This document shows positions 1-64,000 of a DNA stretch of 64,000 nt, one piece after another (within the stretch, counting starts at the first letter, position 1; each line of letters begins with the position of its first letter). The stretch lies in NCBI GenBank assembly GCA_023374045.1, contig CM041778.1, forward strand, positions 100,070,839 to 100,134,838, written 5' to 3'. This DNA is from Limonium bicolor (Eukaryota > Streptophyta > Magnoliopsida > Caryophyllales > Plumbaginaceae). Under the pieces are notes generated by a model. It was not told where the DNA came from. It ran no database searches and saw nothing but the letters and a program-made list of their open reading frames with translations. Position numbers and translations under genes: made by a program.

Positions 1-1486
1 ATACAGTTCTTCAATAAACCGTCGTTTTTTAGCAGTAGTTTTTAATCATTTTTCTACTAGTGTAAGAGAGAGGAATTTATGTAAGTTTAACTTAGGGTAC
101 AGGTTATTGATAGTAAATCATCTTCAATGTTCCTCAGGGAATTGTTGAATGTTTGCACGTGTTTACTAGAACTGCTACAGCGTTGACCAGGTATGATTTC
201 TCGTACTCCGTTACTTTTGCTGATTGACTTATGAGACGTTTTCGAAAAACGCTAACTGACTTTAAGAGGAATTTCTAAAAAGGAAATGGTTGTGTGAATA
301 ACTCAGCTTGTGTGACTAACTGAGCCTTGAATGTGAAACTCACTTGGGTATTGGTTCCTTCTTTTTGGTTGTTCCATTAGGCATTAACTGCTTAGGGTTT
401 ACGCTTCTGCACTCTATAAGACTGAGTGTTTTGGTATTGCTCTGGGTAGTTAGTGATCTGGTGGGAATTTGGAAAAGGTCAATTTTGGTAAATTCTTCTT
501 TTGACTCTGGATATCGTTTCATCCATGAGCTGGTTCTTGAGGTTTCGACGTGCACGCGTCTTCAATGGTAACAGTGAGGGGCTGTATATCCCCTGTCCCA
601 AAAAGGGACGTGATAGACAGTGAGGGGCTGTATATCCCCTGTCCCAAAAGGGACGTGATAGACAGTGAGGGGCTATATATCCCTGTCCCAAAAGGGACGT
701 AGTAGACAGTGAGGGGCTGTATATCCCCTGTCCCAAAAGGGACGTGGTAGACAGTGAGGGGCTGTATATCCCCTGTCCCAAAAGGGACGTAGTAAACAGT
801 GAGGGGTTGTATATCCCCTGTCCTAAAAGGACGTACTTGGCGGTGGGGGCCATCTCTCCCAGTTGAATTATTCCACTCTTGAGTCATTGGTTCTTGGATC
901 TATCTTATCATTCCTAGTCCTTTGTGACTATCTGAGTCTTTCTACTCCTAACGGGAGTTGGGTTTAACTAAGGCATTGGATGTTCACTAACACATGGTGT
1001 AGTTTTGTTTCACTAACTTTACCTTCATATTATTATCTTTATTCTTAACTTGTTATCTTTGGCTTGGTGATTTTTAAAGTGCCTTGTTTCCCTGTTTTAC
1101 TTTCAAGAGTTTAATTTCAAGTTACTGTTTATTTTGAAGAGTTATGTTTTAAAGATTGCTTTGGAGAATTGTACCAGTTCCATTCCAGGGAATTGACTCA
1201 CCCCTCCCGGGGTGGCTGCTTGGTTTCATCTTGCATGTATAAATTGTTTATACAGGTGGCCATGAAGAGCATGAGTGATTGGGATGAGAATTAGGAATTG
1301 TGGAGAGTTATTCTATTTTACTAGTAGTTATGTTAAGTTGTTTTTCTCGAGTTCAGACCGTAGCTTTTGTAATTTTATAAGTTGTAATTGGTGTGGTTTG
1401 GTGCCGGGTGTTTGGAACCCAATGGTCTGCAAACGCCAGTAGAGATTTTATATTCCGCTGTATTTATTGTAAATAGGGGCGTTGCA
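1..1486 (+). mobile_element. Right-hand part of an LTR (element E), Tekay-like, inserted into element A
   Basis: The stretch has no credible gene. It ends in GGGGCGTTGCA, a CA-terminated LTR-like end, exactly where homology of the minus-strand element A to element B stops inside the integrase C-terminal region. Near position 186 it has AGGTATGATTTCT, also found in the LTR of element C. At 1200-1213 it has a short GC hairpin like those near the 3' ends of the other LTRs here. I infer a plus-oriented LTR whose left part lies outside the window. It could be a solo LTR or the 3' LTR of a full element; no target duplication can be checked. Confidence 0.5.
571..838. repeat. Tandem array of about six 45-bp units inside LTR E
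   Basis: Each unit carries two short dyads: GGGG and CCCC separated by CTGTATAT, and GTCCC and GGGAC separated by AAA(A). Units differ by a few substitutions and single-base indels. The open frames seen across it on the minus strand are only a consequence of the repeat and are not genes. Confidence 0.9.
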
Positions 1487-3230
1487 CTTTAACTGCGACA
1501 CATGAAATACATCATGTACCTTGCCCAGCTCAGCAGGCAGATCAAGCCTGCAAGCTACCGGGCCTATCCACTCCGTCACGACATAAGGCCCCACATATTT
1601 TGGGCTCAACTTTCCTTTCTGGCCAAAACGAAACACACCTTTCATGGGGGAAACTCTCAGAAATACCTGGTCGCCCACGGTGAACTCCAGGTCACGTCGG
1701 TGCACATCGGCATACGATTTCTGCCTATCTTGAGCTGCCTTCATGTTAGCTCGTATCTAGCATACTTCTACTAGTACTTGTTCCAGATATTCGGGTCCTA
1801 TAATGACCACCTCACTCGACTCATCCCAGCATAATGGTGTGCGGCATGGTCTACCGTACAATGCCTGGAAGGGAGACATCTTGATCGAAGCATGGTAACT
1901 GTTGTTGTAGCTAAACTCGATCAAGTGTAACTTATCAATCCAGCTGGTTTGAAAGTCAAGTGCACAAGCACGCAACATATCTTCGAGCATCTGTATGGTG
2001 CTCACTCTGACCATCTGTTGAGGGTGGAACGCTGTACTCAGCTCAACTCGATACCAAGCGCTTCCCGTGTAGATTTCCAGTACCTTGAAAGGAATCTGGT
2101 ATCCCTATCAGACACAATAGTCTTCGTTACCCCATGATGCCATATAATCTCTCGGTCGAAGAGCTCTGCTAGCTTTGCCACTTTCCAAGTGCCCATCATC
2201 GGTATGAATCGGGCCACCTGGTCAGTCGGTCAATAACAACCCATATCATATTCAGACCTCCCCTTGTAGGCGGAAACCCTACTACGAAGTCCATGGAAAT
2301 GACATGGAACTTCCACTATGGCACTGGCATTGGCTGTACTATACCGCCAAGCCGTCGGTGCTCAAACTTGACTTTCTGACAAGTGAGACACCTTACAACA
2401 TAGTCATTCACATCCTTTTTCATTCCAGTCCACCAAAAATACCGTTTCATACCCTTATACATCTTTGAAGCTCCGGGGTGAATCGAAGTAGTAGAATAAT
2501 GGGATTCACTCAGTATGTGCTCCTTCAGCTCAGCGCTACTTCTTGGAATACACAGTCGGCCATTGAGCCTAATCAGGTCATCATCGTGGAGTCGGAAGTC
2601 ATACTTCTGACTCTCAAATGTGCCATCAATCAGCTTCTACCTGATCTCTTGCATGTACTGATCCGACATCTGAGCATCTGCACCTCTTTAACCAAGCTAG
2701 AGTGAGAGACTAGCGAATGGAGAGAGTGTGCTCGGTGACTCAATGCGTCAGCTACCACATTTGCCTTACCCTCCTTGTACTAAAGGTTGATGTCGTAGTC
2801 GTTTAGGAACTCGACCCACCTTCTTTTCCTCATGTTCAACTCTTTCTAAGTGAACAGATACTTCAAACTTTTATGATCCGAATAGATTGTCACACTTACC
2901 TCATACAAATGATGTCGCCATATCTTCAAGGCGAAGACAATGGCACCCAATTCTAAGTCGTGGGTAGGGTAGTTCTCTTCATGCTTCTTCAGCTATCGGG
3001 AGGCGTATGCTACGACCTTCCCGTGTTACATCAACACACAACCCATACCCTTGCCTGATGCGTCACAGTAGACCTCAAAACCATCTGTATCGTCTGGTAT
3101 TGTCAGCACTGGTGTAGAAGTCAGAGCATCCTTGAGACTCTGGAAAGAACTCTCGCAGTCGTCTGTCCACTTGAATGGTGCATCCTTTTCATCAAGGAAG
3201 TCATCAGCTTTGAGACATTGGAGAAGTTCT
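1487..3230 (-). pseudogene. Element A pol: RNase H and integrase, broken, 3' end lost
   Basis: Near 3050-3080 the minus strand reads F-E-V-Y-C-D-A-S, the RNase H catalytic aspartate region. Integrase core remnants lie at 1757-2760, including the [18 protein letters not shown] end of the DDE core and [20 protein letters not shown]. At 1487-1744 the C-terminal segment has the FRFGQKGKLSPKYVGPY motif typical of Ty3/gypsy integrases. Homology to element B stops just after the codons for HVSQLK at the LTR E junction, so the chromodomain is missing. Frames change several times and stop codons are present, so no functional protein is expected. Confidence 0.85.
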
Positions 3231-4157
3231 TCACAAATCTCCTATAAGATCCTGCCAGACCGAGGAAGCTCGAATGTTGGTAACCGTCTTTGGTCTAGAC
3301 CAAGTGCGCACTGCATCTATCTTGGCCGGATCGACAGTGATCCCAGCCTCGGAAATAACATGTCCAAGGAATGAAACTTGGTTCAACCAGAATTCACACT
3401 TGGAGAATTTTGCATATAGTTGGTTCTCCCTTAACGTTTGCAACACACTTCTCAGGTGGCTTTGATGCTCACCCTTCGACTTTGAATAAATAAGAATATC
3501 GTCGATGAAGACTACCACTGACTTGTCCAATTGATCTCGGAACAAGCGGTTCATTAAGTCCATAAACTTGGCTGGTGCATTGGATAGACCAAATGACATA
3601 ACCGTGAACTTGTAGTGACCGTATCTGGTTTGGAATGCGGTCTGCTCAATGTCACCTTCTCGAATAGCAATCTGGTGGTAACCGGATCGTAGGTCGATCT
3701 TGGAGAATACTGATGCTCCTTTCAATTGGTCGAATAAGTCATCGATACGTGGTAAAGGATAACATTTTTTCACCGTAACAGCATTCAACTCTCTGTAGTC
3801 GATGCAAAGGCGAAGACTACCGTCCTTCTTCTTCACGAAGAGGACCGGCGCTCCCCATGGTGAAACGCTCAGGCGTATAAATCCCTTGTCGAGTAGGTCT
3901 CGCAGCTGCTCATTGAGCTTTGTCATTTCAGTTGTAGCCATACGGTAGGGTGCCTTCGTTATTGGCCCAGTTCCCGGTACCAATTCAATCTCAAACTCCA
4001 CTGCCCGTGCTGGCGGCATGCCCGACAGTTCCTTAGGAAAGACATGATCAGGAAACTCTGACACTACCGGCACATCTGGGCTAAACTCAGGATCTCTCTC
4101 TATGTCCTGCACATAGCAGAGGTACACATCATTCCTTCGTCGTAGTTCATGATACAT
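3231..4157 (-). pseudogene. Element A reverse transcriptase domain
   Basis: A 308-codon open frame contains the Ty3/gypsy RT core: [17 protein letters not shown] (about residues 109-125), the first catalytic Asp in [10 protein letters not shown] (D155) and the FIDD box (residues 217-220). It then runs through FSKCEFW and the FLGHVIS connection region. The frame ends early because one base is missing before the normally conserved SFLGLAG motif; element B lacks a base at the same codon. The domain itself looks complete, but it is separated from RNase H by that frameshift and from protease by earlier breaks. Confidence 0.9.
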
Positions 4158-4631
4158 AGCTATGGCTGTGTTGATCTGAGTCGAAGGCTCCCTGGGCCTC
4201 TAGCGGTATGAAATTGTAACCCCAGTCGGACTCCAAAGAAGTAGACAATGCTCATCACATAGGATTCGACCCTTGTACCGCTCCAACCAGTTCATCCCCA
4301 CAATCACATCAAATCCGAGCCCCTTGAACTCTATCATGTCAATCGGAAACTCTTCATCTTTAATTCGGACAACGGCATCTCGGTGATAAGCGGGTACACT
4401 TGATCCGCTTTTTCGACGGGAGAGTGACTAGAAAGTCAGGCATCTCTTCATCGTCTAACCCCAGCATCTTCGCAATAGAAAGCGAGATAAATGTGTGTGA
4501 GGATCCGGAGTCGAACAAGATCGATGCGTCCACGCCATTAACTGGGAAGGTACCGGTGAGGATAGTGCCGCTTTTGCTGGCTTCTGCCTCATTGCACACA
4601 CTCAGTGTACCTCCCGTTCCGAGTGCACAGC
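4158..4631 (-). pseudogene. Element A aspartic protease, start of pol exon
   Basis: The predicted pol exon begins at 4631 just after an AG acceptor (GAATTAG on the minus strand) and is in phase with the gag exon 3 donor at 19637. The retropepsin active site reads LFDSGSSHTF. Further down, around 4271-4320, the minus strand encodes the conserved segment GLGFDVIVGMNWLERYKG. Frame breaks lie between the protease and RT. Compared with element B, the start of this exon keeps the same spacing from the acceptor to the DSG motif. Confidence 0.8.
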
Positions 4632-4699
4632 CTAATTCAGTTCACAACTTTATAAGTACAACGGTAACAGCACGGTTGATATAGCCAAAATAAGACCGT

Positions 4700-4705
4700 T
4701 TTATT
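4700..4705 (-). terminator. Candidate poly(A) signal after the AlkB stop of element A
   Basis: AATAAA on the minus strand lies between the AlkB stop codon (4817-4819) and the pol acceptor (4631-4633). Element B has AATAAA in the equivalent interval. This fits an AlkB-terminated transcript, but AATAAA is a weak signal in AT-rich plant DNA. Confidence 0.35.
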
Positions 4706-4816
4706 AATTTCCATACTCTTTACACCGTAGTTCGGTTTACATTGTGCCGACATAGCTAAAATTATAGCATCCTTAACATACAACTAGTTTCGCATATTAC
4801 ACGGTTACACAAGGCT

Positions 4817-5497
4817 TTAGAACTGCCTGAAAGTTAAATTCAAATGTCCGGGTTTCATGTGTGTGGCATTGATTACTGTCAGAGGTGCTGTATTCAGTTT
4901 GATCTTCTTGATATAGTGATATAGCATCCTCGACTGCCCACCCATGATTAATACATCTCCTGAATTTAACACCAATTTCTTTGCGAGATCAACACGTTTC
5001 TGCTCGCCATACACAAACACTGCGGTATCACCAATGGACCAAGATACCACGGGAACTCCCTTACTCAGAGACTTGGGTGTTTCGTCCTTATCTGGGTGTA
5101 AACCCAACCGTCCACCTTTCTGGTAGAAGTTCACAATACACAAATCTGCTTCAACACTCAGAATTGGATCCGATTCAACTCGCTGAGCAATTCCCACGGC
5201 GTGGTTAACTACCGCAAGGAACTCCTCAGGTATCCTCGGTATTGTTGCTCTATCTTCCGCTCGCACGTCTTGAAATGTCTTGGTGTAATGATTCCAGTCC
5301 TTATCCATGCGTATCATCTTCAACTTCATCTTCGACCCACTCGGGTATTCGGGTGTGTATAAACCTCCAGGTGCTGCTCCAAGTTTGTCGCATCGTCGGA
5401 TGATATGGATTTATGCTTCGGGTGTCAGGTATCCATTTAATAGTATCATACCTGGCTGGATAACCTGACATTGCTCCATCGGGAATTCATTGATGCT
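4817..5497 (-). pseudogene. Element A AlkB-like 2OG-Fe(II) dioxygenase exon, main part
   Basis: The segment encodes most of an AlkB fold. It has NFY, then LGLHPDKDE giving the H-x-D iron ligands, a distal His in SGDVLIMGGQSRMLYH, and NLTFRQF at the end followed by a stop. The first Arg of the R-x5-R motif that binds 2-oxoglutarate is His here (GHLNLTFR). An in-frame TAA at 5411-5413 replaces the Gln codon found in element B, so the copy is inactivated. Upstream, the EQCQVI-QPGMILL stretch is in frame and matches element B. The exon is interrupted at 5497 by element C; its first part is at 19426-19488. Confidence 0.88.
5494..5497. repeat. Target site duplication of element C, left copy (TGCT)
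   Basis: TGCT directly precedes the TGAAATACC start of the left LTR and recurs directly after the right LTR at 19426-19429. Removing element C and one copy restores a continuous reading frame in the AlkB exon of element A, which supports the boundary. Confidence 0.85.
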
Positions 5498-8400
5498 TGA
5501 AATACCCCGAACTTAAATATAAGGATTAAAATTAATCTAATACGTATTTAAGGGCCTAATGACGCCTAAGTAATATTGGTAAGGAAAAATAAATCCAAAA
5601 GAAATAAAGAAACGCTTAAAAAGAAAAAAACGCTAAATAAGCGTTAAATAACCATAGGAGGAATGAGACCTCGGTTAGCGTATTATAAGGATTCTAAAGG
5701 CTTAATAAGACCTAAATAATATATGGGAACAACATTAGAAGAAAACAGATCCAAATAATGCACTTAAACGCTGATAGAGCTTTAGCGCACCACTTTCGAG
5801 AAAACCCGAAAACGTGATTTTAAGTGGTCAAGCGAACCCGTAAAAATTATAAATTATTAACTAACAATAATTAAGCATTAAAGGAAGCTTAATATACAAA
5901 AAATTAAAGAAACGAGAAAATTCCGGAATACGGGCCCGGTTAGTGAATAGTACCTAAACCGGGTAAAATAATGAGCGTTTTCTATAAAAGACGAAAAACA
6001 CTCCAACTAGTAACACTGTAAGGGGGCCGGTTTTTAATAGGTTAATAAGTCCCTCACACACACATGTAACTAGCTAATTAAATAAAGGGAGTCAAAAGCA
6101 AAATGAGTAAAGTAAAAGCTACTTTATCCCTTCTCCTCTCCTCACTCACTCATTTCTCTATTCTCTCACCTCCTTCCTCACCCAGCCGATTTCTCCCTCC
6201 TCTCTCTGCTGGTTGGCGATTTTTAGCTTCCCTAACAACAACAATGGCTTCCCTTCTTCTCTTCCATGCTCTACCTCCATGTGAGCTCCAAATGTAAAAA
6301 TAATTACATATTCTTATTCCTCTCATCATCCTCTACACTTCTCTCTTTTCAAAATCTCAAAATTAGAAAGTTCATCTCCATGGGTTTTGCCCATTTGAGG
6401 AGAAAGTGGTACCAAATTAAAGCTTGGAGTCTCCTATCTCCATTAAGGTAAAAATCTACATGAAAAACTCACATTTTCTTCATCTTCCTTCATAGCCGAT
6501 TTTTGCCCTATGTAACACCCTGTTTTTCTCTCTCTTTTGAGCACCAATTCAACCTTGCAATGGTGGTGAATTCACCTTCTTGAACCAAGGGCTAAAACCC
6601 CTCCTAAAACACTCAAAAGGTAAACCCTAGAAATCTTGCTTTAAACATTTCCATGAATTAGCATTAATCTGAGGGTTAGTATATTAATTGTACTTGTTTT
6701 GTGTGCTTTGGGTGATGGGAATGGAGTTTGGTAACTCCATTCCCCACATAACCGATTTGTGCAAGAAAGAGAGGAAGAGGAGAATTGGAAACGAATGAAG
6801 GAAATTAAAAGCTCAAGGTAAGAGCTCTTCCTTAAATGCTAAATCTTAATGCATTAGAGTAAAGGGAATGGGTAAACTAATTTAAAGAACCCAAAATGTT
6901 GTATTGGTATTGTAGTGTTGGAATTTTGGGTATTTGTGAACTAGTATGTGAATTGTAGGCCTTGGAGCCAAGTATATTGTGTATGTGCATTAGTATTGTG
7001 GATTGAGGAAGTGTTGATGAATTGGTATTATATTGATTGCTGGTAGAACCCTTGTATGGGTGTGGCTAGATTAGGAATGAATTTGGTGAGAATTGATATG
7101 TGTGGCTAAGTAAGAAAAGTAGGTGAACTATGGCAAAATTTTAGTAGGAATTGTGCATTAATGGATGACTTGGAGAATGGGGGAACCAAGGTGTGTATTG
7201 GGGTTAGTAGAGATATTTAGTAACCATGGAATGGTAGTTGTGGTATGAGGATATAGGAATGTAAAATCTGTAGCAAGGGTTGTTGAATTGTATTGGAGAA
7301 GCTAGGAGAACTCACGTACAAGACCTAGTGAATGAGTGTTGGACTTGAAGAGGTGAGATAATGCATTGTAGGCCTTGGAAATGGCATTAGGAGATGAAAC
7401 TAGGTATGGAGGAAATAGGAACTAAAATCTGTAGCAAAACAAACCTAAGGAGAAATTATAAGTGTTGAAATGGAAATGTAGAGATTATGTGTGTGAATGA
7501 GTATGAAAAGAAGTAAGGAGTTGGTGATGGATTTAAAGATGTTTAGGAGCTTAATTAGTGCTTAAACATGTAGGATTAAGTGTAGGAACATTTGGGAATT
7601 AATTAGGCAAAGTGTAGAATGTAACAGTTTTTGAAAATGCAAAATCTGCTGAATTTGTAGCAGGGTCCGGGACTTAAGTCCAGGACTAAGTTTCGGACCA
7701 GTACACAGAATCATACCGAGAGTTGCAAACATTGGGTGGTCTGGGACTTAGGTCCCGTATAAGGACCCGGACCACCCCATCAGAACAGACCGAGAATTTC
7801 ACTAAGAAAGGGTCCGGGACTTGACTTATGTGCAAGGACCCGGACCAAATTAAAAATGTGCTCGAGAATTACAGAACCTTGGGTCCGGGACTTACCTTAA
7901 GTATAAGGTCCCGGACCATAGTCAAAATCAGGCCGAGGATTGCGACCAAGTGTTGGTCCGGGACTTAAGACCCGGACCAACCAAAAATTTTAAAATTAAG
8001 CTTATTAAATGAGGTATTAAGGTAAGGAAGTGAATGGTAATGATAGTATAAGATAAGTAAGACTTAATTAATGATGTTAAAGGTCATTAAGGCCATGAAC
8101 AAGTATGAGGAGTAATTAAGGAAGTTGGAAGTTTATAAACATTAAGATAAACCGAAACAACGGGAGAACGGGGTAAGTGGGAGTAGTAATTATGCATGTA
8201 CTGTAATACGTAGTATTGATTGAACCATTTGGCATGTAGCCGGAGGTTCAAAAATAGGACTCGAGGAACAAATAAGGACTAAGGAACAAGGACACACCCG
8301 GTAAAGTAAATTGTAGAAAAAGGTATGATTTCTTCATGCTCTGTATCCTAACCTGGTTACCCCAATTTGTGTGCTTATTTGATCACCTAAATAAGATAAA

Positions 8401-9756
8401 TGCATGAATCGGACTATAATGCACTTACTTGTGCTTGCTTAGTTGTTCTTGATGTATATCGTCTTGAACACTAGTTTGTATAATTCATGAAATATATGAA
8501 TGATGATGAAGTGAATTTGTATCTTGTATTGTACTTGCGTATTGTATTGTATTTTGTATGGATGTGTATATGAGCAATGTATTTGTGTATGTGGCTTGGA
8601 TGTGTGACTTCTACTAATTCCTAACTACCTAACTCCTAACGTAAGTATTGAGTAAATTGGAATGAGTAGAATTCCGATATAGTTTCGGCCACACGTGAGG
8701 ATGAGGAGACACAAGAGGTTGGATCCGATTCCTGGTTCTTTAACTGGTCCACGGCCAAAACCCGTTAAATGGGTAGCATCCTGGATTGGTGAACCAAGTA
8801 AGCCCGGTGGTGAGACAGTGTAGTCCCTGCCCGGAGGTCCTAACGACTTGACATGAGTAAGTAGTAAAGTAATGTAATAGTATTGTATGTGTAATGGTCT
8901 TGCCTGGTGTAAGTCCTTGACCCCGAGTAAAAGATAATCTCCACCCGATTAACCCGGGTGGACCAATGAAGCTAACAAGTACGGTGTATTGAGTATGTAT
9001 GGTGTATGTAATGTGTATGTGTATTTCAGAATAAGGTAAGTATGTATTGGATGGCTTATACTATATTCCTTGTATGTAATGTAGTGTATGAATGTATTCC
9101 TTGCGTAAAGTATTGTAGTATTGCGTATAAGAGCATGTATGCATGTATGTTTGAATAAAATGAGTTGCATGTATTCGACCAAGTGGTCGGCATACCCTCG
9201 CTAGTACGCGGGGTATGCGGAAGTTATATTCAGCGTAAGCTGAGCCCCTAGGGGCAACGTTTTTAGTGTGCAGGTACCCGAAGCGAATATGGTCAAGGTA
9301 AGAGACCGGTGGCTACACTTGGATAGTTAGAAACAGAATGTAGAAGCGTACTAAGTGGCACACCCCTTGTACTTAGAAATTAAGTAGTTTGTGAGGAATG
9401 GGTAGTGGTTAGACTCTTAATGGGTATCTATGAAATTGAAAGAGGTGTTGTATTTGTATAAGGATCTTAGTAAACTCGGTGTATTTATTGTATTGAACTT
9501 ATGGAGTATTGTAATGAATGGGAAGTTCTAGTATTTGATTTGGTAATTGGAGTATGTATTGTAAGTGTGTAGTACTCGGATATTACGGTCCATCAAACTG
9601 ATGCTGTATGTAGTAGTAGTAGTAGCCTTGTTAGTCACGTGGGTGGCTAACGGCATTGTATCACCCACCGTTGAGTATGTAAGTATCCGCTACGTGAGTC
9701 TGGATTGTATAAGAAGATTGGACGGTAATGACAGTATTAGCGGTAGGGGTGTTACA
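5498..9756 (+). repeat. Left (5') LTR of element C
   Basis: It is 4259 bp long and starts TGAAATACC and ends GTGTTACA. It matches 15197-19425 nearly base for base, with scattered substitutions and small indels. It contains a cluster of GGTCCGGG/CCCGGACC inverted units at 7663-7982, a GCCCCTAGGGGC palindrome at 9244-9255 and a palindromic G-box region at 9630-9651. The short open frames inside are not supported as genes. Confidence 0.93.
7663..7982. repeat. Inverted-unit (hairpin) cluster in LTR C, GGTCCGGG...CCCGGACC
   Basis: Roughly five units of 55-75 bp each pair GGTCCGGGACTT with a downstream (T)CCCGGACC or CCGGACC, separated by about 20 bases, and end in linkers with CGAGAAT or CGAGGAT. 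The RNA could fold into a row of hairpins. The right LTR holds the same cluster at 17331-17660, with about 12 extra bases in the last unit. Confidence 0.8.
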
Positions 9757-9761
9757 GAAAG

Positions 9762-9773
9762 TGGTATCAGAGC
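9762..9773 (+). promoter_or_regulatory. Primer binding site of element C (initiator tRNA-Met type)
   Basis: TGGTATCAGAGC lies five bases after the LTR end. It is the standard plant PBS complementary to the 3' end of initiator tRNA-Met and shows that transcription and reverse transcription run on the plus strand. Confidence 0.9.
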
Positions 9774-12700
9774 GAAGTGTCACTCTGATGACTGGAAATA
9801 TTGAGTTTAGGAAATACCGAGTTAGGAATTAGAAGCTTAGGGCTAAGGGATGAGTGATAGCATTAGAGTTGTGCTAGTTAGGAACCCCCGGTGAGTACCG
9901 GATACCTACAACATCAGACCCGCCCTTCACGAACCCACTGTATAACTTAGGAAAGTACGCCAGAGAGAAGGAAAGTCCTCTCACACTCGAGAAAACCCGA
10001 TCTGGCAGTAGAGAGATATTCCTACAAGAGGAAAGAACCCTACACGTAGTAAATTCCAAGAATTGGGAGTCCCGGAAATGGATCTCGGTTGAACAACAAT
10101 ACCCACACTTAATAGCGGTTGAATGAGCACTCCAGCCATAGAGAGGCTACAACTTACAACAGCATGGGGCGACATGCTTAGCAGTCGCGAACCTAGCTAG
10201 CCAATCAACAGCAGGGAAAGAAGCACTAAGCGTGCAACAGAGCGGAAAAAGGAAACAAGACAAAGCCCGAGGTACAAGACTGCGGGACAGTAATAGCTAA
10301 AACAATACCACTAACGGTATGCTAGCCGACTAAGGGCACAGTCAGGAGTGGTTAACTCTGAAACTACAACGCCAAAAGGTTACAATACCTGGCCGACATG
10401 GCTTACACGACTACGAGAACATCCACGGGATATGAACCGATAGGACTACCAGAGTAGTGCCTAAACAAGCTAAGGCTCAATAACCACGGTAAACCAGTGG
10501 GAACGAGCAACAAGGAAAAACATAAGACGAATAAATGGGGATCTCCAAGGATTGGAGAAGTACCCCGGTCAAGGACAATCATGTCAAGACCAATGAGAAG
10601 TTACCAGAAAGAGCAAGTATTCCTAAACCTAGATCAATAAGATCAAGGGAAGAGTCAACAAGACCATTAAATATAAGTGGAAACCATACCAAGATCGGTA
10701 TAGGATTACCCAAAAACCAACAGTACCATGCACTTGCCATGGCAAGTGCAGTAAGAGCAGGAATATATAAAGGAACTCTAACACACCACAGGTACATAGT
10801 AATGTACCGTGATAGCAATGAAACAACCACATGATCACAAGTCCAGAAAACCGGAAGAATGAAACCCTGGAAAGGCCTAGTGGCTTGACCATTGTATTAA
10901 GGACATACCAGTCAGCAAGAAGCTGGACTTGGTCAAGACCTCAAACATGGCTATGCCATGAAGAACATCTTTTAACACCAAACCGTTATTTTTCAAAACC
11001 AAAATTTTCTTTCCAAACCACAACCTTTCTTTTAAACCTTTTTTAAACCAAACCAACATAATTACGGTGAGTATCATAGAATGATACAAGAGGAGTTGAC
11101 AATAGAATACTTCACCTAGGCGTGTGACGAACATTACGAGTGTACCCAATTACGGGATGTGGGACAACCGCACTCCGAAGGAGCTTGCGGGCCTGACATA
11201 TAGTTAGGTAAGTGGTAACGTATCAACATGGTACCCCACGTATGTATACATGTAGTGCACGGAACACGGGAAGTAGTCAACTCCATCCTACGGACCATCA
11301 GTAAGTTCAAAGAGCACAGACTAATAAGTATAGACATTAGATATGTCTCAAAGACTTCAAACAAATACATGACAGCTGGAAAGTATACCCAGCCTGAACA
11401 CAGTGAGGCAAATGCCTAATGTGGATACAACAATGCTCTACAAACAGGACAGAGTTCCCAAGAGCGATCACAAGGTTACCACGAAGTATAATCCACCATT
11501 GGAGAGGATTTTCAACCTAGTCTTACGCACTAGGAGCAAGTATAAACAGTCTACCCAAGAACGGGAGACGCTATAACCCAAAAAGGGAATAGCTCAAACA
11601 AGATACCACAAGGCGGTAAAGTAGACACGACATGTCACAAACATGAGCCGCATGTAACGGCATAACTAACAGCACCAGGAGCAATCCTTGAAGAGTGTCT
11701 GGGATAACAACAGTTGAACAAGCATCATGATAAGAGCACATGAGCTAGAACGAACATTCGGTTAGGACACCGAAGGGATTTCACTTAACATGAAATACCC
11801 TAAATTACCAGAAGGCTCAGATTAACACCAGATTGCTTAAAGGGTTCCTATGAACGGTAGCGTGATGTCATGACTTGCCATGGAGCCCAATAATACTCCA
11901 ACCTATAATGGTATATAAGGAGTGGAAATATGTATAAGCAGCTTGCAAAGAGCATAGCTTGCGGTAATAAGGCTTAAAAGCCATAAACCAAATACGTTAG
12001 GTAAACTTAAACGGTTGCAAAACCCACACCATTTACTAGCAAAACTTGCAAAAGATATTGTTTCATACGACAAGAAATCAACAACTGAACCACCGATTCA
12101 AACTCAACACCATGAGTGGCTTGGAGTAATGGCTACCTCTATGTCACTGTCACTAGAGCATCAGTCTAGTATACAGTTGACAATAATGGCCTAGTCTACA
12201 CTTGGACACTACGAGAAACTTGAGGAAAGGTACCTCTCGTTAACCGAAGACCACCAATGTGGTGAAGATGTGAACCCTTAGAAAAGGCTTCCGTCTACTA
12301 ATAATAGAGCCTATGCATATAGATATTGCCAAGAGGCGATGAAACAAGGAAAAGACATTCCAAACCATCACGACTTAAAGGAGTAAGTATACTCCATATG
12401 CAGTACATAAGTAGGTACTAACATAGTAACCTTGCCATGAGACTTATGAGTGGCGACAAACCCCTCAATAAGAACTTTCACCTATTAGTGATAAAATACT
12501 CTTCAAATAGAGAACGGGACCAGAACACCCTTGAAGTTTCTGGGGATGTCCCGGTGATATACATACAAATGAAACTACACAGCTAGAGCCTATAACCAAT
12601 GCTCAGCACTAGAAAGACAATAATTGTCAGGAACAATCTATGTGAATACCCATTGAACACCACGAATGACCCACGCTCAAGAAAGCTTGTAACCCGATAA

Positions 12701-14021
12701 ATTACTTTATCCTTGGTCAACCAAGATAATTGGTAAAGGGTATCATAAATGATAGAAATAATGTGAGGTAAGCCAACCTACACATGAAACCTAAACAGAA
12801 ATAAAACATCTCCACATGGGGAAAATAATACCATTGCGGTATGCTACAACAGTCATCATACATATGAACTAGGAACCTCCTAGTGTATTCACACCATTAT
12901 GAAATGGTGCCAATGACAGTAGCAATGAGTAAAGAGAAACTACCACAGTGACGAAGTCAGTAAAAATGATGTTGTTTAATGAGTAAGAATACGGTGCGCC
13001 ACAAGCGACCGCTATGAGGAAGTAGTAGACAATAACATGGAGAATAAGTATGGAAGACAGTCAGAAATATACGTTCCTATCACATAAGTGACTTACTGTC
13101 AATCGTTTACGCCTCTGCACTCTGTATGACTGAGTGTTTTGGTATTGCACTTGTGCAGCTAATGATTTAATGGGTAGCTAGGGATATGGAAAATGTAAAC
13201 CGTAGTAAACCTTTCTTTTCACCAACGAACATGGCACTAGCCAGTTAAGCAAGCTCGGCAACAAACCGTGCGGCCCAAGGCCAAAGAAGCACGAAGAGTG
13301 TAAAACACACTAACCATCACAAGATGTGAATTCCATTGGAATAAAAGATGAAAGGAGACTGAAGAAAGTCACTAGGACCGACGCATAGAAATGCAAGGTC
13401 ATACAAGTAAAGAACACTTGTACTGAACCAGAAGAGCTGGTATAATTCAGAAGCTATTGACAATAGAGGAAGCACTACTACTAAGCAGTGACTTAACCTC
13501 GCCCGACAATAAGTCGGAGGAACTTAGCGAATAATCGTGGAAGCACGAATAGTATGTACAATAGATTGCCAGAGAGCTGGTTACAATCAAAACTAATTGA
13601 GTTCAAACACAGTAAAAGAATACCGCATTTGTTTAGTAAACCTTATTCCCGTAATAGACGGATTAAAAGGTGATGTATAGCACATTAAGGATAACAAGAA
13701 GGGTGGTGAAACCCAAGTTATCAGGGTCGCGCAGCAGAAGCTAGTGGGCCCTAGCTAGGAGATTAATGTACCTAGTGAGTATAATAGAATGGTTATTAAT
13801 GCCTTGAAGCCGGTTAGGCTAGAACCGAATTAATTATGAGTTAAATAAACTCATATAGGAATTCTTCGTGCAAATACTAAACCATTGGTATGGTTAATCT
13901 CCTTTGACAAGAGTACATTACATAATAAACGTAATGAAGCTAAATTGCTTCAGTTGCCCGAATCGAATGAACCAATGTTCAATAATAACATATGGTAGAT
14001 TACGTGGGTGTAATCCCTTTT

Positions 14022-14034
14022 AAGGGGGGGTAGA
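14022..14034 (+). promoter_or_regulatory. Second polypurine tract in element C
   Basis: AAGGGGGGGTAGAGC, about 1.2 kb before the right LTR, resembles the terminal PPT (AAGGGGGGTAGA) and the tract after the pol stop codon of element B (34306-34317). Confidence 0.5.
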
Positions 14035-15183
14035 GCAAAAACCGCTTAATGTAAGTTTCATAAATAAAACACATAAAACTATAATGTGCATAGCACAAAT
14101 GAGAATCGAATTGATGATTGGTACTTATGTTAAGTAAACATAAGTATTCATTCATATTGTAATCATGGTAATTAGGCACGAGAGATGCAAATACCATATG
14201 ATGAATGTACCCATCTTGTAACCCCTAAGAAATAGTACAAAGGATCGAGTAGTAGTAGATGAGTGAAGTCTAAGAATAGTGTATACCTAGGTAAGTATTG
14301 GAAGTAAATTGAGGACAACTAAATTCTACAAGTATGGTAATCCCTAGTTAGAATATTTGAAATGATGGAGAATATATAGGATGAAGTAGTGAAGGTTGAT
14401 GAAATGAGCACTTAGGTACTGAATCACGGAGTAGTAAGCTTTGGGGAAATAGAGTGAGGATGATGATGGACTGATTCCATCCTTTAGAGATGTATGAATT
14501 CGTAATCATGTCTAGAAGAGTAAAAAGATAGAAAATGAAAATAATTAAATTATTTGTTTGTTTGAAATGAATTGAGTGGGAAGTCGAGAACTTGATCCTG
14601 ATCAGATCAAGGGGAACCGAACACAAATTGGAGTGGAAAGATAGTTCAACACTGATGCTGATCACATCAGGGTCGAATGATTCTCGAAGCTCCCCTCAAG
14701 TAGTCACAAGAATCACGCTTAGGATAGAAGTAATTAATATAAATTGGAACTTGGATTTGTACTTTAAAAAGATTCTAATTAGCTGTTGGGAAGGATTTTC
14801 CTTAACTGAGAATAACGTTGGTTAGAAGCTTATACCGGAAAAGATAGTAGTGTAGCATGTTGTATTCCAAGGGCAGCGGGACATAGAGGAGTCCTGTGTC
14901 CAGATGAACCTGAGTGCCTGCGGGATTGTAATGTGTATCACATTGCTTTGGGGATAGCTTGCACTGTATGTATGTATAAAGTTTGTAATGAGGAACTGGA
15001 TGGTTAGGGTAGTAATGCGGATTGGATTAATTAGTACGTTGTATGGCATGGTATGTAGAACCTTGAATAATGGATTTAGGAATTAGTAAGATGAAGAATG
15101 TATGACTTTTTGGTATTAGACATGTAAGAATGAGTAAGTGTAGTAATCCCATAACCTCGAACAACATTGAGGACAAAGTTCTT

Positions 15184-15195
15184 AAGGGGGGTAGA
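15184..15195 (+). promoter_or_regulatory. Polypurine tract of element C
   Basis: AAGGGGGGTAGA directly precedes the right LTR, as expected for the plus-strand primer. The same string precedes the right LTR of element B. Confidence 0.9.
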
Positions 15196-15196
15196 T

Positions 15197-18100
15197 TGAA
15201 ATACCCCGAACTTAAATATAGGGATTAAAATTAATCTAATACGTATTTAAGGGCCTAATGACGCCTAAGTAATATTGGTAAGGAAAAAAAATCCAAAAGA
15301 AATAAAGAAACGCTTAAAAAGTGAAAAACACTAAATAAGCGTTAAATAACCATAGGAGGTCTGAGACCTCGGTTAGTGTATTATAAGGATTCTAAAGGCT
15401 TAATAAGACCTAAATAATATATGGGAACAACTCCAGAAGAAAACGGATCCAAATAATGCACTTAAACGCTAATAGAGCTTTAGCGCACGTCTTTCGAGAA
15501 AACCCGAAAACGTGATTTTAAGTGGTCAAACAAACCCATAAAAATTATAAATTATTAACTAACAATAATTAAGCATTAAAGGAAGCTTAATAAACAATAA
15601 AATTAAAGAAACAAGAAAATTCCGGAATACGGGCCCGGTTAGTACTGAATAGTACTAAACCGGGTAAAATAACGAGCGTTTTCTGTAAAAGATGAAAAAC
15701 GCTTTAACTAGTAACACTGTAAGGGGGCCGGTTTTTAATAGGTTAATAAGTCCCTCACACACACATGTAACTAGCTAATTAAATAAAGGGATTCAAAAGC
15801 AAAAAGAGTAAAGTAAAAGCTACTTTATCCCTTCTCTCTCTCCTCACTCACTCATTTCTCTATTCTCTCACCTCCCTCCTTCCTCACCCAGCTGATTTCT
15901 CCCTCCTCTCTCTGCTGGTTGGTGATTTTGAGCTCCCCCAACAACAACAATGGCTTCCCTTCATCTCTTCCATGTTATACCTCCATGTGAGCTCCAAATG
16001 TAAAAATAATTACATATTCTTACTCCTCTCATCATCCTCTACACTTCTCTTTTTTCAAAATCTTAAAATGAGAAAGTTCATCTCCATGGGTTTTGCCCAT
16101 TTGAGGAGAAAGTGGTACCAAATTAAAGCTTGGAGTCTCCTCTCTCCATTAAGGTAAACATCTACATGAAAAACTCACATTTTCTTCATCTTCCTTCATA
16201 GCCAATTTTTGCCCTAGTAGCACCTGTTTTCTCTCTCTTTTGAGCACCAATTCAACCTTGCAATGGTGGTGAATTCACCTTGTTGAACCAAGGGCTAAAA
16301 CCCCTCCAAAAACACTCAAAAGGTAAACCCTAGAAATCTTGGTTTAAACATTTCCATGAATTAGCATTAATCTAAGGGTTAGTATATTAATTGTACTTGT
16401 TTAGTGTGCTTTGGGTGATGGGAATGGAGTTTGGCAAACTCCATTCCCCACATAAACCGATTTGTGCAAGAAAGAGAGGAAGAGGATGAATTGGAAAGAA
16501 TGAAGGAATTAAAAGCTCAAGGTAAGAGCTCTTCCTTAAATGCTAAATCTTAATGCATTAGAGTAAAGGGAATGGGTAAACTAATTTAAAAAACCCAAAA
16601 TGTTGTATTGGTATTGTAGTTTTAGAATTTTGGGTATTTGTGAACTAGTATGTGAATTGTAGGCCTTGAAGCCAAGTATATTGTGTATGTGCATTAGTAT
16701 TGTGGATTGAGGAAGTGTTGTATGGGTGTGGCTAGATTAGGAATGAATTTGGTGAGAATTGATATGTGTGGATAAGTAAGAAAAGTAGGTGAACTATGGC
16801 AAAATTTTAGTAGGAATTGTGCATTAATGGATAACATGGTGAATGGGGGAACCAAGGTGTGTATTGGGGTTAGTAGAGATATTTAGTAACCATGGAATGG
16901 TAGTTGTGGTATGAGGATATAAGAATGTAAAATCTTTGGCAAGGGTTGTTGAATTGTATTGGAGAAGCTAGGAGAACTCATGTACAAGACCTAGTGAATG
17001 AGTGTTGGACTTGAAGAGGTGAGATAATGCATTGTAGGCCTTGGAAATGGCATTAGGAGATGAAACTAGGTATGGAGGAAATATGAACTAAAATCTGTCG
17101 CAAGACAAACCTAAGGAGAATTTATAAGTGTTGAAATGGAAATGTAGAGATTATGTGTGTGAATGAGTATGAAAAGAAGTAAGGAGTTGGTGATGGATTT
17201 AAAGATTTTTAGGAGCTTAATTAGGTGCTTAAACATGTAGGATTAAGTGTAGGAACATTTGGGAATTAATTAGGCAAAGTGTAGAATGTAACAGTTTTTG
17301 AAAATGCAAAATCTGCTGAATTTGTAGCAGGGTCCGGGACTTAAGTCCAGGACTAAGTTTCGGACCAGTACACAGAATCATACCGAGAGTTGCAAACATT
17401 GGGTGGTCTGGGACTTAGGTCCCGTATAAGGACCCGGACCACCCCATCAGAACAGACCGAGAATATCACTAAGAAAGGGTCCGGGACTTGACTTATGTGC
17501 AAGGACCCGGACCAAATTAAAAATGTGCTCGAGAATTACAGAACCTTGGGTCCGGGACTTACCTTAAGTATAAGGTCCCGGACCATAGTCAAAATCAGGC
17601 CGAGGATTGCGACCAAGTGTTGGTCCGGGACTTAAGACCCAGACAAGGTCCCGGACCAACCAAAAATTTTAAAATTAAGCTTATTAAATGGGGTATTAAG
17701 GTAAGGAAGTGAATGGTAATGATAGTATAAGATAAGTAAGACTTAATTAATGATGTTAAAGGTCATTAAGGCCATGAACAAGTATGAGGAGTAATTAAGG
17801 AAGTTGGAAGTTTATAAACATTAAGATAAACCGAAACAACGGGAGAACGGGGTAAGTATGGGAGTAGTAATTATGCATGTACTGTAATACGTAGTATTGA
17901 TTGAACCATTTGGCATGTAGCCGGAGGTTAAAAAATAGGACTCGAGGAAAAAATAAGGACTAAGGAACAAGGACACACCGGTAAAGTAAATTGTAGAAAA
18001 AGGTATGATTTCTTCATGCTCTGTATCCTAACCTGGTTACCCCAATTTGTGTGCTTATTGATCACCTAAATAAGATAAATGCATGAATCGGACTATAATG

Positions 18101-19425
18101 CACTTACTTGTGCTTGCTTAGTTGTTCTTGATGTATATCGTCTTGAACACTAGTTTGTATAATTCATGAAATATATGAATGATGATGAAGTGAATTTGTA
18201 TCTTGTATTGTACTTGCGTATTGTATTGTATTTTGTATGGATGTGTATATGAGCAATGTATTTGTGTATGTGGCTTGGATGTGTGACTTCTACTAATTCC
18301 TAACTACCTAACTCCTAACGTAAGTATTGAGTAAATTGGAATGAGTAGAATTCCGATATAGTTTCGGCCACACGTGAGGATGAGGAGACACAAGAGGTTG
18401 GATCCGATTCCTGGTTTTTAACTGGTCCACGGCCAAAACCCGTTAAATGGGTAGCATCCTGGATTGGTGAACCAAGTAAGCCCGGTGGTGAGACAGTGTA
18501 GTCCCTGCCCGGAGGTCCTAACGACTTGACATGAGTAAGTAGTAAAGTAATGTAATAGTATTGTATGTGTAATGGTCTTGCCTGGTGTAAGTCCTTGACC
18601 CCGAGTAAAAGATAATCTCCACCCGATTAACCCGGGTGGACCAATGAAGCTAACAAGTACGGTGTATTGAGTATGTATGGTGTATGTAATGTGTATGGTA
18701 TTTCAGAATAAGGTAAGTATGTATTGGATGGCTTATACTATATTCCTTGTATGTAATGTAGTGTATGAATGTCCTTGCGTAAAGTATTGTAGTATGCGTA
18801 TAAGAGCATGTATGCATGTATGTTTGAATAAAATGAGTTGCATGTATTCGACCAAGTGTCGGCATACCCTCGCTAGTACGCGGGGTATGCGGAAGTTATA
18901 TTCAGCGTAAGCTGAGCCCCTAGGGGCAACGTTTTTAGTGTGCAGGTACCCGAAGCGGATATGGTCAAGGTAAGAGACCGGTGGCTACACTTGGATAGTT
19001 AGAAACAGAATGTAGAAGCGTACTAAGTGGCACACCCCTTGTACTTAGAAATTAAGTAGTTTGTGAGGAATGGGTAGTGGTTAGACTCTTAATGGGTATC
19101 TATGAAATTGAAAGAGGTGTTGTATTTGTATAAGGATCTTAGTAAAATCGGTGTATTTTATTTTATTGAACTTATGGAGTATTGTAATGAATGGGAAGTT
19201 CTAGTATTTGATTTGGTAATTGGAGTATGTATTGTAAGTGTGTAGTACTCGGATATTCCGGTCCATCAAACTGATGCTGTATGTAGTAGTAGTAGCCTTG
19301 TTAGTCACGTGGGTGGCTAACGACAATGTATCACCCACCGTTGAGTATGTAAGTATCCGCTGCGTGAGTCTGGATTGTATAAGAGATTGGACGGTAATGA
19401 CACTATTAGCGGTAGGGGTGTTACA
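15197..19425 (+). repeat. Right (3') LTR of element C
   Basis: It is 4229 bp long with the same TG...CA ends as the left LTR. Differences include small deletions (for example near 16710, where about 30 bases of the left copy are missing), single-base changes and the longer last hairpin unit near 17640. The two LTRs are similar enough for insertion to be fairly recent relative to element A. Confidence 0.93.
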
Positions 19426-19429
19426 TGCT
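19426..19429. repeat. Target site duplication of element C, right copy (TGCT)
   Basis: It directly follows the ...GTGTTACA end of the right LTR and matches 5494-5497. Confidence 0.85.
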
Positions 19430-19488
19430 GATGGTGGTCTCTTCGAGGTTCGGTGAGGGAGGGATTGGATAGCAAATATTGAAGGTTC
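19426..19488 (-). pseudogene. Element A AlkB exon, first part (after the AG acceptor)
   Basis: On the minus strand the exon begins at 19488 after AAACCTTAG. It is in phase with the gag exon 3 donor and encodes the FNICYPIP-type start also seen at the beginning of exon 4 in element B. Element C separates it from the rest of the exon at 5497-4817. The intron from 19636 to 19489 is 148 bp. Confidence 0.75.
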
Positions 19489-19636
19489 CTAAGGTTTAGA
19501 ATTATCTAACTTAGGTGAATTTTACATTATACTTTAACTTTACTCATTACTTGTAGTTGTACATTTAGACTCGCTAACACTCGTGCATGAAATGCGGTAA
19601 GCAATCAATTATTTCACTCAACGGTTTAAGTAGTAC

Positions 19637-21082
19637 CTGGTCTAGAAGAGGTTCCAGCTGCCTCTGACCGGTCTACCACATTCAGGGTGGCCTTGCCAGC
19701 TCCCGACCCTTTCCCCTTCTGGGAGTTAGTGTTCCCCTGATCCGAGGATGGCTGACTAGTCGCCTTCGGGCCTTCAGTGGTCGCGGCAGCCTTTCCCTTC
19801 CATTGCCCCGTAGGCCTGTAGTTCCTACCGTTGGGGTTCTGGAAGCACTCGTAGTCTCGATGCCCCATCTTTTTACAGTAGCAGCACTGCACATCGTTAC
19901 CCTTGCAGTCCTTGCCGGGGTGGTCTCCGTTGCACCACTTGCAGTAGTAGTGGTGCTCCGGTCCAGAGCCTGTATTGGCTGCTATCACATTACACCATTA
20001 ATACACATTTCACAACTTAAAACACACACTTCAATTTGGTACTCGGAATTTAGTAATTACCCTTGGGCGGGTGAGAGCGTAGGGGCTTAGCCGCGTAGGC
20101 ATAGGTGAGCTGCAGTGGCTGCTCAGCAGTGGTGGTCTGGGCTTGGCCCTTGACGCCCTGGTGCTGGCCTTTCTGGGACTGGGGGTAAGGTTTCTTCTTT
20201 TTTCCTCCCCCGTACCCTTGCGTGCCTTGGCCTTCGCTCAAAGCCTTGCGCTTATGCGCATTCTCTTCGTCCCACATTCGAACGGTGATCTCGACCTCAG
20301 CAGCGGCATGATAGCACTCCTGAATTTAGGATGTCAGTCATGCCCCGTGAATCAAACTCACATTCACACTTACACATTGTATACACTTATTCACATCAAG
20401 CGGTATTTTAGTTACCTGCAAGGTGGTATATTTAGCTGGCCCTATCCCATAGCGTAGGCGGTGGCTGAGTCCGTTGTAGAAACGGTTTACCAGAACCCGG
20501 TTTGAGTACCCCAGGTCTGGTAGCAGGTGGATAAGGTCAGTGAAGGCAGTGTAGTAGTCATCCACCAACATCTTGTCCCCTTGCCTCAGACTGTCCAGCT
20601 CAAGGCGTGTAGCCTCTTGTACACGCACCGGGTAGTATTTGGCTCGCAGCAGAGCCGTGTACTCCCTCCATCCAAACGCAGGATCAGTAATTTTGTCATC
20701 CCGCACTAGTTTCCACCAACTCCTCCGACCCTGGAACCCTTCAGTAGTAAGCGGCAAGACGAACCTGGGCACCAGCAGGAACATCCAAGGTTTTATAGGC
20801 GGGCTCCAACTCGGAGATGTACGCCTCCAGCTTACTTGGGTCGGTCTCCCCTTGAAAAGATGGGGGCCTCAGATCTGCCAACGCCTTGACCTAGTTGGTC
20901 TCGCGCGGTTGTGGCTGTGGCTGAGCCTCGGGCTGCTGCCGTTGCTGCATCGCAGCGACGAGTTGAGGTACCATCTGGGCTACGGCGGCCGCCATTGCGT
21001 CGGCCATCACTTGTGCCGTAGGGTTATCCCCCGGTTCTCCCGTACTCCGTCCGCGGCCTCCTCCCCGTGGTCGGCCTGCCAT
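19637..21082 (-). pseudogene. Element A gag, three exons, with nonsense mutation
   Basis: Exon 1 (21082-20416) starts MAGRPRGG, the same start as element B. Within it lies the capsid-like Retrotrans_gag segment (FGWREYTALLRAKYYPVRVQ at about 20620-20680). A TGG-to-TAG change after the PQPQPRETN stretch and further shifts break the frame. Exon 2 (20319-20061) encodes ECYHAAAEVEI and a lysine-rich linker. Exon 3 (19981-19637) carries two zinc knuckles, CKWCNGDHPGKDC (C-x2-C-x3-H-x4-C) and CCYCKKMGHRDYEC (C-x2-C-x4-H-x4-C). Introns at 20415-20320 and 20060-19982 have GT-AG ends and occupy the same codons as in element B, which supports real splicing. Confidence 0.85.
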
Positions 21083-21282
21083 CTGAATTCACATGAACAT
21101 GTATTAGCATTATGCTTACAAACTTATCGGTTCCGTCGGTTGTAACGCCTTTCCGACAACAAGGTAATTCCACACTTAATTAGTTGTTAACCTTTCTATA
21201 ACTGTTCACTCATAGAACTATGGTTATATTTCCTAACTCGGTATGTTCCTAAGCTCGGTATTCCGGTCATCAGAGCGAAGTC

Positions 21283-21294
21283 GCACTGATACCA
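21283..21294 (-). promoter_or_regulatory. Primer binding site of element A, one base changed
   Basis: The minus strand reads TGGTATCAGTGC, one base different from the TGGTATCAGAGC of elements B and C, next to the LTR end. Confidence 0.8.
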
Positions 21295-21300
21295 CTTTTG

Positions 21301-24068
21301 GTAACACCCCAACTATAAACTTAATGATAAACAGAAACTCCAGTGGAAATTCATAACTTAAACCGTAACTAAAACGAGTCGGTGTTACTAGCCGTTAGCC
21401 ACCCACGTGGCTAACAAGGCTGAATACGTGCAATTGTATCGGTTTGATGCACAGACTCCCGAGCATAGTTACTAACATCCAAAATTACAACCAACTATAC
21501 CGAGTATAAATATTTACAACCATCACAGTAATTCTGACATTACCAAAATATACGACCGCGGGAGCACAGGCGCATCCCGGGTCCATCATCCAAAAACTAA
21601 CAAAGTATTTCTTTACACCTAGGAACTAAAGCCATTCCGCTACTTCGATCCTCATCATGCGAAATGAAATATGGTGCCCCAAAGGGGCTCAGCAACCCAT
21701 GGCTGGTATGATTAACGTGCAGCCCGTCGGCTACCGGGATACACGCAACTAATTGTCATGATAACATGGCATTAATTTAACATACAATACATATAAGCAT
21801 AGCAACAAGCGTTGCATAGCAACAACACACAACATAACAGGAATGTTTCTCCTTAGGAAACGAACCAAACATTAGTTAGTCAACTTGGTAAGCCTAGAGA
21901 ATGATTTCACTCTCATGTTAATCTTGTTACATAACTCGTTACCGTTCTGTTTGTCGAACGATTAACTTAACCCAAAGATGTGTCGGATATAGTGATCCAA
22001 GCACACCGTACATATAATCCCCCTAGCCCGATCAAAAGTCAGGTAGGTAAGCCTCAGTTAGACTTGTGGGTGATTGTAATCCAAGAAGGAAAACAACCAT
22101 AACATAGAGAGGGTCGAATTTGATTCAGATATTGACACCCGTACATACACACGTGACCGGAACGACCGGATTCCTCACCCCCCGGTTATACTCTTATTAG
22201 TAGTCCCATTGTTGGAACTTAACACAATAAATCACAAGTAAGTGTTTAGGCCCAGTTAGGCACACAAGGGAGATGGGATACACTTTAATAACACAAACCA
22301 CAACCAACTCATACATAGCCGTAGTTAGAACGTTCCTTAAGTTGGAACGTTAAAACCGGGTACCGCTCTCTTACGTATCCTAGTTTGGTTAACTAACGGG
22401 TTAGCACGTATTCGACGTTAATTGTACCGGTACACACACGTCACAATAATAACAATGACTGTAAACTCATTTCATGATTTAAGTCTTACAAAGTCATAAA
22501 CACTCAGAAAACAACAAACACACAAGCTGGTGTAAACCGGTAGCAAAAAGACTGCAAGAAAACCATACCTTGGTCCCTGCTGCGTTTGAGTTCCACCGAA
22601 TGCAACTCCTATACATAATTAATAATGTCGATTAATTACCTTGTTTAACTTCCAATTTACTAAGTGTTTTACATGATTACATGACATGTTTTTACGCGTA
22701 ACTTACACTTGATTATCTTCATTATACCCACTAGGGTTTACTACATAAGCCACATTTCTTTTCTGTTTTTTATAAGTATGGGCCGACTGACCCACCGACC
22801 GACCCAACCCCCTGGGTCGGTCCATTCCAGAAACATTCTGGTTCACTGTCTTTTGCCCGACCGACCCACCGACTGACCCAACCCCCTGGGTCGGTCCATT
22901 CCAGAAACTTACCCGCTGCCTTATTACAGTCCGACCGACCCAGCTAGGGTCGGTCCCTTGGGTCGGTCAACTGCAGAACTTTCCCAAAATTGTCTAATCT
23001 TCTCCAAACTTCTCCTCAAGTTTCCTAATAGGTTCTAACATCATTAGGCACTCTTAAAAAAATCATAAATCATCCACCAATTCATTTTCTAACTCACTTC
23101 TAAACTCCTCAAACACTTACTCAATTTCCAACAAAATTCCTAGCACTTATAACATTTTTCCTTACGTATTCAACATGTAGTTTTGCCTAAGGCTTCAACT
23201 AACCAAAGTATTGCCTCACCACCATTACAACTACTCCAAAGCATTATTTCTCAACAACATCTCCCTTACACAAACTCCATAAGATTTTTCCACAAGTTCA
23301 TACCTAATCCTTTATAAGACATTATTCTTCTCTTGTTTACCAAAATTTGCATAAGTCTTAACCACACTCTCACCATGACTTTGGTGCATCTCAAATCACC
23401 CTTTTTATCTCTAAACTTCCATGAACAATGCCTAATTCATTATAATACTTATAAACATTATAATTCCCCTTTCTTTCACCAAATCAACCCTTAACAATTC
23501 CTAGTACAACCTTGGTCACCAACTTCATTTAAATACCTAAAAATTCCTTATTTACCCACCAAATTTTGACATAGCTTCACTAACACTTTCTTACACCAAA
23601 ACACATAACTTTTCATCTTTAAAAAATCAAGGACATTCATCCACACAAGGAATGTTCTTTACACACAACTAAACCTTAAACTACACTACATCACAATATA
23701 GTGCATAAACTTAAATTGCTTGGAACTTAAGCCCTTAAATAACATGGCTCTTAGGCCCTTAAATTGCATTAATCTTAAACACTGAATTTCCCATATAATA
23801 AATGCCTTTGACCTGCAAATACACACAACATCACATATGCCCTTAATAACCTCCTTGTGGATAGTTTTCTAACTCATTTCCCATTGGCTCTTTAGTTTTT
23901 TTATTAGGCAAATATAGCTCAATATCCTAAGGCACAAAAACTACATTAAGCTAGGTTATTTACCTCTTTTCCTTCAAGATTTCTTTCTTCTTTTCTTGGA
24001 TTGAAAATCAGCAGGGAACTTGATCACTTGTCAATCTTCTAACCAACACACATGTAAGGGTAACGAGC
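21301..24068 (-). repeat. 5' LTR of element A, truncated by element B
   Basis: Reading from 21301 to the right is reading the LTR backwards from its GGGGTGTTAC end. The first about 1.45 kb is clearly homologous to the LTR fragment at 43681-45131. It holds the palindromic G-box segment (21394-21415), a GCCCCAAAGGGGC hairpin (21676-21688) and a cluster of CCGACCCA/TGGGTCGG inverted units (22783-22969). From about 23000 to 24068 it is AT-rich with no gene seen. The true LTR start is missing because element B begins at 24069. Confidence 0.8.
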
Positions 24069-27000
24069 TGAAATACCCCCAAACTTAGGTATGGTGTTTA
24101 AATGGTAAACTAAGATATAAGAAGGCTAAATAATGCCTTAGAAACATTAAGAACATTTCTAATCAAAGAAAATATAAGGAAACACCAAAAGAGCAGTTTA
24201 AGCAAAAACGTGCTCTAAGCTTGGAGAGACATGGGAGAGTACCCAAATATTGTTCCAAGACCTTAATAATATCCTAATGGTCATTTTAAGTCAATTACCA
24301 AAGAAAACCAAGCTTGAAAACAAGTTAAAACACAAAATGTGCTTTAAGGAGTCTTAAAGCACGTTTTTGAAAAATTGTCTTGTAAATGAGTTTTGAATGG
24401 CTAAATGTCCATCATTACTCTTTAATTAATATTTATACTATATAGTATCACATTTGGAGGTCTATATCAATGGGAAATCAAAAATTTCACAACAATGTGC
24501 CTTGTTTTTGATGAATAGTGAATTTATTAAGCTAGTTTATAACATAAGTCTATATAAGTGAGACATTTGGTCAACAAAGACTAAACTACCCTCATTACTA
24601 AAAGGGGGCCGGTTTCTTAAGGGGTGTCACCACCTTTATGACTCATTAAGTGATTAAGAAAGCAAATAAGTCTTTTAAAGCCTAAAGTACTATTCACCTT
24701 TTTACATAATATCTCACCTTTAGTGATTCTCTCTCCTCACTTCTTCATTCTTCCTTGTTCACACGGTTTTCTTGCTCTCTTTCTCTTCTCCATTCACGTA
24801 GAGCTCACCTCCATGCTAGCTCCATCTTCTCTTGCACACATCTTGCTCATTTTAGCTCCAAATCCAAAACAAAATACATATTCTTCTTAGTTAGCTCAAG
24901 CTCCTCCTTTCTATCTTTTCAAAACTTCAAGAGCTCCATTTTGGTGCCAAGTCAAACCACCATTAGAGGAGGAAATTCAAGTTTGGAGACTCCATTGGCA
25001 TCTCCATTCTCTTAAGGTAAAGAAAGTGTAAGAAAATCTAGGTTTCCACCATTTTCTTCACTTGACCGAAATATACTCATGGGACTCCATGTTTATGCCT
25101 TGTTCTAGCTTGTTTCTACTCTTCAAAGGGGAGAGGAGGTCCTTCTTGCTTCACATCCAAGTTTGTCTTGAGAAACCAAGGTAAAACAATCACATTAATA
25201 CCTTAAAACATATTTTTAAACCTAGGGTTTGTTCCTTAGGGTTAATGTATTATCTAGTACTCATTGGAGTCATTGAATATTGGTTAGAACATTGGCAAGG
25301 AGAATCACATTGGTGACCGAGATTGAACAAAGAAAACCTAAGGAGAAAAGCTTGTAAGCTTGTGAGAAAACAAGGTAAATTACTTACCTTAAGGTGTCTT
25401 GTTGTTTAAGGGAATGAGATGTGGGTAAATGATGAGCTTAGTGTTTAGTTTATGTGTGGAAGGTGCTATTAAAACCTAGGAGAAACAATGTCTATACTTG
25501 TGAACTTGTGACTAAGGAGCAAATGAGAAAGGAGATAGTTTAAGAATATAAAGGTGAAGTACAAGAAGCATTTTTATTTCAATGGGAGCCTTGTTGAGTG
25601 TATTCGCAGGTTGAAGGCATATATATGTGGAAATTCAGTGGTTAAGATTATTGTCATTTAAGGGCCTAAGTGCCAAGCATTTTAAGTTTAAGCATTATAT
25701 GATGATGTGGTGAAGTTTTAGTGTAAATTGGGTGTTAAGTGTTGTGATGAGAATTTGTGTGGTATTGGTTGTTTGATGGAGAAAAACCATGTGTTAGGAA
25801 GTATTATATACTAGAGAACCCATGGCGAAATTTAAAGGAAAGTTTAAGTGTTAAGATATCCTAAGGGAATTTAATGATTAAGAAAGTACTAGGAATGTTC
25901 TATAGGTTGTCTTGATGAAAAAGGGTGAAGTTAAGGTATTTTAATGACTTATGATGACTTAGGTATCACCATGGAAGGTTTAGGAATCAAGAGAATGTAT
26001 TGGAGTATTTAGGACTTAGGCAAATGTTGGTGTACATCTAGGAAGGAAATAATGTGATGATGATGGAAGTTTAGACTTGTTAAGGAACTTTAAGTGAATG
26101 CTTAAAAGAGTTTAGATAAGTGAGAGATGCTTGGGAGATGATGTTATAGTGGTGAAGAAAACATTTGGCATAGTGGTTACTTTAGGTAAGAACCACCACC
26201 TAGAAACCTAGAGGAAAACATTACAAGTGTTAGCATTATTACAAGGAAAATGCATAAGGACTAAGGTGTATCTTGGGAATGATTTAATGTGATTTGAGGA
26301 GGGCTTAAGGAGTATTTGAGGTGCCCAAATGAGGTTATAACATATTTGGATATATGAGGAAGTTTGGAATTGAAAGAGCAATTTAAGAGGAAGGTCTGTA
26401 GAGGACCGACCCAGGGTCCGACCCAGTGTTGGGTCGGTCGGGCCAAGTTAAGCCAGCCGGAATGCCTCTGGACTGGACCGACCCAGAGGGCTTGGGTCGG
26501 TCGGCTTAGCCTTGGGTCGGTCGGGCAAGATTTAAGTAGGAAAATGGGTTCTGTAAGGGACCGACCCAGAGGGTTTGGGTCGGTCGGTCTAGCTCTGGGT
26601 CGGTCGGATGGGTTTCAAGAGACGGAAGAGTTTCTGTAATGGACCGACCCAGGGGTAGGGTCGGTCGGTGGGTCGGTCGACCCTTAACACTTAGAAAAAA
26701 AAAAGAAATTTCAAATTCTAAGAAAGGTAATGGGTAATGAGGTATGCCCTTGGAAGGGTAGTAATGATTGGGACCCTAAGAACTTAAGGAGTTAAGTTAA
26801 GATTAAGTATAAGTTTTGATGATAAAAGTAAAGTTTGTAAGACTAAGTGATAAAGACTTGAGAGGTTATTGAATGGAAGTCCTTAGAGACTAAGTGAGTT
26901 AAGTAAGGTGCAAATAACTAATAACCTAAAAATGAATGGATGTTTTAGGTTTGTGAATTGGGACCCCGAAGAAGGTTAAACAAACAACGATCGACGGTGA

Positions 27001-28244
27001 ACGGTACAATCCTTTTCGTGACCTGCTTGCTAACGAGGTGTCCCTCGGCTTGTGTGCTATCTGTTTATTTGCTATGACTAAAACAAGATAAAGCATGCAA
27101 CCGGTTATATTGCTCTCGTTGCGATTGTGTTACATTTACACTAACCCGCGAGGCTTGAGATTGTCACTAACCAAGGTTAGTACTTACTGAGTTAAGGTTG
27201 AGAACTAAGTATCGTTGATTGTTGGTTTTACCCGTCAAGGTTTAACTAACACTTGGTAATTAAGGCTTTCACTAACCATAACTTGGGGTGGGAGTGAGGA
27301 ATCCGGAATGGTACCGGCACATGTGTATTGGGGGAGGTCGGTATCTGAATCAGATCCGACTTCCAAATAAGACTGGTCATTAGACTCGTCGCCTAGGGTC
27401 AACAAATCGACCCGACCACCCGGGCTACTGTTCGAGGTGGGAGGCACAATAAGGAAGGCGTGGAGGGATCAAGCCTACATCCCTAATAAGTTAAGGAAGG
27501 TAGCTTATCGTCGGATAGTGCACTACTACCGGCTAGGGTTAACCAAGCCCTACAAAGATAAGCAACCAATTAAGGGCTAACCAATCTAATAGTGGAGAGG
27601 TTGGCAAGTATAAGTTTGAGATTAAGATTAAGGTAAGTTAAGGAACTGAGATTAAGGAACTGAGGACTGAGGCAGGGGGTTATTAACCCACTTGTTAAGG
27701 GAACGCTTGAGTCGTTCATTGGTTGTGAATTATTTATGTTCATCTGGTGGTTATTGTTATTGCACTCCATATTATGTTTGCATATGTAATCAATTTCCAT
27801 GCTATCGACAATTAGTCGTCGTAGCCCCGTTAGCTTGGGGGCCATGAGAGGGTGTACCAGCATTCGTGCTGACCCCCTCGGGGGCTATTTTTACACTTGC
27901 AGGTAAGAGGCCCATGAGGACGCACTACGAGAGTAGGAGCGGTTAGACTTAGGTGGGGGCTTTTATTTTGAGTTCGGGTTGCGCCTGTGCACCCGACTGT
28001 TCATATTTAAATGTTGCAAGTTTGAGATTATGATTGAGACACTAGTACTCGGATGGTCGTGGGATTGTGTATGTTAACGTTTTGAGCTGGATAAATATTT
28101 TGGTTAAGTATTGTATATATTAAGCCGGTATATTCTAACGATCAGACCGTGGCAAGGTCCAAGTGTTGTATATTTCCGCTGCGACGTTTTCGATTAAGTG
28201 TTCAGATTGCGATAACCACGATAGGCTTTGGATGGGGTGTTACA
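24069..28244 (+). repeat. Left (5') LTR of element B
   Basis: It is 4176 bp and starts TGAAATACCCCCAAAC and ends GGGGTGTTACA. It is almost the same as 34581-38744, with sparse substitutions and small indels. It includes the CCGACCCA/TGGGTCGG hairpin cluster (26403-26682) and a CCCCCTCGGGGG palindrome at 27873-27884. Confidence 0.95.
26403..26682. repeat. Inverted-unit (hairpin) cluster in LTR B, GGACCGACCCA...TGGGTCGGTC
   Basis: Four to five units pair GGACCGACCCAG with TGGGTCGGTCGG a short distance downstream. The right LTR holds the same cluster at about 36912-37190. The core is different from that of LTR C, but it occurs at a similar distance from the LTR start (about 2.3 kb compared with 2.2 kb). 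Confidence 0.8.
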
Positions 28245-28248
28245 AAAG

Positions 28249-28260
28249 TGGTATCAGAGC
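28249..28260 (+). promoter_or_regulatory. Primer binding site of element B (initiator tRNA-Met type)
   Basis: TGGTATCAGAGC lies four bases after the LTR end, the standard plant initiator tRNA-Met PBS. Confidence 0.92.
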
Positions 28261-28477
28261 GTAGTTACGCTCTGATCAAGAAATACCGGATATAAGTGAC
28301 CACCGAGTTAGAATACAAGTTAAGGAATAAGTATTGGGTTAAGGGTGTGAGAAGTTAGAGTGAGTAGAGTCAGATGACCACTAATAAGTGTGGATTGTCT
28401 TTACCGTCCACGGACGTTATAAATTTACTAACCAAACAGTGGTGAATGTGAATCTAATGTAAGTTATGCTTGTTCAG

Positions 28478-29119
28478 ATGGCAGGACGCCCTAGAGGAGG
28501 CCGAGGTCGCGGCCGGGGTGAGGATATTCCAGGGATACCTGGAGGGCAGACGATCGCAGAGATCGTAGCTGCCGCTTTAGGGCATATGGGCTACCAGCCT
28601 GGTGTGGGTGCACCACCTCCACCGCCACAGCCTAGGGAACCCAACTGGGTGAAGAGTCTGTCAGATCTTCGACCCGCACAATTCAAGGGGGAGACCGATC
28701 CCGCCAAGCTTGAGGCGTACATCTCCGAGCTGGAGACCGCCTTCGAGACCCTTGATGTCCCTGCTGGGATCAAGGTGCGCTTAGCTGCTTTCTACTTGAA
28801 GGGGGCGGCGGGCGATTGGTGGAAGCTGGTGAGGGCCGAGCATGTGGCCAACCCAGAGTTCGGCTGGGAGCAGTACACCGCCTTGCTACGGGCAAAGTAC
28901 TACCCCGCCCATGTCCAGACGAAGAAGCGCTTGCAGTTAGATGCGCTTAAGCAGTCGGACAAGATGACGGTGGACGAGTATTACTCAGAGTTCACCGCCT
29001 TGCTCCGTCTTCTGCCAGGTCTAGGGTATTCTGACCAGATCTTGGTAGACCGCTTCTATGGCGGGCTTAGCCATCGACTCCGCTACGGCATGGGGCCGAC
29101 GAGTTACACTACCTTGCAG
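28478..29119 (+). CDS. gag: Element B gag, exon 1 (matrix/capsid part)
   Basis: I choose the ATG at 28478 (MAGRPRGG) because element A starts identically. Both are preceded by TTCAG, which may be the acceptor of a leader intron; an in-frame ATG at 28466 lies upstream. The N-terminus is Arg/Gly-rich. The Retrotrans_gag-type capsid segment follows from about residue 60, with FKGETDPAKLEAYISELE, AAFYLKGAAGDWWKLV and FGWEQYTALLRAKYYP as landmarks. Gag forms the cytoplasmic particle that packages element RNA. The exon ends ...TTLQ at a phase-0 donor, CAG|GTAATA. Reading through the 85-bp intron meets a stop after seven codons. Confidence 0.88.
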
Positions 29120-29204
29120 GTAATAAGAATGATTGAGAATTGAGTAAGTGATGAATAAGATTTAGATTATGATGAATAAGTAGACTAATACCATGGAAAA
29201 GCAG

Positions 29205-29457
29205 GAGTGCTATCATGCCGCTGCTAAGGTTGAGATTACCGTCCAGCTGAGGGACGAGGAGAATGCAAAGCGGAAGAGTGCTGGGAAGAGCTCAGAAAGT
29301 CAAGGGCAAGGAGGGTACAAGAAACAAAAGTACCAGCCTCAAGCCCAGAAAAATCAGAACCCGAAGGGGAAGGAGGGAAAGGAGAAGGCTCCGGAAGAGC
29401 CATTGAAGCTGACATATGCTTATGCAGCTACACCCCTGCGCTCTAAGGCGCCGAAGG
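29205..29457 (+). CDS. gag: Element B gag, exon 2 (basic linker)
   Basis: The exon starts after AAAGCAG with codons for ECYHAAAKVEI, in frame with exon 1. Element A has the same junction and start. It encodes a charged, Lys/Gln-rich linker of about 84 residues (KKQKYQPQAQKNQNPKGKEG) that may contribute to RNA binding, then LTYAYAATPLRS. It ends at a phase-1 donor, AAGG|GTAAGA. The following 78-bp intron ends ATGATCAG. Both intron positions match element A. Confidence 0.82.
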
Positions 29458-29535
29458 GTAAGAATTGGTATTACATAAGTTAAGAAACAACTAGTAACCA
29501 TTTGGGATGCGAATACTGACATTGTGAATGATCAG

Positions 29536-29877
29536 GATCTGAGACTGAGAAAGGAGCCGGTGGTGGCTACCAACGACGCTTCATCTGTAGATGGTGTCAC
29601 AAGGACCACCCCGGGCTCGACTGTAAGGGGAACAAAGTAGAGTGCAACTTCTGCGGAGTACTTGGACACCGAGCATATGAGTGCTACGGGAATCCAGAGA
29701 GTAAGAATTTCAGACCCAGTTTCAAAGTTAAGGCCAAGGCTGATCAGGGATCTGGATCTGACGGTCAGAGGAGGGGGCAACCAGCTGCAGACAAGAACCC
29801 AAGGGTGACCCAGAAGACGGGGCCCACTCTACACATGGTGGATCGGGACGACGAGCCTGAGCCCTCGTCGAGGCCAG
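29536..29877 (+). CDS. gag: Element B gag, exon 3 (nucleocapsid zinc knuckles)
   Basis: The exon encodes two CCHC knuckles: CRWCHKDHPGLDC, a C-x2-C-x3-H-x4-C variant one residue shorter than usual, and CNFCGVLGHRAYEC, the standard C-x2-C-x4-H-x4-C. A basic, Gly/Gln-rich tail ends in SSRP. These knuckles bind RNA in Gag. The exon ends in a phase-1 donor (CCAG|GTACCA) that can join in frame to the AlkB acceptor at 30009 or to the pol acceptor at 30904. Without splicing the frame reads GTTVTI and stops at a TAG. Element A has the same donor and also stops at once (GTT, stop). Confidence 0.85.
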
Positions 29878-30008
29878 GTACCACTGTAACTATCTAGTAG
29901 TAAAACTACCTGCTTACCGCATTATCATGCATGTTTGGTGAAATATATGAGTTAAGTGAAGATAAGATGAGACTAGAACCTAAGTAAGATATAACCTACT
30001 ACCTTTAG

Positions 30009-30748
30009 GAAGATTCAACATCTGCTACCCCATACCATCTACACCTAACCCGGAGCACACCAACATCGAAACCACACACTTTCCAACCGAACAATGTCAG
30101 GTTATCCGCCCAGGTATGATTTTATTAAGGGGATACCTGACACCCGACGCACAAATAGCCATCATCAGGAGATGCAATCAACTAGGAATGGGACCGGGAG
30201 GTTTTTACACACCGGAGTACCCAGGGGGAGCAAGGATGAAATTAAAGATGATGAGCTTGGGCAAGGATTGGAATCCGTATGCCAAGAATTACCAAACCAC
30301 AAGGGAGCAAGATGGAGTCTCACCACCGGGGATACCCGAAGAGTTCCATCCAGTTATTACACAAGTCGTGGAAATCGCTCAGCAGTTGGAAGCTGAACCG
30401 ATTCCAGACATCCAGCCAGACATTTGCATTGTAAACTTCTACGAAAAAGATGGAAAACTGGGACTACACCAGGATAAGGACGAGACAACGGAGTCTCTCG
30501 AGAGAGGGATACCCGTAGTGTCTTGGTCCATTGGAGATGATGCGGAATTTTTATACGGCGAGCAGAAGCGTGCGGACCGTGCAGATAAGATAATACTTAA
30601 GTCAGGCGATGTACTAATTTTGGGAGGAGAATCAAGGATGTTATACCATGGGATTAAGAGAATCAAGCTCAATACAGCACCGCCAGCAGTAATCAATGCG
30701 ACGCACATGAGACCAGGAAGATTAAACCTAACCTTTAGACAATATTAG
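30009..30748 (+). CDS. AlkB-like 2-oxoglutarate/Fe(II) dioxygenase exon of element B
   Basis: The exon opens after CTACCTTTAG, in phase with gag exon 3, and runs 246 codons to a TAG. Numbered from the internal Met at 30116, it has N-x-Y at 107-109, the iron ligands H118 and D120 in LGLHQDKDE, the distal ligand H178 in GGESRMLYHGI, and R202/R208 in RLNLTFRQ. That is the full AlkB-family catalytic set and it looks closest to bacterial-type AlkB. Known AlkB enzymes oxidatively remove methyl groups such as 1-methyladenine, 3-methylcytosine or, in some plant homologues, N6-methyladenine. Here a Gag-AlkB fusion acting on element nucleic acid is inferred. No intact AlkB motif is lost, in contrast to element A. 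Confidence 0.9.
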
Positions 30749-30820
30749 CCATGTAATGTTAGAATGAGATGAGAAATGAGATGTAAGATTGAAGCACATG
30801 TTGTAAACAGGATGGTCATG

Positions 30821-30826
30821 AATAAA
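30821..30826 (+). terminator. Candidate poly(A) signal after the AlkB stop of element B
   Basis: AATAAA lies 73 bases after the AlkB stop and 78 bases before the pol acceptor, with TGTAA words upstream. An equivalent AATAAA is present in element A. It would allow an AlkB-terminated mRNA. Confidence 0.4.
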
Positions 30827-30903
30827 ATAACAGTGTTGTTTACATAAATTGTTACGACTCTTGTTATACCATCAATACTCATGGAGCTTGTGAATACAAT
30901 TAG

Positions 30904-31400
30904 GTTATGGACTCGGTACGGAAGGTGCACTAAGCATACTCACAGAGGCACAGGCCGACGTTAGCGGTACTATCCTCACCGCCACCTTTCCGATCAATGG
31001 AATCGAGGCATCAGTTCTCTTCGACTCAGGGGCCTCGCATACCTTTGCTCTGCATCATTCGCGAGCAGGTTGGGGCTAGACGCTGATGAGCTACCCGACT
31101 TCACGGTTACGCTCCCGTCTAAGGAGAAGGTTCGTTGCACTCGTTACTACCGAGGAGCCACCATCAGAATTAAGGGGAAGACTTCCAGTCAGTTTCATTG
31201 AGTTCAGTAAGCTAGGATTTGATGTTATCTTCGGGATGAACTGGTTGGAGCGGCACAAGGGACGTATCCTCTGCGCCGAGCATAGATTGCTGCTCAGGAG
31301 TCCATCTGGGGTAACAATATCATACCGCCAGAGGCCCGAGAGCCTTCGACTAAGATCATCACCGCCATGGCAATGCAAAGAGAAATAAGGAGAAAGGAAG
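30904..31400 (+). pseudogene. Element B pol exon start: aspartic protease, frameshifted
   Basis: The exon begins after ACAATTAG and, joined to the single base left by gag exon 3, reads GYGLGTEGALS and then the retropepsin motif LFDSGASHTF. About 20 bases later it is one base shorter than element A, which shifts the frame. A later shift restores the frame for the LGFDVIFGMNWLERHKGRIL segment. As assembled the protease cannot be made in one piece. Single-base losses could also be assembly errors. Confidence 0.8.
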
Positions 31401-32293
31401 AAGTATACCTCTGCTATGTACAGGACATAGAGAGAGACCTGAGTTCGACCCCGACTTACCGGTAGTGTCGGAGTTCCCCGACTTATTTCCACGGGAACTG
31501 CCCGGCATGCCACCCACTCGGGAGGTAGAGTTCACCATTGAGCTGCTACCTGGTACCGGACCGATAGCCAAAGCACCATATCGTATGGCTCCGGCAGAAA
31601 TGACTGAATTAAAGAACAACTGAAAGATTTGTTGGATAAAGGATTTGTCAGACCAAGTGTGTCACCATGGGGAGCGCCAGTCCTCTTCGTGAAGAAGAAG
31701 GATGGTAGCCTCCGCCTCTGCATCGACTACAGAGAGCTGAATGCATAACAGTAAGAAGAGTACCCACTACCCCCCCTATTGACGATCTGTTTGATCAGTT
31801 GAAGGGAGCATCTGTGTTTTCCAAGATTGATCTCAGATCGGGGTATCATCAGATAGCCATTAAGGAGGGAGACATTGAGAAGACGGCATTCCGGACACGA
31901 TACGGCCACTATGAGTTTACAGTGATGCCGTTCGGTTTGTCGAACGCGCCAGCGAAGTTTATGGATCTGATGAACCGCTTGTTCCGGGAGCAGCTGGACA
32001 AGTCGGTTGTGGTTTTTATTGATGATATATTGATATATTCAAAGTCTAAGATTGAGCATGAGGAACATTTGAGAAGGGTGTTGGAAATATTAAGGGAGAA
32101 CCAGCTATATGCTAAGTTCTCCAAGTGTGAGTTTTGGCTTGACCAGGTCTCTTTCCTAGGTCATGTCATCTCAGATGCTGGGATCGCAGTGGATCCAGCA
32201 AAGATTGATGCCGTACGTACCTGGCCAAGGCCGAAGACTGTTACCGACATCGGAGCTTTCTCGGTCTGGCAGGTTACTACAGGAGGTTTGTGA
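31401..32293 (+). pseudogene. Element B reverse transcriptase, frameshifted
   Basis: Conserved blocks in order are the [21 protein letters not shown] lead-in, [14 protein letters not shown] and CIDYREL (with shifts near 31612 and 31745), [12 protein letters not shown] and FIDDILIYS. In the open stretch from 31799 the FIDD box is residues 73-76. The frame is lost again just before the expected [11 protein letters not shown] motif, whose codons are present one base out of frame at about 32255-32285. Confidence 0.88.
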
Positions 32294-32800
32294 GAGATTT
32301 CAGCAAGGTCGCGAAGCCGATGACCAGTCTGATGAAGAAAGATGCACCATTTCTATGGACAGTGACTGTGAGAGATCATTTCAGCGCTTGAAGGACTCAC
32401 TGACCACTGCACCGGTTCTGACCATTCCAGACGGTACAGAGGGCTTTGAGGTTTATTGTGATGCATCCGGCAGAGGGCTGGGTTGCGTGCTCATGCAACA
32501 TGGCAAGTGGTGGCATATGCCTCACGCCAGTTGAAGAAACATGAGGAGAACTACCCCACACATGATTTAGAGCTGGGAGCTGTAGTCTTCGCTTTGAAGA
32601 TATGGCGCCACTACTTATATGGGGTTAGTGTCACGATCTACACCGATCACAAAGTTTGAAATACATATTCACTCAGAAGGAGTTAAATCTTCGACAGAGG
32701 AGATGGTTAGAATTTCTGAAAGACTATGACATTGACCTCCAATACAAAGAAGGGAAGGCCAATGTTGTAGCGGATGCCCTGAGCCGTCGAGCACACTCAC
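32294..32800 (+). pseudogene. Element B RNase H, frameshifted
   Basis: [16 protein letters not shown] at about 32440-32490 carries the first catalytic Asp. Later pieces are the [21 protein letters not shown] block, the YTDHK motif near 32640 and the connection [17 protein letters not shown]. Shifts near 32515 and 32655 interrupt it. It would degrade RNA in the RNA-DNA hybrid and form the PPT primer. Confidence 0.82.
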
Positions 32801-33729
32801 TCCATTCGCTAGTTTCTTTCTCCAGCTTGGTTGATGAGGTGCGAGAGGCTCAGAGGACTGATGAGTATATGAGAGAGGTCAGACAGAAGCTGACAGATGG
32901 TACCTTTGAGAGTCAGAAATACGACTTCAGACTTCATGATGATGATCTGATCAGACTTAAGGGCCGATTATGCATACCACGAGGTAACACGGATCTGAAA
33001 GACCGTATACTTAGAGAATCACACTGTTCTTCAGTTTCCATCCATCCGGGAGCCTCTAAAATGTATAAAGACATGAAGAGATACTTCTGGTGGTCGGGGA
33101 TGAAGACAGATGTTACCGAGTTCGTCTTGAGGTGTCTCACATGCCAGAAGGTGAAATTCGAGCACAGACGACCGGGCGGAATGGTACAGTCGATGCCAGT
33201 TCCGGAGTGGAAGTTCCATGATATCTCCATGGACTTCGTAGTTGGGCTTCCACCTGCTAGGGGAGGTCTCAACATGATATGGGTGGTGGTGGATCGCCTT
33301 ACCAAAGTAGCCCGATTCATACCGATGAAGGATACTTGGAAGGTGACCAAATTAGCTGAGTTATTTGAGAAAGAAATCATGAGGCACCACGGCATACCAA
33401 AGACCATAGTGTCAGATAGAGATACCAGATTCCTTTCGAGGTACTGGAGAGCTACCAGAGAAGCGTTGGGTACAGAACTCAAACTGAGTACCGCGTTCCA
33501 TCCTCAGACAGATGGTCAGACTGAGCGTACTATTCAGACACTCGAGGACATGCTGAGAGCATGTGCCTTAGACTTCCAGGGCAGTTGGATTGACAGATTG
33601 CATCTGATCGAGTTTTCATACAACAACAGCTATCACGCTTCGATCAAGATGGCACCTTTTCAAGCGTTGTACGGTAGACCATGTCGTACACCGCTCTGCT
33701 GGGATGAGTCGAGTGAGACGGTCATATAG
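32656..33729 (+). pseudogene. Element B integrase, long open part of the broken pol
   Basis: A 357-codon open frame begins in the end of RNase H and holds a complete integrase core. The zinc-binding HHCC residues are H123, H130, C160 and C163. The DDE triad is D193 (SMDF), D254 (IVSDRD) and E290 (GQTER), with spacings typical of retroviral integrases. The frame is lost just before the GPEYLEQ segment, one base out. Confidence 0.88.
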
Positions 33730-34270
33730 GACCAGAGTACTTAGAACAAGTTCAGGCTGAAGTTCAGCAAATCAGGGAGAACATGAGAGCTGCTCAAGAT
33801 AGGCAGAAGTCGTATGCTGATGTTCGACGACGAGACCTGGAGTTCGCAGTGGGCGACCGGGTATTTCTGCGAGTATCACCGATGAAGGGTGTATTTAGGT
33901 TTGGGCAGAAGGGCAAGTTAAGCCCGAAATTTGTTGGTCCTTATGAGATTACGGAGCGGGTGGGCCCAGTTGCTTACAGGTTGAATTTACCTGCTGAGCT
34001 GGGTAAAGTGCATGATGTTTTCATGTTTCACAGCTAAAGAAATACATGCACCACCCCTCCCATGTGTTAGAACCTGAGAGGTTGACCTTAGAACCAAATA
34101 TGAGATCCGTGGAGACTCCTCAGAGAATCTTGGACAGAAAGACTAGGGACACTCGCCACAAGTCAGTGCGACTGGTGAAGGTTCTCTGGTCTAACCAGGA
34201 TGTCGAAGAGGCCACGTGGGAATTAGAGGATAAGATGAGGGCGAAGTACCCTTCTTTATTTACTGACTAG
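33730..34270 (+). pseudogene. Element B integrase C-terminus and chromodomain
   Basis: The 33783-34037 stretch encodes FRFGQKGKLSPKFVGPYEI, the GPY/F-type module. After a small shift, 34046-34270 encodes a C-terminal chromodomain region, QRILDRKTRDTR, then SVRLVKVLWSN and EEATWELEDKMRAKYPSLF, and the final stop. A C-terminal chromodomain defines chromoviruses, and this form is typical of Tekay/Del. It is thought to guide integration to marked chromatin. Confidence 0.85.
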
Positions 34271-34305
34271 ATCGTCTGTATAGGGTACGGGGCGTACCCC
34301 TTTTT

Positions 34306-34317
34306 AAGGGGGGTAGA
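34306..34317 (+). promoter_or_regulatory. Second polypurine tract, just after the pol stop of element B
   Basis: AAGGGGGGTAGAGC lies 35 bases after the stop codon and 265 bases before the terminal PPT, with the same core string. Element C has the same duplication. Confidence 0.5.
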
Positions 34318-34567
34318 GCTTCCTCGCTTTTGAGTTAGGAAACGATCATGTTTGTCGTTTGTTTGGTTGTTTAAGATGTGGATTTGTGTAAGTTGCTACA
34401 CTTGGTGTAAGTTTGAGTTATGTATGATACTTATGTATTGTATTTGAGATTGACCTTTGAGTCTTGAGATGTATGAATGTGAATATAAGATGTGGTATTA
34501 AGATTAAGAGAACTGTGTACCGTGAATGGTTAAACACATGTGTGAACTTTGAGGACAAAGTTCTTTT

Positions 34568-34579
34568 AAGGGGGGTAGA
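34568..34579 (+). promoter_or_regulatory. Polypurine tract of element B
   Basis: AAGGGGGGTAGA directly precedes the right LTR and equals the PPT of element C. Confidence 0.92.
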
Positions 34580-34580
34580 T

Positions 34581-37500
34581 TGAAATACCCCAAACTTAGG
34601 TATGGTGTTTAAATGATAAACTAAGATATAAGGAGGCTAAATAATGCCTTAGGAACATTAAGAAACATTTCTAATCAAAGAAAATATAAGGAAACACCAA
34701 AAGAGCAGTTTAAGCAAAAACGTGCTCTAAGCTTGGAGAGACATGGGAGAGTACCCAAATATTGTTCCAAGACCTTAGTAATATCCTAATGGTCATTTTA
34801 AGTCAATTACCAAAGAAAACCAAGCTTGAAAACAAGTTAAAACACAAAATGTGCTTTAAGGAGTCTTAAAGCACGTTTTTGAAAAATTGTCTTGTAAATG
34901 AGTTTTGAATGGCTAAATGTCCATCATTACTCTTTAATTAATATGTACTATATAGTATCACATTTGGAGGTCTATATCAATGGGAAATCAAAAATTTCAC
35001 AACAATGTGCCTTGTTTTTGATGAATAGTGAATTTATTAAGCTAGTTTATAACATAAGTCTATATAAGTGAGACATTTGGTCAACAAAGACTAAACTACC
35101 CTCATTACTAAAAGGGGGCCGGTTTCTTAAGGGGTGAGTCACCACCTTTATGACTCATTAAGTGATTAAGAAAGCAAATAAGTCTTTTAAAGCCTAAAGT
35201 ACTATTCACCTTTTTACATAATATCTCACCTTTAGTGATTCTCTCTCCTCACTTCTTCATTCTTCCTTGTTCACACGGTTTTCTTGCTCTCTTTCTCTTC
35301 TCCATTCACGTAGAGCTCACCTCCATGCTAGCTCCATCTTCTCTTGCACACATCTTGCTCATTTAAGCTCCAAATCCAAAACAAAATAGATATCCTTCTT
35401 AGTTAGCTCAAGCTCCTCCTTTCTATCTTTTCAAAACTTCAAGAGCTTCATTTTGGTGCCAAGTCAAACCACCATTAGAGGAGGAAATTCAAGTTTGGAG
35501 ACTCCATTGGCATCTCCATTCTCTTAAGGTAAAGAAAGTGTAAGAAAATCTAGGTTTCCACCATTTTCTTCACTTGACCGAAAATATATACTCATGGGAC
35601 TCCATGTTTATGCCTTGTTCTAGCTTGTTTCTACTCTTCAAAGGAGAGAGGAGGTCCTTCTTGCTTCACATCCAAGTTTGTCTTGAGAAACCAAGGTAAA
35701 ACAATCACATTAATACCTTAAAACATATTTTTAAACCTAGGGTTTGTTCCTTAGGGTTAATGTGTTATCTAGTACTCATTGGAGTCATTGGATATTGGTT
35801 AGAACATTGGCAAGGAGAATCACATTGGTGACCGAGATTGAACAAAGAAAACCTAAGGAGAAAAGCTTGTAAGCTTGTGAGAAAACAAGGTAAATTACTT
35901 ACCTTAAGGTGTCTTGTTGTTTAAGGGAATGAGATGTGGGTAAATGATGAGCTTAGTGTTTAGTTTATGTGTGGAAGGTGCTATTAAAACCTAGGAGAAA
36001 CAATGTCTATACTTGTGAACTTGTGACTAAGGAGCAAATGAGAAAGGAGATAGTTTAAGAATATAAAGGTGAAGTACAAGAAGCATTTTATTTCAATGGG
36101 AGCCTTGTTGAGTGTATTCGCAGGTTGAAGGCATATATATGTGGAAATTCAGTGGTTAAGATTATTTATTTAAGGGCCTAAGTGCCAAGCATTTTAAGTT
36201 TAAGCATTATATGATGATGTGGTGAAGTTTTAGTGTAAATTGGGTGTTAAGTGTTGTGATGAGAATTTGTGTGGTATTGGTTGTTTGATGGAGAAAAACC
36301 ATGTGTTAGGAAGTACTATATACTAGAGAACCCATGGCGAAATTTAAAGGAAGTTTAAGTGTTAAGATATCCTAAGGGAATTTAATGACTAAGAAGTACT
36401 AGGAATGTTCTATAGGTTGTCTTGATGAAAAAGGGTGAAGTTAAGGATTTTAATGACTTATGATGACTTAGGTATCACCATGGAAGGTTTAGGAATCAAG
36501 AGAATGTATTGGAGTATTTAGGACTTAGGCAAATGTTGGTGCACATCTAGGAAGGAAATAATGTGATGATGATGGAAGTTTAACTTGTTAAGGAACTTAA
36601 GTGAATGTTTAAAAGAGTTTAGATAGTGAGAGATGCTTGGGAGATGATGTTATAGTGGTGAAGGAAACATTTGGCATAGTGGTTACATTAGGTATGAACC
36701 ACCACAAAGAAACCTAGAGGAAAAACATTACAAGTGTTAGCATTATTACAAGGAAAATGCATAATGACAAGGTGGATTTTGGTGGATGATTTAAGGTATT
36801 TGAGGAGGGCTTAAGGAGTATTTGAGGTGCCCAAATGAGGTTATAACATATTTGGATATATGAGGAGAAGTTTGGAATTGAAAGAGGCAATTTAAGAGGA
36901 AGGTCTGTAGAGGACCGACCCAGGGTCCGACCCAGTGTTGGGTCGGTCGGGCCAAGTTAAGCCAGCCGGAATGCCTCTGGACTGGACCGACCCAGAGGGC
37001 TTGGGTCGGTCGGCTTAGCCTTGGGTCGGTCGGGCAAGATTTAAGTAGGAAAATGGGTTCTGTAAGGGACCGACCCAGAGGGTTTGGGTCGGTCGGTCTA
37101 GCTCTGGGTCGGTCGGATGGGTTTCAAGAGAGGGAAGAGTTTCTGTAATGGACCGACCCAGGGGTAGGGTCGGTCGGTGGGTCGGTCGACCCTTAACACT
37201 TAGAAAAAAAAAAAGAAATTTCAAATTCTAAGAAAGGTAATGGGTAATGAGGTATGCCCTTGGAAGGTGTAGTAATGATTGGGACCCTAAGAACTTAAGG
37301 AGTTAAGTTAAGATTAAGATAAGTTTTGATGATAAAAGTAAAGTTGTAAGACTAAGTGATAAAGACTTGAGAGGTTATTGAATGGAAGTCCTTAGAGACT
37401 AAGTGAGTTAAGTAAGGTGCAAATAACTAATAACCTAAAAATGAATGAATGTTTTAGGTTTGTGAATTGGGACCCCGAAGAAGGTTAAACAAACAACGAT

Positions 37501-38744
37501 CGACGGTGAACGGTACAATCCTTTTCGTGACCTGCTTGCTAACGAGGTGTCCCTCGGCTTGTGTGCTATCTGTTTATTTGCTATGACTAAAACAAGATAA
37601 AGCATGCAACCGGTTATATTGCTCTCGTTGCGATTGTGTTACATTTACACTAACCCGCGAGGCTTGAGATTGTTACTAACCAAGGTTAGTACTTACTGAG
37701 TTAAGGTTGAGAACTAAGTATCGTTGATTGTTGGTTTTACCCGTCAAGGTTTAACTAACACTTGGTAATTAAGGCTTTCACTAACCATAACTTGGGGTGG
37801 GAGTGAGGAATCCGGAATGGTACCGGCACATGTGTATTGGGGGAGGTCGGTATCTGAATCAGATCCGACTTCCAAATAAGACTGGTCATTAGACTCGTCG
37901 CCTAGGGTCAACAAATGACCCGACCACCCGGGCTACTGTTCGAGGTGGGAGGCACAATAAGGAAGGCGTGGAGGGATCAAGCCTACATCCCTAATAAGTT
38001 AAGGAAGGTAGCTTATCGTCGGATAGTGCACTGCTACCGGCTAGGGTTAACCAAGCCCTACAAAGTAACCAATTAAGGGCTAACCAATCTAATAGTGGAG
38101 AGGTTGGCAAGTATAAGTTTGAGATTAAGATTAAGGTAAGTTAAGGAACTGAGATTAAGGAACTGAGGACTGAGGCAGGGGGTTATTAACCCACTTGTTA
38201 AGGGAACGCTTGAGTCGTTCATTGGTTGTGAATTATATATGTTCATCTGGTGGTTATTGTTATTGCACTTCATATTATGTTTGCGTATGTAATCAATTTC
38301 CATGCTATCGACAATTAGTCGTCGTAGCCCCGTTAGCTTGGGGGCCATGAGAGGGTGTACCAGCATTCGTGCTGACCCCCTCGGGGGCTATTTTTACACT
38401 TGCAGGTAAGAGGCCCATGAGGACGCACTACGAGAGTAGGAGGAGCGGTTAGACTTAGGTGGGGGCTTTTATTTTGAGTTCGGGTTGCGCCTGTGCACCC
38501 GACTGTTCATATTAAAATGTTGCAAGTTTGAGATTATGATTGAGACTAGTACTCGGATGGTCGTGGGATGTGTGATGTTAATGTTTTGAGCTGGATAAAT
38601 ATTTTGGTTAAGTATTGTATATAAGCCGGTATGTTCTAACGATCAGACCGTGGCAAGGTCCAAGTGTTGTATTTTCCGCTGCGACGTTTTCGATTAAGTG
38701 TTCAGATTGCGATAACCACGATAGGCTTTGGATGGGGTGTTACA
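34581..38744 (+). repeat. Right (3') LTR of element B
   Basis: It is 4164 bp and matches 24069-28244 almost throughout, with a few indels. The hairpin cluster is at about 36912-37190 and the GC palindrome at 38376-38387. It ends ...GGGGTGTTACA and meets CACTA-type sequence directly. Confidence 0.95.
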
Positions 38745-38870
38745 CAAAAATCATTTCCTTTTTCGGTAATTTCAAAATTACTGAAAATTTGAGGAAAACG
38801 TTTTTCAGCGGTGCGAAATGTCGAAATTAGTGTAAAAAATCCACCGAAAAAGGCCTGTTTTATACTAGTG
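38745..38870. mobile_element. Terminus of a CACTA (CMC/EnSpm) DNA transposon
   Basis: Read from 38870 leftwards the sequence begins CACTAGTATAAAACAGGCC, a typical plant CACTA terminal inverted repeat, followed by TTTTTCGGTGG. Subterminal words TTTTTCGGT and TTTCGACATTT are repeated in variants. Only this end is present; element B adjoins it at 38744 and no second terminus was seen in the window. Confidence 0.65.
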
Positions 38871-38878
38871 TCAGCTTA

Positions 38879-39236
38879 GAGCATGATTATCAAAGAACCC
38901 AAATCTGGGTTCTTAGCAGTCTCTTTCCTATTTCTCTCACTACCACATCAGTTTAAGAACTATATCTATTTTTTACCAACATCAGAGAACTCATACTTTG
39001 GTTTATAATTCTCACTAATTGTCATGTCATTTTACTTTTTACTTATTAGTTATTATGAATATACAAAATTAATTTTTAATTATTATTACTATTATTTTCA
39101 ATAATACACAGATAATCCTAACTTAATATTTTATTAATGATTTTGAAATAAAAATAAAATAAAACTATTCATATATATTATTAATGTAATTTTTTTATTA
39201 TTTGTCACTCAAAATATTATGTAATTAATATTATTT

Positions 39237-39277
<41 letters not shown>

Positions 39278-39582
39278 TATGAAAAACATAGTAAACATGG
39301 ATCTCATTTTGTAGAGATTGAGATTTTACGAATTTTGATATATTTAGTTTATTTATATAATTATTAGTTTTTAAAATATTAAGATTTTAAAATGTATAAA
39401 GATGAACCATTTATATTTAACATATTATAATTAGAAAAACAAATGGTGGGTTCCATTTTTGGGTTCTTAAAAAGTTCTTCCCGAAGAACCTAAAACTAGA
39501 GTTCTTCCCTCTCTCCTCCTCCTCATATTTTTATATTTATTTATTAGCTAAGAACCTCTAAGAACCATTGATAATCATGGTC
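38879..39582. mobile_element. Harbinger/Tourist-type MITE with TTA target duplication
   Basis: The left end GAGCATGATTATCAA pairs with the right end (read inverted GACCATGATTATCAA), and TTA flanks both sides (38876-38878 and 39583-39585). A TTA duplication and GRGCATG-like ends are typical of PIF/Harbinger elements. The 704-bp interior is AT-rich, non-coding and contains a TA microsatellite. Confidence 0.7.
39242..39271. repeat. (TA)n microsatellite
   Basis: About 15 TA repeats inside the MITE. Confidence 0.95.
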
Positions 39583-39585
39583 TTA

Positions 39586-40371
39586 TACACCACTAAAACC
39601 TATCTTCTCATTAGGACCCACCGCCCCCAAAATTTTACATGTAGTAGTGTATATATTTAGTTTCCATTTATAAATAACCTTTTATCAAAGTAGAGCTTTA
39701 AAACCATACTTGTCACCCCGAACACTTTGACACATGGTAACATTGTAGTACGATAGCTACATAACCGGGATCAGTCATAGATCAGGTGTTGAGAGAGAGT
39801 GACGCTTGGTCAAAAAATGCAAGATTGCAAGCAATTACATCTGGCCTCACAAGTGACAATGGCAAGTTGAATCAGATCATGCAGGAACAGAACGGGTTAA
39901 ATTTATCTAATTTAGCAGACAAATCATTCATCTCATAAGGTAGTGTGCTTCCTTTACACATACATAACCAACTTTTGAAAACCCCAATATGAAATTATCC
40001 CCCAGAAACTAACCAATGGAAGTCATCGCTACTTACCTAGCTTAAGGAACATTGTTTAAGACTTTGATCCAGGTCTACAGCTCTCAAATTAACAATGATT
40101 CGACTAGATACCACTAGTTAATTGACTACTTCTTCTTTCTTTCTTTTTTTTTATTCCTAATTGGATGTTAACCAAACCTATAAATTATAATTAAATCTTA
40201 AGAAGCTCGTTTACCCGTGATTACTTTTCTAATTAAATGCATTTAAGGTGATCAATAATTTGCATTGGATCACTTTACGTGGAAACGCTCCTATCATTTA
40301 GTTACATTGACTACGTACGGTTGAAGTTACAACATGCTAGCTTATCTTGAGTCATATAATACAGACAAGCA
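39586..40371. other. Upstream region of the fucosyltransferase gene
   Basis: Non-coding AT-rich DNA without repeats of the other elements. I see no gene. It probably holds the promoter of the gene at 40559. Confidence 0.5.
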
Positions 40372-40378
40372 TATATAG
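40372..40378 (+). promoter_or_regulatory. Candidate TATA box of the fucosyltransferase gene
   Basis: TATATAG, 181 bases before the start codon, in a suitable place for a core promoter with a 5' leader of about 150 bases. Confidence 0.45.
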
Positions 40379-40558
40379 ATGCACCCCACTGTATTTTCCT
40401 TCCATCCCTAAATATAGCTTCAGCTTCTGTAATTATAAGCAGTAGTTTCCGTCTTCTTCTTCTGGTATTTGCTCGATCAATTTGTATTAAATAATTGAGT
40501 TCCTTTTTTTCTGTCAGAGACGAAGAAAATCACGAAGCGCAGTTAAGAGAATTCGAAT

Positions 40559-42713
40559 ATGTTGGAGAAGATGAAATTGAAAAGATGCTTGTGTTTGTAC
40601 TTCACGGTTTTGTTAATCTTACTGTTTACTGCTATTGTGCATGAGAACTCGGATGCTACAAGCATTGGAAGTTTTGCAAATGCCGGATATAACTTGGCTC
40701 TCTTGGGTATGACAAGTCAAACAGCACAATTGTCTTATTCTTAGTTATCTCTCATATTTTGTAGCTCTTCTTCATCATATTAAAAAAATTCACCCACGTT
40801 ATTTTTGTGTTTTACTTTTTTTTTTTAACTAAAAACTGATAAAATCATTGATAATGATGCCGGAAATGATAGTGGTTGAATTTATCTATTTATTTTAACA
40901 TGCAATCTATCTAGATGGAGAGAAGACTCCATACGAAAAGCTAGCTTTTTGGTGTGCTGATGTTTTAGTCTATTTTAACATTCGGTTTGGAATTTGAGTC
41001 TTTCTTTCTCGATGATAAACTTTTTACTAGTATATTTCACTCTGCTCTACATTTTTCTGTTCCTAATTAATTGTTTGCTTTACTAACTTAATCGCCTTAT
41101 ATATGTAATTTCATATCACTGTTAATTTTGTTGCAGCTAATTTCACAGCCCCAATTTACGATAAACCACTCTCGTCCCAGTGTGTACCTCATGATTCTAC
41201 CAACTCGTCTACATCCGGCACTCTCGATCACACGAGTGAGTCACCGGGCTCACGACCAGTCCTGACGCCAAAATTCCGATGCCTGAGCAGGGAAGAATCC
41301 CCCTCGTACATAAGACATTCACCCTACAAGCCTTCGCCTTATCTCCTCTCCAAACTCCGTAACTACGAGGAACTACATCGCCGGTGCGGACCCTACACCG
41401 CCGCCTACAATCGTACCGTTACAGTCCTTAAACAATCACTAAACACTACCTCCTCGTCCACCACCGAGTGCAGTTACGTCGTGTATGGCGCAGTCTACGG
41501 CTTGGGTAACAGAATCATAACCCTAGCCTCCACCTTCCTGTACGCTCTCCTCACCAACCGCGTCCTCTTTGTGGACTTTGGACGTGACATGACCGGCTTG
41601 TTCTGTGAGCCTTTCCCATACTCATCGTGGATTCTGCCGAGTGATTTCTCAGATAAGGAAGGTGGTTTCCAGCGGCACGAGACCTTCCAGAGCATTATGG
41701 GGAGATACAAAAAAGCTCAAAACGACAACGACAATGGCAACATAACACTGCCGTCCATATCCCATGTCAACTTACGAAGTGTACCGGGCAGAGATAACCT
41801 ACGGATATTCCATTGCGATGAGGGGCATGTTCTTCTGAATAAAGTCCCGGTTCTGGCCATGATATCAGATATATATTTCATCCCATCCCTTTTCATGACC
41901 CCGTCTTTCACTGACGAGTTGGGTAAGATGTTCCCGCAGAAGGAAGCTGTGTTCCATCACCTCAGTCGGTATCTGTTCCATCCATCAGACGAGGCGTGGG
42001 ATCTTATCAAGAAGTTCTATGATGCAAACATGGGTAACGTGGATGAGAAAATTGGTCTTCAGATTCGAGTTTTCAATCCAAAAGTGGCTACTAAAGAAGT
42101 TGTGATGGATCATATCCTAGCTTGCACACAAGGACATAACATCCTGCCTAAAGTAGACTCCTTATTACAGCAGGATCCACAGGTGAACTCTTCTTCTGTG
42201 AAACGCGTGACTGATCATACCTACAAGAGTGTGATGGTGGCTTCTCTACACCCCGACTACGCTATGAACTTGAGCGAAATGTACGGACCTTCAAGACCCA
42301 CAACCTACGGAGAAGTGATTGAGATTCACCAGGCGAGCCATGACGGGCAGCAGAGATCCGGTAATATGAGGCATAATTTGCAGGCGTGGGTGGAGATGTA
42401 CTTGCTCAGCCTATGTGACAAGTTAGTGACGAGTTCCAGCTCCACCTTCGGATATGTTGCTCAAGGGCTTGGAGGGTTGAAACCGTGGGTTCTGATGAGC
42501 CACCGTCCTGCTGTCAATACGACTAGCACGGAGGTTGACCCGATTTGTGTGAGGGCTGCTACTGTTGATCCCTGCTTTCATGCCCCGCCCAAATTTGATT
42601 GCAGGTCGGGTCAGAAGGTTGACACTTTGAGTAGTGTTTTCTCTTTCGTTAAGATTTGTGAGGATCGACCGCATGATGGGATCAGGCTCAGCGACAATCA
42701 CGGCGATAGATAG
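40559..42713 (+). CDS. FUT: Xyloglucan-type alpha-1,2-fucosyltransferase (GT37), two exons
   Basis: Exon 1 is 40559-40706, the intron 40707-41136 (GTATGA...TTGCAG, 430 bp, phase 1) and exon 2 41137-42713, giving 574 residues with no internal stop. Residues 10-28 (CLCLYFTVLLILLFTAIV) form a type II signal anchor, so a Golgi enzyme with a lumenal catalytic domain is expected. Family landmarks follow: FRCLSREE, KPSPYLLSKLRNYEELHRRCGPYT, GLGNRI with FLYALLTNRVLFVDF, and IGLQIRVF at about 355-362, the GDP-fucose motif region. Several N-x-S/T sites occur, such as NFT at 51. Plant GT37 enzymes transfer fucose to galactose on xyloglucan or arabinogalactan proteins; the exact acceptor is not decidable here. 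It is the only intact host gene in the window. Confidence 0.93.
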
Positions 42714-42816
42714 TGCAGTACCTTGTAAACCTTATAAACTTGTTGAAAAAATCAAGGCTCGGTTTTTATTTGTCGCTGGTTTTTAGGAGAATTTTATATC
42801 TTTCTGTTGCTTAAAA

Positions 42817-42822
42817 AATAAA
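42817..42822 (+). terminator. Candidate poly(A) signal of the fucosyltransferase gene
   Basis: AATAAA lies 104 bases after the stop codon, followed by T/G-rich sequence. Confidence 0.5.
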
Positions 42823-43057
42823 CCTGTATGAGTGGTCTGAGAAAGTTAGCTATAGTAACACATGATTAGAGTATTTTTAGGAGCTCTTGTTTAGCATAAA
42901 ACCTTTATTCTCAGGATGTATAAGTAAGAGGTAGAAGCTAGAATTTTTTGTGCCTGAACACACTGATTTTTCTTCTGTTGAATGCAAGTGGTCTTTTGCA
43001 GGAAATCACCATCTCAATCTTTGTTTTCTTTCACCTAAATTAGCAGATTCCAATATC

Positions 43058-43680
43058 TAGTATCAAAGCTTGATAGATTCTTTGATCATTTAAGCCATGT
43101 ATCACTTAGAAATTGAGAGAGACAGAGAGAGATCAAAACAAACGTTCCACCCAAAATACCGACCAACAACAACCATGGGGATGATGCGAGGATCCAAGAC
43201 AAGGAAGGATGTATCACATTAAGATACCCCATGCTAACAAGAAGCAACTATGCAGCATGGGCCATCAAGATGGAGGTGTACATGACGGCTCAAGGAGTGT
43301 GGGATGCTGTGGAGGCCGAAGGGACTGTGGAAACTCGAAAGGATAAGATGGCTCTTGCAGCCATCTATCAGGGCATAAGTGAAATTACTTTGCTCCAAAT
43401 AGGGGCCAAGATGACAGCCAAGGAAGCATGGACCATGCTCAAGACCATGAATCTTGGTGTTGAGAAGGTGGAGGACGTCAGAACTCAATCGTTATGGAGA
43501 GAATTTAAAGCCATGAAAATGGGTGATGGTTACAGTATTGACGAGTTCTCTAGTAAGCTCCAGATTGTTGTTAACAAACTAAGAGGTTTGGGCAACACGA
43601 TGGAGGAAGAACAAGTGGTGAAGAAGCTTCTAAGATCCACTTCACCAAAGTTCTTGCAAATTGCATCCATCATTGAAGAG
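43058..43680 (+). pseudogene. Ty1/copia gag remnant (UBN2/gag_2 type) with PBS-like site
   Basis: From 43207 an open frame encodes RYPMLTRSNYAAWAIKMEVY, then VWDAV, AIYQGIS, KEAWTMLK, LWREFKAMKM and KLRGLGNTMEEEQVVKKLLR, the order typical of copia Gag N-termini. TAGTATCAAAGC at 43058-43069 resembles a mutated tRNA-Met PBS, so a 5' leader may be present. No in-frame ATG is seen before the one at 43231. The gene is cut at 43680 by an LTR fragment, so zinc knuckle, protease and the rest are missing. A domesticated gag-like gene is possible but unlikely. Confidence 0.75.
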
Positions 43681-45131
43681 TGTAACACCCCAACTACGAA
43701 CTTAACAAATAACCGAAATCGCAGTGGAAATAAACAACCTAAACGATAACTAAACGGGTTGGTATTACACGCCGTTAGCCACCCACGTGGCTAACTACGT
43801 AGAATACATACAATTGTACCGGTCTGATGATCAGACTCCCGAGCATAGAACTAATAACCATAAATACGTCAACATATATCGAGTGTAAATATTTACAAAC
43901 CATCATTGTAAATCGTCACTGTAATTCAAACGACATCCAAAATATAACGCCGCAGGAGCACAGGCGCAACCCGGGCCCAACATCCAAAATATACCAAAAG
44001 TATTTCATAACCCCTAAGAATCTAGAGCCACTCCGCCTCCTCGATCCTCATCCTGCAAATAAATATGGAGCCCCCAAAGGGGGTCAGCAACCCTTGGCTG
44101 GTATGGTTAACGTGCAACTCATCGACTACCGGGATACACGCAACCAATTGTCATGATAACATGGCATTGATTTTTAACATACAACATATATAGCTTTGCA
44201 AGAAATATTGCATAGCACAACAACACATACATCACCGGAACATTTCACTTTAGAAAACGAACCCAGTTGGTTAGTCGACATTGTAATCCTAGAGGATGGT
44301 TTCACCCTCATATTAAGCTTGTTACATAAACTCGTTACTGTCCTGTTAGTCGAACGGGTAACTTAACATATAGGTATGACGGACATAGTGATCCGAACAC
44401 ACCGAACACATAATTTCCCCCTAGCCCAATTGGAAGTCAGGTAGGTAAGCTTTGGCTAAGCTTGTGGGTGGTTGAAATCCAAAAAGGAAAGCAACCTTAA
44501 CATAAGGAGAGAGCCGAATCTGATTCAGATGTCGACCCCCGTACATACACGCGTGACAGGAACGACCGGATTCCTCACTCCCCGGTTAACACTTGTTAGA
44601 AGTCCCATTGATGGAACTTAACACAATCAATCATAAATAAGTGTTTAAGTCCAGTTAGACATACAAGGGAAGTAAGATATATTTCAGTGACACATACCAC
44701 AACCAACTCATACATAGCCATGGTTAGAACGTTCCTTAAGTTGGAAACGTTATTACTGGATACCGTTCTCTTACGTTTACCTAATATTGGTTAACTAACA
44801 ATTAGTACGCATTCGAGGTTACCGGTATCGGTACGCACACATCACATTAACAACAATGACTGTAAGCTCATTTCATGACTTAATCTTATAAGGTCATAAA
44901 CACACAGAAAAACAAACAACACACAAGCCGGTGTAAACCGGTAGGCAACAGACTGCAAGAAAACCATACCTTGGTCCTTGCTGCGTACGAGTCCCGCCAA
45001 ACGTAGTTCCTAGACATGATTAATAATGTCGGTTAATTAACTTATTTAACTTCCGGTTTACTAAGCATCTTACATGATTATAAGACATGTTTTATGCTTA
45101 AACTTACCCTTGATTACCTTCACTATACCCC
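43681..45131 (-). mobile_element. LTR fragment of the element A family (A2)
   Basis: It starts TGTAACACCCCAACT, the inverted LTR end, and follows 21301-22730 closely. Shared landmarks are the palindromic G-box segment at 43774-43795, the CCCCCAAAGGGGG hairpin at 44071-44083 and the ACCATACCTTGGTCC stretch. It interrupts the copia gag and is itself cut off at 45131 by the LTR of element D. Confidence 0.85.
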
Positions 45132-48100
45132 TGTGGAGGGTGATTTTTCGGTATGAGGGGGGGTCTATCTAAATATGGTCTGACTAAAAGCCTAGATCCT
45201 AGAAATTGCCATTCTGTGGAGGGTGAAAACCTGTCACCTTGGCATCCCTCAAATACCTACTCTATCGTCCGTCTTTCCCAGAAAGCATAAGGGGAATGCT
45301 AGTGAGCACTACACCCGCTCTCAATGGGCCCCACACGGACTTATGCCTCTATAAGGCGGAATTGACTAGAGTCGCCACCTAGTTTGACCTAAAGAACTAG
45401 GAAGGAAAGGGAAAGAGGGTTCTAAGAACCGTTAATTGACTCTGAGATTATTGCCTATGGATAGGACTTATCTGGTCATGTCAGAGATTCTGTGTGGGTT
45501 CGCACTGGGTTACACCCTTAGAAGTGGCAACGACCACAACTTCGGATTGGTGCCCGAGGAAACCTCGGTCTCCAATTGTCGGGATTGTCTTCTTTCAAAA
45601 CCTTTTTAGAGAGATTCATTTAAAGTCAAAGGATAGGATTGAGTGGGGGCTGAGGAAGAGAGTGGATGAGGCGAGCTTTTCTGCCAAGCTAGCGCCAAGA
45701 AGAAGAATGGGTGAATTCGGATGAGAATTAGGAAAAGTCTGAGGTTGAGCGAATAGACAAGACTCAGTGTCTGATGGTTTGAAGTTTGTGGGAGCCAAAG
45801 AAGGTTTGAGTGTTTTGAGAGAGGTATGGAGAACACCTTAGTATGGGAAAAGGGTTTTTTATTTGGAGCGGGGTCGCACCCTGTGTGGGCTGCCTACGTA
45901 CTCAACTTCCTGTTGAGATCAGACCTTACGTAGTTCACGGACTTTTGGGATTATTGAGTTTTTTTGAAGTGATCGAGGGTTGGAAGTGCATGAGGTTGCT
46001 TGGAGATGAAATGACCGAGTGCAAAAGGGTATTTTTATTTGATGTGGGGTCGCACCCTGTGTGGGTTGCCTACGTACTCAACTCCCTGTTGAGATCAGAC
46101 CTTACGTAGTTCAGTGTTTGGGTTTTGGAAGTTTTGATGTTTGTGGAGTTTGAAGATATTTGAAGTGTTTGAGAGATTAGTCTGTGAGACATTCGAGTCT
46201 GTGAGACGTTTGGGCTGTTTATGTAGTGGAAGGTATGGGATATCAAAGTCTGTGAGACGCTCGGGTCTGTGAGACATTTGAATCTTAATATGGTGGAGAG
46301 TTTGAGATGTTCGAGTCTGTGAGGCGCTCGGGCCTGTGAGACTTTGGAAGTTTGAATGAAGTTGGAATTTGTAAGAGGATTTGATCTGATGATTTGGGTA
46401 TGAAGTGATTTGGAGTTTCGAAGATTATTTGAGTGTGTGAGGCAATTGGTATTTGAATAGAGATCCCGAGTTTTTTTTAAATTTGAGGTTTGAAAGCGAT
46501 TGAGGAAAATCATTTCATTGTAAAAGGGCAGATAATCCCGAGGGATTACCCTATGTACCCCTCGAACGCGACACTTAATTAATGATAAGTGCCGAGGCTC
46601 GAAAGATGGGGCAATGAATTTATGTCGAAAAATAGGGTTCAGAGAGAAACACCATGAAGGAGATGTTCTCGGTCGAACCCTAATAACGTCTCTAACTCCC
46701 GAGTTTTAAAACATTAAAAATCAAAACATTGAAATCGAGTGGAAGGGAGCTAGACGATTCTAAAATCCCGGCTGCAACTAGGAAGGTCGTTACTTCCCTA
46801 GCACCCCGCCTTGTAAAAATCTAGGCTGCAATTAGGGGAGGTTTGTCACCCTAATGCCCCGCCTAAAGAGATCCAGACTGCGACAAGAGAGGTTATGACC
46901 CCAGTGCCCCGCCTCGGATTTTTATTTTGGGAAGGGAGACAAGCGATGTTCTAACCGTGGAGGAAATGTTTTGAAGGGGTTAGACATTTCTTGCTCCCCG
47001 AAAACGGTTTATTTTGGAGTTTGAAAACTGAGTTAGAAAATCTTTGAAGTTGTTCGGAATTCTCTATGAAGAAACACTGATTTTGAGAAATGTTTGGGAG
47101 AAAACTTTCTGTATATGTGAAGAACTTTCTGCAATAGAGAAGAGTTTTCTGTGATGTGAGAAGAGTTTTTCCTTTAAAATTCCACAAAATGGTTTCTTTT
47201 AAAACTTGATGAAATTTGAATAAATTGATGGTTTGAAATTCTTTTTGTTTTTTTGGATTTTGAAAAGAATTTATAAGTGAGTGTGGATTGGATGAAATGT
47301 ATTCGGGTTTGAATGGGATTGAGTTTGGACTGGATTGAATTGAATCGGGCCAAGTCAAAGTTGGGTCAAGGTCAACGCTTTGGGTCAAGGTCAACGTTTT
47401 GGGTTAAAGTCAACATTTGGCTGGTCAAATTTGGACTTGGTCAAAGTCAAAGTTTGGGTTAGTCAAAGTTTGGGTCAAGGTCAAATCGGTTTGACTTTTG
47501 TGGGCTTGGGCCGATTGTGGGCATATTGGGCTGGTTGAGGGCTTGTTCGGATTTGGGCTTGGATTGGGCTGAAATGGGTTTGGGTCAGTCATGTGGTTGA
47601 GGATCATATTTTATTTTGGGCTTGATTTGGTTTTGGGCCAAATTGGCCCAAGGGTTTGATTTTGGATTGAGAAAATTGGGCCTTGTTTGAGATTGGGAAG
47701 ATTGGGCCTTGTTTGGGCTGAATTGGCCTTGTTTGGGCTTTGGGCCGAGGTCAGTATTAGGTTGGATCAAAGTCGGGCCTGCTCAAAGTCGGGCTTAAAA
47801 GGGCCTTGGAATTTGGACTGAAACCTAGGAACTTTAGACCAGATGGGCTTCGAGCTTTATTTGAGATTGGGCCTTTGGACTTGGGTCAGCTTTTTTTTTT
47901 TTTGGAATGGGAAGTAGGTTGGTTTAGAATAGAAATTTGGTCGATTTGGAATTGAAGTGGGGTTGGACTGATTTTTGGGCTGGTTTTTGAATTGGGTTTT
48001 CGAATTAAGCCTTGGGTTTGAATGTGTATTGATTTTGGGTTGTTTCATAATGGGATGAATTTGGAACAGGCCCGAGGTGGTTATTGGGCTAAAATTGGTT

Positions 48101-48903
48101 ATTGGGCCGATTGGGGTTGGGCTTATTGGGGGCTTGGACTTAGGCTTATTGTTGGGCTTCGAATTTGGGCCTTGTTGGGCTTCGAATTTGGGCTCTGAAA
48201 TCAGATTTCTAAGATGGGCTGATTGAAGAATTACTAAGCTTAAATCATGTCTGAGTGAAAATTATTGGGATTTACAAGTGAATTAGATTTTTGTTGATTG
48301 TATATTTTATTCTGAAATTAGAGGATGATTTGGGAAATTTTAAGGAAAACGGGTATTCCCCACATGGACCGTGTCTAGGACCCGTATGCATTGAGGATGC
48401 CCAAACCTAGAGCTTTTCTAAAAAAAGGGCGACCTATGGGCTAACTAGAGCTTCCTAGGTATTGGGCCTCTATATTGGACTAGGTCCAACAATTGCCAAG
48501 CTAATCTATAGCATGAGCATATAAGACAGATAATCCTAGTCAGATTCAGTTAAAAGAATAAAGCAACATATGAAGTTAGGAAAATCATTCCAACTTATTT
48601 TATCTTTTCTCTGTTGAGAATTAGACGTGGCCATACAAAGACAAAATATTAGCATACCCGTAACAGGAGTTCCCATCACAATTTTTTTATTAACGGTGTA
48701 TCGCAGGAAAGTGGATGTAACCCATATCTCAAATTTTTTAATTAGAGCCTTATTTTTTCGAGGTATTGAGACTCACCCACTCATCAGTAAGCGTGATATT
48801 TGCGGTATACATGCACTAATAGCAGCAACATCTAAGTACAGAACACAAAGACCCAATACAAGTATGGGCATAAAGGTATCAAAACCGCATGACAGAGACA
48901 CAT
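45132..48903 (-). repeat. 3' LTR of element D (left copy); minimum extent
   Basis: Homology to 60371-64000 runs at least to 48903, which pairs with the window end, so the LTR is longer. Clearly paired blocks are 45132-45650 with 60371-60880, 46515-47300 with 61400-62190, and 47425-48903 with 62475-64000. The blocks between do not match. The stretch 47400-48190 is rich in degenerate TTGGGCTTGG-like repeats. About 48 bases at 48604-48651 are absent from the right copy. Confidence 0.88.
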
Positions 48904-51340
48904 CACTGACATAGTATTTCATCACGATATTTTATCGGAAACTACAGCTATCTCGGTTTAGGAGTTGGTATCGATTTTTGGCAGACAAGAGTTATGTGCA
49001 GATTCAGCTAAGTATCCATAACAACACAACGTTGTAGCAACTGTAAGCATAATCGATCCCCAGCAAACGTGCGTTTTCAAACAATTTTCAGGCAAGATTA
49101 ACAACTTGTTTGGTTCATGAGTAAATGCCGCAATGAGAACCGTGATGAGTCCTGTAAATATTTACCATGGAGATTCCTCCAGAACCCCTTACCAAGGCGG
49201 CGAACGCTATTTTAGCACACAACACCAGATACGAAGACATTGATTTCGTCTAAAAGCATGGCCTAGATGACGCTAGAAGAAGATTCGCAAACTCGGTCCA
49301 CTTCTGGGATGCAAGATCCGCTCCAAACCAGGACAATGATTGACACCTCAGCCCAAAATAACATAGAAGATGAATTAGAATCTCATGTGTTCAATCTTAA
49401 ACTTTAGTTCAAAAAGCCACGGTGACCAAAAACAAATTGACAGAAACGAATTAGCAGGTGCTCAAGCTTAAACTCAAAAACCAAGTTGACAGAGCCGAAT
49501 CGAAGGACCGTTGCACAAATTAACCTCAATTTATCAACGCAGAGCGGTGGTTATCCCACACTGTTCGGGACAGCATATCCAACTTAAAACCCAATCAATG
49601 AATCCAGTAAGAGGCGCAGAATGTAAATCGGAATATCAATCAACTCACATGCAGAACCAAAATAGGTATCACAATGCAAGGAACTCAACGAACAGAACGG
49701 TAGAAGAGTGCAAGCTGCAGGATAACATCTATTCCCACTTCGCCAGTTGGGTTTGCGAAATTACCGTTTGTAAGGAGGTTGAAGAATATAGAGTTCGTAT
49801 TTCCTTTCTCGCCAGTTAGAAAATTACCGTCAATGAAGAAATGAAACAGGCGCAGAGCTTGACTCTTTGGTCGCCAGTTAGGTTGTGAAAATTACCGCCG
49901 GTGAAGGGGTTTGTACCCCAGGGAGTTGCAAGATTATCGTCGTGTTGAAGATAACGAAAAAGCAAGGCGCAGGTACGTTCCTTGTGCCAGGTAGGTTGCA
50001 GTTACACCGTCAATGTAGAGAATGAAGGAGGTGCAGAGCAACATATTCGTGGATGAAGGAGGTGTGGTGATGCATGCTCTCTGGGGTTTTTGTGTTCGAC
50101 AGGGAAATCGTAGGCGATTGATGAAGAAGGATGAACACCAGGATGGAGCATGGAGGCGGCTACTGTTGCTGGTTTATTTTTAAGATGGAAACGATGATCG
50201 AGCGAAGGAGATAAGAGGAGGAGAGGGCGCGGGTGTTGCTGGGTTTTCTTCCTCGGTTCGATCGGGAAATATGGAGGCGATAGATAGCAGACAACTGCTC
50301 TGTTGAGGAATTTTTTGGACGAAAGAAAGAAAACTCAGGAATGGTGTTCCTCGGGGTTTGATTTCTTCGGACTCAAGAGTGTGCAGGAGTTGTTCTGGCG
50401 TGAGTTGGGAAGAAGAAAGGAAAACAGGAGATGACTCAAGAGAATGATCGGGGAAGAAGATGAATGCTCGAGATGGCTGGCTCTCGTGGTTGCGGCTCCT
50501 CAAGTCCGAAGATATTTAGGGTTTGTTTGATTGATTTTTATAGAGAAGAGATTAGGGTTTACTGATTTTCTGGGTCGGGTTCTCACCCAGGTCAACATGT
50601 TTGGGTCGGGTTTGACTTTGGGTCAACTTTGGAAGCTTTGGGCGAGATAAAAAAAATGAATGATTTTGCTCTTAAGTATCGAACCCAGGTCTCCATACTT
50701 CTCCACACCAATACTTACCGGTTATGCTAGGACAAAACTCAACATGTTACTGCAACAAATAAATCTAAAGCTTCCTCTAAGCTAAAGGAATTAAACCGCC
50801 CTCAACCTATTGCAAGTTTCGAACCCAGGATCTGTACCGGTTAGGCTATGTCAAAATTCGATACATACATGAGAGAAAATATACAAGAGCCCTAGTCCAG
50901 ATTGGATAACTCCTCTAAAAATGCTACTATTTTAAAAGAAATATACAATAAAAAGAGAAGACTAATCTAATGACATGAAATTATGGAATGCAATAAAAAA
51001 TAAGATAAGTAAAAAAAAAACAAAATGAATGGGTTTAAAACCGGATTATTGTTTGAAAATTCATTTTTTGGAAAATCGTGTTTTTATGAAATGCTTTGAA
51101 AAAGGTTATAAAATGACGGTTTCGTTATGGCACGCACGCTAATTTGTTTTGAAAAAGAAAGGCGACGACCCCTCTTATTATTTCGAAATTTGCTTTATGG
51201 GGTGAGAATTTTTGGTGTCTATAGATGGCTCCCCTTGATTCAATTCTGCAAACCATTGCAGGATTGGATCAAGGTTGACGGGACGCCAAAAATTCTCACA
51301 ATGGTTTAGTGGTGCATAGGGATGCGACCGTGAGTGTATG
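48904..51340. other. Element D, remainder of the left LTR and 3' untranslated region; boundary unresolved
   Basis: No gene seen. A degenerate repeat with CGCCAGTTAGG and AAATTACCGTC words recurs about four times at 49735-50040. At 51115-51240 the minus strand has AAGGGGAGCC then ATCTATAGACACC and CTCACCCCATAAAGC, which recurs inverted near 57871-57995. The inner LTR end must lie between 48903 and about 51230, but I could not place it. Confidence 0.5.
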
Positions 51341-51344
51341 AATG

Positions 51345-51670
51345 TGATTGAAAGTACGAGGACTTATGACGAGCATAGGATACTAACAATAGGGTTTATT
51401 TTGGTGCACGAGGACTTAGGAGTGCCTCAACTGGACCTCTTGATATCCAGCCCTAGGGCTTATGACGGGCCTAGAATGCGATTGAAAGTACGAGGACTTA
51501 GGAGTGCCTCAACTAGACCTCTTGATATCTAGCTATAGGACTTGTGACGAGCCTATAATACTAACAACCCGATTTGGTATAAGGTGCACGAGGGCTTAGG
51601 AGTGCCTCAACTGGACCTCTTGATATCCAGTCCTAGGGCTTAGGATGAGCCTAGAATGCGATTGAAAGTA
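51345..51670. repeat. Imperfect tandem repeats of about 90-130 bp next to the 49-bp array
   Basis: AGGAGTGCCTCAACT(G/A)GACC followed by TCTTGATATC(C/T)AG occurs three times, with related ACGAGGACTTA and ATGCGATTGAAAGTAC words. Unit length varies. The last copy runs straight into the 49-bp array. Confidence 0.75.
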
Positions 51671-53030
51671 CCACACTAGTAGCGCAATAGCTGTCTAGGG
51701 TGTAAAATGAAAAGTCGACCGCACTAGTAGCGCAATAGCTGTCTAGCAGGTGTAAAATGAAAGGCGACCGTACTAGTAGCGCAATAGCTGTCTAGCAGGT
51801 GTAAAATGAAAGGCGACCGTACTAGTAGCGCAATAGCTGTCCAGCAGGTGTAAAATGAAAGGCGACCGTACTAGTAGCGCAATAGCTGTCCAGCAGGTGT
51901 AAAATGAAAAGTCGACCGCACTAGTAGCGCAATAGCTGTCTAGCAGGGTGTAAAATGAAAGGCGACCGTACTAGTAGCGCAATAGCTGTCTAGTAGGTGT
52001 AAAATGAAAGGCGACCGTACTAGTAGCGCAATAGCTGTCTAGCAGGTGTAAAATGAAAGGCGACCGTACTAGTAGCGCAATAGCTGTCTAGCAGGTGTAA
52101 AATGAAAGGCGACCGTACTAGTAGCGCAATAGCTGTCCAGCAGGTGTAAAATGAAAGGCGACCGTACTAGTAGCGCAATAGCTGTCAGCAGGTGTAAAAT
52201 GAAAGGCGACCGTACTAGTAGCGCAATAGCTGTCTAGCAGGTGTAAAATGAAAGGCGACCGTACTAGTAGCGCAATAGCTGTCTAGCAGGTGTAAAATGA
52301 AAGGCGACCGTACTAGTAGCGCAATAGCTGTCAGCAGGTGTAAAATGAAAGGCGACCGTACTAGTAGCGCAATAGCTGTCTAGCAGGTGTAAAATGAAAG
52401 GCGACCGTACTAGTAGCGCAATAGCTGTCTAGCAGGTGTAAAATGAAAGGCGACCGTACTAGTAGCGCAATAGCTGTCTAGCAGGTGTAAAATGAAAGGC
52501 GACCGTACTAGTAGCGCAATAGCTGTCTAGCAGGTGTAAAATGAAAGGCGACCGTACTAGTAGCGCAATAGCTGTCTAGCAGGTGTAAAATGAAAGGCGA
52601 CCGTACTAGTAGCGCAATAGCTGTCTAGCAGGTGTAAAATGAAAGGCGACCGTACTAGTAGCGCAATAGCTGTCTAGCAGGTGTAAAACGAAAGGCGACC
52701 GTACTAGTAGCGCAATAGCTGTCTAGCAGGTGTAAAACGAAAGGCGACCGTACTAGTAGCGCAATAGCTGTCTAGCAGGTGTAAAACGAAAGGCGACCGT
52801 ACTAGTAGCGCAATAGCTGTCTAGCAGGTGTAAAATGAAAGGCGACCGTACTAGTAGCGCAATAGTTGTCTAGCAGGTGTAAAACGAAAGGCGACCGTAC
52901 TAGTAGCGCAATAGCTGTCTAGCAGGTGTAAAACGAAAGGCGACCGTACTAGTAGCGCAATAGCTGTCTAGCAGGTGTAAAACGAAAGGCGACCGTACTA
53001 GTAGCGCAATAGCTGTCTAGCAGGTGTAAA
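51671..53030. repeat. Tandem array of about 28 units of 49 bp
   Basis: Each unit contains GTACTAGTAGCGCAATAGCT and then GTCTAGCAGGTGTAAAATGAAAGGCGACC. Units follow head to tail without spacers. Variants are grouped: TGTCCAGC and TGTCAGC forms are interspersed, while AAAACGAAAGG forms cluster near 52680-52990, a sign of local unit duplication. It sits between gag and the 3' LTR of element D, where Ogre-type elements are known to grow tandem repeats. Confidence 0.95.
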
Positions 53031-56000
53031 GATGCGTCAGATAGTGAGCAAATTTTGTGGGTATATGCAGATGATATGTGATGTGAGGTGATTAACCAAT
53101 GTATTAATTGAATTAAACCCCCTTTTTGTGGATGTAGGTTTTTGCGTGAGCAGATGGCTCTATAGTAACGTCAAACTCTCGGGATGGCTCCGGTATGGCT
53201 CCGGCATGGCTTTAAGGATCTGAGATGGCTCCAGCATGCGTTGATGGCTCCAGTATGCATCGATGGCTCTGGTAGGCACTGATGGCTCCGGTGTGGCCAA
53301 CGGTCCGGGGTGGTTGGTGGATTTTAATATGACAGTGACCTTGAGAATGGTCGATAGTCTTGATGTGGTTGTTGAAGTTCGAGGTGACTGATCGGTCGGC
53401 TCCATATGATGGATTTGCTGTGGGTGAACTTTTTATCATACTGAATTGCCAAACATGGTTGGATGTCTTCGGTGTAGTTCTGATCATGGCTCCGGGATGG
53501 CTCCGTCATAATTCGTGACCCCATTGTGAGTAACGGCTCTAGGATGGTCGGTGGGTTTCGATTTGAGTGAAGATTATCGGGATGGTTGGTGGGTTTCGAC
53601 TTTGATTGGATTTTGAGTCGAATGGTGGGATTCGATTTGGATTGGATTTTGAGTCGAAGGTGGGTGATGATGTGATTAGTGGATTTTGATGTGGTTGATG
53701 TTTTTTGTGGTGATGAATGGCTTCGGTGTGGCTCCGGAATAGCTTCGATGTGACTCCGAGGGGAAGAAGGGGGAGTTTTTTTTCCTTTGAGGTGGTCGCA
53801 CCCTGGGCGGGCTGCCTACGTACTCAATTTTGTATTGAGATCAGACCATACGTAGTTCGAAACTGTGTAGGCAAGACCCCGGTGATGAAATGGCTCATGT
53901 GTAGTCTTGAGGTCTCTAAGACGGTCTCAATGTTTGAGGATGGCTCTCGCATGGCTCTAGTTTGGTTTTGGATATGGTGTTAATGAGGCCCGATGACGCT
54001 GGATGGCTCCGGGAAGATCGTCGTATGGCTCCGGATGACCTCGGTTTTGATTTCTTTTGACTTTGAGTTGAGCTTTGATAGCGGAAACTGAAGTCGACCT
54101 TCCACGAGACTAGGCATGGTTCCTACCAGTCGGATGTTGAAAATGAAGTGGTTATGATGCATGCAAGTGCTAACTACTAGAAGAAATGCAAAATGCATAT
54201 GCAGTTTTTTGAAGAGAAGGTATGATTCTATCTTTATTACTATAGGGTTTACGAATATAATACATCTTCGGTTCGGTCTTGAGTGATTGTTGAACTGGAA
54301 TGTGTGAATCACTTTCCTCTCATGGAGGGATGCGGGTTAATCTCTCGTGAGTATGGTCGTGTGTGCTAATGCCGTGATGATACTCTTGATGCTCAGAACA
54401 GTATTTTCCTTAGAATTCCTTAAGAGGTTCTGGACTTTCCGATCCTTACAAATTTCTCACCTGCAATGGGATAGGCTGTTTATGATTTGGTGCTTCGATC
54501 AAAGAGTCACTCGCACTCGAAAAAACCTTGTAAGGTAAGGTTGCGCTCATTCGCTCATGGTCCCTTTGGTATGACAGGACATGTTGACAACAAGTACGCA
54601 GCTTATGATTCATGTTTCAGATCCGATACTTTCAGTTAACGCTCATCAACTAACGAGTCAGAGGTCTTTTATTGGGTTATAACGGGGCTGAGGGGTATGA
54701 TGTATGCCACATGGGACTGAAGGATTTATTTGTGATTTGTGGAGCTTTTGTGCAATAGAGGATATGTTTCTCCTTTACCATGGGTGAAATGATTAAACAG
54801 ACGATCTTTGATAATCCTTGTTGGTTTTGGTGGGACATCATTGGTCCTTTTGCTTATTCTTCTCCTTCTTGTCTCTTCTGATGTTCGATTTGAACTTTCT
54901 TCTCATTTTGCTTTTGAAATTTGCATTTGGCTCATCAACTTTCTCAAGCGTTCTCTGCTTTGTATTTTGGCTTTCAGCTTTGGAGTTGCATTGACTTGTT
55001 GATATTTTCGAACATTTTTGGCGTTCTTTTTTGGTGTTTGGCTTTGGAGTTGCATCGACTCGTTGAGTTCTTTGAACATTCTTATTGTTGTTTTTGTGAA
55101 AGAGGGTGGGGAGAGACCATGGCTCCGGCTCCTTCGAGATCCTCTATTGCAAGGGTGAGTAAGTATATGTATGTGAGTTGGCATGTTGTGGAGTTCATAG
55201 AAAAAGGTTTATCGTGAAAGGCTCAGCGGGCTCACTAAGCGATTATGTACAAGGCAGACAAAGCTTTTTGGTTTTGTGGAGATTTTGTTCCTAAGTGCCT
55301 CGTCATTCTCATTAGTCAATGATTGTTTTCTTACTACTTCTCGGATCTTTGCATGAATCACAGTTTGTATCTCGTTTATCATCATAGATCTCGCTATGAA
55401 TTGTGCCTCTCCATGTGATGAAGGAATACACAAGTCGCTCATGGTTTTACCTCTATGGGCTCGCTCTATCTGCCCTCATCGCTCGGTGGATTGTCCAATA
55501 TCCTCATTCAAAATTCAAGGGAAAATACCGCTCTTCGCACACTACTCACTTGGTATGTGGTGCTGATTTTAATTAGACCCACTTGTTCATCGACGGGTCA
55601 AGAGTTTAGTGGTTCACGCACCCTGTTCAATCAATCTCTTAAGATTTTCGCCACAGATGTCGTTTCAATATGAGAGATGCGAGTGCAGCTATTTACAATG
55701 CAATCTATTGTGATAATATGGAATTACTATATGTACGATGCACGAAGTGATGCTGATGATGATGAAAATTGCTGAGTTTGATTTTTTTTTTTGATGCGAT
55801 GCATGAATGGTAAGATTACACCTAGTCTTGCTTGAGTCGATTTCAGTTGAGGATCCATGAAGTTCATCTCATCACCAATGACTCTTTAGGCGGTCAGTTG
55901 CTGAGTGGGTCCCGGAAGAAACGTGATCCCACATGTTTTAGCTGTGAATCGGACCCTGACCGATTAAGGAGTGGTAATTTCTATATTGCACCAGTCGACA

Positions 56001-56201
56001 TGATAAACTGTCTTGTTCTTCCTGTGATTCTGGACAGGTCGAATAGAAAAAAAGGGAGAGGGATGGGATGCAACCCTTCATACACTTTCATTACAGTCGT
56101 AAATAAAAATATGACTCAACTATTTTTTGCCACTATCGCCATGAATCAGCACATGGCCATGCTTAGGTCGGTGATGCTTCAGGAAAGTGCGACTTCGTGG
56201 C
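53031..56201. other. Element D interior between array and gag, no coding capacity seen
   Basis: This is where pol would be expected. I see no protease, RT or integrase motif on either strand. ATGGCTCCGG-like words recur many times at 53150-54060. A module with GTCGCACCCTG, CTGCCTACGTACTCAA and GATCAGACC at about 53793-53862 also occurs twice in the left LTR (45871-45942 and 46046-46115). Confidence 0.65.
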
Positions 56202-57329
56202 CTAGGACGGGCGTCTTAGCTCTAAAGGAGAGACATCTCCTCTGTCTATCAACTCTTGAATTGCGTTTCTCAGAGTGGTGCACTCGTCGGTGGCGTGCCC
56301 ACGAATCCGATGATAGTCACAATATTCATGTGGATGTGGCCCAAGCTTCTTCACCCTCGAATTGGTGTTGTAAGGTGCTAGGCAACCTCCCTCGGTTAAA
56401 ATTCTCCAGGCTTCACCAAGTGACATTCCTAGACCCAGATTCTGTCTTTGAGAGTCCCGTCCGGGTTGGTGGTATTCTCTTTGCATGATTGTTGGCTTTG
56501 GATCTTTGGTTTCAGCATCCTCCCAAGCAATCACAACCGCCATCAATCGTCTGAAGTCGCATATCCCTAGATATTTCAAGTGATATCGGTACACATCTTT
56601 CAGCCCGGATATTACCATTCGCACTTGCTCTTCCTCATTAGGTCGGTTATTCATTTGTCCGGCCTTCACCCTCCATCGTTTTATGAACTCCCTCACGGGT
56701 TCGTCAGAATTTTGGCATGTGATCTCTAAATCTCGACGTGTAACTTCATGACGAAAGTTGTCACCGTATTGAGAGAGAAAATCTAAATACAGGTCTTGGC
56801 TTGACTTTCCGTTTAGATCCATGCTCATGATCCAGGAGTAAGCGGGTCCTTGTAGATAAAATCTAAAGCATGCAGCTTTCAGCTCATCGGAAAGGCCATG
56901 AAGATTCATAAGTTTATCATACTTGTCAACATGATGCCTCGGGTCTCCAATCCCCTCATACTTCTCCATCTCCGGCAAACTCATGCCTTTTTGCAGACGA
57001 GCATCAGGATATGGGTTAGTTGGCTCCCAACCTACTGACTTGAAACGTTGGGTCAGCTCCAGTTCCATCTTCAGTTCTTGCACAAATTCTTTCATTGGAC
57101 TCATTCTGAGATCAAGGTTTTGAATTGAAGTATACGTTGTCTCATGGTGGTTGGTGTCAAGAGGTTGAGAGGGCAGGGTTGTTCCTGGGTAAAGATGTCG
57201 GCCAGACTTTGACGAATGGGGATGTACTTGCCGAGAAAGGATATGTTTGTGTGTGGGCAAAGGGAGATTTGTGCCAGAATGCACTATGGGGGAAGGTGGG
57301 GCTTGTGCCTTTCCCTTATCACAGACCAT
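56202..57329 (-). CDS. gag: Ogre/Tat-type Gag of element D
   Basis: The 375-codon frame has a Pro/His-rich N-terminus. A Retrotrans_gag capsid segment follows at about residues 118-275, with MPEM-like LPEMEKYEGIGDPRHHVDKY, RFYLQGPAYSWI, FLSQYGDNFRHE and EPVREFIKRWRVKAGQM. A C-terminal CDYHRIRGHATDEC module then precedes LRNAIQELIDRG. That zinc-knuckle-like C-x2-H-x4-H-x4-C form and the following IQ-LI helix are typical of Ogre/Tat Gag. An overlapping frame at 57284-57595 may hold the true N-terminus, one frameshift away. Nothing that looks like protease follows. Confidence 0.82.
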   Translation of the reverse strand: MVCDKGKAQAPPSPIVHSGTNLPLPTHKHILSRQVHPHSSKSGRHLYPGTTLPSQPLDTNHHETTYTSIQNLDLRMSPMKEFVQELKMELELTQRFKSVGWEPTNPYPDARLQKGMSLPEMEKYEGIGDPRHHVDKYDKLMNLHGLSDELKAACFRFYLQGPAYSWIMSMDLNGKSSQDLYLDFLSQYGDNFRHEVTRRDLEITCQNSDEPVREFIKRWRVKAGQMNNRPNEEEQVRMVISGLKDVYRYHLKYLGICDFRRLMAVVIAWEDAETKDPKPTIMQREYHQPGRDSQRQNLGLGMSLGEAWRILTEGGCLAPYNTNSRVKKLGPHPHEYCDYHRIRGHATDECTTLRNAIQELIDRGDVSPLELRRPS

Positions 57330-57599
57330 TTGTGGTTGCCAATCCTCTCTGGGGCGGGTGAAGTTCTCAGAGTTGAACTGTACACAGGTGAAGAAGGCAT
57401 GTCTGGTGTTGTTCGAACTCGGACAGAGAGAGCGTGAGGGTCCATTGCTTGAAATTCATAGGCATCGTATGCAGAGTAAGTTGGGGACTCCTTGTAACTG
57501 CTCTCCGACCCCGTGTGGACCCTAGTTATTCTTCTTTGGACAAATTCTTCTATCTTCAGGTTTTTCTCTAAGTCATCAACAAAGTCATGGATCAATCTT

Positions 57600-60350
57600 T
57601 CGTGAACAAATCGGCCTTCGACTGCTTGGTCATGTCAGGGGCTCGCTCCATCTTTTCTGCCGTTGTTATAGGTAGACTGGTCTTCTTTCTTTCTAGTTGC
57701 CAACTGTCACCAACACCTGCATGCACAAGGATTAGAATGAAGAAGAGGTAAATCAGTATGTTTTGTTAAACATAAATTTGTTGTGTGATGAATGTGAATG
57801 AATGTTGGTGCGAAACGATTTATCTTGAAAATGTTGAGAGATAGGCGTCACTTTATTTCATCAATTTTTTAAAGGGGATGTATCCGTAGACACCGCAAAT
57901 TTCACCCCATAAAGCAAAGTTTTGAGAGTGATAGATAAAACGTGAAGGGTCGTCATGTTTGTTCCTTTCTTTAAACAAGACGTGCATGCCAAAAGAAACC
58001 GAGTTTTGGAAAACAATTTTAAAAAAAACCGTGTTTTTAAAGTGGCAGATTTTCTTAATATGAATTTTGACGCTCGGTCATTCGCAAAGAAAATAGGGAG
58101 TAGGGAACCCTATACACGTTGATCTAAATAAATTCAAAGGAGTGTATAAACCTATACATATAATCTATTCAGAAATGGACGAGGGAGAAAAGAAACATAG
58201 GGGAAAACCTATACATCTCCAATTCTAAAAAAGTCATTAAAAATGGGAGTTTTCTGGTTGGCTGCTAACACTCGGCCTTCTGGTTGGTTGCTCGCTCGTC
58301 TTTGGATTCTTGACCGCTGCTCGCTCGTCTTTGGATTCTTGACCGGCTGCACGCTTATCTTCGGGCTCTTGACCGGGCTACACGCTTGTCTTCGGGCTCT
58401 TGACCGCTACACGCTTGTCTTCGGCTCTTGACCGGCCGTACGCTTGTCTTCGGCGCTTGACCGGTTGCTGGCTCATTTTCAGGCTTTCACAGCGAAGCAA
58501 AACTGTGATCAAACAAAGCGGGTTGGTGTTCTTCTGATTTTCAACAGTTTGAACTCGAACCGGTGTCTCTAGTCTTCATGTCGTTTGGCTCAGGTTGGTA
58601 CGCATCTGATTTTGTAATTGAACGGTTGGCGTCGGTCTTCATGTCGCTCGGCTAGCTCCACGGTTGGTGCGCCTCTGATTTTTAGCTCGATCCGCTCCGA
58701 CGAGGGAGATGAGGGATATTCTTGAGAAAGGAAAAGGTGAATGATCGAGCACAAAATCTTATGTGAAAATCCACCACTTTTGTGAAAACACGAAATGACT
58801 AGTACGCTCCACAGTAATGACCGCTGCTCTTGGAGGTGGGTAGAACTTCAAAAATAGCGGGTCACGACATGGGGACTAAATCATTTATTTTGAAATACGT
58901 TTATGAAAATCAACTTTGAAAACTGTTTTCGAAAACTATTTTGAAATAACGTTGGTGAAAAAATGTTGTTTGAAATTCGTTTGTAAAAGTAGGTTTGTAG
59001 AAAGTAGGTTTTCGAAATCTATTTATGAAAATTGTTTTGGAATAACATTCTAAAGATGAAGTGGCAAGATTAAAACGCAAATGTTTATGAGAAAAATTTA
59101 GGTGGGATTTGAAATTAAACGAGCTCGTAAAACAGCTTTAAGAGATGTGCAAAAGAGAATTCCGAACGTTTTGAAACAGATTGGTTGAAAAAGCGGTTTG
59201 CACACATGCATAGCAAGAAGTTAAATCGTGGCTGTATTTGATGTGGAGTTGTAAGTGTTTAGTGTTGGGATAATCACTTTCCAGGTCAATTATGATTCCG
59301 TCTCACCGGGGAACCATCATCCCTTCACTGTCATCTCTCGGGGTTTTTCTCTGCTATGCCCTTGCGGGGCCGTCATCAAAAGTCCGGAGTGCTTAAGTTC
59401 GAAAGGTCCGGATACCCGAAGTGATAAGGAAACATACGCCACGGCCAGTGATGATCCGACAACACCCCCACTTTTCGGGAAACTGGGAAAGTCTGTTGCA
59501 TGGGAACGGGTCTCTCGTCATCTGCACGGTCAGGTGTGTGTCTAAATTCCAAATCATTCACTGACTACGTTGTGCCATGTATGGTATCCGGTAAATACGG
59601 GATCCTCTATGGACGTGTAGCGTGACATTGGGCTTTAGAGATACCCGTGTGCAGAGGAACAATGGAGAACTGACGCCCATGCAATCTTCAAGGTTAGGCA
59701 AAGAGGTGGTCAGACAGCGACATACAAAGGGGGTGACTACCCATAAACCCGTCTTAGACAACCGATTAGGCAGCTGGACACTGAAGGCTCATGGTTCACT
59801 ATATGCTGGCTTAGACCCGGGTAATGGAGGATATTTTGGATCATGAGCTTCAAGGCGTTGGTCTTGGACCGTATTACCTCGTGGTTTAACTCCTTCTAGG
59901 AAGGACCCAACTCATGGGGAATCAACCGTGGACCGATTGGGATCCCGTGACTCGTGGAAAAATCGGGCGACACAGAGAATGCATGTCCTATGCTACCCGA
60001 TGAAACAATGGGTTGACTCCTTCTAGGAAGGCCCCATTTACAAAAGCAATAAATAAGCAATAAATATTATGTCATGCATGAAGAGCAGTAAACATAAGAC
60101 AGTAAACGCACAACAATAAACCACAAAAGTGAAGCATGCTAATGGTAAAGCACTCACATGGCACTCAAGGCCGATCTCGAACTCTGAACTCTCATCCTAA
60201 CTATCCTCTCAGCGTATACTCTAAGTGTGGAGTAGAGTAGTCCTAGCGGCTTTGAAATGAATCTCTTGAAGGTTTTGAAAGAAGTGGGAATCTCGACAAT
60301 TTTGAATGGAGTTCAATCTTCCTGAGTTTGAAAAAACTTACTCAATTTTT
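57600..60350. other. Element D leader side between gag and 5' LTR, no gene recognised
   Basis: Ogre elements often have an extra ORF here, but I cannot recognise one; only short frames occur. At 57871-57995 the plus strand has AAAGGGGATG then CCGTAGACACC and TTCACCCCATAAAGC, an inverted relative of 51115-51240. Confidence 0.5.
58286..58470. repeat. Tandem array of about six 30-36 bp units in element D
   Basis: Units read roughly GCTACACGCTTGTCTTCGG then GCTCTTGACCG, with early units containing CGCTCGTCTTTGGATTC. Length varies through small indels. Confidence 0.8.
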
Positions 60351-60367
60351 CCCCAGCGGAGTCGCCA
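60351..60367 (-). promoter_or_regulatory. Primer binding site of element D (tRNA-Arg-like)
   Basis: The minus strand reads TGGCGACTCCGCTGGGG three bases after the LTR end. A TGGCGACTCC-type PBS assigned to tRNA-Arg is, to my knowledge, used by Ogre/Tat elements. It fixes the orientation of element D. Confidence 0.8.
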
Positions 60368-60370
60368 TTC

Positions 60371-63300
60371 TGTGGAGGGTGATTTTCGGTATGAGGGGGG
60401 TCTATCTAAATATGGTCTGACTGAAAGCCTAGATCCTAAAATGCCATTCTGTGGGGGGTGAAAATCCGTTATTCATTCATGGCATCCCTCAAATACCTAC
60501 TACATCGTCCGTCTTTCCCAGAAAGTATAAAGGGGAATGCAAGTGTGCACTACACCCGTCTCGATGGGCTCCACGTGGACTTGTGCCCTAAGGGCAGAAA
60601 TTGACTAGAGTCGCCACCATAGTTTGACCTAAATACTAGGAAGAAGGGAATGAGGGTTCTAAGAACCGTTGGTTGACTCTGATTGTTGCTTATGGATAGG
60701 GCTTATTTGGTCATTACAGAGATTCTATTGTGGATTCGCACTGGGTTACACCCCTTAGAAGTGGCAACGACCACAACTTCGGATTGGTGCCCGAGGAAAC
60801 CTCGGTCTCCAATTGTCGGGATTGCCTTCTTTCAAAACCTTATTGAAGAGATTCAGTAAAGCCAAAGGATAGGATTTGAGTATGGAATGAGGAAAGGATG
60901 ATTTCGAAGAGTCTTGAAGGAATAAGCTGATCTCGAAGTATCGGTTCGTGGGAATGGTCAAAGGGTTGAGAGGGTTTGATTAATTTTGAGGGGATTGGAC
61001 TTGTCTCGGCTTTTGTGAGGCTAAGGCGCATTTTGGTCATTCTTATGGAGTTGGGGGATGTTTGGATCATTTATTTGAGTTGAAGAATTTTTCCTGGATT
61101 TGTTAGATTCATCTTTGAGAAAGGTCGAATTTTTGAGGTGCTTTAAGAAATCGAATGGGTTGAAGAGGAATCCGGGTTTAAGGATATTTGAGTGTGGAAG
61201 AGGATATTTCGTTTGCAAGTATTCAGGTTTTGAAGATGTCTGAGGTTTCTGGGAGCCTTCAGGAATTGGAGGTCCTATGTGACTTGGAGTTGGTTCAGAA
61301 GAGGATTGAGGAGTGTTTTGTGGGTCCCAGAGCCCTAATGGAAATGTTGGATTGGGTTATTCAGAATCGTCTCTCTTAAGGTTTTTTTTTAAAACCGAAA
61401 AAATCATTTTTTGTTGTAAAAGGGCGGATAATCCCGAGGGATTACCCTATGTACCCCTCGAGCATGACACTTAATTAATGGTAAGTGCCGAGGCTCGAAA
61501 GATGGGGCAATGAATTTATGTCGAAAAATAGGATTCAGAGAGAAACACCATGAATGAGATGTTCTCGGTCGAACCCTAATAACGTCTCTAACTCCCGGGT
61601 TTTAAAACATTAAAAACCGAAACATTGAAATCGAGCGGAAGGGAGTTAGACGATTCTAAAATCCTGGCTGCAACTAGGAAGGTCGTTACTTCCCTAGCAC
61701 CCCGCCTTGTAAAAATCTAGGCTGCAAATAGGGGAGGTTTGTCACCCTAATGCCCTGCCTAAAGAGATCCAGACTGCGACAAGGGAAGTTATGACCCCAA
61801 TGCCCCGCCTCGGATTTTTATTTTTGGGAAGGAAGACAAGTGATGTCCTAACCATGGAGGAAATGTTTTGAAGGGGTTAGGCATTACCTGCTCCCCGAAA
61901 ACGGTTTATTTGAGTTAAAAACTGATTGGAAAACTTTGAAGTTGTCGGAATTCTCGATGAAGAAACACTGATTTTGAGAAAGGTTTTTAGGAGAAAACTT
62001 TCTGTATATGTGAGAAGAACTTTCTGCAATAGAGAAGAGTTTTCTGTGATGTGAGAGAGTTTTTCCTTTAAAATTCCACAAAATGGTTTCTTTGAAAAAC
62101 TTGATGAGACTTTCGTAAAAAGATTGTTTTGAAATTCTTTTTGGTTTTTTAGATTTTGAAAGGAATTTACAAGTTGAAAGCAAATTGGATGAAATGTACT
62201 TGGGTTTGAGTTGAATTGAGCTGGATAAACAAGTTTGTATTGCATTGGAGTTTGGTTTGGATGGAGGTTCAGGCTTGGGTCATGGCCAAAGTTTAGTCAA
62301 AGGTCACATTTCAAGTCAAGGTTTGGTCAATGGTCAACATTCAGGTCAAGATTTGGTCAATGGTCAACATTTGGGTCAAGATTTGGTCAATGGTCATCAT
62401 TTGGGACAAGGTTTGGTCAATGGTCAAACATTTGGGTCAAAGGTCAAACTTTGGTTCGAGGTCAACATTTTGGGTTAAAGTCAACATTTGGCTGGTCAAA
62501 TTTGGACTTGGTCAAAGTCAAAGTTTGGGTTAGTCAAAGTTTGGGTCAAGGTCAAATCGGTTTGACTTTTGTGGGCTTGGGCCGATTGTGGGCTTATTGG
62601 GCTGGTTGTGGGCTTGTTCGGATTTGGGCTTGGATTGGGCTGAAATGGGTTTGGGTCAGTCATGTGGTTGAGGATCATATTTTATTTTGGGCTTGATTTA
62701 TGCCTGGGCTTGATTTGGTTTTGGGCCGAATTGGCCCAAGGTTTGATTTTGGATTGAGAAATTGGGCCTTGTTTGAGATTGGGAAAATTGGGCCTTGTTT
62801 GAGATTGGGTCTAATGTTGGGGCCTTGTTTAGGCTGAATTGGCCTTGTTTGGGCTTTGGGCCGAGGTCAGTATTAGGTTGGATCAAAGTCGGGCCTGCTC
62901 AAAGTCGGGCTTAAAAGGGCCTTGGAATTTGGACTGAAACCTAGGAACTTTAGACCAGATGGGCTTCGAGCTTTATTTGAGATTGGGCCTTTGGACTTGG
63001 GTCAGCCTTTTTTTTTGGAATGGGAAGTAGGTTGGTTTAGAATATAAATTTGGTCGATTTGGAATAAGTGGGGTTGGACTGATTTTTGGGCTGTTTTTTG
63101 AATTGGCTGGTTTTTGAATTGGGTTTTCGAATTAGGCCTTGGGTTTGAGTTGTATTGATTTTGGGTGTTTTCATAATGGGATGAATTTGGAACAGGCCCG
63201 AGGTGGTATTGGGCTAAATTGGTTATTGGGCCCGATTGGGGTTGGGCTTATTGGGGGCTTGGACTTAGGCTTATTGTTGGGCTTCGAATTGGGCCTTGTT

Positions 63301-64000
63301 GGGCTTCGAATTTTGGCCTTGTTGGGCTTCGAATTTGGGCTCTGAAATCAGATTTCTAAGATGGGCTGATTGAAGAATTACTAAGCTTAAATCATGTCTG
63401 AGTGAAAATTATTGGGATTTACAAGTGAATTAGATTTTTGTTGATTGTATATTTTATTCTGAAATTAGAGGATGATTTGGGAAATTTTAAGGAAAACGGG
63501 TATTCCCCACATGGACCGTGTCTAGGACCCGTATGCATTGAGGATACCCAAACCTAGAGCTTTTCTAAAAAATGGGCGACCTATGGCTAACTAGAGCTTC
63601 CTAGGTATTGGGCCTCTATATTGGACTAGGTCCAACAATTGCCAAGCTAATCTATAGCATGAGCATATAAGACAAATAATCCTAGTCAGATTCAGTTAAA
63701 GAATAAAGCAACATATGAAGTTAGGAAAATCATTCCAACTTATTTTAGCATACCCGTAACAGGAGTTCCCATCACAATTTTTTTATTAACGGTGTATCGC
63801 AGGAAAGTGGATGTAACCCATATCTCAAATTTTTTAAATAGAGCCTTATTCTTTTCGAGGTATTGAGACTCACCCACTCATCAGTAAGCGTGATATTTGC
63901 GGTATACATGCACTAATAGCAGCAACGTCTAAGTACAGAACACAAAGACCCAATACAAGTATGGGCATAAGGTATCAAAACCGCATGACAGAGACACATC
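60371..64000 (-). repeat. 5' LTR of element D (right copy), continues past the window
   Basis: It starts TGTGGAGGGTG and matches the left LTR in three long blocks. The block at about 60880-61395 has no counterpart in the left LTR, where an unrelated stretch of about 850 bases stands instead. The GCCATTCTGTGG string of the LTR/PBS junction recurs inside the LTR near 60442 (and near 45207 in the left copy). Confidence 0.88.
62284..62470. repeat. Minisatellite of about 30 bp in the right LTR of element D
   Basis: TTTGGTCAATGGTCAACATT followed by TGGGTCAAGA repeats about four to six times with variation. The left LTR has only short GGTCAAGGTCAACG words at this place, so the array expanded or contracted in one copy. 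Confidence 0.85.

Follow-up and report, generated by a model that had tools for sequence, protein, structure and literature searches.

The window, that is, the whole stretch of 64,000 nucleotides of Limonium bicolor DNA that was analysed, carries on its forward strand an LTR retrotransposon, here termed element B, in which a domain of the AlkB family lies between gag and pol. A second element with the same order of domains, element A, is found on the opposite strand. The features of element B are as follows.

24069-28244, + strand: 5' LTR, from pairwise LTR alignment, with ends TGAAATACCCC...GGGGTGTTACA
28249-28260, + strand: primer binding site TGGTATCAGAGC, an exact sequence match
28478-29119, + strand: gag exon g1, capsid region (Retrotrans_gag 5.7e-18, Ty3_capsid 4.6e-13)
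29120-29204, + strand: intron 1, 85 nt, GT..AG, 72% AT
29205-29457, + strand: gag exon g2, from the alignment of A with B and from copies
29458-29535, + strand: intron 2, 78 nt, GT..AG, 67% AT
29536-29877, + strand: gag exon g3 with zinc knuckle, ending at donor 3 (AG/GTACC, phase 1)
29878-30008, + strand: predicted intron 3, up to the AlkB acceptor, 66% AT
30009-30748, + strand: AlkB (ALKBH1-type) terminal exon with a TAG stop at 30746-30748, from Pfam, sequence and fold matches and copies
30821-30826, + strand: AATAAA, a candidate poly(A) signal for the AlkB exon, aligned with an AATAAA in element A at 4705 and seen in copies
30904-34270, + strand: pol exon with protease, reverse transcriptase, RNase H, integrase and chromodomain; acceptor TTAG/GTTATGG, phase 1
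34581-38744, + strand: 3' LTR, from pairwise LTR alignment

The two LTRs of element B, each of about 4.2 kb, are 99.06% identical (K2P 0.0095). No matching 5-bp target duplication could be seen by eye beside their outer ends (24054-24068 and 38745-38759), and the element may therefore be a recombinant or may have lost its duplication. We take the primer binding site at 28249, TGGTATCAGAGC, to be of the tRNA-iMet type. Profile searches placed, downstream of AlkB, a protease (RVP_2, 4.7e-05) followed by reverse transcriptase, RNase H, integrase and a chromodomain (PF00385, E 4.3e-06, 27 bits against a cut-off of 25.1) in the usual order. Element B is a chromodomain Ty3/gypsy element and, judged by features alone, namely the chromodomain and a tRNA-Met-type primer site, it would be placed among the chromoviruses. 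The pol region is broken, with open reading frames in changing frames. In g3, the zf-CCHC profile is found at E 0.0038 and 17.7 bits, under the Pfam cut-off of 20.8, and inspection by eye shows one CCHC motif in canonical form and a second in variant form. A tRNA-Met primer site is described as typical of most chromoviruses (PMC6317226).

The stop-free frame from 29984 to 30748 on the forward strand (254 residues) matches PF13532, 2OG-FeII_Oxy_2, with an E-value of 2.3e-45 over the whole profile, and its score of 155.6 bits, against a curated cut-off of 31.2, places it in the AlkB family. Position 30009 marks a predicted exon boundary, not a codon start: translated in frame 1, 30009-30748 contains stops, and the in-frame reading is 30011-30745. 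The N-x-Y, H-x-D, distal His and R-x5-R motifs are all intact. The original prediction, made from the sequence without database searches, had proposed a complete AlkB-like domain between the gag zinc knuckle and the protease and had named a profile search giving no AlkB match as grounds for dropping the idea; both the domain and its placement are confirmed by the profile score, the motifs and the domain order.

Amongst proteins of known structure, the nearest by sequence is rice ALKBH1 (OsALKBH1, 5xeg; E 2.2e-76), followed by E. coli AlkB (2.6e-25) and then by mammalian ALKBH1 (1.9e-11), and all 21 PDB matches at E <=0.1 belong to one of these three. A predicted model of the 245-residue exon product, with a mean pLDDT of 92.2, has OsALKBH1 (5xoi) as its top PDB fold match, with TM-scores of 0.84/0.91 and 52% identity. 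The closest solved and named relatives of the element domain are therefore plant ALKBH1C/D of the OsALKBH1 type, and a placement in the ALKBH5 class was rejected on the same 21 matches. OsALKBH1 (5xeg/5xoi) is listed as ALKBH1C/1D and as a DNA N6-methyladenine demethylase; its reported substrates are 6mA and perhaps m6A (PMC8118384). The element domain may have demethylase activity. A pattern scan of viral contigs (query A2) returned 244 pattern matches, none of which was confirmed.

Element A lies on the minus strand with gag, AlkB and pol in the order seen in B; a different LTR element is inserted in its AlkB exon after some 21 codons. The features of element A are listed below.

19489-21082, - strand: gag exons of element A, beginning with the ATG at 21082, and three introns (20415-20320, 20060-19979, 19636-19489) homologous in position to those of B
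19426-19488, - strand: 5' part of the AlkB exon, broken off by the nested insertion
5498-19425, strand not assigned: other LTR element nested in the AlkB exon of A, LTRs 98.1% identical
4817-5485, - strand: remainder of the AlkB exon, decayed
1448-4631, - strand: pol exon, decayed, with its acceptor at 4631

The nested element has LTRs of about 4.2 kb with terminal letters as in B and the same primer site at 9762, and its interior holds no open reading frame of more than 115 residues; it is probably a non-autonomous relative.

The AlkB domain of element A has one in-frame stop, and a His replaces the first 2OG-binding Arg. Comparison of the A and B domains gave 96.7 synonymous differences over 131.0 sites and 89.3 nonsynonymous differences over 460.0 sites, that is, a dN of 0.22 and a dN/dS of about 0.07, a ratio which is merely indicative since dS (3.1) is saturated. 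By codon position the differences number 49/34/97. Elsewhere in the two elements, dN/dS is 0.07 for the integrase C-terminus, 0.19 for a protease piece and 0.22 for the zinc-knuckle exon, and dS could not be computed for the reverse transcriptase and two integrase pieces. As the synonymous sites are near saturation, element A represents another family and not a recent decayed copy of B. The description of A as holding a decayed copy, made before these searches, was right about the matching place and wrong if read as a recent copy of B. The comparison of dN/dS between element copies proposed with it bears out constraint, within the limit set by saturation. Judged from these alignments, A and B are old, separate families, both of which kept AlkB under protein constraint.

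Copies of the domain were sought in the 2.92-Gb assembly (2,686 contigs), where a permissive first search with AlkB returned 53,502 candidates, a figure which is not a copy count. The best 149 of these, the window's own included, were scored; none falls below 96% identity, and all but one (148 of 149) are free of internal stops. Three of the matches (G000:C7, positions 266190040, 266200138 and 266210238) follow one another on the same strand at intervals of about 10.1 kb, the spacing that a tandem array of elements with LTRs in common would give. Amongst 29 other loci of the scored list, the AlkB stop is intact in all, and indel events per kb amount to 16, 24 and 14 in introns 1-3, to 2.0, 4.0 and 6.2 in g1-g3, to 2.2 at the start of pol and to 0.05 in AlkB. 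Mismatches to B at these loci reach 5.0, 14.5 and 5.9% in the three introns and 1.8, 4.5 and 8.5% in the three gag exons. Although g3 differs from B more than introns 1 and 3 do, it has fewer indels and its changes fall mostly at third positions: by codon position, the mismatches are 52/23/245 in g1, 52/34/239 in g2 and 152/207/480 in g3. Over the initial 143 nt of the pol exon the counts are 6/47/47, with no clear codon pattern.

The 29 loci, like a further set of 16, were chosen by similarity to AlkB, so that their intact AlkB frames say little. A second query with the gag exon gave 70,570 candidates, of which 150 were scored, all at least 99% identical, and 14 loci beyond the window's own were examined. 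All 14 have AlkB at the expected place, with 581-592 of 592 nt aligned, yet only four keep the frame open as far as the sequence end or the natural stop, and in ten it is broken. Against B, these gag-chosen copies show differences of 60/25/102 by codon position and 5.4 indel events per kb in AlkB. With four of 14 frames open and this rate of indels, AlkB is not specially spared from decay, and the apparent sparing in the AlkB-chosen set (29/29 frames open) was set aside as a selection bias. Amongst copies with near-identical gag, AlkB is a standard part of the element, under selection in the active lineage and decaying in dead copies. The possibility that other copies lack the exon, which would have made it a private insertion, did not materialise, as none of the 14 gag-chosen copies is without it; a private insertion was rejected on this count, on the 149 scored matches and on the presence of the domain in a second, diverged family.

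Within the family, the true frame of AlkB has a pN/pS of 0.13 over 40 copies (the window's included), and reading the two wrong frames gives 1.14 and 2.27 (39 copies each). A smaller comparison of 19 copies, from a set of 30 of which 11 had no ungapped full-length alignment, gave 0.10. No in-frame stop occurs in the 40 copies, and the seven cofactor residues of the H-x-D...H, R-x5-R and N-x-Y set are kept in all 40, apart from R243, which is kept in 39. As 39 of the 40 were chosen for AlkB similarity, which lowers pN, the comparison of A with B is the better evidence of constraint. The broken frames in ten of the 14 gag-chosen copies are what would be seen if AlkB were a captured host exon copied without benefit by a successful element; we hold this to be very improbable, given the constraint between long-diverged families and within one family and the wrong-frame pN/pS values above 1. 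That the AlkB stretch reflects an error of annotation or assembly, or a neighbouring host gene, was rejected and has a negligible probability, as two families and the examined copies have AlkB flanked by gag and pol. AlkB in this element is a real, conserved and abundant feature, and the word exon, used for it in the original prediction, is apt for what proves to be an integral and constrained part of the element.

As for the origin of the exon, a tree of 68 rows was built, including 62 rows hand-chosen from 181 other AlkB relatives listed. Elements A and B form one clade with four further sequences, P0001-P0004, with support of 100/100 and a stem of 0.9, apart from the 62 other plant-type ALKBH1 rows (the root being a midpoint root, with no row known to be non-angiosperm included). 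P0001-P0004 are 62-74% identical to B; P0001 and P0003 fall inside the clade defined by A and B, and P0002 and P0004 outside it. P0001 and P0003 are therefore probably derived from elements, a placement made by tree and signatures only. The element clade and plant ALKBH1 have in common the best sequence and fold match, equal cofactor residues and an FDIC-like block upstream; the clade differs in its separate position with a long stem, in a shorter linker after FDIC and in a GDDAEFLxGxxKR stretch, which by eye is present in B and P0001-P0004 (five of the six clade members, A differing). These results fit one old capture, after which the enzyme would have spread in the element lineage.

The gag introns were called from the alignment of A with B, where coding blocks are parted by short AT-rich gaps with GT...AG ends at matching places. 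Over the 29 loci, the GT of donor 1 is present in 25 (four unaligned) and the AG of acceptor 1 in 28 (one unaligned), the GT of donor 2 in 24 (one GA, four unaligned) and the AG of acceptor 2 in 25 (four unaligned). Reading through in the gag frame meets a stop in intron 1 in 35 of 35 copies and in intron 2 in all 34 that hold it, the scoring set being 39 copies, of which four had no intron 1 and five no intron 2 to score; the idea that the introns are read-through coding sequence was rejected, as every scorable intron has an in-frame stop. Nine of 53 distinct other copies (the 39 together with the 14 gag-chosen ones) lack intron 1, intron 2 or both: six lack both, two only intron 1 and one only intron 2, so that intron 1 is missing in eight and intron 2 in seven. 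The missing stretches are exactly 85 and 78 nt with no insertion, and their borders are as predicted, with a slide of 1-4 nt in short repeats. The copies concerned are L008, L009, L010, L025, L043, L049, L050, L051 and L052. Such exact intron-less copies mean that element RNA is spliced at introns 1 and 2 and is sometimes reverse transcribed; read as retrocopies in the assembly, they show removal of both introns from the element's own RNA. The nine copies may stem from few events, with a minimum of two (loss of intron 1 and loss of intron 2). The ATG of gag, with an AG (28476-28477) directly before it, is present in 16 of 16 copies; the AG, which element A has as well, is possibly the acceptor of a leader intron.

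Donor 3, of phase 1, is in phase with both the AlkB acceptor (30009) and the pol acceptor (30904), and both acceptors occur in element A as well, at 19488 (AlkB) and 4631 (pol). The GT of the donor and the AG of each acceptor are intact at 29/29 and 16/16 loci, that is, in 39 distinct copies, as the two sets share six. Past donor 3, the gag frame meets a stop after six codons in all 39 copies. Read in the frame that the acceptor at 30904 sets, pol stays open over 1,125 codons in one of 16 copies (9-498 in the other 15), as expected if this acceptor starts the pol exon; an alternative acceptor about 40 nt downstream was dropped, its AG not being conserved in element A. Junctions of g3 with AlkB or with pol were found in none of the 53 other copies, and no copy has intron 3 removed either way. 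The retention of intron 3 in 53 of 53 copies fits a genomic RNA that has to retain it, and splicing at donor 3 is predicted. On phase, conserved sites and in-frame stops, we infer alternative Gag-AlkB and Gag-Pol products from donor 3. The original prediction was right about the domain and did not mention the gag introns or the donor common to two acceptors; the Tekay clade that it named is a candidate placement for the element.

The first ATG of the AlkB reading frame is at residue 45, and the conserved FNICYP block, common to B and A, lies upstream of it. As there is no ATG before residue 45 and conserved coding sequence precedes it, AlkB would be joined to Gag by splicing. It is also conceivable, if unlikely, that the exon is a separate reading frame within the gag-pol intron, translated alone and unfused by reinitiation, from an internal start or from its own transcript, as in Phalaenopsis, where the element has a separate AlkB ORF2 (PMC9289625). 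Met45 could start a protein of 210 residues, as in predicted protein P0001; such a start, however, would leave out FNICYP, of which P0002 has the similar form FDICYP, would lose a conserved RPG, and would leave unexplained why the AlkB acceptor is conserved and in phase with gag.

The AATAAA downstream of AlkB is kept in 29/29 and 16/16 copies, and by shuffling, 0.23 and 0.15 such motifs per element are expected by chance in AT-rich DNA, so that AATAAA alone could be chance. The 155 nt from the AlkB stop to the pol acceptor (30749-30903) vary in an exon-like manner, with 2.7% mismatches and 2 indels per kb against 14-24 in the introns; this low variation suggests a kept 3' UTR or processing signal. 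The exon's own stop and the aligned AATAAA would also suit an exon that is mainly regulatory, a terminal exon letting splicing set the ratio of Gag to Gag-Pol, and in EVD/Copia the GAG output is reported to be set by splicing-coupled early polyadenylation (PMC8892269). A mere terminator, however, needs neither the kept cofactor residues nor the constraint on the protein, which makes this reading improbable.

We consider it the leading explanation, with a probability of roughly two in three, that a high-copy chromodomain Ty3/gypsy lineage captured a plant ALKBH1-type dioxygenase long ago and has kept it as an alternative terminal exon placed between gag and pol. In this scheme, gag RNA is spliced at the two small introns. 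Without use of donor 3, the product would be Gag carrying a short tail. Joining of donor 3 to the first acceptor would yield Gag-AlkB, which ends at AlkB's stop and whose RNA may have a poly(A) site of its own, and joining to the second would yield Gag-Pol. From known biology, a Gag-AlkB fusion would be carried by Gag into the particle, beside the genomic RNA and the new cDNA, where AlkB may remove N-methyl groups (m6A/6mA or m1A/m3C-type lesions). The effect would be to safeguard the reverse transcription template or, alternatively, to remove a mark by which the host holds the RNA back; demethylation or repair of the element's own RNA or cDNA is what the original prediction had suggested as a possible function. 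The genomic RNA would have to keep intron 3, as otherwise the next generation would lose AlkB or the choice. The fuller proposition stands at about even odds in our estimation: that Gag-AlkB, made by alternative splicing against Gag-Pol, brings an ALKBH1-type demethylase into the particle, where it cleans the element's RNA or cDNA or removes a host mark, and that Ty3/gypsy elements here acquired AlkB independently for a second time, from a different class and with a new means of delivery.

The view, taken at the outset, that an AlkB domain is not known as a standard part of Ty3/gypsy elements has to be corrected, since a precedent is published. Gypsy_Pa_2799 of Phalaenopsis is described as having an ALKBH5-like ORF2 with m6A demethylase activity in vitro, in 25-kb Tat/Ogre-like elements, and the screen of 121 genomes published with it reports such a domain only for the two Phalaenopsis genomes (PMC9289625). 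Both Gypsy_Pa_2799 and element B are Ty3/gypsy elements with an AlkB-type 2OG-Fe(II) domain retained over many copies. As described, the former belongs to the Tat/Ogre lineage and has a tRNA-Arg primer site, a dual RNase H, a single gag-pol reading frame and a separate ORF2 of 565 residues, whereas element B combines a chromodomain and gag introns with a tRNA-Met-type primer site and has its ALKBH1-like domain placed between gag and pol. Membership of the Phalaenopsis family was rejected on the Met-type primer site, the chromodomain and the position of AlkB between gag and protease. Amongst the open-access matches listed, no further AlkB domain in a plant LTR element was found beyond that paper and a review citing it. 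The presence of AlkB in a Ty3/gypsy element is already known, and the present case differs in lineage, AlkB class, position and mode of expression. The exon architecture, and not the mere presence of AlkB, is the most surprising part.

A 2025 review describes plant LTR elements as lacking introns in general and names Ogre and EVADE as notable exceptions (PMC12786077). Like element B, Ogre and EVD/BARE are described as having an intron between gag and pol or a spliced subgenomic GAG RNA; the relevant passages of these papers (PMC6317226, PMC12786077, PMC8892269) describe no enzyme exon. Compared with Ogre and EVD/BARE as described there, element B has two further introns within gag and two acceptors on one donor. 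AlkB domains are also cited for plant Alphaflexiviridae, Betaflexiviridae and Closteroviridae (PMC9289625), which, likened by description only, are parasitic RNA replicators with AlkB and yet replicators of a different kind. Methylation of plant retroelement RNA at m6A is reported to lead to its sequestration in stress granules (PMC12786077), and ALKBH9B is reported to release ONSEN RNA from this sequestration (PMC9289625).

Taken with the Phalaenopsis case and the plant RNA viruses, element B indicates that parasitic replicators have acquired AlkB more than once. This recurrence suggests that, in plants, retroelement nucleic acid is under a real constraint from base methylation or alkylation. 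An enzyme of the ALKBH1 type makes the target, DNA (cDNA) or RNA, a testable question. The gag introns with their common donor offer a system for the balance between spliced messenger and unspliced genomic RNA, in which intron-less copies serve as a record of splicing. Elsewhere in the window, there is an intact-looking fucosyltransferase gene at 41109-42713 (+), whose relatives carry PF03254; its identity to the plant proteins used for comparison does not exceed 52%. In a tree with 41 of 120 listed fucosyltransferases it falls near Nepenthes, Ancistrocladus and Droseraceae, on a very long branch and with an SH-aLRT of 90, a placement to which no weight is given. There is also an array of a 49-nt repeat at 51598-53171 with 23 registered positions.
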